Source: Neoarius graeffei
Lineage: Eukaryota; Chordata; Actinopteri; Siluriformes; Ariidae
NCBI RefSeq assembly: GCF_027579695.1
Contig: NC_083587.1
Coordinates: forward strand, 8,292,501 to 8,356,500
DNA length: 64,000 bases
Direction of reading: 5' to 3'
Within the stretch, counting starts at the first letter, position 1, and each line of letters begins with the position of its first letter. Below the pieces are notes generated by a model. That model was not told the DNA's origin, did no database searches, and saw nothing but the letters and a program-made list of their open reading frames with translations. Positions 1 to 64,000 of the stretch are shown here, one piece after another. Made by a program: the position numbers and the translations under genes.

Positions 1-1104
1 AGAAAAGGCATTACATTGCTGTTAACATTCTGTGGCGGCGAGTGTGTAACCAAATAGGCTAAAATAACCCATTGTAACCTCTTTGTTCTTCTGTAGTAGC
101 TATTAGCTAGCGTTGTGTTATTTGCTGTTGGTAGACTGTAGGACAGATCAGAGGCAGTGTCCTACAAACAGCGCTTAATTTGAGGGGTAGCAAGCCGGAG
201 CGCGCTCTGGAACCTCGGGCGTTGGCTCCGGCAGCTATTTACACTGGATCCGGTGATCCAACACCTCTTTTGACTATGTAACAAAAAAAATAAATAATAA
301 TAATAATTAAATAAAAAAATGCAAGTTTATTTAGTGTTAATGTCTGATTTTGATATCTGTCTTGTTGGTGATTTCTCTCATGAAACGACATCCACAAAAT
401 ATCTGCAGATGAACTTAATTTGCAGTGTTATTACAAAACATGCCCAGAAGCGCAGCGCCACGCCCCTCTCCTCTCCTCTCCTCTTTTTTTCCACACCAGA
501 GCCGCTCATCCTCTGCACTCCGGGACCTCCCACTTTACAAATTAAGCACTGCCTACAAATAAGTGTTCAAAATAAGAGGAACATGTATTTGTCTCTTAAA
601 TCCAGGCCGTTCCCTGTAATCTGTAACAACGGTTGGAGAAAGTAATGGCAAATAGTGAGTGCACAAACCGTAGAAGGGAAACTGTACACAGCGCCAGGGC
701 AGTGTGATGGTATGTCTACTTTTAGATTGTGTTAGCTTATCAATGAACACACTCGTCACTCGACGAGTTTCACGTCTTTACGACGGATACTTAAATGTGT
801 GTTAGGTATTATTGTTGCAGTCTAAGCAGTCATTGTAGCAGCTAGATGAGCGAGAACCGAAAGGGTCTGTGCCATAAACTGTTATTTCTGTATGGCGTTG
901 CTAATGTGTCGTTACTGTTGTTATTTCTCCCTCTGCTCGCCCTGTAAATGCCCTACGTCGCTGGATAGCGAAGGTGTTTTCTGCATCTCGCTCTTTTTCT
1001 TGTATGTTCTCCGTTTGTCGCCTTCCTCGCATTCAAACCAATTCGAGCTGAAGTCCACTACATGTCCAAAATGGTGGTCACGTTTACGAAGGTCACGTGA
1101 CTGA
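1..1104. other. No recognised gene
   Basis: I see no convincing coding exon here. Open frames are short and have no recognisable motif. There is an A/T-rich low-complexity stretch around 280-320 and a pyrimidine-rich stretch around 465-490. Confidence 0.5.
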
Positions 1105-1238
1105 AAGGGGTCTATACTTTTTACTTTTACTTGAGTAAAAAGCTTCAGTTGATACTTTTACTTCATGAAAAGTATTTCTAAACCATAGTATCTATACTTC
1201 TACTTGAGTAATAAATGGTAATACTTTTGACACCTCTG
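1105..1238. mobile_element. hAT-like transposon end
   Basis: The stretch is built from repeated 'acttttacttgagtaaa'-like words and stops with TTTTGACACCTCTG. Read from the other strand this is CAGAGGTGTCAAAA, the usual style of a hAT terminal inverted repeat (CAGNGGTGTC). The other end is not seen, so I treat this as a terminal fragment. Confidence 0.55.
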
Positions 1239-1266
1239 TGTGTGAGTAAGAGAGAGACGGGGGGGG

Positions 1267-1267
<1 letters not shown>

Positions 1268-1330
<63 letters not shown>
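1268..1330. repeat. (GT)n microsatellite
   Basis: About 31 uninterrupted GT dinucleotides follow a short poly-G run. Confidence 0.95.
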
Positions 1331-1333
<3 letters not shown>

Positions 1334-1336
1334 TAA

Positions 1337-1674
1337 GGTGGGGTTTACATTAGACCGTATCAGCGGATCATCAGATTAACGTTTTTAAAACGATTAGCGT
1401 GCACACAGCAACACCAATACACGATTCGCGTGCACACAGCAACACCAATACACGGATACGCTCGGCTCCGCAGGCATCCTGCGCTCCAAATCACTCCGCC
1501 CTGAACAGCGAGTGCCCTCTGGAGGGTGCGCACTCCGGCCCTGCGCAGCTCACAGAGCGCGCGAGTATAGCGCACGAGCAGTGATTCGGGACTGAGCCGC
1601 TGTGTGTGTGATCTCAGTGCATATCACTTACCACTTGCAAGTGGAAGGATGGCAAGCCTAAAGACAATCATAAG
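1337..1674. mobile_element. Harbinger-type MITE, copy 1 (truncated)
   Basis: It starts with GGTGGGGTTTACATTA after TAA and runs with high similarity to the elements at 45864-46545 and 47587-48290, but stops after the shared 'aagacaatcata' word. The missing half is not found nearby. Full copies end in inverted TAATGTAAAC and one is bordered by TTA. This fits a PIF/Harbinger non-autonomous element (3-bp TWA-like target duplication). Confidence 0.75.
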
Positions 1675-1726
1675 CTTGGAGGGTGGAGAGAGAGAGAGTG
1701 GAGAGTGTTTGAGGCAGAGAGAGACT
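1675..1726. repeat. GA-rich minisatellite, outer piece of left arm
   Basis: The 'gagagtggagagtgtttgaggcagagagag' type unit (written in parts: GAGAGTGGAGAGTG, then TTTGAGGCAGAG) is the same as in 13494-13658 and, inverted, 22957-23281. The Tx1 LINE begins directly after it, so this is one side of the LINE's insertion site. Confidence 0.7.
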
Positions 1727-2096
1727 TTTAGACTTCTTTTAATTACAAAATAATTCCAAGAGTACAGAATCATTTAACAATATTTACAAATGACAAATAA
1801 GTAAAATAATATTTTTTTAATTAAAACATTCAGGATAAAAGGCTCACAACTCCACCAGAGACAACACACTCTGTCAAGTTACACGTCTTCTACCAGGCTA
1901 TTAAAGTGAACAGCACCTTCCCTGAGAAAACATACAGCATCATTACAACACCATATTTTCTCAAAAGACCCAAGATCCTTCATCTCACGATAAAAATGAA
2001 AATCGATTAAAACCCTCGATTTCACTAAAGTCTTAAACACCATTGTAATGTTGTACCCTGAGTCACATTCAACTTTGTTCCTCCTGCTTACATATA

Positions 2097-3704
2097 CAGT
2101 GGTGCTTGAAAGTTTGTGAACCCTTTAGAATTTTCTATATTTCTGCATAAATATGACCTAAAACATCATCAGATTTTCACACAAGTCCTAAAAGTAGATA
2201 AAGAGAACCCAGTTAAACAAATGAGACAAAAATATTATACTTGGTCATTTATTTATTGAGGAAAATGATCCAATATTACATATCTGTGAGTGGCAAAAGT
2301 ATGTGAACCTCTAGGATTAGCAGTTAATTTGAAGGTGAAATTAGACTCAGGTGTTTTCAGTCAATGGGATGACAATCAGGTGTGAGTGGGCACCCTGTTT
2401 TATTGAAAGAACAGGGATCTATCAAAGTCTGATCTTCACAACACATGTTTGTGGAAGTATATCATGGCATGAACAAAGGAGATTTCTGAGGACCTCAGAA
2501 AAAGCGTTGTTGATGCTCATCAGGTTGGAAAAGGTTACAAAACCATCTCTAAAGAGTTTGGACTTCACCAATCCACAGTCAGACAGATTATGTACAAATA
2601 GAGGAGATTCAAGACCATTGTTACCCTCCCCAGGAGTGGGCGACCAACAAAGATCACTCCAAGAGCAAGGCATGTAATAGTCGGCGAGGTCACAAAGGAC
2701 CCCAGGGTAACTTCTAAGCAACTGAAGGCCTCTCTCACATTGGCTAATGTTAATATTCGTGAGTCCACCATCAGGAGAACACTGAACAACAATGGTGTGC
2801 ATGGCAGGGTTGCAAGGAGAAAGCCACTGCTCTCCAAAAAGAACATTGCTGCTCATCTGCAGTTTGCTAAAGATCACGTGGACAAGCCAGAAGGCTATTG
2901 GAAAATTTTTGTGGACGGATGAGAACAAAATAGAACTTTTTGGTTTAAATGAGAAGCATTATGTTTGGAGAAAGGAAAACACTGCATTCCAGCATAAGAA
3001 CCTTATCCCATCTGTGAAACATGGTGGTGGTAGTATCATGGTTTGGGCCTGTTTTGCTGCATCTGGGCCAGGACGGCTTGCCATCATTGATGGAACAATG
3101 AATTCTGAATTATACGAGCGAATTCTAAAGGAAAATGTCAGGACATCTGTCCATGAACTGAATCTCAAGAGAAGGTGGGTCATGAAGCAAGACAACGACC
3201 CTAAGCACACAAGTCGTTCTACCAAAGAATGGTTAAAGAAGAATAAAGTTAATGTTTTGGAATGGCCAAGTCAAAGTCCTGACCTTAATCCAATGGAAAT
3301 GTTGTGGAAGGACCTGAAGCGAGCAGTTCATGTGAGGAAACCCACCGACATCCCAGAGTTGAAGCTGTTCTGTACAGAGGAACGGGCTAAAATTCCTCCA
3401 AGCCGGTGTGCAGGACTGATCAACAGTTACCGCAAACGTTTAGTTGCAGTTATTGCTGCACAAGGGGGTCACACCAGATACTGAAAGCAAAGGTTCACAT
3501 ACTTTTGCCACTCACAGATATGTAATATTGGATCATTTTCCTCAATAAATAAATGACCAAGTATAATATTTTTGTCTCATTTGTTTAACTGGGTTCTCTT
3601 TATCTACTTTTAGGACTTGTATGAAAATCTGATGATGTTTTAGGTCATATTTATGCAGAAATATAGAAAATTCTAAAGGGTTCACAAACTTTCAAGCACC
3701 ACTG
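2097..3704 (+). mobile_element. Tc1-like DNA transposon
   Basis: 1608 bp, bordered by TA on both sides. The ends are inverted (CAGTGGTGCTTGAAAG ... CTTTCAAGCACCACTG), with long similar inverted repeats of about 210 bp, for instance around 2220-2310 and 3490-3580. Length and TA duplication are those of Tc1/mariner elements. It lies in the 3' UTR of the Tx1 LINE and is therefore younger than it. Confidence 0.95.
2476..3484 (+). pseudogene. Tc1 transposase, broken
   Basis: The N-terminal paired-type HTH can be read from about 2476 (EISEDLRKSVVDAHQ, then KGYKTISKEFGL). Then comes a GRPTK AT-hook-like turn and the second HTH (about 2640-2830). The catalytic half is open from about 2910 to 3484: FLWTDENKIELFG (first D), QDNDPKHTS (second D) and NPMEMLW (E), so the DD34E triad is present. 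Two lesions are visible: a TAG near 2599 where Tc1 proteins have YKW, and a one-base frame change near 2915 joining the two open frames. The protein ends GGHTRY, the usual Tc1 tail. It is inactive as read but only lightly decayed. Confidence 0.9.
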
Positions 3705-4934
3705 TATAGCCATCTTGGCTTGACCAAGCAAAAAATTCAAAACTTGACATTTAAACCTGCGTTTCTGGCAATATTTAAAACCAAAAATAAAAATCACCAT
3801 TGAAAAACATTCATTAAAACAGCCAAATATTCTTTCCAAAAGAGAAAACAGAGGCTTCAGTCTTATACATTGCATGAAGGCATGGAAAATGGTTTCCCTT
3901 ATGCTACAAAAAGGACACTGATGATTAACATCTGGGTTTAAAACTGAAATAAAAGAATTAACTGCCACTGCCCCATACAGAATCCTCCATTGTAAATCCC
4001 CACACTTCTTAGGTAATGGTGACTTGTGAAAAGCTCTCCATTGTGGTTTAACCTGCTCTGTTACTTGTAAAACTGTACGCCAAGGAGTGTCAACTCTCTT
4101 CAAGATATTTTTTGTTCAAAACCATCACACACAGTTTATATAATGCCTTACCAGAGGCAAGGTTAGAACCAAGAAATAACAAAAGTTCAGGCTTAAATAA
4201 TGTGCCTGAGGTATCATCTACCTCTGCAGACACCGTAACATTTGGGACAGGATCAGAGTCATTTGGTGCAATAAAACCCATGGAAAAGTCAAATAACAAT
4301 CTCATTTCATCCTCTGTAAACAGATTCTTCAATTTGCCAAGAAGATGTGATACTACTCGGGTTGACCTTACTCGTAAACGTTTAGACACTTGATCAACAT
4401 TCTGAAAAGATGGACCAGCAATCTTGATTAAATTTTCCAAGGTGAGGACTTTTGCCTCACGGAGAACTTCTGTGAGGGCAGGGAAGGATATTTCAGATGT
4501 GAGATCCAGGAGGGAGCCATAAACCAAAGGCTCTTGCAACAACCAAAAAAAGGATGTGGAATTCAAGGTCCTCCCAATCTTTAACAGACTCCATACTTTC
4601 AAAAGATTGCGATAAAAAATGGGAAACTTGTTCAAGTTAAAATGATTTGGATCCATCCAGAACAAAGTCTTATCTAGATCCAGCCCATCAAAAGTCCGAA
4701 GCATGGCACAAGCTACGGCTTTGCAGCTACTGTCAACTGTTCCATTTAGTAGCCGCTGTATAAATTGTAGGCGAAAAGCAGCAGTCCTGCTCTGTAAATG
4801 AACCAGCCCGTCCCCACCTTCCTCTCTTGGAAAAAACAGTACACTCTGTGGAATCCAGTGTAAGCCATTCCAAAAGAAGTCAACCAACACAGACTGGATC
4901 TTTGCAAGTACATTAGCTGGAGGATCTATACATG
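3705..4934 (-). pseudogene. Tx1 LINE ORF2, C-terminal part
   Basis: Two overlapping minus-strand frames (4890-4090 and 4103-3651) carry the tail of the Tx1 ORF2 after the RT. The first has WNGLHWIPQSVLFFPREEGG and RLQFIQRLLNG, the usual post-RT Tx1/L1 text. The second has a zinc-knuckle-like CPFC...HAFMQC after 'KSPLPKKCGDLQWRILYG'. A frame change joins them near 4100. The coding tail overlaps the Tc1 insertion site region and ends just inside the Tc1. Confidence 0.8.
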
Positions 4935-5060
4935 CAGGGGCGTATCACCCGCGGGGGATGCGTACGTTTCATCCCCCCCACTTTTGTTGAAACACAATTT
5001 CATCCCCCGCACTTTTGTCAGATTAAAATGACATCATTATGAAAATTATACAGCTACTAT
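4729..5060. repeat. 332-bp direct repeat, left copy
   Basis: Begins ACTGTCAACTGTTCC and ends GCTACTAT. It matches 8126-8457 over the same 332 bases with only about six differences seen by eye. It holds the last 207 bp of Tx1 sequence plus the first 125 bp of the hAT element starting at 4936 (CAGGGGCGTATC). See the findings for its meaning. Confidence 0.9.
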
Positions 5061-8000
5061 CATCATCATCAGGAATCCCTCGCATTGCAAGTATGATTGC
5101 CCATTGGTCATCATTTGTGAGTCCTCTGGTGGCTCACAAGGCCGATGCGGGACGCACACAACCGTCGACAGGCCGGGCACGCGAAAGAAGTGGTCGTTGA
5201 GGGAGGAGCCCTTTCACGGGCCTTGCGGTTTTGGCGCTTCTCCTCACAACGGTCGCGTCTGGCAGACTCAAAGGAGGCAACACCCTCATGTATTTGCCCC
5301 CTCCACTTCGTGCGGTCAGAGGCAAGTTCTTCCCAGTTATCTGGGTTGATCTTACAGGCTTTCAAGTTGGCCTTGAGGTTGTCTTTGAATCGCTTCCTTT
5401 GGCCTCCAACTGATCTTTCTCCAGAGCTAAGCTCACCATAGAGGATTTGCTTTGGTAAGCACGAGCTGTCCATTCTAAGAACATGCCCTGACCAGCGGAG
5501 TTGGTTTTGAACTACCATGGCCTCTACGCTTGAGCAGTTGGCTTCCTCTAGAACGCTTGTATTGGTTCGGTGATCCATCCAACTTATGCCGAGAATGCGA
5601 CGCAAGCAGCGTTGGTGATACTTTTCAAGGGCCTTTAAATGACGCCTGTATGTGGTCCAAGACTCGGAGCCGAACAAGAGGGAGGGTAAGACCACCGCCT
5701 TATAGATCTTCACTTTAGTCTCGATGTGTATGCCTCTCTCCTCGAATACTCTCTCACGCATTCGTCCAAAGGCATAGCTGGCAACTCGTAGGCGATGCTG
5801 AATCTCATCATCGATGTTTGCTTCGACAGAGAGAATACTGCCAAGGTATGGAAAAGATTCTACATTCTCCAGAACTGTCTCGTTGATTTTAAAGGAGGGG
5901 AGGACAATCACCTGGCCGGGAGCAGGTTGGTAGAGTATCTCGGTCTTTTTCACATTGACAGACAGACCCAGCCGTTGGTATGCGTGCCCAAAGGCATTCA
6001 GAATAGCTTGGAGACTCTCTTTGGAGGTTGCACAAATGCAGTTGTCGTCGGCATATTGAAGCTCAATGACGGAAGTTGTGCGAGTCTTGGTTTTCGCTTT
6101 CAGCCTTCTTAGATTGAAAAGACCCCCATCGAAACGGTAGGTGATTGCGACTCCATCAGGAAGCTGGTCTTTCATTAACTGAAGGACAGCTGATATAAAT
6201 ATGTAGAAGAGTGTAGGAGCAATCACGCAGCCTTGCTTTACACCGGTCCGCACTTCGAACGGGTCGCTACTGGAGCAGTTGTCAAGAACTCTTGCAGACA
6301 TACCATCATGGAAGAGTTTGAGAATGTTGACAAATTTCTCAGGGCAGCCGAACTTGGCTAGGATCCTCCACAAGGCCTCACAGTTGACAGAATCGAAGGC
6401 CTTGGACAAATCAATAAAGGCCATGTACAGGGGTTGATGTTGTTCGTGGTACTTTTCTTGGAGCTGCCGAGCTGTGAAGATCATATCTATTGTTCCTCTA
6501 TTCGCACGGAAACCACACTGTGTCTCTGGGAGGAACATTTCAGCATGTGGTTGAAGATGATTCGCCATGACTCGGGTGACTATTTTGCCAGCAATGGCAA
6601 GCAGTGAGATACCGCGGTAGTTACCACACACAGATTTGTCACCTTTCTTGAAGATTTTCACAATATCTGCGTCTCGTAGGTACGGCGCTAAGACCTCCTT
6701 TTCCCAGATAAGAAGGATAAGCTTGTAGATGCAACACTCTAGTTCAGACCCTCCAAGCTTAAATACTTCTACTGGGATTCCATCGATGCCTGGAGCTTTC
6801 CTGTTTTTCATCTGTGCAATGGCAGTTCATATTTCGGAGGGACTGGGTTCTTTACCAAGCTCAAGATTGACAGTTAGCTGCTCGATCTCGTCATAGATGG
6901 ACTTGTCAACGGAAGAATCACGGTTCAGGAGCTCCCGAAAGTGCTCCATCCAGCGGTGGTTAATGCTCTTACTGTCCTTCAGGAGAGTCCCGTCTTGATC
7001 TTTAACTGCGGTTGCACCACATGAGGTTGGGCCATACGTTGCCTTGATGGCACTGAAAAGGCCGTGGGTGTCGCCTTTATCTGCGAGGCTTTGGATCTCG
7101 TTAGCCCACCACTCATTTTTTAACTTTCGAATCTGCCGCTGGACCTCAGCCCGAATGGTCTGATAGGCTTCCCTTTTGTTGTTATTCAGGGGGTCATTCT
7201 GCCAATCAGTGAATGCCTTCCTTTTCCTAGAGACCATTTCTGTGATCACCTCGTCATTCTCGTCAAACCAATCCTGGTGTTTCCGTGTTTTGTAACCAAT
7301 GGTTTCTTTGCAGCTAGTAATGATTGCTTTCTTGAGGTCATCCCAGTATTTTATAGCGTCATCACCACCTACAGAAGTAAGGGTATGACGGAGAGACCTT
7401 TGCAAGTCATCACATACGTCCGGGTCTTTAAGTCTCCCGACATCAAGCCTTCGGCGCACAAGCTTTGCCGTGTTCCGCTTCTTCCACATTAGCTGGAAGA
7501 AAAGGTCAACTCGAATGAGTCGGTGGTCAGTCCAACAGTCGTCAGCACTAACCATCGCCTTCGTTATTCTGACCTCGCTCAGGTCTCGGGCGCAAACTAT
7601 GGCATAGTCAATCAAATGCCAGTGCTTCGAGCGAGGATGTTGCCAGGTGGTTTTATACTTGTTTCTCTGACGAAACATGGTGTTGGTAATAACAAGCTGG
7701 TGCTCGGTGCATAAGGTGGGTAGCAGTGTGCCATTAGAGTTGCAATTTCCAACGCCGTCTTTACCGATTGTGCCCCTCCAGAGCTCGTTATTTCTGTCTA
7801 CCCTGGCGTTGAAGTCTCCAAGGAGAACGATTTTGTCCTCTTTGAGAGTTTTGGTCAAGATTGAGTCCATGGTTGAATAGAATGCTTCTTTCACCTCGTC
7901 TTCAGCGTCCAGGGTAGGTGCATATGCGCATATGATGGTTACATGCTGGCTGCTGGACAGGGTTAAACGTAAGGTCATAATACGTTCATTTATGCCTTGT

Positions 8001-8125
8001 GGAACCTCGGTGAAATGATTGACGATGTCATTCTTAATGGCAAATCCGACGCCATGAATCCGCGGCTGTCCTTCGGGTCTGCCTTGCCAAAAGAAGGTAT
8101 AACCTCCACCAGCCTCCTTAAGCTA
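5061..8125 (-). mobile_element. APE-type LINE with C-terminal C2H2 finger, 5' truncated
   Basis: The minus-strand element begins inside the endonuclease domain at 8125 and ends at 5061 with a short (GAT)n-like tail (CATCATCATC on the plus strand). It is 3.07 kb and bordered by the 332-bp direct repeats. The order is APE endonuclease, RT, and C-terminal zinc finger. The RT text (SKAFDSVN, GVKQGC, YADDN) belongs to the I/Nimb- or RTE-X-like LINEs common in fishes and molluscs. I cannot fix the clade by eye. It is little decayed. Confidence 0.85.
5111..8125 (-). pseudogene. LINE ORF2 (endonuclease-RT-zinc finger), one stop
   Basis: One frame runs from 8125 to 5111, broken only by a single TGA around 6824-6826. 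It starts inside the endonuclease (KEAGGGYTFFWQG), then IICAYAP, LLGDFNARV and a terminal TDHRLIRV, which are APE motifs. The RT follows: KNRKAPGIDGIP, GNYRGISLL, FIDLSKAFDSVN (motif A), GVKQGCVIAPTLF (motif B), LQYADDN (motif C) and the LGSILS region. The C-terminus is a C2H2 finger, CPACRRLC...HQRTHK. The N-terminal residues of the endonuclease are missing through 5' truncation, the normal outcome of target-primed reverse transcription. Confidence 0.88.
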
Positions 8126-8457
8126 ACTGTCCACTGTTCCATTTAGTAGCCGCTGTATAAATTGTAGGCGAAAAGCAGCAGTCCTGCTCTGTAAATGAAC
8201 CAGCCCGTCCCCACCTTCCTCTCTTGGTAAAAACAGTACACTCTGTGGAATCCAGTGTAAGCCATTCCAAAAGAAGTCAACCAACACAGACTGGATCTTT
8301 GCAAGTACATTAGCTGGAGGATCTATACATGCAGGGGCGTATCACCCACAGGGGATGCGTATGTTTCATCCCCCCCACTTTTGTTGAAACACAATTTCAT
8401 CCCCCGCACTTTTGTCAGATTAAAATGACATCATTATGAAAATTATACAGCTACTAT
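8126..8457. repeat. 332-bp direct repeat, right copy
   Basis: Begins ACTGTCCACTGTTCC and ends GCTACTAT, copy of 4729-5060. This copy runs on without a break into the rest of the hAT element, so it holds the original continuity. Confidence 0.9.
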
Positions 8458-9566
8458 AAAATGTGTAACAAGGAAGTAAACTATTGCCATAATGTTAGAA
8501 AAAAACAGCCACGCAACGGACTCAAAACAGTTTTTCTCACCCGACCAATCTAGCGTGCCGAAAGCGCTCAATAATACAGTATCTGTCTGCAGAGCTGCAG
8601 AGCCAACACCAGTTTTACCGCTCCTGATTCACCGTTCCAGGTTTGACGGCGCATGCGGTGCTTACTGTGCCTGGCTCTGCGGCTCTGCAGACAGACCCTT
8701 CTCAAAGCGCTTGCAATGCCGTCATTCAAACAGTTGTCCCAGATGCCATGCCCTAAAAGATTGTGTTAATTTCCATAGGACTATTAATGCTGTCCTCTTT
8801 TGTCGTGCAATATTGACAAGGATGCAGAAAAGGAAAAGGCAGGGGACGATTGACTCCTTTTTCAAGAAGACCCAAGTAAGTTGACTATATTACCCCTGCG
8901 CCCACAGGCTTGCAAACGTGCCACTACTTTGAGTAGCCTACTGCTCAATCACTCAACCACTGCACTCATTTCAAGATCGAGGATCCGTGGTGCACCAGTT
9001 TTATTTAAGGCAGTATTGATTGAAATGCTTAATGTTAGTAGCATACTAGCCGTCTAGAGAGAGAGAGGCAATATTAGCTATGCTAATGTGACTTGTGTCG
9101 ACTCGTGTGTTTATCAAACATTGAATGATCTATACACTGTGTATGACTTTTTGGGCTATGTGAAATTTTTGGTTTTGTTTATCTCAGTGTATACCAGTGT
9201 CGGCAGCAATACTGACATCTCTGTTATAGAACAGTATCCTGTTACCTAGAATTATCACTCAATACTTTTTCCCTTCACTTACTGAATAATTACATAGCCC
9301 TGGCAGTAACAACACCAAAACCCAACATGATAGATCTCTGCATGAAATGCAGAACTTGGCTGGAGTCAACTGGATTTATAGGCTTTCTGCTGTCCTCCCT
9401 TTCATTTGCATCCATGAACCATGGGTATGAAAAAGTTCCATATCGGTCATTGACAGTACATCACAGTGTACACGCCGGGCGTGGATATAGCCATAAACCG
9501 ATTTCTAATGATATGGCTTCCCCATTCCAGAACACTCCCACTTTTGGAAAGCTTGATACGCCCCTG
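8332..9566 (+). mobile_element. hAT transposon, internally deleted
   Basis: The ends are inverted, CAGGGGCGTATC at 8332 and GATACGCCCCTG at 9566, with an exact 8-bp duplication TATACATG on each side (8324-8331 and 9567-9574). That is diagnostic of hAT. It is 1.2 kb against about 3-4 kb for autonomous elements and keeps only a first coding exon. It is inserted in ORF2 of the Tx1 LINE. Its first 125 bp are duplicated at 4936-5060 by the APE-LINE event. Confidence 0.95.
8822..8876 (+). pseudogene. hAT transposase, first exon only
   Basis: ATG opens MQKRKRQGTIDSFFKK, a basic start of the kind seen in ZMYM/hAT-Ac-like transposases (K/R-rich, then TIDSFF). A good splice donor, CCAA|GTAAG, follows at about 8877. 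No BED finger, DDE or dimerisation exon is found before the right end at 9566, so the rest was lost in the internal deletion. Confidence 0.6.
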
Positions 9567-9574
9567 TATACATG

Positions 9575-12063
9575 CCAACCGGTGCCAGAGGGATGATGCT
9601 ACCAGGTTGTTATTTATGAGCACTCTCCCTCTATAAGACAAATTATTCATTAAAAATTCCCATCTAGTAAGACGGCCTTTAACTTTTTGAATAACACCTT
9701 CAAAATTTTTCAGCATAAAGTCGTCATTCCCAATAAATACCCCCAAATACTTAAACCCATCTTTGGACCAAGCCAGATTCTCAGGTAATCTGGGTGAACC
9801 ATCATTCCAGTTCCCCATCAACAAAGCCACAGTCTTACCCCAGTTAACTTTGGCAGAGGATAACATTCTAAAATCATTAAATACTCTCAACATGGCATCC
9901 ACATCCCTCTGGCTCTTAACAAGTATTGCCACATCATCAGCATAAGCTGATAATTTAAAAGTAAAAGTACACTTTTGGATCTTTACCCCTTCTATGTCGT
10001 TTCTCAGCTTTACCAAAAGTGGCTCTATTGCTAGGGAATACAATATACCAGACAGGGGGCAGCCTTGTATGATGCCTCTGAAAACCCTAAAAGGAGCAGA
10101 CAAGTCACCATTAACCTTTAATATGCTTTCAATGTCACGATATAAGACTTTTATGTAACTAATAATACCAGGATTAAAACCAAAAGCAGACAGAACATTC
10201 CATAAATAATTATGTTCAACCCTATCGAAAGCTTTTTCTTGATCAATTGAAACAAGGCCAAAATCCAAGTTCAGGCGCTTTCCAATGTCAACAATATCTC
10301 TGATAAAACAAATGTTATCGTGAATTAACCTGCCAGGCACACAGTAGGTCTGGTCAGGATGAATGACCTCTTCCACCACTTTGCTAAGCCTATTGGCTAG
10401 AACTTTAGAGAGCAACCGGTACTCAACACATAGGACAGAGATAGGTCTCCATGATCTAATGTCACTGAGATCCCCCTTTTTTGGCAACAGCGTTATAACA
10501 GCTCTCCGACAACTGTGAGGCAGCCGCCCATTGGCCAAACTGTTACTCAGAACCTCTAGCAAATCTGCACCTATTTCAGGCCAGAAAGCTTTGTAAAATT
10601 CAACTGGTAACCCATCAAGCCCCAGCGCCTTACCACCCTCCATATTTTGGAGGGCAGTAGTCAATTCCTCAAGGGATAGCACCCTTCCAAGGTCTGTATT
10701 GGCTGTGCTGGAAACCTGGGGTAGATTCTTCAGAAAACCATTGTCAGGAACCTGCTCATAAGTGATCTCACTCTTGTATAAGTCCTTGAAAAAGCACTGT
10801 GCATGCTTTCGAATGTCTGCATTTTCAGACAAGAGTGTGCCATCTTCTGAGCGCAAGGCTTGCATCAGCCTTTTCTGATTATTTTTCTTTTCTAAATTAA
10901 AAAAGAATTTAGTGGGTGCATCCATAAGTTCAATCGACTGAAAACATGACCTGACCAGAGCTCCTGTAGCCTTGACCCCCATTAATTCAACCAGTAAATT
11001 CTTTTTGCTTTTAAAGTCTCTGTTACATTATTTGTCATATCTGACACCCCTTGAAGTTTCAGTATCTCCTTTTATAAAGTTACCATTCGATTGGAGATGT
11101 CTCTCGTGACATTGAAGCTGTATTGTTGGCACAACATCTTTATTTGGACTTTGGCAAAGTCCCACCACTGTTGTATTGATTTAAAAGAATACTTTGTAGT
11201 CTTACACTGACCCCAAAAAAACTTAAAAACATCACTGAAATGAGTGTCTTGCAATAAACTGGTATTTAAATGCCAGTAGGCACTCTTTGGTTTTACAGTA
11301 CTTATAAATATTTTACATGTTACCATACAGTGATCAGAAAAACCAACAGGAACAATATTGCAGCTTCTAAAAAAGTTGAACTGGTGCTTGAAAACATAAA
11401 GTCTGTCCAGCCTTGCCAAAGAAAGCATGTTATTATAAGAGTGAACCCATGTGTATTGCCTCTGAATTAAATGGAAGTTCCTCCAAATATCTACAAGATT
11501 GTACGCTTTTAAAATTTCACATATTTTTTACGAGAAGGCATGTGAGCCTCTATGTGATTATGATCCATACCATTCTCAGTACAGTTAAAATCTCCCCCAA
11601 TAAGTAAGGTGTCTTGGCAGTCACAGGTCTTAAGTACACTTTCTAGAGTTTGAAGAAAAAGCATACGCTCAGTGCCATTGGTAGGTGCATACACACAAAC
11701 AAAAACAAAAGGCTTGCTATCATATAAGGCTCTTACTTTTAAAAGTCTGCCTTTAATAATTTCGTCAACTTCATAAGAACATGGAATGAAATCACGACTA
11801 AACAGAATGCCAACACCCCCACTATTAGAGGTGTTGTGACTCAAAATTGTGACACCAGTAAACTCACTTGCCTAGTCCGCACAGTTACTTGTATCTGTGT
11901 GCGTTTCTTGAACAAAAGCAATATCAATTTTCTTTTTTTTAAGGGTTTCAAAAACAACAGCTCTCTTATTACGGTCTCTTACTCCATTTAAATTTAACGA
12001 AGCAATTAAAAATTCACACATAAGAAAGTATAAAAAATTAAACTTGGTACGCATGATAATCAT
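9575..12063 (-). pseudogene. Tx1 LINE ORF2, endonuclease and RT part
   Basis: The start near 12063 reads EFLIASLNLNGVRD and then IAFVQETHT, the first APE motifs. 11844-11509 carries GGVGILFSRD, VCVYAPT and LIGGDFNCT. 11428-11072 carries the SDH region (GFSDHCMV). 10982-9575 is one long open RT frame: GLDGLPVEFYK, SWRPISVL, VSIDQEKAFDRVEH, GIIQGCPLSGILYS and SAYADDVAI, with an intact YADD. Several frame changes and stops separate these blocks (between 12063 and 10982), so the ORF is dead. The hAT insertion at 9567 cuts it from its C-terminal part at 4934-3705. Confidence 0.88.
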
Positions 12064-12077
12064 AAAGGCTAAAGAAG

Positions 12078-13304
12078 TTACGACTGACTTTTAGCGTCAC
12101 TGTCACCTAGATGAACATTTAGCTTAGTTAAAATCTTCTTTAAATGGTAACCCTCCTGATCAGTAAATCCTCCCTTTGACATAAACAGTTTTGTCTTAGC
12201 AATGAACTGTTCAACATCTGCAAAAAAATCAATCTTGACATTTCTAGCATGTTTCGTTTTAAACAGAAAACTTTTAATATCTTCGACAGTATAATTCTGT
12301 TGAGAGAAACCACTTGCGCGTACACTACAGCTGACACTGCAGTCTGACGCATAATCACTTTCACTCTCAGCATCCGACACTTCAATTGAAAGACTTTTCT
12401 TCTTCGCTTTTGAACCCAAGTGGGCTCGACCCCTTTTCTTTGACGGTATTTTAAAAACACTCTCAGTTTCCGTAGGAGGATGTTGTTCTCCAATGACTTC
12501 ATTAAAGATCTGCTCTGCCAAATCCGAGCTACTCTGTGAATCCGTGGGCATTTCGGCCTCAGCGCTTGGATCTGTTGGGGCACCATCTGATGTCTCAACC
12601 TGATCGGAAGCCTTTTTTGCTCCTTGCATCTCACCTACACTGTCCTCGACTGTTTCATCATTGTTAGCTGCTTCCTGAGACTGTTCTTTACTGGGGATAC
12701 CCTCAGTAGAATTCTCATCATTGGTCCTAGTCTTTTCTGGACAGCTTCGCGCCAGGTGCCCCAGCTGACCACATTCAAAACATTTAATAGTATTAGTGGT
12801 TACGTAAATCATATAATTGAAATCATCCACCTTAATATTCAAAGAAAGCTCAAGTTCTTTACTGTCTTTCAAGATAATGTAGGCGAACCTTCGGAACGAC
12901 ACTACATGCTTTAAAAGCGGAGATTTGGTAGCTATCGGTATCATTTTCAAGGGAGATACTAATTTTCCATAACGTGATAGGGCCTCTGCAAGCACATCGT
13001 TTCCAATGAATGGGGGGACATTAGAAAGAATTACCTTCCTTGAAGGGCTTGCCAAAGGTAAAACAGGAATAAACACCTCGTCAATGTATAACCCCAATTC
13101 CACCATGTCATTTACCAAACTAACCTCGGAAAGGAACAACACCACTCCGCTGTTCATACGAGATGCCGATGAAATGTTATCATGACCAATGAATTCACTG
13201 ACAGCTAAGCTGATTTTCTCGACAGAGAAAGGACTATCCAACTTAATACCATGCCTCCTTGTGAGGTAGCCAAAATGCTCCTTGTGTCTACCCTCAGCAG
13301 CCAT
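12078..13304 (-). CDS. Tx1 LINE ORF1 protein
   Basis: 408 residues, intact frame from ATG at 13304 to stop at 12078, directly upstream of ORF2. Residues about 1-180 form an RRM-like nucleic-acid-binding region (KVILSNVPPFIGND). A single CCHC knuckle, CFECGQLGHLARSC, follows at about 190. Then comes an acidic Ser/Glu-rich linker with a basic patch (KKRGRAHLGSKAKKK) and an amphipathic tail. This is the standard ORF1 plan of Tx1 elements, the RNA-binding partner of ORF2. It is the best preserved part of the LINE. Confidence 0.85.
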   Translation of the reverse strand: MAAEGRHKEHFGYLTRRHGIKLDSPFSVEKISLAVSEFIGHDNISSASRMNSGVVLFLSEVSLVNDMVELGLYIDEVFIPVLPLASPSRKVILSNVPPFIGNDVLAEALSRYGKLVSPLKMIPIATKSPLLKHVVSFRRFAYIILKDSKELELSLNIKVDDFNYMIYVTTNTIKCFECGQLGHLARSCPEKTRTNDENSTEGIPSKEQSQEAANNDETVEDSVGEMQGAKKASDQVETSDGAPTDPSAEAEMPTDSQSSSDLAEQIFNEVIGEQHPPTETESVFKIPSKKRGRAHLGSKAKKKSLSIEVSDAESESDYASDCSVSCSVRASGFSQQNYTVEDIKSFLFKTKHARNVKIDFFADVEQFIAKTKLFMSKGGFTDQEGYHLKKILTKLNVHLGDSDAKSQS

Positions 13305-13493
13305 ACCTCCAAAAAGGAAGCAGATGCCTTAGGTAACAAACAAAATTCAGCAAACTATTAACACCAACTCACAAAAACACCATACAAGGATAGAAAAAGA
13401 GAGAAAAAGTTTGGGGCACAGCGGCCACAAACTTCCAGCACTCACTCACACACGCTCCGAACCCACCCACTCGCACCGCATATGCGCAACGAG

Positions 13494-13658
13494 AGAGAGA
13501 GAAAGAGAGAGAGTTGCAGAGAGAGTGGAGAGTGTTTGAGGCAGAGAGAGAGAGAGAGAGAGAGAGTTACAGAGAGAGAGAGAGAGTTGCAGAGAGAGTG
13601 GAGAGTGTTTGAGACAGAGAGAGAGAGAGAAAGGGGGGGGGGAGAGAGAGAGATTTTT
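13494..13658. repeat. GA-rich minisatellite, left arm
   Basis: Tandem copies of a unit of about 75 bp containing GTTGCAGAGAGAGTGG and AGAGTGTTTGAGGCAGAG, separated by GA runs, then a poly-G run. The inverse is seen at 22957-23281. The first part (GAGAGAGAAAGAGAG then AGAGTTGCAGAG) matches the outer end of the right arm exactly when inverted. Confidence 0.85.
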
Positions 13659-13721
13659 CAGTGCGACCGGAAGGCATTTCAGTGCGACCGGAAGGCATTT
13701 AACTGGATCCGGAAGGTTCAC
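13659..13721 (+). promoter_or_regulatory. Three tandem 21-bp iterons (left end)
   Basis: Two identical units (13659-13679 and 13680-13700, core CAGTGCGACCGGAAGGCATT) and one diverged unit (13701-13721). The same three-unit block lies inverted at 22894-22956. Tandem, inverted subterminal units like this are typical transposase binding sites; that role is inferred. Confidence 0.75.
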
Positions 13722-14014
13722 TGTGTTTATGTGTATGCCTGTATGGTAATTTTTCAAATCTTTCATCCGAGAGTCAAGGAATTGTGACTTTCAGTTTAAA
13801 TTTTGTGTAGGTAAAAAGTAACCGAACTAAGTGGAGCTCCCTGAACCGAAATATTTATTTTTTCCAAATAATGAGAAGATTTTGGCACTCGCCATTGAAG
13901 ATCTACATCCGTCCAGTTGGTGGCGTTAATGATTTATGTTTGGTCCAAACTGCCAAAAAAAACGAAAAAAAGTTTTTGGGCGCGGGATGTTCGTCCTCAT
14001 TTCCTTGCACCACA

Positions 14015-17000
14015 ATGGAAGAAGCTATTGGGATTTTGCGAAACATCTTGGGTTCACCAGCTATAATTAACTCTATTTCAAATGCCATCAGCACAGCGCC
14101 TCAAGTTAATTCTACTGGAAGTGTTAATGCGCCACAGGTTACTTCTACTCCCAATGTTAATGCCGAGATAAGCAATTTGTTTAGACCAGACAGAAATGGC
14201 GCTAGTTCTACATCCATGCCATCAACAACTTTGGAGACTCCCAGGTTCCAAGCCAGGTGTTTTAGCAGCTGGAATTCAAGAGGAAAGGGGAAAAAAGGTA
14301 AGAACATCTGTGTCATTCAACAGATTTTTCAGCAGCTTTTGAGCGCAAGGGTGTGCATTCAAACGCCAGGGCAGGGCTATAGCTAAAATTGCCCAGTAGA
14401 GTTAGCCATGCTGAAGATGTTACACTTAACACTGACCACGGTTACATATATCCTACATGCAGGGAATATCCTGGTTTTGAAATGAGAAATAAGGTCAGTT
14501 GTCAATTTAAAACAAGCTCTGGAATATTCCGTAAATGCGTGGAAGAGTGTTGTGCTCCCATGTGTCTCGGAATGAAGAGAGTTTTTCATGTCTCGCGGAC
14601 AAAAAAGCTAATGCAATCTAAAACAGAGTTCCCTGTCAGTCAGATATCTTGCCAGTCCGACATTGTCGTCTAATTGTCGGAGTCGCTGCATTTCGTTAAA
14701 CGTGCATACACTCCAACAGCCTTTTCCCCCCTTAGTCGGAATGGCTTTCCCCAGCATCTCGCTATTTCAACACACAGTTATAGTCACAGACATATAAACA
14801 TAGACGCCGCCTTCCGCATAGAATCATATGTCATCCTCACCGCCATATTGGATGTGGCAAAGTGGAGAATAAAGATGCCTCATTCATGTGCTGCGTTTAA
14901 CTGTACCAACAGGTTTACCGTCCAAACGAGATCACATGGGATTACCTTTCACAGGTGAGACTGGAAAAATACTTTTCATTGTATTTGGTCATTATAACAT
15001 AATTTTACGAACAGATTTTTCTGACTTTTGGCTAATATGAAGTCTCGCGCATAATAGCCGCTCAGTGAAACCTGTCTCCAAACAACGAATATAATATAAT
15101 TTATTTCATAGCCCACCCAACCAATTTCACCACCAGCTGTCAGATGGTGATGGCACACTCAAAAATAGAAGAGATTGGAAGCATGTCAGACTGTGAAGCA
15201 ATCACATGGAGCAATCCCATTGTAATATGGTTTAATTGAATTTTTTCCATATAGCACTGTATATTGCAAAAATTGTTTTTGGAGACATTTTATAGACTAT
15301 CTGCACGGCATTTAATGAAAGTGATGCGCAGACAGCACGGCACGGCTTCAGCAGCGTAAGCACAGCACATTATTCTACACGATCCCTGCTGAGCTCCAAA
15401 ACATGCCTTGATGTGTAGATATCGTTAGTAGCCTACGATAGTAGCAGTGGAATAAAAAAAAAAAAAAAAGTTTCCGATAGCCTGATTCCGGTACAGGCCT
15501 GCTACATATTGAGGAAATTTAGGTCACACCTCCCACGGAATATTGACTGGTATTTCGCACACTATTTATAACCATCACATTAAAAGTTATATGTGTTGTT
15601 TTGATGCCTGTTTGTTTCCCAAATATATACGTGTGTGTCTTAATGGGTGAATAAAAGGCATCGAGTTAAATATTATTGTAGAAAGGGGCTTTATGAAGTT
15701 CAGTCCATTTACTTGCATCGGTTTACAGGGAAGATTTGCCACATCAAATATGGCGGACACTCTGACGTATCCCAGCAACAGGCCACCAGCTCAATGCGGC
15801 ATCTATGTTTATATGTCTATGGTTATAGGCCTATATGCTCCACGTAAGTACGTGAGCTGAGGCGTAATCTTTAAACAGAAACACCAAGCACCGTTAAAAT
15901 GCAGTCTTTTGTACGTGCATTAAGTCTACCTGAGGACCAAATAGTTTTCTTTTGTACTGAAATACTTTTCATTTAAGTAGCTAGGCTGAGACAAACATGC
16001 AACAGCATGACTTAATGTAGCCAACTGTTGCATGGCTGCGTCCATCATTGATAAAATGTTTTCAAGGTATGCCTCTCCTCGAATATATTTCAGTTCATGA
16101 TTTGAGAAATGTGGACGGTATTTGTGTAACCGTGGTCATTGTTAACAATCAAATCACGCAGCATATGCTGCTCATGGTACTATTGACGTTCGTTTTTGTC
16201 ATGCTGCCTGAAATATGTTGACATTCTGTTCTATATATTTTTTTAAAGAACAACCCTGGCAATGCACAAGACCTTCAACAAGGATGTTATTTTGCTGCCT
16301 TCTGCACACCATAGCTGTGTTGTGAGACACGGCACAAAATCAAAATTACACCAGAAGGGATACATTCTAAATGCATTTGAATTTGACAAATCGTGGGACA
16401 GCACAGCTGTAATCAACAAACTACGACAGGCATTCAGGTCCAAAGTATGCCTTCCTGATAATGTAAGGTAAGGACTGTAGTTGATAAGAGTCCATGGCGT
16501 TTGGCATCAGTTAAACTAAACACGTTTACATACATTTTTGAAATTCAACTTATTTGGCTCCTGATATAAAAGGCTCCTAATGTTCTGATCAGATGACAGC
16601 AATGATGAATTATGTGCTGTGTTTTCATGTTGCATCATGAAACTGTCTTTATCTACTTCAGCTTGCAAATCCTTATGCCCTGCGGGAATAAGCTGGTTGC
16701 TCCATCACTGTGTGACGGTCAGAAAATGGACGCAATCCTCATTCAGAAAGTTTTCAAAAGGGCATCTTTATATCTGAGGCCATCTGTATCACTTGAAGTA
16801 AGCATGCTGTCCTCGAGTCATTTTGCTTCCATTTTTATAATCATCTTGTTTGTCTTCACACTTTCAACCTACATAAATGATTGTTTGTCCTCAAGTGTGT
16901 GAGTGCTGAGACCTCAGAGGCGGAGGACAGCCTCAGTGAACATGACATTGTGATGGAGACGAGTGTCACAGAGACCCCTTCCTGCAATGTTACTGCACTG

Positions 17001-17985
17001 CATTCTGCCAGCAGCCATCATGAAGCACCACACCAACAACCACTGGCAAGTGGCCAGGCTAGACTCAGCCCAGAAAGTGACTATGGGACATATGTAAATA
17101 TAATTGAAGATTCTGAGGAAGAGGGTGAATTGTTAAGTGCTATTGTAGCCAGCCTTGAAGACCAGACGTAAGTGTATCAGTACCTTTATCTAAACCTTTC
17201 CCTTTGTGTCTAAACTGAACAAATTCCAAGTATTGTAAAATGTTTATTTATGAATGAAATATTGTATTACATTCCACTGTGAGAAACAGCTGGCTATAAA
17301 TGTGTTTGCACTATGTTGTTTCCTCTCATTTGAAGGCACCCTAAAGAAGATATCCCAGTCAGTCAAATTTTGAGGGAATTGGCGGAGAAAATTGACAGCA
17401 ACAGCAGTTGCAAGTTTAACATAAATCGTTCCTGTGTCCTTGATGGAGCTATGCGGGGGTTTAGAAGGTTGACATTCAACCCCTGTAATACTTTGAGTGT
17501 GACATTCTCCGATGACAAGGGGACAAGTGAAGAAGCTGTAGACCTTGGGGGGCCGAGGAGAGAATTTCTTCGGCTGCTTATGGAAGCACTGTCTTGGTCT
17601 GAGATGTTTGAGGGACACGAAGGCCACCTTCACTTGGCTCTGGATTTCAAAGGTTTGTTTACTGTTATGTAGTAATGTAGATACATTTAAGTGTTTAAGC
17701 TACTGCTACAATAGTCATACTTTACAAGTGATCTGTACTTTCTGTTCTTCCTCTAGCTGTACGTGAGGACCGATATTTTTATGCTGGTACAGCCATCGCG
17801 CTCAGTTTGGTGCTTGGAGGCCCACCACCTTGTTTCCTATCCAACACCCTCTTCACATGCATCGCAGAGGGACCAGACATGTGCAAACCAGAGCTTGACG
17901 ACATTGCAGATGGTGATCTGCGTGAAAAGCTAAGACAGGTCTGTGTGTGTGTGCGTGGGGGGGGGGCATTACTGACTGAGTGAGC

Positions 17986-18063
<78 letters not shown>

Positions 18064-20729
18064 ATGTCGTGGGCTGAGCGTGTAGGGAAGAGTGTGGGCT
18101 GAGTGTGTGGGGGGGAAGCATGGGTTGTGTCTGTGTGATGGGGAGAGGGGTCTCTCGGGGCTGCCATCTCGGTAATTAGCATTGAACTGTAATATCAGGG
18201 TAGGGGTGTTGAGGAGTGACACTAATACCCACACACTGATTCTTATATGTACACTCCTCTCTCTCATAAACACTTTCTTTTGTCTCACACATGGGTGATT
18301 AAATTATACACACTGCACAATGAAGCCGAGTACTAGGGTTGTGAGGATCGTGATTCTTATGATGGTAATGTTTCTTTATGCGCTATTCCACAGGTCTCTC
18401 AAGCCAGGACTGTAGATGAACTGAAGCTGTCGGTTGAGCCAATGGGCGACTATTTAGCCACCGCTGGCTGTTTCAGGATGTTAACTTCGTTGACAGAAAA
18501 ATACCAATTACTGGAAGACATCCTCATGTTTCACATTGTGCACCGCATCCGGGCACCCTTTGAAAAGTAATTTTGTTGCGTATGGTAATACTGTATAATA
18601 ATAACACATGGTGCAGGGTGTCTGCGGAGTCTTAATTTGATTATTTCCATCCAAGGTCTTAAAAAGCCTTAAAGGACAGTTTCGGCCAATTTCAACATGC
18701 AGTTGTATTGCTCACGCTACCCTTGACTTGTCAGTACCAAGAGACGTGGTATTTTTTGGTTCAGCTCTTTCCGATATCCTAGCACACTAACTGGGGGAAT
18801 GTGTTTGTTTACATATTGTTTGAAACCTCTTAACATACTCCAAATATTATCCAAAAATGTATGCAACATGAACAGACACTATACAACACAGCACTAACTT
18901 TTGGAATGATCTTTGGAGTATGTTAAGTAGTTTCAAACAATATGTAAACAAACACATACCCCCAGTTAGTGAGCTAGGATATCGACAAGGGCTGGACAAA
19001 AAATGATGTGTCTTCGGGTACTGACAAGTCAAGGGTAGCATGAGCAATACAACTGTATGTTGAAGTTGGTCAGAATTGCCCTTTAAATACAGACAAATTT
19101 TGCACTGTTGGTCTTCAAGACTAAAATCCTGAATAAACTAGCACTTCCAATGCATGGTTCTTTGTCTTTCCTAATTCCTTGGCTCACCTGTGCCAGTTAG
19201 CCACCAGGCCAGGTGGACTGTTAAGCAGTTCAAAACATGCAGTTTCATGGATAACAGCAGGTGTCGTAATACAAAATATCCAAATATGGCTCTTACACTC
19301 ATGTCATAATGACATAATGTGGCCTTGAAAGTAATTCTGGGTCTGATTGTCCTTATTTTTTGTACTCTGTGAAGGTTTTGAATTTAACCAATAATGGTCT
19401 TAAAAAGGTTTTTAACCAAGTCTACAATTTCACTTAAAACCTGCAGAAAAACTTGTGGGAAAGTAAGGCCATTTATATTTCTGGACCTTCTCAAGCCCTG
19501 CTAGCTACGAGTGCTTTACTGAGACTGAAAAAAGACGAAGAGACTTCTGTGGTATTAAAATGTTTTTTCTATACAAAATCTTGGGTTTAGATTCAGAGAT
19601 GGGCTGAAAACCCTGGGTGTCCTCCAGAAGATCCAGCAATACCCAGAGGCTTTCCGTCCACTGCTCTGTTACAGTCCGACTCGCCTCACAGCTGAGACTC
19701 TGGATGAATTGTTTATAATCAACTGGTCAGAGACCGGAAGCAACAAGAGAATGGCTGAGAACAGGATTGTGGCATTTTGGAGGGACTTTCTTCAGGATGC
19801 TCAAGGTGAGTGGAATTTGGTTGTTAATGGTTTCAAAGGTACCATATGTCATTGTGTGACACTGGACTATGGGAGGTCAAAATAACAAGCATTAAATAAA
19901 ACGTTCATTACAAAGCAAAATGTCAGTCATATTACCTAGTATCAAATTTAAATCTATCAACAGTTATCAAATATAAACTAATTTAAGTTTATTTAAATTC
20001 TATTTGAAGTTGAATTACTTTAAACTTTAAATTAATTAAATAAGTGGACTTTAATTAGGCTTATACACTACATTTCCCTGTTTTCATTTTGAATGAGATA
20101 TTTAAACCTCATGTAATTTCATGTGCCACCATTCAATTCGAATGTGTTTATTTTTAGAAAAATATTTGCTTTTAAGTTGTACTTTCACCTATCAATCATA
20201 CTCTGTGACCGTCATCCTCCTGACTGGGTTAAGGCCATCTAGTGGGGCAGTAATTGATTGCTTTGTAATGAACTTTTTATTACATTTTTGTTACTTTGAC
20301 CTCTCATACTAGACTGTATTCTTCCATTCTCATACACAGTTTCTCTCTAGTCTGACCATAATGTGAATTATTTTTTAATTTTTTTTGCTGGTTAATATAA
20401 GGGGCTTTTAATTATTTTCTCTACACAATTGTTTGTGCTCTTGAATGCTGCCATTAATCTTGTTGCCTTGTTTTTATTGTTATTATTTAACAGAGGACAA
20501 CAGAACAACATTGCAAAGCATTCTGACTTTCACAACCGGGTCCAATGTGGTGCCACCAATGGGTTTCTCCCCTCAGCCCTCGTTAGAATTTCTGCACACT
20601 GGAGGCAAATATCCCATTGCAAATACTTGCATTAATTGCTTACGCCTGCCCCTATACATGGAGTATGAAGCTTTTAAGGAAGCAATGGACTTTGCTATCA
20701 GAAACACTCAGGGGTTTGGCATGGCTTAA
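14015..20729 (+). CDS. HECT-domain E3 ubiquitin ligase, G2E3-like (9 exons)
   Basis: Exons by splice sites: 14015-14297, 16249-16467, 16662-16797, 16896-17167, 17336-17652, 17757-17938, 18394-18566, 19591-19805, 20494-20729. Exons 2-9 join in phase with no stop. The join of exon 1 (MEEAIGILRNILGSP) to exon 2 is out of phase, so a small exon between them is probably missed. The product is about 675 aa. The N-terminus is Ser/Thr-rich and basic; exons 2-3 carry FNKDVILLP and KLVAPSL; exon 4 is acidic. Exons 5-9 form a whole HECT domain with catalytic Cys in NTCINCLRLP (codon 20628-20630) and a short GFGMA tail. Fish genomes annotate many such proteins as G2/M-phase-specific E3 ligase-like. Known HECT chemistry is ubiquitin transfer through that Cys; the substrate is unknown. 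It lies inside the proposed transposon, tail to tail with the integrase. Confidence 0.85.
14785..15821 (+). mobile_element. P-like THAP transposon, internally deleted
   Basis: The ends are inverted: CACAGACATATAAACATAG at 14785 and CTATGTTTATATGTCTATG ending at 15821, with further inverted similarity inward (CCGCCATATTGGATGTGGC against GCCACATCAAATATGGCGG). It is flanked by GTTATAGT / GTTATAGG, an 8-bp duplication with one difference, as for P elements. It lies in the first intron of the HECT gene. Only one coding exon is left. Confidence 0.75.
14875..14954 (+). pseudogene. THAP-domain first exon
   Basis: MPHSCAAFNCTNRF...GITFHR is the N-terminal half of a THAP (C2CH) zinc finger, with its first two Cys and the F-H turn, followed by a donor AG|GTGAG at 14955. 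The rest of the THAP domain and the transposase are absent from the element. Confidence 0.7.
17943..18062. repeat. (GT)n microsatellite in HECT intron 6
   Basis: Interrupted GT runs, the longest about 17989-18061. The intron continues with G-rich sequence to the acceptor at 18393. Confidence 0.9.
18673..19082. mobile_element. Palindromic MITE with TTAA duplication
   Basis: Nearly the whole 410 bp is one inverted repeat (AGGACAGTTTCGGCC... and ...GGTCAGAATTGCCCT), flanked by TTAA on both sides (18669-18672 and 19083-19086). TTAA duplication with an AGG-type end suggests a Kolobok-type MITE; piggyBac also uses TTAA. It lies in intron 7 of the HECT gene. Confidence 0.75.
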
Positions 20730-21207
20730 GTGGGTGTGTCTAGTTCTTAAAAGCAGTGGCAGTATTTTGGCCAGGTTTATGATTTGTATTACATGCAATA
20801 CATTCATGGTTCATGATGTTAATTTTGGCAAAGCTTGTCATTGGAGGCACTTTTGTTTGTATTCTGTTTGACTCAGGGACAGTTTTATTCAACAAGCACC
20901 ACATCATGTGTGCACATTTACTGAAATGTTCCAACTTTCAAACCTTGTTTACCAAACTGGTTAGTGTAAGGGTTAAAGTCAAGGCATTTTCTAGTATACA
21001 TGGGGGCAGCAATTCTAAACACCTTACTCTTGCACTTCTGCACTTATGGCAGTGCTTCATGTTTTTACATGGATGTGTGTGATGTTTGCGACCTCATTAT
21101 ATTCACAACATGTAACATTTCATTTTATTACAAGAGGGTTGACTTTTTAAACAATAAAATGAAATGAAAGAAAACAGTTTTTAATTCCTAATAAGACTCA
21201 TGTTTTA
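20730..21207. other. Convergent 3' ends of the two element genes
   Basis: Only 478 bp separate the stop of the HECT gene and the stop of the integrase gene. It holds likely 3' UTRs: an AATAAA near 21152 on the plus strand. No further exon is seen. Confidence 0.5.
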
Positions 21208-22839
21208 TTATCTAGTTTCCAAGAAGTTGACAAGGGTAACAAATAGATTTATTCCATAGTTTCCATCTTCCCCCAAAGGATCAATTGTGTGACGGATTTC
21301 TTCCATAGTAGTGTCATTCACATGAAAATCATTATCTGGAACTTCTACGACACTGCTGAATCGAAGTTCAGGAGGTGTTTCACGGTAGGTGGTACCTTGG
21401 GATTCAAGAGGTGCAAAGACATCTTTGACCCCTGTGATGTCCTGGCCTATATGCCTGATGATACCACTGAACCACAGCTGGAGTGGTGTCCTGTACCTTT
21501 CAGTTGACAAAGCGTGATTATTCCATTGATTATGGAACTCCCTCGCAGCCCGTTGTATTCGTGGTACATAAATGTAGTGAAGTGCGAACATGTGTAGCTC
21601 CGACAATGAGTCAAGGTAGTTTTGGTTCTCCATAAAGGTGAAAAGTTCAACATAAAAATACGACACAACATGATTCAACTCAGCCCATAGTCGTTCTGCT
21701 CTTTGGTTATGCACGCTGCGGCCTGCAATGACACTTCCCTGATGGAACCCCCTTCTGTTCAGCATGAAACGCGCAACCTCCAAGTTTTCAGTTCCATGGT
21801 CACACCGGACTCTTGATGGAAGCTCAAAGTTGTGCACCCCCTCTTCAAATAGCATCAGCACACTAGAACCTCTATTATTTGTTAAGCAGTCTAGGTATAT
21901 AATGGTGCAGCTATATCCATCCACGCATCCGTGGAACACCAATCTCCAATGAATTAATTTGTGGTTAGAATCAATGTGCCTGCAAATAAAGATAGCAAGG
22001 GGAAAAAGTATCAGTTCAATGCATGGGGCAAATTTCTTGGGTAGGTATCATATGGGCACACTAACAGGCCTAGCGCTGTCATTACAATAGTAGGCTTAAA
22101 AATATAGTGGTGCTCACCATAACTCATTCGGACCACAGACATAGTAGGTCCTGCGGCGAATGGCCTGTCGGTGACGTACACATCGTCCCACCGGGTCAAT
22201 TGCTTGTAGAGCTTCTCGCACTCTCCTGCGCTGGATACGAATCCCCATGTGCCGCAGACTGCCCCGTACATAGGTCTCACCAGCATTCGGCGTAGTTTCC
22301 AATACGTGTCTGATGTTTGATATTAAATTCTCCCGAGACAGTTGAGCATATTGAAGAGGTGGTACACCCAGGCGTTGTCGATGGCGGTACAAAGTCCATC
22401 GCCCAATGCCAAATAGTGAGGCTATTCCTTGCCAGTTCAGCCCAAGACCCAAACATAACCCTATCTGTTCTGTTGTCAAATCGTAGCGTGGGCGACCTGT
22501 TCTGCTTCTGTTGGTAGGGGGTACGATGGCAGCACTTTCTCTCGGAAGTTCGTCATGGAACCATTGCAGAACAGCAATTATCCACTGATGTAATTGTTGT
22601 AGTAACATTGTGCACTGTTTTTCCTCCAAGGTATCACGTTGTCCTACAATGTCTGTGATGTGAAGTATTATTCTGGCATGGGCTTCAAGTTCATGAAAAC
22701 ACCTTACAGTCGGATTTACTTGCATTCTTTCAAGGCAGTGTAGAACGCGCGAAAATATATCAATAACATCTTCGTTGTTTGAACTAACTAGTGAAATGTG
22801 ACATGTGATGAAAATGAGTATAATTAACAGTTTGTGCAT
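21208..22839 (-). CDS. Integrase-like DDE transposase with HTH (2 exons)
   Basis: Exon 1 is 22839-22118 and exon 2 is 21979-21208, with a 138-bp GT-AG intron; they join in phase to 497 aa without a stop. The N-terminus starts with a hydrophobic stretch (LLIILIFITCHISLV) that looks like a signal but is probably not the functional start of a nuclear enzyme. Residues about 120-170 are a helix-turn-helix (IGLCLGLGLNWQGIASLFG, then IGRWTLYRHRQRLGV), followed by a second basic winged region (RRRVREALQAIDP). The rve-type core begins at the exon junction: LWHIDSNHKL (first D), VRCDHGTEN (second D) and HNQRAERLW (E), spacing D-34-E. The acidic triad is thus complete. The next gene is the HECT ligase, tail to tail; the iterons begin about 55 bp upstream of the ATG. 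It looks intact. It probably cuts and joins element ends; that is inference from fold and context. Confidence 0.88.
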
Positions 22840-22893
22840 TATATTAAACTTCGGTCGGTCCTAGACTGTACTTCCATGTACAATGAACCTGTA

Positions 22894-22956
22894 TGGTGAT
22901 TTCCTGACGTACTGAAATGCCTTCCAGTCACACTGAAATGCCTTCCGGTCGCACTG
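22894..22956 (-). promoter_or_regulatory. Three tandem 21-bp iterons (right end, inverted)
   Basis: Units at 22936-22956 (identical to the left unit), 22915-22935 (two differences) and 22894-22914 (diverged). Same order and distance from the GA/CT arm as on the left, in inverse orientation. Confidence 0.75.
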
Positions 22957-23070
22957 GAAGATCTCTCTCTCTCCCCTTTCATTCTCTCTCTCTCGCTCAG
23001 CCACTCTCCACTCCCCCTCCCTTTCTTTCTGTGTCTCTGTCTCTCTCTCTACCCCCTCTCTCGCTCGCTT

Positions 23071-23104
<34 letters not shown>

Positions 23105-23281
23105 CTTGTCCACTCCCCCATCCCCATCCCCCCCTTTCTCTCTCTCTATCCTATACCTCTCTCTCTCTTTCTCTCTCTCTCTGCCTCAAACACAATCCAC
23201 TCTCTCTGCAACTCTCTCTCTCTGTCTGCCTCAAACACTCTCCACTCTCTCTGCAACTCTCTCTCTTTCTCTCTCTCTCTC
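22957..23281. repeat. CT-rich minisatellite, right arm
   Basis: Inverse of the left arm: CTGCCTCAAACAC and CCACTCTCTCTGCAAC units between CT runs. It is longer than the left arm. The outer limit, CTCTCTCCATGCACTTG, is where similarity to the left arm stops. Confidence 0.8.
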
Positions 23282-23464
23282 CATGCACTTGTGTTCTTCT
23301 ATGTAATTCCACAGTGTGGAGACAAATAAAGGAGACAAGGCTAGTATTCCAGTGTGTTTTGGCACCCATAAATATATAGGTGAAAGTGTTTTTTTCAGTA
23401 TGGAGAGAGAGTTTCAGTGGGGAGAGGAGAGAATTCCAGTGTGTTTCGGCCTGAACGGCTTCTC
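23282..23464. other. No gene; short repeats
   Basis: Two copies of TTCCAGTGTGTTT(T/C)GGC at about 23349 and 23434 are the only structure seen. Confidence 0.4.
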
Positions 23465-23800
23465 ATATTTGTAATATTATTTATACCACTACTGCCTAGA
23501 AAGTGTCAGACACTCAGTGTATGAAGTAAAATAAAACTGGTTAGAGCCAACTGACGGTTTAAAAAAAAAAGAACAAACTCCGACGACCGGCAGAGAGAGG
23601 GAGTGTGTGTGTGTGTGTGTGTGGGGGGGGGGGGGCTTAATTTGTAATACTTATACCACTACTACCTTTATTTTTACATGAATTACAGCAAGAAAGTGTC
23701 AGACACTCAATGCGTGAAGTCAAAAAAGCTGTTTTTAACCGATGGTTAAAAAAAGAAAAAAAAATCTCCGACAGGCAGAGACGCAACGCAAGTTGCTTTC
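23465..23800 (+). repeat. Duplicated block of about 165 bp upstream of LINE ORF1
   Basis: Both halves (23465-23630 and 23635-23800) contain TTATACCACTACT, AGAAAGTGTCAGACACTCA and a GACNGGCAGAGA word. The position directly before ORF1 fits tandem 5' UTR monomers of a LINE, though an unrelated repeat is possible. Confidence 0.5.
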
Positions 23801-24000
23801 TACTAAGCACCACGTCTGAACGAACCCACGTTTACCAGAACTCTACTGGTTATAAGTAAGTACAAACTGAAATATAAACAAACTTGAAGCTGAAGAAACC
23901 CGAAACGTTAACAGAAAAGAGCCGCGAACCTGAGTGACAGACAGCAAGCTGTTCTCTGTGTGAGTGAGCAGAGCGGTGTGTGTAGGGGAGGGGCGCTGTG

Positions 24001-25000
24001 ATGCTGTGTGAGGATTTTCATTCAGTCCGAGCACAGATATTGACTCGTATTACTCGTATAATACTCGTACTCGGCAAAAGTGCTTTATCTGTACCGGATA
24101 CTCGTTTCAGCCGAGTGTCTGACTCAACTCCAACGTTTAGTCATTCTTCCTCCGTCACTAGTGATAGCTTTATTTGTGATAAGTGCAGATTAGTTAGCTC
24201 TCTGACGGAGAAGATTACAGTGCTAGAAGGGCGTGTCCAGGCTTTAGAGAAGGTCAGTGAGTGTGAGAACAGTGTAGTTTCTGTAGGGGAAAGTCTGGAT
24301 GCCCTAGGTCGAGTTAGTAATCCCCCAACTCCGGCATTAGAGCCCTTACAGCGGGGGCGAATGGGTGACGACTCAGTGGCATAAGCATTGAGCCAAAGCT
24401 ACAGCTGAGGCTCGCCCACTGGAGCACCACTCCTCTCCGCGTCACGTGTCGAACAGGTTTGCTCTCTTTAGTGACGCACCCACTGAGAAACCTGAAAGAG
24501 CTCTGGTTATATGGGACTCTATCATGCGGCACGTGAAATTAGCTCAGCCTTTAGGGGCACCAGCAGCTTTAGTCACGTGTATACCGGGAGCCAGGGTGCT
24601 GGACATAGCAGGTAATCTTAGGGTCCTAGGCAAGCACAGGTTCTCAAAGATAGTTATCCATGCAGGAACTAATGATATATGCCTTCATCAGTCTGAGGTT
24701 ACTAAGAGTAACTTTGTAGAGGTGTTTAAATTAGCGAAGGCGATATCTGATGCTGTAGTATGCTCTGCCCCCATCCCAATGCGGCGTGGCGATGTAGCTT
24801 ACAGCAGGTTATGGTCGCTGAACTGCTGGCTGTCCAGGTGGTGCTCTGAAAACAGTGTGGGCTTTATAGATAATTGGGCTAATTTTGAGGGCACTGCTGG
24901 CCTGTTAGGGCGGGACGGTATCCATCCCACTCGGGAAGGTGCTGCTCTCATTTCCTGCAGCATAGGTCATAGTCTCAGGACAGGCCTAGTTAATTTCTGA
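24001..25000 (+). pseudogene. LINE ORF1: coiled coil plus SGNH esterase
   Basis: 24001-24384 holds a Cys pair (CDKC) and a leucine-rich coiled coil (LTEKITVLEGRVQALEKV). 24446-25000 is an SGNH-hydrolase domain: VIWDSIMRHVKLA (block I, usually GDS), HAGTNDICL (block III) and DGIHPT (block V with Asp and His). The two parts are out of frame around 24365 and a TGA lies near 24404. In block I the conserved Gly before Asp-Ser is Trp. Esterase ORF1 proteins are known from fish L2/CR1 elements such as ZfL2; the role is thought to be in RNP or membrane interaction. Confidence 0.82.
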
Positions 25001-25119
25001 CAATCCAGAGCCAAGGCAAGGGAGGAGATGAACAGGCTAAACTGATTGTCTGCTAGTCATCACTCAGGGTCCACTACATTGAGACTGTGTCTGTTCCCCG
25101 GGCTAAACAAAAAGGTAGA

Positions 25120-28045
25120 AATATTCAGAGAGTTTGTTCCAGTAACCTAATCAATATAAAATTAGATCATATTGACTGTACAGCTGCTGCTCGCACCTTT
25201 GATTTAAAGGTGGGGCTATTATATATTAGATCTCTTACATCTAAAAGCACTAATGGTTAATGAACTCATTACTGATCAGGAGTTTAATGTACTTTGTTTA
25301 ACTGAAACATGGATTAAGCCAAATGAATATATAACATTAAATGAAGCGAATCCTCCTGGATACAGTTATATACACCAGCCTCGTCTAACTGGCAGAGGAG
25401 GAGGCGTCGTGGTTATTTATAATGATTATCTAGGTGTAACACAAAAACCTGGTTATAAATTTAATACATTTGAAGTTCTTCATACTCATATAATGTATGT
25501 AGCCTCGAAAAATAAGTCTACCCAGTTAATTCCTTTGCTTATTATTTACAGGCCCCCGGGGCCATATTCTGAGTTTCTTTCTGAATTTGCAGATTTTATC
25601 TCAGATCTGGTTATTTCCTTAGACAAAGCTTTAGTTGTCGGAGATTTTAATATTCACTTCGATAACACAGAAGACCCTTTAAAAACAGCGTTTGTATCCA
25701 TTTTAGGTTCAGTAGGGATTAATCAGAATGTCATAAGACCGACCCATAATGGTGGTCACACCCTTGATCTAATACTAACATTCAGGTTAAACAGACAATA
25801 TAGTCATACTTCCACAGTCTGAAGTTATCTCAGATCATTATCTCATCTCATTCAAACTATGTCTGAGTAATAATATATGCACCTCACCACACTACTGTAT
25901 TAAACGTACATTCGCGTCAACTACCGCACATAGCTTTATAAATGTTCTCCCAGAGTTATCAACTTTGACTGGGTCACTGTCAGTCCCTGCGGAACTTGAT
26001 CAGGCAATTGAATGCTTAGAGTTAACATTCTACCATACCTTAGATAATATAGCTCCTCTTAAAAAGAAAATGGTCAGAGACAAAAAATTAGCACCCTGGT
26101 ATAATGATGACACTCGCACATTAAAACAGACCACTCGAAAATTGGAACATAAATGGCGTCAAACAAAATTGGTAGTGTTCAAATTAGCGTGGAAGGAGAG
26201 CTTCCTGAAGTATAGAAAAGCTCTTAGTGCTGCGAGATCAACATACTGTATCTCTCCTCCCTAATAGAAGATAACAAAAATAATCCTAGATTCCTATTTA
26301 ATACTGTTGCAAAATTAACCCGGAATAAGTCCACTATAGACACATGCACACCTGCAGTATATAATAGTCACAATTTCATGATATATATTTTTTAATGACA
26401 AAATTGAGAATATCCGACAAAAAATTCAAACTACTAATTTAAGGTCAGACAATGTAAGTGACCCTGTAGTTAACAATATAACTGTATCAGATCATCAATT
26501 AGAATGTTTTACTCCCCTTAAAGAAACTGAATTACTTTCATTGATCTCGGCATCAAAAGCCTCAGCTTGCATACTCGATCCCTTACCTACACGTCTATTC
26601 AAACAGATAATACCTGAAGTAATTGAACTGCTTCTAAAAATAATAAATTCTTCTCTTACGATTGGCTATGTACCCAAATCCTTTAAACTAGCAGTTATCA
26701 AACCCCTGGTTAAAAACCTGACCTTGATCCCTGTCAGCTGTCCAATTATAGGCCAACATCAAACCTCCCCTTTATCTCGAAGATCCTTGAAAAAGCTGTG
26801 GCACAGCAGTTATGCTCATATTTACATAGGAATAACATCCATGAAATGTATCAGTCAGGATTTAGACCTAATCATAGCACAGAGACAGCTTTGGTTAAAG
26901 TAGTAAATGGCCTACTGTTGGCGTCTGATCAGGGCTGTGTCTCGCTGCTTGTGTTGCTTGACCTTAATGCAGCATTTTATATCATTGATCATTCCATTCT
27001 TCTGGATAGACTAGAAAATGTTGTGGGAGTTAAGGGAACGACCCTCTCCTGGCTCAGCTATTATTTAATTGATCGTTATCAGTATGTTGATATAAATGGT
27101 GATAATTCTAAACGTACTGAAGTAAAGTTCGGTGTTCCACAAGGTTCTGTCTTGGGTCCACTGCTTTTTTCTTTATATATGTTCCCTCTGGGTAATATTA
27201 TTCGTAAACATTGTATTAGTTTCCACTGTTATGCTGATGACACACAGTTGTATGTTTCTGCAAAACCTGATGAGATTCACCAGCTTTATAGAATTGAGGA
27301 ATGTGTTAAGGACGTTAGACACTGGATGCTTATTAATTTCCTTCTGCTTAACTCTGACAAAACTGAAGTACTTGTACTAGGACCACATACAGCTAGAAGT
27401 AAGTTTTCTGATTACACAGTGACTCTGGATGGCCTTTCTGTTTCTTTGCGTGCAGCAGTAAAAGACCTTGGGGTGATTATCGACCCCAGTCATTCATTCA
27501 AAACTCACATTACCCAGATAGCTTTCTTTCATCTCAGAAATATTGCTAAGATAAGAAATTTAATGTCATTATATGATGTGGAAAAACTAGTTCATGCTTT
27601 TGTTACCTCCAGGTTGGATTATTGTAATGCCTTACTGTCTGGATGTTCCAATAAGTGCATAATCAAGCTCCAGTGAGTTCAAAATGCAGCTGCAAGAGTC
27701 CTTACTAGAACTAGAAAATATGACCACATCATGCCTGTCTTATGCACACTGTATTAGCTCCCAATCAAATTCCGTATTGATTATAAAATACTACTATTGA
27801 CCTTTAAAGCACTAAATGGTCTTGCACCACAGTACCTAAGTGAACTTCTGCTCCTTTATGACCCACCACGCCTTTTTGGATCAAAAGGTGCAGGCTATCT
27901 GCTGGTACCTCATACAGTGAAGGCTACATCAGGGGGCGGAGCCTTTTCTTACAAAGCCCCACGGTTATGGAACAGCCTTCCAAGTAATGTTTGGGAATCA
28001 GACACAGTCTCAGCATTTAAGTCTAGGCTGAAAACATATGTTTAG
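25120..28045 (+). pseudogene. LINE ORF2 (APE endonuclease and RT), broken
   Basis: Endonuclease at 25253-25800: CLTETWIKPNEY, RGGGVVVIYN, VVGDFNIHF. The SDH block follows out of frame near 25835. RT at 26541-27676: [42 protein letters not shown] (motif A, with Tyr for the usual Asp after AAF), [16 protein letters not shown] and [12 protein letters not shown]. The C-terminal part with FKALNGLAPQYLSELL runs to 28045. Four or more frame changes or stops separate these blocks. Confidence 0.85.
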
Positions 28046-29477
28046 TCAAGCCTTTTGTTAATAGTGTTTATGAGGTAAAGGTGTAGATCTGGAGGGTCCT
28101 CAGACAGAATGTTTTGGTAAACTGGGATGTATGGATGCTGTCAGTCCCCCACTCGCTTGCTCACTCAAGTTTGCTGACGGTGTAGTGGCTGGCTGCTTTA
28201 TGTCCCAGGGCTCCCTCATGCCTGTGTTACCTTCTGGCTCTCCCCTTTTAGTTATGCTGTTATAGTTAGTTGCCGGAGTCCCTGCTTGTACTCAGTGCAA
28301 TATGTATACTGTTCCTACGTATTCAGGTGACATTGGGCATACCTAACAACCTGTGTTTTCTCTCCCTCCCCTCCCCTCCCCCCCCCAAATCTGTCCCTCT
28401 GAGTTACATGGAGTCAACAGGAAATCTTTTGGTGGAGAGGGTGGAGACCTCGACTGGGTCTCATAGCCTTCAGGGAATCGGCCGTCAGACATTCTGTCGC
28501 ATGTCCCAGACCCGGTGAAATGTAACTGAATTGTCTTGGCCAGCCCTAAGGGCCCCATCTGCATCTGCCTGCACTCACTCTGATCTATAATTCCAACTGT
28601 CTCATTGCTGAGGAGTGTACACCCATCACCCAATCAAGCATCCAGCCAGAGCAGGTCATAATATTTTTTAACATGCCATTGTTGTATTATGCCTGATGTC
28701 AGGACTCTCGTCTCTGCGAGCCTACCACACAGACTTAATACTTGTGTTATTTTTAGACATAGACACCTGTTGCCTACACTTATTCAGGTGACATTGGGCA
28801 TACCTAACAACCTGTGTTTTCTCTCCCTCTCTCCCCCCCCAAATCTGTCCCTCTGAGTTACATGTTGGTCCTGGGATCGAGATGCTGAACCTCTTCTGCT
28901 CGTCTGACCTGCTTGATCCATCCTGGTGCCCTGGGTCTGGTTGGAGTCTCATCCCATCGCTCCTGTGGAGGATGGCCCCATGAGGACAGTTGAAAGTCAC
29001 ACTTGGAGGACACTCTGGACTCTTACAGTAATGCTTTTATGGCTGAGGACTACAGTTGACTTGCTAACTTTAGGACTGCAGTTGTCATGAACAGTTTTGC
29101 ACTCAAGTTTCCATCAATGAAGAGTTTCTAACATCAACGAAACTGACGTCATGTTAAAACTGTTAATATTATAGTTATGCTGTCGTTGCCCAAATGAGGA
29201 TGGGTTCCCTTTTGAATCTGGTTCCTCTCGAGGTTTCTTCATGTCATCTGAGGGAGTTTTTCCTTGCCACCGTTGCCACAGGCTTGGTCATTGGGGATAG
29301 ATTAGGGATAAAATTAGCTCATGTTTTAAGTCGTTCAAATTCTGTAAAGCTGCTTTGCGACAATGTTTATTGTTAAAAGCTCTATACAAATAAACTTGAC
29401 TTGACTATTATGATATAAACAATTCCAGTTTTGATTATTTATTAATGAACAACACATTGCACTTTTTTTTGTCTCAT

Positions 29478-29657
29478 TAACTTACATTCGAGGCATTTAG
29501 CAGACACTCGTATCCAGAGTGGCAGACAACATACCCAGAGCAGCCTGGTGTTAGGTGCCTTACTCAAGAGCACTTCAGCCATTCCTGTTGGTGCAGGAAA
29601 TTGAACCACCAGCCTTTTGATCCCAAAGCTGCTTCTCTAATCATTCGGCCACAGCTT
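29478..29657 (-). mobile_element. tRNA-derived SINE-like repeat
   Basis: On the minus strand a tRNA-like head has an A-box-like TGGCCGAATGATTAGAG and B-box-like GGTGGTTCAATTTCC. It ends in ACGAGTGTCTGCTAAATGCC, the tail word of common fish SINEs. Confidence 0.65.
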
Positions 29658-30738
29658 CCCCCATGGCCTAAAAGATTCGAGAGAAATGGTTACTTCAGGA
29701 GAAAGAGAAAAATGAGAAGCTGGTAAGGGAATGATTGAAGCTACAGCTGAAAGATTTCAAAAGGTGTATCCTAAACTATGGTGCCCACTATCCGGAATGC
29801 AAGGTGCCATGAAGTAGTTGCCCATTCTCTATTGTTAACATCCATTGCCCAACATGATTACGAGCTAACAGGATATTTGTAATATAACATCCATAACTTG
29901 AAAATGTCACATTCTGAAGACCAGTTTTCCGAAAGTAATTCATTCCAAAAATAACAAATATTTTCAAATTGATACTTTGGCTGTTCAGTCAAGTCTCTTA
30001 AATGGTACACATGTAATTCTTTCTGCACTTGTCTTTGAAATTCACAGAGTTTGTAGAAAACCTGTAATCTCCCATAGACTTATATCTGTTTGATGTTACA
30101 TCTATAATGCAAAAAAAGTGATGTATTTTTAGGATGTCCATAATGATATGAATTTTGAGGATTTATCTGTATTCATTAAAAGTTATGGAGATTAATCCAC
30201 TAATGCTGAACTTGTCTAAGCTCTGAAGCACTTTGTTTTCCAATATGAGTGGAAATATCACATCTACGACACTGAAAACACCCCAGAATGTAAAACTGGA
30301 AAACTTTCAATTGTGAAACTGACGTTACCAACTGTACAACATCCAAATGTCATTGTTTGTTGATTTTTTTCTTGACATTTATATGACTAAATATGTACAG
30401 AGCCCATCAAGGGACGTGTGAAAAAAGTGGAAAGTTTCTCATGTTCACGGTATACAGGGTGAATTATTTACAATTGTATTTAAAGTTGCATTTTCTCACA
30501 CACCAGTCTGCATATTCCAAAAGGAATCTCTTGTCTTGTAAAGGCTCAAAGGTCAAACAAATGCTCAAAATGTTCAGTAAATCACACAGTAAATAACAGA
30601 CAGGACATCTACAGTATAACCAATTCCTGAACAGAATCTGAAAATGGTCATTGATGGAACTCTTGAATTGTTGGTGTTGCCTGTATTTCACATCATTGCC
30701 CAAGGCAGCATATAAATACAATTAAACAAAAGTGAACT
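29658..30738. other. No recognised gene
   Basis: AT-rich. Repeated words such as AACATCCATAACTTG recall the GTTATGGATGTGAC motif of the element at 38231-39042, but I cannot show homology. Confidence 0.4.
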
Positions 30739-30998
30739 ATTGAAAGATGGACACATCACCAGGTCATTGTAGGGCTGACACAGAGACAAACAACCATTCA
30801 CACTCACAAGCAATTTAGAGCCATGAATTAATGTAACCTACATTTCTTTGGACTGTGGGGGAAACAAGAGCACCCTGAGAAAACCCACACAGACACTGGG
30901 AGAACATGCAAACTCCACACAGAAAGACCCTCACCAGGCTTGAACCCAGGACCTTCTTGCTGCAAAGTAATAGGGCTAACCACTACACCACCATAGCA
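30739..30998 (-). mobile_element. tRNA-derived SINE-like repeat
   Basis: On the minus strand the head TGGTGGTGTAGTGGTTAGC (A box) and GTCCTGGGTTCAAGCC (B box) is followed by the body word ACAGTCCAAAGAAATG. This is a very common fish repeat. A piece of its far end lies at 54672-54745. Confidence 0.7.
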
Positions 30999-31144
30999 AA
31001 TGCAATCATGATGAAATAAAAAATTCACTTTTCTCATGACACCAGGCCAAACGTGGTCCTGTTCATCCCATGCCACATCTAGCAGCTGAGTTTCTGTCAG
31101 AGTGAGGGTGTACTCTGCCCGTGGAGTGTCGTGATCATTTAGTG

Positions 31145-32571
31145 CAGCGGTATTCAATTAAAAGTCACTGAGGTCCAGTTATTAAATTTTGTCCAAGTAG
31201 AAGGTCCGAACCGAAGTCCAGCTTGTGTCTTATAGCCTTCCCCTATGTCCACATTTTCATATGGTTTCAACAATATTTACTGTTAATTTCCAATGCAAGA
31301 AATGAACTGAGTGCACAACTATCTCTTTAACCATAAATAAAAGTAGTCCCAGGAAAATAAATTCAAGGCCTTTATTTCAGATTAAAGAAAACAGAAACCT
31401 CAGAATAAAATAAATAAAAAAGTGCAAACAGAGTGGAATAACTCCTTTTTCTCTTAAATTAAAGAGGTCCCAACCTGAAGAATTGAAGGCCTACACTTCA
31501 AGTAAAAAAGTCAACTCAGAAAACATTAACTAAAAAGTGCAAACAGAGCATTGACTTAACATTTTCTCTTCTTTGTTCTTAAAATAAGGAGCTCCCAGCC
31601 TAAAAAAATGAGGGCCTACTTTTCAAGAAAAAAAAAGTCCACATCTTCAGAAAACAAGTGGCTTTTGGGGGGGGGGAAATGCAAACAGAACATTTTTCTT
31701 TGAACTTTTCTCTTTTAACTCTTCTTTTACTCTTCTTAATGAGAAAAACGAGCATGTGGCTGACCTGCCAGTAATTTAAATCTTGGTTGGAATGGAGTTA
31801 GTGCCATTCTCATGCAGATATGTAGGTGTTCATTGTTGAGCCTAGAATGGTACTTGGTTTTGACAATGTTCATAGTGGAAAAAGCTGACTCACAGCTGTA
31901 AGTTGATCCAAACATAGTCAAGGTGTGGAGTGCTACTTTGATTAGACCAGGGAACACACTCCAATGTGTTTATGTTGCCCCAAAATCCACGCTACTTTTA
32001 AGGAACATTCGTTTGCACGTTGCTGGGCTGTAAATGTATGTGTGATGAGTCGGGTAGACCTGTCATACTGTGCTTGCAGTTCGGTTATTTTGCGTGCCCT
32101 CAGCTCGGACTTCAGGGGATAACTTTGCTCGAAAGGGCTGTGCTTCGTTTCGTAGTGGCGCTTCATGTTGCCGCTTTTAATTAATGCCACGTTTTCGGAG
32201 CATATGAGGCACACTGGTTTTGAACTGCTCGCCGGAAAAATGAACATGTATTTCTCCGTCCATTCATACAACGATTTTTCTTGTCTACTTTCCGCCGCCT
32301 TTTGGAGCAAGCCATGTTGTCTCGGTCGGTTGTCTCTGAACTTAACTCTCTTTCTCTCTGCTTGTTGCTCTGCTGTGGCGCGCTGGGTAAACTAATGATT
32401 TTATTGGCTCAACTGAGTGACGCTATTGTCGTATTAACTGGAGTAGCAGCGCCTGCTGTCAATAGCCACGACCGTCCAAAATAATGCTTCATGAAAATTA
32501 CTTAATCTCGTGAATTTATCATTGGTCACGGGTCCGGATCCGGACCGAGGTCCGCCATTTGGTGATGCCTG
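31145..32571 (-). mobile_element. hAT transposon, internally deleted
   Basis: Exact 8-bp duplication ATTTAGTG on both sides (31137-31144 and 32572-32579); the ends are CAGCGGTATTC and GGTGATGCCTG. It is 1.43 kb and keeps only both tips of the transposase. It interrupts a SINE-like repeat whose tRNA-like head continues at 32572. Confidence 0.9.
31736..32310 (-). pseudogene. hAT transposase remnant (GTF2IRD2/ZBED type)
   Basis: 32310-31942 carries the N-terminus: EWTEKYMFIFPASSSKPVC, a BED-like finger CLICSENVALIKSGNMKRHY.TKH and the RARKITELQAQYD stretch. 31957-31736 carries the C-terminal dimerisation region: FGSTYSCESAFSTMN, KTKYHSRLNNEHLH. The whole central RNase-H-like catalytic part is missing, so the protein cannot be a transposase. 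The text is close to the family that gave rise to GTF2IRD2-like and SCAND3/ZBED host genes. Confidence 0.85.
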
Positions 32572-32885
32572 ATTTAGTGGTTAGTATTATGTATTGTGGT
32601 CACAACAGCCCCAGTTTGAATCTATATCACAGCACTGCTTCTTCCATGTCACTCTTGAATAATGGATCAGTGGAAAATATGGGTGGAGAAAGAGCGTTCG
32701 CCCATCAAGTGGGCAGTCCTCACTCTCCCATACTATCTGCTCGGACACCTGTTCACCCTCTGTTCTGACCAGTGGGACCAACGTGTGGCTCCCTCTGGGT
32801 ATTGCCCTTCAGCACTTTAAATCTGAGGTGGTCCACAGGCCAGGGGCTGCATATGGTGGTGGTGGATTACCTCTCCTGCCAGAAG
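32572..32885 (+). mobile_element. SINE-like repeat, copy 1
   Basis: Begins ATTTAGTGGTTAGTATTATG with a B-box-like CAGTTTGAATC, then a body with AAGTGGGCAGTCCTCACTCT and TCTGACCAGTGGGACCA. About 85% identical by eye to 48955-49250. Confidence 0.65.
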
Positions 32886-33627
32886 GGGTGAGTGAGAAGT
32901 TTTATATATAAAATTGTGGCTGTTGAAGTTAACACAATAATGTGTTTATGCAAATTCCTTTTAATACCACAAATTTTTTCCATGTGATTAATGCCTGCAT
33001 GTTCTGTGCCCCTCCCTCATAGTTTAGGAAATCAGGAAGTGACAGAGAGTGAGCAATGTAGTGAGTGGCTGGTCAGTGTAAGTCGTGATAAAGTGCACTT
33101 ATGTACAGAATCAACTTATATTGTTGCATTCTGACAGTTTACATAAAATGTGTGTATTTTTTAATATGCTTTTGATGGCCCAGAGGGGAGAAAAGATGTG
33201 TTAAGGCCCAGCTGTGTGTGTGCGTCTAAGTGTACATGCTACATGCTGTAGTGAGAGAGTGTGTTTTATTCTGAGAAATTTGTGAGTTTTGTAAAAGTGT
33301 TTATAAATGCAGTTTTTGCTCATGAATGTTCCATATATTAACCAGTGAGTGATTGCATTTTGCTTGAAACCATCTTTATGAGCTGTGTGGCTTAACTAAT
33401 GTTACGGGTTTTGGATATGAATATGGGTTTTGTATTTTTATTTTCTTGATTTAAAGATTGGCAATACTTTTTTCCAGAATCCATATCACATAGTTTGTTT
33501 AGTTTATTTTATTGCATATTTTGAGGCTGGAAGTTAAGGACAGAACTCGAGGAAAATATGAGATTGTTTTGTTCACAATGAATTGTGCTAAACTCTCAGA
33601 ACTATAAAGTTAACCCCAGTATCTGTG
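32886..33627. other. No recognised gene
   Basis: AT-rich sequence without a convincing exon or repeat. Confidence 0.4.
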
Positions 33628-33713
33628 GGAGAGGTGGCTGAGAGGTTAAGGTAATGGACTGCTGATCAGTTGCGCTTTGCGTGCATGCGTGCGTTTGAAT
33701 CCTACCCTTGTTG
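33628..33713 (+). tRNA. tRNA-Ser(GCT)-like, probably a pseudogene
   Basis: GGTGGCTGAGAGGTTAAGG matches the D-arm of tRNA-Ser, ATGGACTGCTGATC the anticodon arm with GCT, and GTTTGAATCC the T-arm, in the right spacing including a variable arm. The acceptor stem and the 3' half of the anticodon stem do not pair well, so it is a pseudogene or a SINE head. Confidence 0.55.
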
Positions 33714-33839
33714 CAAGGTGAATCCTGAAGAGGCTGTGCATGACTCCTCATGTTTGAACAACACAATAGAACACTCAAGCAAATCTGTCTATTTAACAAT
33801 AGGAGCATTTATTTGATTTTTTTTTTATTCGAGTCCAGT

Positions 33840-34310
33840 ACTTGAGTGCACTTGAATTTCATTGTATGTTTTCTGTACATTGACAAAGAATCTTATTTTG
33901 TATACACAGGATGTCAATCTTTCTCTTCTCCATCAAATTAGCCAGTTCTCTTCCAATACCAGTCATTGCGCCAACATTTCAATTTCCAATTCCACTCTCC
34001 TGCCTTTTCTATTCTCACATTTTTTCCAAATTCGCCTTCCACCTCTCTTTCTCCTCCTTTCCCCACCAGAAGCATCATTTCCACTGGTACCCTGCTGGGA
34101 AACAGTTTCAGTGGCGGTCTTGTTAAACCAGGCCTCGACCGATCCAGGATGAAAGCCCTCGTCATCTTCCGCATAGTTGATTTGGCATGAGTTTTATGCC
34201 AGATATCCTTCCTGACACAACCCTCCTCATTTCTCTGGGCTTGGGACTGGCGCTAAGAATACACTGGTTTGTGCACCTCAGTGGCTGGATTGATTGCTGC
34301 TTGAACATAA
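33840..34310. repeat. Dispersed repeat fragment
   Basis: The stretch TTTTATGCCAGATATCCTT, CCTGACACAACCCTCC, GGGCTTGGGACTGGC (about 34190-34255) is a very common fish interspersed repeat. The part before it is pyrimidine-rich and has no clear gene. Confidence 0.55.
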
Positions 34311-34324
34311 ATTGAATTAAATGT

Positions 34325-34463
34325 CGTTCTTTGATAATTTGAATTACTTTAAGAATAATGACAAAAATTTGAATTACTTCCTGATTCTACCACACTTGTT
34401 TGAATTACTTCCTGGTTATTTGACACTAATTTGAATTACTTTGTAATTCAGTGACTTGAATTC
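34325..34463. repeat. AT-rich 31-bp satellite, left block
   Basis: Four or more units of about 30-32 bp, each with TTTGAATTACTT followed by a variable half. The order of the units is repeated at 36385-36525. Confidence 0.75.
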
Positions 34464-36258
34464 AAATTATGTTCTTCATGGATGACTTCAGAGCCTTCAT
34501 GGATGACATGACTATTACAACAAAGTCTGCTCCTGAAGGAAGATGGATGCTGGAGGACATTGTCAGACTGATGACATGGTCGAAGATGAAGTTTAAGGGA
34601 TCCGAGTCTAGAAGCCTGGTTTTCAAGAAAGGCAAAGTTCAGGACAGCTTCAAATTCAGGATAGATGGTGAAGACATTCTGACAGTTTCTGAGAAGCCAG
34701 TCAAGAGCCTTGGCAAGTGGTTCAACAGCACACTGACAGACAAGGAGAGTATCTTTCAGATGAGACAACAAGCTGAAGAATGGATGTGCACTGTTGATAA
34801 AAGCAGTCTACCCAGGAAGTACAAGGCTTGGTGTTACCAGCATGGGGTGCTTCCAAGACTCCCCTGGCCATTACTGGTGTATAACAACTCCACATCTTCT
34901 GTAGAAACTATGGAGAGGATGATCAACAGATACATCAGACGATGGCTGGGACTTCCCAGAAGTTTTTCCATCATTGGGCTTTACAGTACCAGTAGTAAGC
35001 TTCAATTACCACTATCATCACAGAGGAATTCAAGGTGACCAAGGTACACCAGGTGATGATGCTGAGGGAAAGCACAGATGAGAAAGTTAAGAAAGCAGGA
35101 ATAGAGGTGCCCACCGGTCATAAGTGGCGAGCAGACCAAGATGTGAAGGATGCCGAAGAACGTCTCTGATATAGCAACATCATTGGTACAGTCAGGACAG
35201 GACAGCTTGGGCTTGGATGTGTTACTAGGCCAAGCTGGAAGACAGCAACACCAACCCAGAGCAGAGAGATGGTCCAAAAAGAGGTTCGCCAAGTAGAAGA
35301 GGAGGCATGCCAGACAAGAGCAGTTGCAAAAGAAACAGGGAGGTTGGTTATGTTGGAAGGTACACGTAATCAGATGCTTTCATGGAGCATCCTTTGGCAT
35401 ATGGAAGACAGTTGTATAGCCTTCTTGTTAAGGTCCACTTATGACACACTTCCAACTCCAACTAACTTGAAGACATGGGGTCTGACAGATAACCCCACCT
35501 GCAAGTTATGTGGTGAACCTGTGAGCCTGGAACATATCCTGTGCTCCTGCAACACAGCACTACTGAGTGAAACAGTCACAGTCATTGAAATGGCCAGAAG
35601 GAAGGTCCACCACAGAACCAAGGGGCCCACCTTAATTAAGTTTATAAAAGAGGGGGCTAATCCAGTGACTAGTGCCACCAAAGGAACTGGGATCCTTCCA
35701 ACAGCACAAGACTGGGAGTTGAAGGTGGATCTGAAAGAACAACTGAAGTTTCCTTTAGACATCGCCACAAGGCAAAGACCAGATGCGCTGCTGTTTTCAA
35801 GGTCAACAAAGCAGCTTATGGTGCTTGAACTGACTGTACCATGGGAAGAAAGCACTGAAGAGGTGCACGAGAGGAAGTGGGGTAAATACCAGCTGCTACC
35901 AGAAGAGTGCCAGCAGAAAGGATGGAAGATGTGGAACCTGCTGGTAGAAGTAGTGTGCAGAGGATTTGTTGGTCAATCCTTGTGGAAAGCACTCAGCATC
36001 CTGGGCATCACAGGATCAACCCGCAGGAAAGCCATATCTGACATCAGTAGACAGACTGAGTCAGCCTCTCACTGGTTGTGGGTTAAGAGAAAACAGTGAT
36101 GGGAGAGCTCACAGTTCCAGGTTGAGTAAACTAACTCAGTTGGTGCACCTCTGGAGGACGTAGTGGGTAGCGCCAAAACGTCTGATGAAGTAGATACCCA
36201 CCTGATGATGGAACTGACTGCAGTGCCTCACCACTGTTTGGCTCTTTTCTGATTATAC
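34464..36258 (+). mobile_element. RLE-type LINE (R2/NeSL group), 5' truncated
   Basis: A fragment holding the end of an RT, a CCHC knuckle and a restriction-like endonuclease, in the order of R2/R4/NeSL/Utopia elements. It lies inside the satellite; the same satellite text continues on both sides. The sense strand ends near 36250 without a clear poly-A. Confidence 0.8.
34469..36099 (+). pseudogene. RT and restriction-like endonuclease protein fragment
   Basis: 34469-35038 starts at the RT catalytic motif C region (FFMDDFRAFMDDMTITTKS; FMDDM stands in the place of xADD) followed by WSKMKFKGSESRSLV and the thumb. 35269-36099 has the CCHC knuckle CKLCGEPVSLEHILCSC and the endonuclease motif RPDALLFS...VLELTVPWEE (PD...E), then a C-terminal basic tail. 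The two are joined by a frame change near 35010 and a TGA near 35167. Everything before motif C is missing through 5' truncation. The element uses a restriction-like rather than an APE endonuclease, so it belongs to the site-specific LINE group. Confidence 0.8.
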
Positions 36259-36530
36259 ACATTAATTTGAATTACTTTCTTTCTGTTCCTTTCAGATTAA
36301 TTTGAATTAATTGTGATCCTGATATTTATTTGAATTACTTCCTGGGTTTCTAATATTTATTTGAATTTATGATTGCTGCTGTAACATAAATTTGAATTAA
36401 TAGTCATTTTATTATTTTAATTTGAATAATTTCCAGATTAATGACACTAATTTGAATCACTTCCTGATTCTGTCACATTCATTTGAATTCCTTCTTGGTC
36501 ATTTGACATGGATTTGAATTACAGGACTTA
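36259..36530. repeat. AT-rich 31-bp satellite, right block
   Basis: Eight or so degenerate units with TTTGAATTACTT-like cores. A stretch starting ATTGCTGCTGTAACATAAA repeats the order of the left block (ATTGCTGCTTGAACATAAA), which shows a higher-order repeat. Confidence 0.75.
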
Positions 36531-36642
36531 AACAGAAAACTCTATGGTTCAAACAGGACTTAAGCAGAAAACCCTATGGTTCAAGCATTCCGAATCTAGG
36601 GCATTATTCACGAAGCCAACTGAAATGGGGTTCTTGAATAAT

Positions 36643-39600
36643 GCCTGATCTAATACTAACATTCGTGTTAAATGTAGAAAATATAGTCACACTTCCACAG
36701 TCTGAAGTTATCTCAGATCATGATCTCATCTCATTCAATCTATGTCTGAGTAATAATATATGCACCTCACCACGCCACTGTATTAAACGTACATTCACTT
36801 CAACTACTCCACAGAGCTTTATAAACGATCTCCCAGAGTTATCAACATTGATTGGGTCACTGTCAGCCCCTGCAGAACTTGATCAGGCAACTGAATGCTT
36901 AGAGTCAACATTCCGCCATACCTTAGATAATGTAGCTCCTCTAAAAAGGAAAATGGTCAGAGACAAAAAAATTAGCACCTGGTATAATGATGGCACTCAC
37001 ACATTAAAACAGACCACTCGAAAATTGGAACGTAAATGGCGTCAAACAAAATTGGTAGTGTTCAAATTAGCGTGGAAGGAGAGCTTCCTGAAGTATAGAA
37101 AAGCTCTTAGTGCTGCGAGATCAACATATCTCTCCTCCCTAATAGAAGATAACAAAAATAATCCTAGATTCCTATTTAATACTGTTGCAAAATTAACCCA
37201 GAATAAGTCCACTATAGACACATGCACACCTGCAGTATGTAGTAGCAACGGCTTCATGAATTTTTTAATGACAAAATTGAGAATATCTGACAAAAAATTC
37301 AAACTACTGATTTAAGGTCAGATAATGAAAGTGACCTTGTAGTTAACCATATAACACTATCAGATCATCAATTAGAATGTTTTACTCCCCTTAAAGAAAC
37401 TGAATTACTTTCATTAATCTCGGCATCAAAAGCCTCAGCTTGTGTACTAGATCCCTTACCTACACGTCTATTCAAGCAGATAATACCTGAAGTAATTGAA
37501 CCGCTTCTAAAAATAATAAATTCTTCTCTCACGATTGGCTATGTACCCAAATCCTTTAAACTAGCAGTTATCAAACCCCTGATTAAAAAACCTCACCTTG
37601 ATCCCTGTCAGCTGTCCAATTATAGGCCAATATCAAACCTCCCCTTTATCTCGAAGATCCTTGAAAAAGCTGTGGCACAGTAGTTTTGCTCATATTTACA
37701 TAGGAATAACATCCATGAAATGTATCAGTCAGGATTTAGACCTAATCACAGCACAGAAACAGCTTTTGTTAAAGTAGTAAACGACCTACTGTTGGCGTCT
37801 GATCAGGGCAGTGTCTTGCTGCTTGTGTTGCTTGACCTTAATGCAGCATTTGATACCATTGATCATTCCATTCTTCTGAATAGACTAGAAAACGTTGTGG
37901 GAGTTAGAGGAACGGCCCTCTCCTGGCTCAGGTCTTATTTAACTGATTGTTATCAGTATGTTGATATAAATGGTGATATTTCTAGATGTACTGAGGTAAA
38001 GTTTGGTATTCCACAAGGTTCTGTCTTGGGTCCACTGCTTTTTTCTTTATATATGTTCCCTCTGGGTAATATTATTCATAAACATTGTATTAGTTTCCAC
38101 TGTTATGCTGATGACTCACAGTTGTATGTTTCTGCAAAACCTGATGAGAGACACCAGCTTAATAGAACTGAGGAATGTGTGAAGGACATTAGACACTGGA
38201 TGCTTATTAACTTCCTTCTGCTTAACTCTGGAGCAATTCCAGCGTTATGGACGTGACACTTGAACTCAAAATGGCAACAAATGACCCAGTGCATGCTTTA
38301 TTGTCTCCCAGTATTTAAACAGGTGTTGCATATTTTAAGGCTGTACCATACTGGAGAAGTGATAGAACAAGAACAATTCCCATAGTACATCTAGGGCATG
38401 CCAGAAAATGCCAATAAAAGATACGTTATGGATGTGACAGAAAAAGTATCACTTTTCTTGGGTGACTGTACATTTTTATCAAACTCTGTGAAATTGTAAA
38501 CCTAATGTCGAAATGGAGATATCCATTTGATAGAGGGGTCCAAGGTGAATATTAAAAAAATCTTTGTTTAAAATATTTTGTATTTCATGCAGAGTTTCGG
38601 AAGGAAAAGTCAGCGTTATGGATGTGACGAAATTCCGTTATGGATGTGACGCGTCTGAAATAGACATGGCATATGTTTAGAAAATCAGCAATTTAACCAC
38701 CATAACCCTTTGAAAAACTCTCTAAATATCAGCTAAAACTATCAAAGTTCTTAAATAATATTTAGGATGGCTATTGTTTTGCTGTTTTGTGGATTTTAGC
38801 ATACATTTCTGTGGCTTGTGGCAATAATATAGAATTGTACATGATCAAAGTTGATTTTAGCTTGAGTTTTACATTATAAGAAAGAAAGACTGACAGTGAC
38901 ATATTAGGTTGGTTACAAATTGGTTCAACTTATTCACATCTGTAAAATACAGGCTTAGGTGATATCTCTGGGAGTGGTTTTGATGTATTACATGTTGCTT
39001 TATTTTTGCATGGTGAGGTTGACATTTACATGGAATTGCCCTCTGACAAGACTGAAGTACTTGTACTAGGACCACATGCAGCTAGAAGTAAGTTTTCTGA
39101 TTACACAGTAACTCTGGATGGCCTTTCTGTTTCTTCAGGTGCAGCAGTAAAAGACCTCAGAGTTATTGACCCCAGTCTTTCATTCGAAACTCACATTGAT
39201 AACATTACCCAGATAGCTTTCTTTCATCTCAGAAATACTGCTAAGATAAGAAATTTAATGTTACTACATGATGCGGAAAAAACTAGTTCATGTTTTTGTT
39301 ACCTCCAGGTTGGATTATTGTCATGCCTTACTGTCTGGATGTTCCAAGAAGTGCATAAACAATTTTCAGTTAGTTCAAAATGCAGCAGCAAGAGTCCTTA
39401 CTAGAACTAGAAAATATGACCACATCACCCCTGTCTTATCCACACTACATTGGCTCCCAATCAAATTTCGTATTCATTATAATGTACTACTATTGACCTT
39501 TAAAGCACTGAATGGTCTCACATCACAGTACCTGAGTGAACTTCTGCTCCTCTATGACCCGCCACGCCTACTTGGATCAAAAGGTGCAGGCTATCTGCTG

Positions 39601-39759
39601 GTACCTCCCATAGTGAAGGCTACATCAGGGGGCAGAGTTTTTTCTTACAAAGCCCCACAGTTATGGAACAGCCTTCCAAGTAGTGTTCAGGAATCAGACA
39701 CAGTCTCAGTGTTTAAGTCTAGGCTGAAAACATATCTGTTTAGTCAAGCCTTTTGTTAA
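36643..39759 (+). pseudogene. LINE ORF2 copy 2, broken
   Basis: 36643-37315 has the endonuclease end (VISDHDLISFNL) and linker. 37720-38230 has RT motifs [27 protein letters not shown] (here the usual FDTIDH), [12 protein letters not shown] and YADDSQLYVS. After the insert, 39040-39759 carries the C-terminus (LVQNAAARVLTRTRK, SLPSSVQESDTVSVF). A TAG near 37681 and a few frame changes are visible. It is closer to an intact motif A than copy 1. Confidence 0.82.
38231..39042. mobile_element. Unclassified 0.8-kb non-autonomous element
   Basis: It interrupts the RT between codons that are adjacent in copy 1 (CTTAACTCTG | ACAA). CTCTG appears on both sides, so a 5-bp duplication is likely. The ends are weakly inverted (GAGCAATTCCA against TGGAATTGCC). 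The word GTTATGGATGTGAC or a near copy occurs four times inside. No coding frame. Confidence 0.65.
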
Positions 39760-41202
39760 TGGTGTTTATGAGGTAAAGGTGTAGATCTGGAGGGTCCTCA
39801 GACATGGTGTTTTGGTAAACTGGGATGTATGGATGCTGTCAGTCCCCACTCGCTTGCTCACTCGAGTTTGTTGACAGTGTAGTGGCTGGCTGCTTTATGT
39901 TCTGGGACTCCATCATGCCTGTATTACCTTCTGGCTCTCCCCTTTTAGTTATGCTGTCATTAGTTAGTTGCCGAAGTCGCTGCTTGTACTCAGTGCAATA
40001 TGTATACTGTTCCTACTTATTCAGGTGACATTGGGCATACCCAACAACCTGTGTTTTTCTCTCAGTTCCCTCCCCCCCCAAATCTGTCCCTCTGAGTTAC
40101 ATGTCGGTCCTGGGATCGAGATGCTGAATCTCTTCTGCTCCTCGGACCTGCCTGATCCATCCTGGTGCCCTGTGTCTGGTTGGAGTCTCATCGCATCACT
40201 CCTGTGGAGGGTGGGCCCCATATGGACAGTTGGGGGTCGCGCCTGGAGGACGCTCTGGACTCTTACAGTGGTGCTTTTGTGGCTGGGGACTGCAGTTGAC
40301 TTGATTACTTTAGGACTGCAGTTGACTTGTTGACTTTGGGACTGTGGTTGTTGTGAACAGTTTTGCACTCGGGTCTCCGTCGGTGGGGGGGTTTATAGCA
40401 TCAGCAAAGCTGACTTTATGTTCGGACTGTTAATGTTATAGTCATGTTGTCTGTTGTTGCCCGGATGGGGGTGGGTTCCCTTTTGAGTCTGGTTCCTCTC
40501 GAGGTTTCTTCGTCATGTCATCTGAGGGAGTTTTTCCTTGCCATCTTTGCCACAGGCGTGCTCGTTGGGGATAGATTAGAGATAAAATTAGCTCATATTT
40601 TAAGTCGTTCAAATTCTGTAAAGCTGCTTTGTGACAATGTTTATTGTTAAAAGTGCTATACAAATAAACTTGACTTGACTTTCAGGAAATGCACCTTCCA
40701 AGAGCAATCCTATTCAGCCATGTACCAGAAGAGGGAAATTGGAGGGTCTTGGATGCAGATCATGAATGCAAAATTCCAAGTTCCTTCTACTTAATACTGG
40801 CTTCCTTTGCATTCTTCGTCTCATCCTGGGACTTGAGCATGTCTCAGTAAAATAAACAAACACATTAATAAATAAGTAAATAAATGAATGACTGATAAAC
40901 TTAAAGTCTTCTGGGCAAATGCTGATATTTTTAAAATATTTCCTTTTATTGTGAAGGATAATGTTTATGTCCAATTTATCATAGAATTAACTGAGATGAG
41001 ACTGAACTGGCTGCATCAACTGCTAAACTGGCTGTTTTGCAGGCCTCAGATCTGTAAAGTTCTTCTCAAGCACCCTCAGATGGCATGAACTCCTATCTCG
41101 AAAGGGAAAAATGGAAATGGCAATCCATCAACATCTTAAATCCTATAGATAGTTTTCACTGATGTCACGGCATTCCAGGGAACGCCCTCCAGCCGCCGTC
41201 TT

Positions 41203-41475
41203 GTGGGTCTAACAAAATGGACCATCGCCATAACCGGCTACGTTATCTCGGACGAATTTATGAAGTTATATAGTCAGTTTTCTAAAATAAAGATCAATGT
41301 TGGCAAAATCAAGCAAACAGAAGTATATAGATACATTAGACGACATCTCACGACAACGGTATGCAGCCAAACTGGCCTTGATTGGGGGAATTGACCCCTA
41401 CGAAGTGGACAAAGATGCATTTTCAAGTGACTGTGCAGGGCTACCAAAGCCTGAAACTGACTTCATCAAACTTTA
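41203..41475 (+). pseudogene. First exon of a YqaJ/SWIM-type protein, frame-broken
   Basis: FMKLYSQFSKIKINVGKIKQ and TEVYRYIRRHLTT lie in one frame, and YAAKLALIGGIDPYEVDKDAF in the next, so at least one indel lies near 41355. Fish proteins with this text continue into SWIM and YqaJ-like nuclease regions; none of that is here. Family assignment rests on remembered similarity of the 'LIGGIDPYE' block. Confidence 0.5.
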
Positions 41476-41540
41476 AAGGCTGTCTGATATATACAACTTT
41501 ATATATTCTAGCATTAAATAGACTGTTGAATGTTATGCAT

Positions 41541-41965
41541 TGGGATGCAAACAGCGCGCCTTTTGGCGGATGCCGCCTTTTTCACGGCAAATCCGATTTT
41601 TTTTGGGGGGGGGGCGTTGGAGTGTCTGATTATAATTTCAAAGTAAATTCTGTATTAAAATTACTAAATAAGCAAATCCGTTACAGTCCATGAAACAGGA
41701 AGTATAAGGATGAGAAAAAAAACAGTTTAAATCAGAAAGCTGCGCACATGTGCGCAGCTTTCCGATTTAAACTGTTTTTTTCTCATCCTTATACTTCCTA
41801 TGTTTCATGGACTGTAACGGATTTGCTTATTTAGAAATTTAATACAGAATTTACTTTGAAATTATAATCAGACACTCCAACGCCCCCCCTAAAAAAAAAA
41901 TCGGATCTGCGCGATTCAGCCATGAAAAGGCAGCATCCGTCAAAAGGCGCACTGTTTGCATCCCA
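41541..41965. repeat. Near-perfect 425-bp palindrome (fold-back MITE)
   Basis: The arms begin TGGGATGCAAACAGCGCGCC and end with its inverse. The centre is GCTGCGCACATGTGCGCAGC at about 41742-41761. The arms are about 210 bp with a few differences, mostly in the A and G runs. It is non-coding and probably a separate fold-back element inside the THAP element. Confidence 0.85.
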
Positions 41966-42161
41966 TAGACCTAAAATGTTTTTCAAAAATGACCCTTGCG
42001 TGAGTGAAGTGACAAGTGTCAAATAGAAACGTGACAAACAAGCGATATTAAGTGTACATTACAATGTAAACGTACACTCAGCGGTTCCAGTTAGGCATTC
42101 TCCAGAGATTGTTTACATGATGTTTTGGTTTCCAAAAACAAACTTAAACACAATTGATTGC

Positions 42162-42392
42162 TTATTTAAACAACTTACCACTTATAAAATGATCGGAGCA
42201 GACTTTGCTGTATTTGGAAGGCTGATAATCCTTGCGGTTGATTCTCGCAAGCCATAGAGTTCTCCTTTGTATGCTGAGCTTCTTTGTTTGCTCACCTTCG
42301 TGCTCCCGTACAGTGGGAATTTCATAAAAGCTCCGCTTGACGTCATCATCTGACCTATTACGACAGCCGTGAATACAACAGGTGTGCACCAT
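42162..42392 (-). pseudogene. THAP-domain exon of the deleted transposon
   Basis: MVHTCCIHGCRNRSDDDV, then FYEIPTV, LWLARINRKD and CSDHFISG form a complete C2CH THAP finger (Cys, Cys, Trp, Cys, His) of about 76 residues with no stop. A splice donor is expected at its 3' end near 42165-42175 (AAGTGGTAAGTTG on the minus strand). THAP fingers bind element ends in P-like and related transposases. No DDE part is present. Confidence 0.75.
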
Positions 42393-43269
42393 TGCTAGCT
42401 TTAAATAGCCTGCTTGGGTTCTTTTGAAGACTTTGTACTTGCGCGTTACAATGTGTGCTCAGTGACCCGTATGGTAAGCTTGACCCACAAGATGGCCACC
42501 ACTAGGGAATCCCCGACTCTGTGACGTCATGTGAAAACTATCTATAGTGAAGGAATACAATCTGTGATTCTGGAAGCCAACAAAAAGTGTGATGAAGGGA
42601 TCATTTCCATCTAATGACCCACAATTACCAGATGTGCAAAGAAAGGAAATGGAACAGTGGTCTGAGGCTGCCTCAAAGCAGTGAGACAATCCCAATGAGC
42701 AACAGCAAGAAACCAATACTATGGGAACATTATAACAAATTTGTCGCCAGCCAACAATGGCACCAATGGAGGGTGAGCAGAGGCAATTCTCAAAGCAGCA
42801 AAGTGGTCAATATTCATCTAGTGACCTCCTTACCATCATGCACAGACAAAACGGCTGCATCTTGAGTGTGACAACAGTACATTGTCCCTGCCACCCCAAG
42901 AAATTCCCATATTTGAAAGGAATCCACTCCAGTAAAGGGCATTTATCAAAGCCTTTGAACAAGGAATGGAGCAAAAGGCAGGAAAGGCAGACTGCTTGTA
43001 CCATTTGGAGCAGTTTACAAGAGGACGACCACAAGAACTAGTGCGCAGCTGTCAGTAGATAGCTCCTGAACGAGGCTACAGTGCTCAGCAAAAATGAGTA
43101 CACCCCCTTTGAAAAGTAACATTTTAAACAATATTTCAATGAACACAATTTCCAAAATGTTGAAAAGACAAAGTTTAGTATAACATCAGTTTAACTTATA
43201 ACGGGAAAAAGTAAGGTTAATAATATAACTTAGATTACACATTTTTCAGTTTTACTCAAATTAGGGTGG

Positions 43270-44814
43270 TGCAAAAATGAGTACACCCCACAACAAAAAC
43301 GACTACATCTAGTACTTTGTATGGCCTCCATGATTTTTAATGACAGCACCAAGTCTTCTAGGCATGGAATGAACAAGTTAGCGACATTTTGCAACATCAA
43401 TCTTTTTCCATTCTTCAACAATGACCTCTTTTAATGACTGGATGCTGGATGGAGAGTGATGCTCAACTTGTCTCTTCAGGATTCCCCATAGGTGTTAGAT
43501 TGGGTTCAGATCAGGAGACATACTTGGCCACTGAATCACTTTCACCCTGTTCTTCTTCAGAAATCCAACAGTGGCCTTAGATGTGTGTTTAGTCATGTTG
43601 GAAAAGTGCATGACAACCAAGGGCATGGAGTGATGGGAAATGCAGCTCCCCGACACCAGCAGCACTCATGCAGGCCCACATAAGGACACTGCCACCACCA
43701 TGTTTCACTGTAGGCACCCTGCATTTTTCTTTGTATTCTTCACCTTTGTGACACCATACAGTTTTGAAGCCATCAGTTCCAAAAACTTTTATCTTGCTCT
43801 CATCACTCCAGAGTACAGAGTCCCAGTAGTCTTCATCATTGTCAGCATGGGCCCTGGAAAAATCTAGCTGGGCTTTTTTTGTGCCTGGGCTTTAGGAGAG
43901 GCTTCTTTCGTGGACGGCATCCATGCATGCCATTCCTCTGCACTGTACGCCGTATTGTGTCACGGGAAATAGTCACCCCAGTTTGGCTTTCTACTTCTTT
44001 AGATAACTGCAGTGAACTTGCATGCCAATTTTCTTCAACCCTTCTCATCAGAAGATGCTCCTGTTGAGGTGTTAACTTCCATGGATGACCTGGATGTCTC
44101 TGTTGCCCCTTTTCCACCAAAGCAGTTCCAGGGCTGGTTCGGGGCCAGTGCTTAGTTTGGAACTGGGTTTTCTGTTTCCACTGACAAAGAACTGGCTCTG
44201 GGGACAGAAAAACCGGTTCCAGGCTAGCACCAACTCTATGCTGGGCCAGAGGAAAGAACCACTTACGTCAGCGGGGGGGCAGAGTTGTTAAGACCAACAA
44301 CAATAACAAGACCGTGAAAGATCGCCATTTTTAAGCAACGAAAAGCAGCAGCTGTACAAACGTGAAGTCATCCATTATTATTATTGTTGTTGTTGTTGCC
44401 GCTGCTGCTTCTTCCGTGTTGTTTTTGCTTTGATATTCGCGCCAAGGTTTATGTAAACGTAGCGCCATAACTTCCGTATACAGCGACGTAACTGACGTAT
44501 ACAGCAACGTAATGACGTGGCTCCGCTTAGCACCGCGAGCGATGGAAAAGCAAACTGGTTCTCAGCTGGCTCGCAAGTTGAACGAGTTGTGAACCAGCAC
44601 CAGCACTGGCTCCGAACCAGCCCTGGAACTGATTTGGTGGAAAAGGGGTATGTGAGATGGTTGCAGTTCCATCTTTCTTAAATTTTTGTACCACTTTTTC
44701 TACAGTATTCTGACTGATAAGTAAAGCTTTGCTGATCTTCTTGTAGCCTTCACATTTGTGGTGTAAAGAAATTATTTTCTTTGGGGAATTCTGAAGAGAA
44801 AAGTTGAGCATCAC
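43270..44814 (-). pseudogene. Tc1 transposase, broken by a MITE
   Basis: 44814-44655 has the first HTH (IISLHHKCEGYKKISKALL, then NTVEKVVQKFKKDG). 44100-43842 has PWKLTPQQEHLLMRRVEEN and the second HTH ending RRTVQRNGMHGCRPRKKPLL. Catalytic text is degraded in 43840-43480. The C-terminus (EEWKKIDVAKCR-like, then HSMPRRLG) lies in the left inverted repeat. A 543-bp MITE splits the two N-terminal helices and several frame changes follow, so it is dead. Confidence 0.82.
44106..44648. mobile_element. MITE inside the Tc1
   Basis: Inverted ends CCCCTTTTCCACCAAA and TTTGGTGGAAAAGGGG, with inverted similarity continuing inward (GCAGTTCCAGGGCTGGTTCG). It is a common style of fish MITE. The target duplication is not clear and the superfamily is not assigned. 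Confidence 0.75.
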
Positions 44815-45863
44815 TCTCCATCCAGCATCCAGTCACTAAAAGAGGTCATTGTTGAAGAATGGAAAAAGATTGATGTTGCAAAATGTCACCAACTTGTTCA
44901 TTCCATGCCTAGAAGACTTGGTGCGGTCATTAAAAATCATGGAGGCCATACAAAGTACTAGATATAGTAGTTTTTGTTGTGGGGTGTACTCATTTTTGCA
45001 CCACCCTAATTTGAGTAAAACTAAAAAAAAAAAAAAAAAAAGTGTAATCTAAGTTATATTATTAACCTTACTTTCACGTTATAAATTAAACAGATGTTAT
45101 ATAAAACTTTGTCTCGTCAACATTTTGGAAATTGGTTTGTTTAAAATATTACTTTTCAAAGGGGGTGTACTCATTTACGCTGAGCACTGTATATAGTGGC
45201 AAGGGATCTTTTACAGGAATGCTTTGGGAATCCATAGAAAATTGCAACTGCCTATATGGAAAGAGCTCTGGCACGGCAAACAATAAAATCTGAGGATGTT
45301 AAATCACTTCGAGCCTACTCCTTATTCTTGCATGGTTGCTGTAAATGTAATAGAGGAGCTGCCATATGTGCAAGAGCAGGACATGCCAGTGAATATGAGG
45401 ACCATCATCTCAAAGTTATCTTTTAAGATGAGGGAGCAATGGAGGACTAAAGCACATGAAATAATGGAAACAAGTAACCATAGAGCTTGTTTCAGTGATC
45501 TGGTTACATTCATTGAACGACAAGTCAAAATTCTCTCCGATCCTTTGTTTGATGACATACAAGATCCATCATTTGGTGCCGTAGGGGAAAAGAATCCCAA
45601 CAAGTTTAAATTGCAGCCCAGGGATAGAATAAAAGGAAATATTGTCACCACAACAGTAACATCTATGGATTTGTCTGAGGGAGTTCTTGAACCAACTTCA
45701 GATTTAGAGACATCTAAAGGAGTTGAATGTCTTTGTTGTGCTTATAGTCACACTTTGGATGAGTGCAAGAAGTTTCAGAGAAAGGGGCACAAGGAAAAGA
45801 TAATCTTCCTGAAGGAAAGGGGAGTTTGCTTTGCACGTTTACATTCTGGGCTTCTGAGTCATA

Positions 45864-46545
45864 GGCTACGTTTACATTACGTCGAATCAGCGGATCATCA
45901 GATTAACGTTCTTAAAACGATTTGCGTTTACACTAAAACCGTTAGCCGTGCACACAGCAACACCAATACACAGATACGCTCGGCTCCGCAGGCATCCTGC
46001 GCTCCAAATCACTCCGCCCTGAACAGCGAGTGCCCTCTGGAGGGTGCACACTCCGGCCCTGCGCAGCTCACACAGCACGCGAGTGAAGTGCACAAGCCAC
46101 GATTCGGGACTGAGCCGCTGTGTGTGTGATCCCAGCGCATATCACTTACTACTTGCAAGTGGAAGGATGGCAAGCCTAAAGACAATCATAACTACGCAAT
46201 GGGCAGTATTTGCATCAGTATTTTCATACTTTTATACTCTTTAATGAAAGGTGATACAAGGCGGAAGTCCGCGCCGTTTTTCAGCAGTCGCGTCACATGA
46301 CCAACGCCAGCGAATCAGGAAGGTGGATGTCACAGTGACGTTGTCCAATGAGGACGCCAGCTAGAGCTCAGCACAGCGTATTCGCGTATCTCAATGTTTA
46401 CACAGCACCGGAGCTGACACGATCTGGATTGAATACGTGGACGCTGGCGGATTCCCGTTTCCCGGCTTTTCCAGGTGGTTTAATGTAAATGGACAGTGCA
46501 TCCATGAAGAAAACGAGACAGATACGGTCTAATGTAAACGTAGCC
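45864..46545. mobile_element. Harbinger-type MITE, copy 2 (complete)
   Basis: 682 bp with inverted ends GGCTACGTTTACATTA and TAATGTAAACGTAGCC, flanked by ATA. Same family as 1337-1674 and 47587-48290. It is inserted into the BEL/Pao fossil. Confidence 0.85.
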
Positions 46546-47289
46546 ATAATTGCCAGCAGTGCTTGATGTCTAAAGCATGCAGTCAAACTCATCCTACTGT
46601 GCTTCATATTAAGGGACATCTTGCAACTCTGGAACAATCAAAGGAACCATCCAATAATCAGTTGACCCCACTCAAAACATGTAGCCCAACAGGGGCCGGT
46701 AACAGGCAGAAGAACTAGCCTCCTGTTGCGGACTATGGGTAAGAAAAGATTGTTCCAGCCTATTCTTTGACTGGTTAAGAGATAACTGGTCTGGACAGCA
46801 ATGATTTTCACATCCTTCTCAAGGTTTTTACACAGAAGGAAATGCCTGTCACTGTAAATGATCTGGTAACTCCTGAAGACCTGACTAATTGGCCATATTT
46901 GTCAAAGGTGTACATCCCAAGCATTAAGGCAAATGTTGTGCTGTTAATTGGTATCAATGCTCCCAAGATAATGGAACCTTGGGAGGTCATCAACAGCTGT
47001 AGGAATGGTCCATATGCCATTAAGACATTGCTGGAATGGGTCATCAGTGGGCCACTGACTAGAAACAATGACAACTTGGAGCAACGGTTTCTTTCTTCTA
47101 CAGCAAACAGGATTTCTCTGTCCAAATTGGAGAAAATGCTGACCGATCAGTACAACTTTGTAATTAAAAGGGGGTACATTTCTGTTTTTCATGTATTTTG
47201 ATCATGCATTGCATAAAAAGTGGGATTTTCCTCACTGAAACAAAATTGTCTTGTTTATCCATCATTCAGTGCAGGCACAATCTTTTACA

Positions 47290-47360
47290 GGTTCCACCAA
47301 CATTTGAACTCAGATGCCTGGATTCACCATCCAGAGTGCTAACCATGACACCATGGAGCC
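47290..47360 (-). tRNA. tRNA-Gln-like, altered anticodon loop
   Basis: On the minus strand GGCTCCATGGTGTCATGG, TTAGCACTCTGGA, TCCAG, GAGTTCAAATG and GGTGGAACC follow tRNA-Gln closely, with paired acceptor (one mismatch) and T stems. The anticodon loop reads TGGTGAA in place of CTCTGAA, losing U33. Probably a pseudogene. Confidence 0.65.
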
Positions 47361-47586
47361 AAATCATTCAGCACTTGTGCTTTTTGGAAGATCAATACAG
47401 ACATATAGTGGCCAATACCATTGAAGCTGTGATGATATTGCAATAAAGCCCAGATTCAAAATTGCAGAACTGGCCCGTACCCATCTTGAAAAGAAGTTGT
47501 TTCATGGTGATGGACACAAAGGGTTTGGGACATAAAAGCTGGCTTGACCAAAAGGAGTCTTCTGTTGAGACAGTCTGTGCATGTTA

Positions 47587-48290
47587 GGCCAAGTTTACAT
47601 TAGACCGTATCTGTCTCGTTTTCTTCACGGATGCACTGTCCGTTTACATTAAAACGCCTGGAAACGCCGGGAAACGGGAATCCGCCAGGGTCCACGTATT
47701 CAATCCAGATCGTGTCTGGTCCGGTGCTGTGTAAACATTGAGGATACGCGGATACGCTGTGCTGAGCTCTAGCTGACATCGTCATTGGACAACGTCACTG
47801 TGACAGCCACCTTCCTGATTCGCTGGCGTTGGTCATGTGACGCAACTGCTGAAAAACGGCGCGGACTTCCGCCTTGTATCACCTTTCATTAAAGAGTATA
47901 AAAGTATGAAAATACTGATGCAAATACTGCCCATTGTGTAGTTATGATTGTCTTTAGGCTTGCCATCCTTCCACTTGCAAGTGGTAAGTGACGCGCATGC
48001 CCGATATGCACTGAGATCTCACACACAGCGGCTCAGTCCAAATCACTGCTTGTGCACTTCACTCACGTGCTCTGTGAGCTGCGCAGGGCCGGAGTGCGCA
48101 CCCTCCAGAGGGCACTCGCTGTTCAGGGCAGAGTGATTTGGAGCGCAGGATGCCTGCGGAGCCGAGCGTATCCATGTATTGGCGTTGCTGTGTGCACGCG
48201 AATCGTGTATTGGCGTTGCTGTGTGCACGCTAATCGTTTTAAAAACGTTAATCTGATGATCCGCTGATATGGTCTAATGTAAACCCCACC
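47587..48290. mobile_element. Harbinger-type MITE, copy 3 (complete)
   Basis: 704 bp, inverted ends GGCCAAGTTTACATTA and TAATGTAAACCCCACC, flanked by TTA on both sides. Opposite orientation to copy 2. Lies between two tRNA-Gln-like sequences. Confidence 0.88.
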
Positions 48291-48322
48291 TTAGTTTGGA
48301 AGCTGCAAATGAAGGATTCACA

Positions 48323-48386
48323 GGTTCCACTGAGATTTGAACTCAGATCACCGGATTCAGAGTGCTAACCATTGCACCATGGAACC
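48323..48386 (-). tRNA. tRNA-Gln-like lacking half the anticodon arm
   Basis: The acceptor (GGTTCCA / TGGAACC) and T stem (CTGAG / CTCAG) pair perfectly, but the anticodon region reads CTCTGAATCCGG. That is 7 nt shorter than tRNA-Gln and has lost the 5' strand of the stem. It cannot decode. Confidence 0.7.
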
Positions 48387-48490
48387 CAAGTCAACCAGTG
48401 TGATTGTTTTAACCATCAAATTACTGGCATCGACCTGGCAAAAAAAAAAAAAAACCACAGACCAAGATGGACACAAGCCACAGTCCTTGA

Positions 48491-48563
48491 TGCTGAAATC
48501 TGGGCTTGAACCAAAGATGCTTCAAGTTTCAGTCTAACACACTCCCAACTGAGCTATTTCAGC
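48491..48563 (-). tRNA. tRNA-Phe(GAA)-like
   Basis: GCTGAAATAGCTCAGTTGGG, then TTAGACTGAA and GGTTCAAGCC. The acceptor stem GCTGAAA / TTTCAGC pairs perfectly and the anticodon is GAA. The anticodon and T stems have mismatches, so it is probably a decayed copy. Confidence 0.65.
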
Positions 48564-48673
48564 AACTCCTGGGGCAATTACGTCATGGCTCTATCCAAAC
48601 AGCTGGATACAAAATTTGTCCCTCGTCAAATACATACAGCAAGCCGAAATTTTGTTTTGAGATTACATTAGAA

Positions 48674-48929
48674 CAGGGGTGTCAAACCTGATCCATAAAG
48701 GGCCGTGTGGCTGCAGGTTTTCATTCCAGCCATGCAGCAGCACCCTGATTTGGCTTATTCAATCAACTGACACACCCACCCTTTAATCAAGGGTGGGTGT
48801 GGCTGCAAGTATTTGACTGTGTGAAGACAGTTCAGTTGATTGAATGAGCCAAGTCAGGTGTGCTGCTGCATGGCTGGAATGAAAACCTGCAGCCACAAGG
48901 CCCTTTATGGATCAGGTTTGACACCCCTG
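48674..48929. mobile_element. hAT MITE, palindromic
   Basis: 256 bp with ends CAGGGGTGTCAAACCTGATC and its inverse, and almost the whole length self-complementary. An exact 8-bp duplication CATTAGAA stands on both sides (48666-48673 and 48930-48937). Confidence 0.95.
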
Positions 48930-48954
48930 CATTAGAATATGTTACAGGCATTTA

Positions 48955-49250
48955 GCAGACGCTCTTATGGGACTGTGGTCGCAACAGCTCCAGTTCGAAT
49001 GTGTGTGACAACACTGCTTTTTCCAGGTCACTCTTGAATGCTGGATCAGTGGAAAATATCGATGGACAAAAAGTGTTTGCCCATCAAGTGGGCAGTCCTC
49101 ACTCTCCGGTACTACCTTCTCGGACACCCGTTCACCCTCTGTTCTGACCAGTGGGACCACCACGCGGATCACTCTGGGTATCACCCTTCAGCACTTTAAA
49201 TTCAATTTGGCCTACAGACCGGGGGCTACATATGGTGGTGGCAGATTACC
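48955..49250 (+). mobile_element. SINE-like repeat, copy 2
   Basis: Preceded by the fish SINE tail word GGCATTTAGCAGACGCTC. The body (AAGTGGGCAGTCCTCACTCT, CCAGTGGGACCA) matches 32600-32885. Confidence 0.65.
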
Positions 49251-49640
49251 GGTAATGCCAGGAAAATGACAAAAGGAGGTCATCAAGATTGATGTCCATT
49301 GACCTTCTCAGGGCTCCAAACCGGGTTTTTAGCCTACCAAACGCACATTCTATTACCATCCGTGCATAGCCCAAAGACATTCCAAAGTACTGCTCTTGGG
49401 CAGTGCTCCCCCCATTGGCATATTCTTTGATCAGATATGGGAGCAGTGGATACGCGGGGTCGCCCAGTAGGTAAATTGGTATGGCCTCTTCATCAATAAT
49501 TTGCCTGGGACAGGGTGGAATATTTCCATTTTTCAGGTATGTGTTTAGATTAGAATTTGCAAACATACGAGCATCATGGATGCTCACCAGCCATTTATTT
49601 TAACATGATGGTGGCGCTGGTAATGGTGACAGGCAGCAGC
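49246..49640 (-). pseudogene. Harbinger transposase, C-terminal half
   Basis: [35 protein letters not shown] (second catalytic Asp in GDPAY) and [14 protein letters not shown] (catalytic Glu in ECAFGRLK). A stop or frame change lies just before MSIHDAR. The end after LLLSFSW is replaced by flanking repeat sequence. Confidence 0.85.
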
Positions 49641-52600
49641 AGTGGTGCGTGAGCGTTGTGAGCATATGAATGTCAGTGCACTTTTTTAAAGCTCTAACCT
49701 CCTTGTTTTTTGTCTTTATCGTCATTACTAACAAGTTCGGACAATCATTACTATTTACTGCAACAATTACAATGACTTACCACGGTATGTTGGGCCTTCT
49801 ATTTCTCATCACTTTCTTCTGTCACCTACTGAGTGGATTATGTGACCACCGAGGGCCTCTCCAATACGGCCGCGATTTCCTGCTGCTTCTGCCGGACAAC
49901 AACACTGGCAGTGTGGATCCCTCATCCAGCTTCCCCATGGAGATCATCCGTCCAGTATACATCAGCGGTAACCAGGGCTGGGGTCCCAGGCCATTGAGGA
50001 AGAGGGGGAGACGGGGTAGTGTGCGCCAGAGACTGAAGAGGCAAGGCCACCGCCAGATTCCTCTGCCCACTGTCATCTTAGCCAACATCCAGTCACTTCG
50101 CAACAAGATCGACGAGCTCCAGGCAAACGTCAAGTTTTCACCTGAGTATAAGAACACTCGTCTCCTTGCCTTGACTGAGACATGGCTCAAAGATCATGAC
50201 CCCCAGTCTGATTTGGGGATCGACAGCTTTGGGGAGCCTGTTCGCTTGGACAGAGATCCCTCGGTGACAGGTAAATCACTGGGGGGAGGCTTATGTCTCT
50301 ATGTTAATAAGAACTGGTGCAGCACGGTGATAATCAGAGAGTCACTATGTACCCCCGACATTGAACTGTTGTCTGTGTCCCTTTGTCCATTTTATTTACC
50401 AAGGGAATTTCCACAGTTATTTGTAACACTTGTCTACATTCACCCAAAAGCTAACGCCGAGTTAGCAACCCAGGTTATAGTCAAGGTGCTGCAGCGGCTA
50501 CAAGGGATTTCCCCGGATGCGCCGGTCCTTGTCATGGGCGATTTTAACCATTGTAAACCAGGGAAGTCCCTGTGTAATTTTTACCAGTATGTGACTTGTC
50601 CGACTCGCCATGGAAAATGTCTGGACCTCTGTTACGATTCTGTGAAGGGTGCTTACAAGTCCTTGCGCAGAGCCCCACTTGGTTTGTCGGATCACAATGC
50701 CGTGTATTTACTTCCGTCCTATAAACCAGTCCTGAAGGAACACAAGCCAGTGAAACATGTGGTTCCGGTTTGGTCGGAGGAATCAATCCAAAGTCTACAG
50801 GACTGCTACAGCTGTACAGACTGGGCCTTGTTTAAGGAGGTCTGTACTGATCTAGATGATCTCACAGAGACTGTGTCAGCATATGTAATCTTCTGTGAGG
50901 ACTTGGTTATTCCACTCAAACAGGTTTCTTTCTTTCCGAACAACAAAGCATGGATTTCAAAATCAGTTAAAAACTTAATAAATCAGTGTAACATTTGTTT
51001 TAATCAGGGGGACACTACTAAGTATAGAGAGCTACAAAAACAAGTTAAGAAAGAACTTAAGCTTGTCAAGTGTAGCTATAGAGTGGAGAACCTGCTTTGT
51101 GCCAGTTGCTCCTGCCCTGCATGGGAAGGGGTGAAATCCATGATGGGTATGAAAACCAAAAAATGTCCTATTTCCCATGGCAACATGTCTGACAATGAAC
51201 TGAATGTTTTTTAATAATCGTTTTAATACACACAACTTTGCAGTGGAACAATCCCATTTTAAGGCTGTGATAGTGGGCCAAAATCCCATCCACATTGAGG
51301 AAGGTATGGTCCGGAGACTTTTCCAGGGTGTGAAGGAGAGGAAAAGTCCAGGCCCTGATGGTATCAGTGGCCACTTACTCAAGAATTGTGCAGATCAGTT
51401 GTCTGATATTTTTTGCTATATTTTTAGACGCTCCCTCCATCTCAATAAGGTCCCTTGCTCATGGAAAGATTCCATTATTGTCCCCGTCCCTAAAAACAGA
51501 GCTCCAAAACAGCTGAATGACTAAAGGCCTATTGCCCTTACATCCCTTGTTATGAAGTCATTTGAGAAGATAAAGAATGCACTATTATCCACTGTGAAAA
51601 CCGGCTTGGACCCATTGCAATTCGCCTATAGGCCAGGTAGAGGGGTGGACGATGCCATATGCACTTTACTGAACTTGGTGCTCTCACACCTTGAGGCAGC
51701 TAACACCTTTGCACGTCTTGTTTTTATTGATTTTTCCTCTGCTTTTAACTGTATCCAGCCACATATTTTAGCTAAAAGGTTAAAGAACACACATAACACT
51801 GACCCTGGTCTTATTTCTTGGTTGATGGGTTTTTTAACCGTCAGATCCCAACGTGTCAGGGTCAACAATGTTTTATCTGATGCTCTGCTCTCCTCCACTG
51901 GTTCACTGCAGGGTTGTGTTCTCTCCCCCCTTTTATTTGTTTTATACACAAATTTGTGTCAAAGCCAGCACACAGGATGGCATATTTTAAGGTTTGCTGA
52001 CAACTCTGTTATTGTGTCTCTTTTAAAGTCAGATGATCCTGATCATGGCTCAGTGGTGTCTGATTTTATTAACTGGTGTAAGTAATCCTTTTTAGACATA
52101 AACGTCAGTAAAACTAAAGAAATGATCATTGATTTTAGAAAAAACAAAGATGTCATCTCCCCTGTATATATTAGTGATCAGGTAATTGAAGTTGTGGAGG
52201 AGCATAAATACTTGGGTACCATAATCGACTACAGATTTACTTTTGACAAACATGTGGACACTGTATGCAAGAAAGCTCACCAACGTATGCATTTTTTATC
52301 ATAAACTAAGGAATTTTAACATGGACAGCAGTTTTATGAGAATGTTTTACAGTTGTTTTATTGAATCTGTTCTTACTTTTTCTTTTATCTGCTGGTTTGG
52401 GTTGCTGACACAGAAAAACAAGAACCGTATTTTTAACATCAGTCTCTGTAGCAAAATTGCCAATACTCCCCTGAACAATATCTCCATTCACCATAAAATC
52501 AGGTCACTCGAAAAAGCACAGGCAATTTTAGCTGACCCCAGTCACCCCCTGTTCTCAGAGTTCTCCCTTTTACCATCCAGACGCAGATTTGTTTTAAAAG

Positions 52601-52804
52601 GTTGTAGAACCAACAGATTCAAAAACTCATTTTTTACCTACTGTAACCGTCCTTTTAAACACTTCTTGATGAATGTTTTTATTGTTCTAATTATTTATGG
52701 TTGGTTAATGTCTCAATTGTGACTGTATTTATTGTTGGTGCGTGTTTTTTCTGCTGGCTGCAAAATTAATTGCCCTCAGGGGACATTAAAAATACCTTGA
52801 ACCT
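49620..52804 (+). mobile_element. CR1/L2/Rex1-group LINE inserted in the Harbinger
   Basis: It runs from before the ORF at 49670 to a 3' end with TTGCCCTCAGGGGACATTAA and a TACCTTGAACC tail. Different family from the L2 copies at 24-29 and 36-40 kb. Confidence 0.8.
49670..52722 (+). pseudogene. LINE ORF2 (endonuclease and RT), broken
   Basis: 49670-51214 is one long open frame. It has an N-terminal hydrophobic stretch, a basic patch (RKRGRRGSVRQRLKRQG), then APE motifs NIQSLRNKIDEL, ALTETWL, GGGLCLYVN, VLVMGDFNHC and GLSDHNAVYL. RT blocks follow in other frames: 51204-51524 (ERKSPGPDGISGHLL), 51552-52085 (FAYRPGRGVDDA, IDFSSAFNCIQPH, TGSLQGCVLSPLLF, LRFADNSVIV; YADD reads FADN), and 52122-52722 with the thumb and C-terminus (HKYLGTIID). 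At least four breaks, so it is inactive. Confidence 0.85.
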
Positions 52805-53542
52805 TTCACCACCACGTCCATTATTTGTAGTCACAGGTAGCTTGAATATTTAAAGTATACCTGCCTTTCCTGTTAATGTAATCTGTAGAACTGGCTGAAG
52901 GTTGTTTTATCTCTGTGTGTGTGCACCGTCTACAGCACCTAGACACTGGGGGAGGCCGTGCGCTTGCTGAAATCCGTGCACAAGCTGTTGGACAGCAGTT
53001 TCTGTTGTCGGCAGTCGTATGTACTTAGGACCAAGATGCACAGTAATCGCTTTACACACTTGTCTGATTATTATGGAAACCATCGACCTAGAGAGCCCGA
53101 ATGTATTTGCCGTTTTCCGTATTCTACCCTCATCAGCTAAATAATATGGGGTGCAGGCTACTAATTTTGTCAATACACTGACTGGGCTCTGCATGACAGT
53201 CGTCTGGCCTTCAATGTAGAGATGCAGTAACTCCGCAAGCGAGAGCAGCGATGATTGCGACATTCGGAAGTTCTCGTGCCATTCCTCCGGGAGAACAACT
53301 TCATTTGTGAAGTTTAGCCACCAGGCAGCAGTTCGCCCGGGTCGGATCCAAAAGCGGCGGTGACATTGGTAAGCAGCAAGCCTTTGTCTTGGTGGGAGGA
53401 AAAGTGCCTGAAAAACTGCGACCCTCCTCGCAGTTCTTCTTCTCTGCTCCTCATAAAGCAGTTGTAGTCCTATTTGCAAATGCAAACAAACCAAAAGTGT
53501 TTGCAAATATGTAAAAACGACGACCACCCGTGTTGCATCCAT
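52805..53542 (-). pseudogene. Harbinger transposase, N-terminal half
   Basis: 211 residues from ATG at 53542: [36 protein letters not shown], then the HTH-like [19 protein letters not shown] and the first catalytic Asp in LGAVDGAH. It ends directly at the junction with the LINE. HARBI1-like fish transposases have this exact order. D1 is here and D2 and E are in the other half. Confidence 0.85.
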
Positions 53543-53790
53543 GAGACCATCAAACCAAAATACTGAGCGCCTGACGCAAATATTGTTCTGTGACGCATAT
53601 CGTGACGTCGGGAAAACCTAAAACTCCGTTTTCCACTATTTACACGCAGGCATGAAAACGGAGTTTTCAAAGATATCCGTTTTCAGTGACTGAAACCTCT
53701 GTTTATGTGTAAATGAGAGGTGCAACCGCATAAATAAATGTGTCTTCATAGATATCCGGCTACGTGTAAACGCACCATGAGAACGCGTGT

Positions 53791-54279
53791 TGCTTTATAG
53801 CTCTGCGGAACACTGGGAGCTGTTTGAGATGCGCTATCCTGGGGTTTAATATTGAAGGCACGTTCACGCTGTCCCTCTTCTTCCTCGTCACCCGCTTCCT
53901 CCTTTTCATCACTTTGTTCGCACTGAACCCATTTTATAACGCCATCCCAGAAGTCTTTGTAAAACTGAAATTTTGGTTCGTACCAGTCTGTATGATCAGC
54001 CTCTCTTTCAGAGTCCTCTTTTATCGATCTCTGTACTGATGCTTGCAAGTTATTAAACTCAACGAAAAATGCCTCAAATAACTTAATTTGTTTCTCAACA
54101 GTTTCTTTATCTTGGCCGGATTCAATAAGGCTGTTGATTTCGTTACGTTTATGTGTTAGAACACCAAGCTTCCCTCTGCGTGTTACAATTAACTTAAACA
54201 GTTCTCGTTCATTTGAGAAATCCTGGTCTTCAGTCTCTTCCTCAGTCATATTGAAACTTAACTCAAAAGCTTTAAACAC
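53791..54279 (-). mobile_element. BEL/Pao retroelement fragment (gag-like)
   Basis: A fossil piece with the charged coiled-coil start typical of BEL/Pao gag regions. It is separate from the element at 41-47 kb and in the opposite orientation. No LTR pair or other parts are recognised. The GC-rich 54280-54660 stretch beside it may be leader or flank. Age not judged. Confidence 0.55.
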
Positions 54280-54671
54280 AAAAGTTCGTTACTAACTTAA
54301 AAAGGTTGAACACAGCGCAGTAGGAAAGGCGAAAGGCAGCGCGCGCACAGGCCGGTTCAGTTTGTAAAGTGCGCGCGGCGGCTCAAGTTCAAATGCGAGC
54401 ACGGCGGCCCGTTCAGCAGTTCAGCCTTATTCTCACCAACCAGAAAAGTCAGTCAATCCTACAAGCACGTAAATCCACATCCACGAACTCCTGACAAGTA
54501 ATCCACAAGCTTGCGACAACGCAGCTTCCAATCTTCCAAAACCGTGTGCCTGCTGGCGTCTCCAAGCTTCTAAACTTTCCATACACACTTGACCACTCAT
54601 GCGCGCTCCGCTGATTAGCGCAGGTGAACCAATTAACCCTTTCATGTACCGGGCTCCACTTAAGGCCAAGG

Positions 54672-54745
54672 CCAACATCTCATATCATCTCTAGCCGCTT
54701 TATCCTGTTCTACAGGGTCGCAGGCAAGCTGGAGCCTATGTTGCA
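54672..54745 (+). repeat. Fragment of a common fish SINE-like repeat
   Basis: CATCTCTAGCCGCTTTATCC and TACAGGGTCGCAGGCAAGC are the far end of the repeat family whose tRNA-like head is at 30739-30998. Confidence 0.65.
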
Positions 54746-54937
54746 ACAGAAGGCTTGGTTCATCTTAGAAATGGTCAATGCACGACATAGGGGATGGCGT
54801 AGGAATCCCCAAGAACATCACAAGAAACTAAATTGCTATAGAACATAATTTTTTGACACTGAATTTTCCCGATTCAGGGATTATTCTTTTGAGTACAAAT
54901 TCCAACTCTGGACCCACCAGAGAGGGGGGGGGCGGGC

Positions 54938-55090
<153 letters not shown>

Positions 55091-55119
55091 ATTGTATCCA
55101 TCATTGGGCAAGGGCTTGG

Positions 55120-55345
55120 CTTGGGAAACAGAGAATTTTGAGGTCAAAAATCACAATCATTGCTGATCAGTGGTGAAGGTTTTGGGTTAAGAAGCAGAAC
55201 ATTTAGAGTTTAAAAACGCAATTATGGCTAGTTAAGTGGTTAAGGTCATGGGTCAAGAATTAGAGGGTTTTGAGGTTAAAACAGCAATCATTGCTAGTAA
55301 AAGGGTCAAGGTATTGTATACAAAATTAGAAGGCTCTGAGTGTAA
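55120..55345. repeat. Degenerate tandem repeat of about 66 bp
   Basis: Three to four units, each with CAATCATTGCTNGT-like, GGTNAAGGT and AGNTTTNAGGT words in the same order. Non-coding. Confidence 0.6.
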
Positions 55346-55740
55346 GCAGCCAATCAAGCCAAGTGGGGGTATCCAGTCAATCAGACTTGTTTTAAGGGCT
55401 ATTCCCCACAAGCCCCGAACCTAACCATAACCTCTACACCTAAACTTAGCCGTGATCCCAGTACCCAACCCTAACCCCAACCCCTAACCTCTCAACCCTT
55501 AAACCTAATCTCAACTACTAAAATCAAATCTTGGATCTAGACCTTCCCCTGATCCCGTTCCCGAACCCTGGTTGAGGACCATTAGACTGATCACCAACCC
55601 CTTCGACCAACATCCAGATTAAGGTACAGAAAGATTGTTTGCTTGGGAGTGTGGTGTCTGGGCTGTGGGGGGTGAGAGAGTAGATGGACTTTGGACAGGC
55701 CCGTGCAGAACGCAGGCCCCAGCTTTTGCTGGGGCAATGG
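55346..55740. other. No recognised gene
   Basis: C/A-rich with scattered CCTAACC words, then unremarkable sequence. Confidence 0.4.
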
Positions 55741-57300
55741 AAAACTTTCACCCTACCCTAATCCTAACCAGAGGTAGCCTATTTTGGGGAGTGGGCCAAA
55801 GATAGCACCTTCTGGATCACCAAACTTTACTTTAGCATGCATATGAAAGTCACCATTTACATATACAAACTGACAATGATCAGTTAAATAAGACCTGAGC
55901 CAGCAGAGGACCATTCCTTTACCTCCAATGACATTTTCTTGCCTATCCAGCAGAATGGAATGATCAGTGGTGTCAAAAGCTGCACCAAGGTTAAGCAGCA
56001 CAAGCAAGGAGACACACCCCCGATCAGGAGCCATTAGTTGGTAATTTACTACATTAACCAGTGCTGTGGCTCTGCTATGATGAGATCTAAATCCTGATTG
56101 ATACCTTTTATGGATGTTATTCCCATGTAGATATGAGCATAACTGTTATGCCACAGTTTTTTCTAGGATTTTGGAGATAAAAGGGAGGTTTGATATTGGC
56201 CTATAATGGGACAGCTGACAAGGGTTGAGGTTAGGTTCTTTAATCAAGAGTCTGACAACTGCTAGGTAAAAGGATTTAGGTACATAGCCATTGCTAAAAG
56301 AATAACTGATTGTTTTTCAAAAAGAGGTTTGATTGCTTCTGGTGTTATTTGTTTAAAGAATCATATAGGTAAGGGGTGAAAAAAATCCCCACAAGTACAC
56401 AAGTTGAAGATTTGGATTGAATAAGTGAAATTAGTTCAGTCTCTTTAAGGAGTGTAAAACACAAATCATTGCTCATAGTGTTGGATACCTATCAAATTGT
56501 CTAGTTTCAAATTAATAGTTTGATATTTTTGCCTGATATTTTCAATTTTGCCATTAAAAAAAACTTCATTAAGCCATCGCTACTACATATTGAAGGTTTG
56601 CATGTTTCTGTGGTGGTCTTATTCCTAGTTAATTTTGCAAAAGCATTCCATAAAAATGTAAGATTATTTTTATAATCTTCTATTATGGTGGAGAGAAACA
56701 TTGAACAAACAGCATTAGAAGCTTGTCTCTGAAGTTCCAGTGGCTCTCATTCTATGCTAATTGGAATACTATCAATTTTGTTTGACACCATTTTCTAATT
56801 TTACATGTGTGTTGTATGTGTGCATGTGTGATTGCTATACCAAGGTGCTAGGGTTTTTTTTTTCTCCTGAATTATTTTCTTTTAAGTGGAGCTACATTAT
56901 CGAAAGTAAAGCAGAATGTTGACTCGAAGCATTCAGTTGTCTGATCAAGTTCTGTGAGGTCCAATCATAGTTGATAACTCTGGGAAACTACTGATAAAAC
57001 TTTATGCAGTAGTTGCTGTGAATGTACTTTTGATGTGATGGTGTGCAGGGTGCATATATTATTGTTAAGACATTTCAAAAAAGATGAGGTAATGGTCTGA
57101 GGGAGCATCAGACTGTGGAAGTATGACTATATTTTCTATATTTAATACAAATGCAAGTGCTAGATTGAGAGTGTGACCACTAGGAATCATACAAAAACCT
57201 GAACAAAAATAGGGTTAGGTCCTGTGACATTCTGATTTACCCCTACTGAATCTAGAATGGACACGGATGCTGTTCTCAGTCTTCCAGGTGATCAAAACAA
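55741..57300 (-). mobile_element. Old L2/CR1-group LINE remnant
   Basis: Minus-strand RT pieces: [23 protein letters not shown] and LCWLRSYLTDH (56034-55753), and IIEDYKNNLTFLWNAFAKLTRNK (56701-56507). The latter matches the IEDNKNNPRFLFNTVAKLT linker of the younger copies. Further decayed endonuclease text reaches about 57300. It is much more diverged than the other two copies. Confidence 0.75.
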
Positions 57301-58657
57301 ATAATGTCTCTAACACTTAATTTGTTGTCTAAAGATACAACCAGGTTTGAGAAATTCCGCAAATTCAGAAACAACTTCAGAATTTAAACCACGGATCTGT
57401 AAATAATTAGTTGAATCAACTGCGTAGATTTTTTTTTTTAGCTACATACATTAGGATAAAGAACTTCAAGCATACTGAATTTTTGTTCAGGTTTTTGTAC
57501 AATTCCTACATTATTATAAACAACTTTGATGCCTTCTCCTCAACCAGTGAGACGAGGTGGATGTATATAGTTGGACGAGCTTCATTTAAGTGCTCCGTAC
57601 TCATTTGGTTTGATCGACATTTCCATTAAACATTAAAATCCTGATCAGTAATAATTCCATGAACAATTAGTCTCATGCTGCAGTACTACACTGATAAGTG
57701 TTACAGTTAAATCATTATTTGTATGTTGGTAATTAATGACTACTTAAGAGCAAAACATTAACAGTCTCATTTTAAACATCACTATAAGGTTACATATTTT
57801 AAAACAGTCATAAAACACTGGTCTACAGCCAAAATGCTTCTGAAATAAATATAGTCAAACTTTACTAACTCTGGATCGCTGAGAACGAAAATGAAACTTA
57901 AAATTGTTCATTGGCTTGTTTTCAAGATTGGCTCTATGAATAAATCTATGAGTGGGTTTGGACAGTACTTACTTTTTTGGCAAAACAATGAATGATGCAA
58001 TCTGAAGCCGGTATTGCATCATACATGACATTATGTTATTCTTAGAAGTCACTGATGATGCAATCATAAGTCAACTGACATCACTCCGCTGAACAAACTG
58101 GTCTTATATCAGCTCAAAAAAAAATTCATACAGTGCTATGCACTCGAGATCAAGTCTTTGCTTGACAAGAGATGCTCCGTTTCATGAATACAAGAGACAA
58201 GCTGCCAATAAATAAATAAATAAAAAACCCACTGCGTACACACAGAATAAGGACGAAACTTATTCATTACTAATACATAATTGGTTTTTGCAATTTGGTT
58301 CATAATACATTTTATTTATATAAACTTTTTGCTGATTTTCTAGTGTTACATAAAGAGAACAGGTGAAATATCATGTAAACCGACCATAAACACATGAAGA
58401 GACCTAGTTTTACAATTTATATTTAAAACATTACGATCTACACAATGTACATAAGTATAACATTTAAAATCTTAAATATCTTGGAAGCCACAGCCAATCA
58501 GCTGATTAGCTGTCACTTCTAATTCAACACACCAAATTTCATAATAGCCAATTTCATCTCTGAAGCAGACAACTTCTGAAAAATTGTTGACCAGTGTAAC
58601 ATGAAAAATAAAGTTCAAAGTACAGGTCATTTTCAGTCAAAACTTAAATAACCATAT
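57301..58657. other. No recognised gene; probable 3' UTR of the zinc-finger gene
   Basis: AT-rich, no exon-like frame. It lies downstream (minus strand) of the zinc-finger stop, so part may be 3' UTR. Confidence 0.4.
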
Positions 58658-63692
<5,035 letters not shown>

Positions 63693-63938
63693 TCAAATAA
63701 CAAAATGCGTCTGGAAAAATCCCAAGGGAGTCTGGAGCCAGATTCGTGACGCCAGATTCGTGACGTCACCTGCGGAAGCGTCAGTAGGCTGCGAGCGCTT
63801 GCACGGTTTAAGTGCACAGCCTGTGTAGACCAAGCGCTCCCATTTCTCTCTCATTGTCCAGTCTTTTGGGAAACGATAAGTACTAATCCCATCATGATTG
63901 GTGTTGCTACACCCTCCTACGATACATCTATTAACCAT
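63693..63938 (-). CDS. THAP-type first exon (partial)
   Basis: From ATG at 63938: MVNRCIVGGCSNTNHDGIS, then TYRFPKDWTMREKWERLV. These are the first Cys pair, the FPKD turn and the Trp of a THAP C2CH finger. The following Cys-His pair is not in this frame, so a splice out of this exon is likely near 63830. What follows in the frame is probably intron. It could belong to a P-like transposase or a host THAP gene. A repeated word, CCAGATTCGTGACG, occurs twice in a row at about 63739-63766. Confidence 0.6.
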   Translation of the reverse strand: MVNRCIVGGCSNTNHDGISTYRFPKDWTMREKWERLVYTGCALKPCKRSQPTDASAGDVTNLASRIWLQTPLGFFQTHFVI

Positions 63939-64000
63939 TTTAATAATTACGTGATAACGTTGAAGAAATTTGCAGAAAACCACCAGGTCGTTTTCTCATA

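Follow-up and report, generated by a model that had tools for sequence, protein, structure and literature searches.

A probable IS3EU/GingerRoot-type DNA transposon with two genes in a fish genome, carrying a HECT ubiquitin ligase gene beside an integrase-like transposase

It has been reported that elements of the IS3EU/GingerRoot superfamily have TA..TA termini (PMC10045372), and that fungal IS3EU families carry TET/JBP and alpha-kinase genes, the alpha-kinase gene being opposed to that of the transposase (PMC12730594). The element described here was found in a stretch of 64,000 nucleotides (the window) on contig C20 of a 2.34-Gb fish genome. It resembles IS3EU/GingerRoot in having an integrase-like DDE transposase without an HHCC motif, TA..TA termini and a 6-bp target duplication, but it differs in the HECT gene beside the transposase; HECT, ubiquitin and fish are unmentioned in the main text of PMC10045372. 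The TET/JBP-bearing fungal elements are similar in their extra genes, in the opposed orientation of transposase and alpha-kinase, in their 6-bp duplications and in their TAYGG..CCRTA ends (PMC12730594). One group of the fish elements (group B) starts with TATGG and matches these ends, whereas the window family starts with TATGA and does not. The fungal cargo is, however, a TET/JBP dioxygenase and an alpha-kinase, and HECT, ubiquitin and ligase are unmentioned in the main text (PMC12730594). Ginger1, Ginger2 and retroviral integrases share the DDE integrase core, but the retroviral integrase has an HHCC motif (PMC10045372), while no such motif was found before the core in any of the 16 proteins that were checked. 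A report of a HECT ubiquitin ligase paired with an integrase-like transposase was not found in our literature search; Repbase or Dfam entries might record it.

The window copy was compared with four other copies, on contigs C1, C5 (C5a and C5b) and C16. Its features were as follows, with the strand given where one was assigned.

1682..1722, what remains of the left GA arm beyond the LINE (approximate edges)
1723..13490, minus strand, LINE with nested insertions, inside the left arm (edges approximate)
13491..13558, left GA arm, its outer side broken by the LINE
13656..13718, plus strand, left iteron block of three 21-bp units, the third (13698-13718) decayed
14015..14297, plus strand, candidate HECT exon 1 (ATG, MEEAIGILRNILG...), which in the window copy is not in phase with exon 2
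14783..15822, insert within the first HECT intron, missing from that position in the other four copies
16249..16467, plus strand, HECT exon 2
16662..16797, plus strand, HECT exon 3
16896..17167, plus strand, HECT exon 4
17336..17652, plus strand, HECT exon 5
17757..17938, plus strand, HECT exon 6
18394..18566, plus strand, HECT exon 7
19591..19805, plus strand, HECT exon 8
20494..20729, plus strand, HECT exon 9, with the catalytic Cys codon at 20628-20630
21208..21979, minus strand, integrase exon 2, the rva_4 DDE core (D at 21970-21972, D at 21799-21801, E at 21694-21696)
22118..22839, minus strand, integrase exon 1, with a hydrophobic leader and, by eye, an HTH-like region
22897..22959, minus strand, right iteron block of three 21-bp units, the third (22897-22917) decayed
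23212..23279, right GA/CT arm, whose complementarity to 13491-13558 is 99% across 68 nt
23280..23467, subterminal stretch beyond the CT arm, present in inverted form in the C1, C5a, C5b and C16 copies at their HECT-side end
23444..23467, minus strand, tip of the right (integrase-side) TIR, TATGAGAAGCCGTTCAGGCCGAAA inward, a boundary common to C1, C16, C5a and C5b

The arrangement first proposed for this locus, in which inverted GA arms and inverted 21-bp iterons enclose two convergent multi-exon genes, was confirmed from the sequence, as were the predicted open splice joins and catalytic residues of both genes. HECT exons 2-9 have GT..AG edges and together give an open frame of 582 residues, which matched the Pfam HECT domain PF00632 (E=7.9e-19). 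The catalytic Cys was invariant in an alignment of 48 relatives drawn from the 118 HECT matches, and was present in all 85 matches where the motif was found; it was absent at the aligned place in P0227, a G2E3 relative outside the 48 aligned rows. A predicted model of the relative P0121 (not the window protein) had a complete two-lobe HECT fold matching the HECT domains of Rsp5, Smurf and Nedd4. The Pfam match, the Cys and the fold of this relative support the assignment of the window gene product as a HECT ligase, with predicted activity. The candidate exon 1 was 98-99% identical in the four other copies; in C1, as in the window, its reading up to the donor site leaves exon 2 out of phase, and in C5a, C5b and C16 its length is in phase. 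Pieces of an insert related to that in intron 1 were found in the C1 copy near the same place.

The two integrase exons joined into 497 open residues with the triad D244/D301/E336, 34 residues separating the last two, and matched rva_4 (E=2.9e-79). All three DDE motif patterns were present in 14 of the 16 integrase proteins, the exceptions being P0289 and P0292, and many relatives matched the Pfam integrase core PF00665. A search of viral contigs with the integrase gave no match in a set from which records near this genome may be absent.

Among the HECT matches, the nearest named cellular gene was G2E3, and the fish proteins named 'G2/M phase-specific E3 ligase-like' are relatives of the HECT protein of the element. 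Vertebrate G2E3 shares the HECT domain (P0224 from Sorex aligned to 62% of the query at 41% identity), but P0224, P0227 and P0232 have further Pfam domains (PF13771, PF26054 and PF13832) and group with P0209 (support 99/98) in a clade that excludes the window protein. Only PF00632 was found in exons 2-9 of the latter, and the exon-1 frame gave no Pfam match.

The right terminus of the element lies at 23467 (TATGAGAAGCCGTTC inward), 188 nt beyond the GA/CT arm. Since the common boundary of the copies sits there, the GA arms were ruled out as termini, and the span 13494..23281 of the original prediction had to be revised: the right end is further out, and the left arm is split by the LINE. The right tip occurred at 9 places in the genome at up to 2 mismatches, against 0 for a reversed-pattern control; the left tip was not found within the window at up to 3 mismatches. 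The LINE, which we take to be L1/Tx1-like, holds a CCHC ORF (12078-13328) and a reverse transcriptase (9447-11027), both with approximate edges and identified by Pfam zf-CCHC and RVT_1. This CCHC ORF, beside the left arm, was considered for a third element gene and rejected as part of the LINE, whose 3' part was found beyond it together with the far arm. The arm of the C5 insertion holds the same LINE.

The iteron TTTCAGTGCGACCGGAAGGCA was located at 13656 and 13677 on the plus strand and, with 1-2 mismatches, at 22939 and 22918 on the minus strand (4 matches in 64 kb, 0 in 100 shuffles); the decayed third unit lies on the inner side of the pair in both blocks. The genome-wide iteron search that had been proposed gave 13 matches in five copies, all of them with HECT exons, and 11 of the 13 fell in two-gene copies; this outcome was on the side of the earlier proposal.

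The termini were TATGAG..CTCATA in the window family and TATGGC..GCCATA in group B. A 6-bp target duplication, GCTCTT, was present at both ends of the C5 insertion, where it was inferred across an inversion; this is the one clear case, the window, C1 and C16 insertions not being readable at both ends. The TA..TA ends, the duplication size and the missing HHCC motif together suggest a fit with the IS3EU/GingerRoot superfamily, as the original prediction had considered. A two-gene DNA transposon of this kind is very probably the identity of the window element.

Both genes were found in three window-family copies (the window, C5a and C5b). The integrase genes of C5a and C5b contain stops, as do the HECT genes of C16 and C1. 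If segmental duplication of one locus, rather than transposition, had made the copies, common flanks would be explained: C5a and C5b are segmental duplicates of each other with long flanks in common, three C16 tips have one flank in common, and the C5 and C16 flanks contain stretches of 81-83% similarity starting some 500 bp outside the tips. Such duplication holds within C5 and within C16. As a general origin of the copies it is highly improbable, because the four insertions on C20, C5, C16 and C1 have the same terminus but differing immediate flanks; common host flanks directly outside these tips were looked for and none was seen. Group B copies on C9 and C2 similarly have the same tips but differing HECT-side flanks. 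In these two copies both genes lie between two tips (TATGGCATGCCGTTC at both ends), with 21-bp iteron arrays inside. The four insertions, the three two-gene copies and the two-tip copies of group B thus bear out the earlier proposal that the genes spread as one element. The array at the group B locus L046 has 48.5 units, the flanking 6 bp of the C9 copy are ATATAT in low-complexity DNA, and no tip was found in C9:1020500-1023500 (L050).

Since both families have many members in fishes, two unrelated multigene families might lie side by side by chance. This explanation is refuted by the genome-wide count and is practically negligible: of the 40 best integrase matches, 17 had a listed HECT match within 12 kb, where uniform placement would give 0.011, and all 17 pairs were convergent and 0.7-4.3 kb apart. 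Twelve loci outside the window family were read directly, and HECT was found in 10 of them (L034-L039, L041, L043, L051 and L052); at L042, also outside this family, HECT was taken from the search table, and at L040 (C24) none was present in the 3.5 kb read. For the other 23 integrase rows no HECT partner was listed. Four of these 23 loci were read directly, of which L041, L052 and L051 gave a divergent HECT and L040 none. In the lists compared, 8 of the 28 HECT clusters stood without a neighbouring integrase. A protein of Dissostichus with HECT followed by integrase (P0058) was rejected as the same pairing, because its HECT is of a different type (31% over 94 residues), one that matched the HECT of group E.

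Identity among the diverged pairs was 47-57% in the integrase core and 29-57% in the HECT segments. At least five diverged groups in this genome (the window family and four more) have kept the pair, and the pairing is old. Since the two genes stay together even in distant relatives within this genome, the ligase seems to be a regular component of such elements. In one of the four additional groups (L051) a related integrase is accompanied by a different HECT type, so the integrase is not tied to a single ligase.

The HECT gene might instead be a passenger, a host gene captured once and kept by hitch-hiking with no role in transposition; G2E3 as the nearest named cellular gene would agree with this. 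Judged by dN/dS between recent copies, constraint on the window family appears weak after its spread: values for HECT and integrase were 0.61 and 0.78 (window vs C5b) and 0.47 and 0.64 (window vs C5a), and those for HECT were 0.49 (window vs C16), 0.28 (window vs C1) and 1.19 (C5b vs C1). The values against the C5 copies and that for C5b vs C1 would also agree with a passenger. However, pairing and orientation were kept despite the divergence between groups, and the Cys is invariant in the aligned relatives and wherever else its motif was found among the matches, which makes a passenger improbable. The ligase is probably needed for the success of the element.

By analogy with known DDE transposases, the integrase would bind the iterons and tips, excise the element and join it with a 6-bp stagger. 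The HECT protein would accept ubiquitin from an E2 on its conserved Cys and pass it to a protein that otherwise limits transposition; the likeliest candidate would be a silencing or repair factor of the host. A two-gene IS3EU/GingerRoot transposon with such a predicted ligase role is, with considerable confidence, the best explanation overall. Points that weigh against it are the weak constraint and the stops among window-family copies, the out-of-phase exon 1 of the window, the missing Cys of P0227, the HECT clusters and integrase rows for which no partner was listed, the L040 locus, and the inversion across which the C5 duplication was matched. That the target is a host protein rather than the transposase itself is put forward tentatively, at slightly less than an even chance. 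Alternatively, the ligase may act on the integrase of its own element as a built-in regulator, removing it after strand transfer or limiting its dose. The convergence of all 17 listed pairs and the differences of both genes between groups speak for this, and we know of no host target of this ligase; the different HECT type beside a related integrase in the L051 group speaks against it, and we regard it as rather unlikely. A broader proposal is evenly balanced: throughout a vertebrate branch of integrase-type DNA transposons, the HECT ligase would be an obligatory second protein, retained for disarming some step of host restriction or repair, and the fish genes named 'G2/M phase-specific E3 ligase-like' would mostly belong to such transposons.

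Signals named 'g2e3' in fish studies may accordingly be transposon copies. For example, g2e3 was reported among the genes on B chromosomes in Astyanax (PMC7976721), and in Cottus a match to G2E3 was reported within the unclassified repeat elements (PMC5638112); both signals may belong to this transposon. If our reading is true, an enzyme of the ubiquitin system would be a core part of a cut-and-paste transposon, which would explain many uncharacterised HECT and integrase genes in fish genomes and offer a concrete route to the host proteins that restrain such elements.

Inverted GA-rich arms in the window enclose two convergent genes, for a HECT ubiquitin ligase (+) and an rva_4-type DDE integrase (-), and Pfam identified both products (HECT, E=7.9e-19; rva_4, E=2.9e-79). 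The DDE triad of the integrase is D244, D301 and E336. The coding parts were located as follows.

14015-14297, + strand: HECT exon 1, 98-99% identity in four other copies
16249-20729, + strand: HECT exons 2-9, 582 open residues once joined
20628-20630, + strand: HECT catalytic Cys codon, window sequence
22839-22118 and 21979-21208, - strand: integrase, two exons, 497 open residues once joined

Taken up to the donor site, HECT exon 1 has a length that keeps phase with exon 2 in the C16 copy and the two C5 copies (C5a and C5b), and fails to do so in the window and the copy on contig C1. The integrase N-terminus (22780-22839, -) has a hydrophobic, signal-peptide-like start (MHKLLIILIFITCHISLVSS), which is odd for a nuclear enzyme. 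N-terminal hydropathy was checked in 30 proteins of 440-530 aa including that of the window, and a cut of 1.9 was passed by 11 of them. The peak was 1.41-2.86 in 15 (the window protein and 14 fish proteins) and at most 1.05 in the other 15, including one fish protein (P0316).

The HECT catalytic Cys was invariant in 48 aligned relatives chosen among 118 hits. The Cys motif as written was matched in 85 of these hits, all with the Cys, and 33 were without the motif; a G2E3 relative outside the 48 rows (P0227) has no Cys at the aligned place. The AlphaFold model of a relative (P0121; mean pLDDT 75.8, HECT part mostly >90) matches the HECT domains of Rsp5, Smurf and Nedd4. In a tree of 45 rows, rooted at the midpoint only, the window protein clusters with six fish proteins (100/99), and the G2E3 clade (99/98) is separate from its group. 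The HECT gene of the element may have been derived from G2E3.

The 21-bp iterons noted in the window are real, with a count far above chance expectation. A genome search with them, as had been suggested, gave 13 matches in five copies (C5a, 4; C5b, 3; C16, 1; C1, 1; the window, 4), all five with HECT exons. Both genes are present in C5a, C5b and the window; in the stretches fetched, the C1 copy is cut within HECT exon 6 and the C16 copy after exon 7. Little constraint was seen in these recent copies, as expected if copies are mostly dead.

Across the genome there are at least 156 PF24764 matches (150 of 752 candidates scored) and at least 88 HECT matches (75 of 178 candidates scored). Pairing was counted from the 40 best integrase rows (at least 102.4 bits, weaker rows left out) and from 34 HECT rows representing 28 clusters, the remaining rows falling in the same loci. 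A HECT match lay within 12 kb of 17 of the 40 integrase rows, versus 0.011 pairs expected under uniform placement. All 17 pairs are convergent with a gap of 0.7-4.3 kb, and the duplicated C5 copies make up two of them. Among these best 40 rows, 17 of the 23 above 140 bits were paired and none of the 17 below. An integrase was likewise found within 12 kb of 17 of the 28 HECT clusters. Another cluster is the second half of C5a, and two correspond to the cut C1 and C16 copies. The last eight had none among the best 40 integrase rows (C1:15.12 Mb, C4:19.89, C8, two on C12, C18:26.72, C21:26.85 and C28).

Partial sequence of 12 integrase loci beyond the window family was fetched and read. These form at least four further groups.

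Group B: L034, L035, L037-L039 and L043; L040 and L042 hold fragments of its DNA
Group C: L036
Group D: L041 and L052
Group E: L051

A HECT partner was found in 11 of the 12: convergent and downstream in L034-L037, L038, L039, L041, L043, L051 and L052, and counted from the genome search for L042 (none in the 3.6 kb read, a match 4.3 kb away). L040 showed no HECT within the 3.5 kb read. The L041, L051 and L052 rows had been counted as unpaired because their HECT is absent among the HECT matches listed. In L034-L037, identity to the window was 47-57% for the integrase core, 39-42% for its first exon and 29-57% for HECT segments; in L036, HECT matched in two abutting pieces, one N-terminal and the other C-terminal. 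The group E HECT is of another type, shared with a Dissostichus model (P0058; 46%, E=1.6e-19). Searching with the window proteins showed stops in C4 pieces (integrase 2, HECT 1) and in a single integrase piece from C10, and none in the aligned pieces of C9 and C5D; stops occur in other copies too.

The original prediction took the GA arms as the element limits. Comparison of the window with other iteron loci of this genome did not uphold this, since homology continues beyond the right arm and ends at 23467, a boundary common to the window, C1, C16, C5a and C5b, where the tip reads TATGAGAAGCCGTTC. This 24-letter tip was found at nine genome places with at most 2 mismatches (reversed control, none): one each in the window and C1, four on C5 with two flank kinds, each twice, and three on C16 with one flank. 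Two C16 tips (L032 and L033) had no further element part within the 9.9 kb fetched. C5a and C5b are segmental duplicates of each other. On C5, GCTCTT precedes one tip kind and its complement AAGAGC the other, and both kinds flank an inversion with one breakpoint inside a LINE. Because of these complementary flanks on either side of the inversion, the two kinds are interpreted as the putative termini of a single insertion that has a 6-bp duplication. Starting some 500 bp beyond the tips, stretches of 81-83% similarity are common to the C5 and C16 flanks, and the immediate 40 bp outside differ.

Group B copies carry a TATGGCATGCCGTTCAGG tip at each end (C9, about 32419848-32432951; C2, about 23271288-23283072), and both genes lie between the two tips. 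Inverted repeats inside the C9 tips align over 1,479 columns at 92% and consist partly of a 21-bp unit (48.5 units in L046), versus three 21-bp units per side in the window family. TATGnnnnGCCGTTCRGG is common to the tips of group B and the window family. An apparent ATATAT duplication at C9 is weak evidence because its flanks are AT repeats.

The left one of the inverted arms is split by a LINE:

about 1723-13490: LINE in the left arm, further insertions within; the arm continues beyond
about 1682-1722: left arm resumes past the LINE

The window copy's own left tip was not found in the window, so the target duplication there is unreadable. The arm of the C5 insertion is interrupted by the same LINE. 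In both, this LINE (with a CCHC ORF1) sits within GA/TC repeat, its 5' end abutting the arm and TC repeat following its 3' end; it may target TC-rich DNA. Inside it, 2093-3708 holds an element with 218-bp perfect inverted repeats and a 232-aa frame, Tc1-like by eye. Another insert (14783-15822) has inverted ends near ACATATAAACATAGA, TTATAG flanks on either side and a reading frame judged THAP-like by eye; it is perhaps a non-autonomous P-type element. Elsewhere, an 84-bp unit forms a tandem array (60945-62588; 58729-58851 is similar) adjoining a 635-bp inverted repeat (58890-59524 / 60371-61005, 95%). Direct repeats of 82-95% identity (25793-29416 and 36676-40690, about 11 kb apart) lie, by eye, in a LINE-like stretch after a GDSL-lipase ORF (24392-25000).

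Both protein families are widespread in fishes. Integrase and HECT entries of Scophthalmus maximus (LOC124850944 and LOC124850943) share a longest contig of 24,998,336, those of Triplophysa rosa (IRJ41_020987 and IRJ41_020994) one of 103,140, and in Misgurnus LOC129423984 and LOC129423994 are numbered near each other. These identifiers and equal lengths, rather than DNA, suggest the same gene arrangement in other fishes.

The proposed IS3EU-type filing agrees with three features: the termini, the 6-bp duplication (one clear case) and no HHCC. Judging from its family, the integrase would bind the iterons and act by DDE chemistry with a 6-bp stagger. In fungal IS3EU, an extra TET/JBP gene is said to aid escape from silencing (PMC12730594), and by analogy a host protein is favoured as the predicted target of the ligase. 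The chief rival is that the ligase auto-regulates the element's own integrase. In the literature covered, Repbase aside, no report of a HECT-integrase transposon pairing was found. Repbase held 45 IS3EU families in 2022 (PMC10045372).
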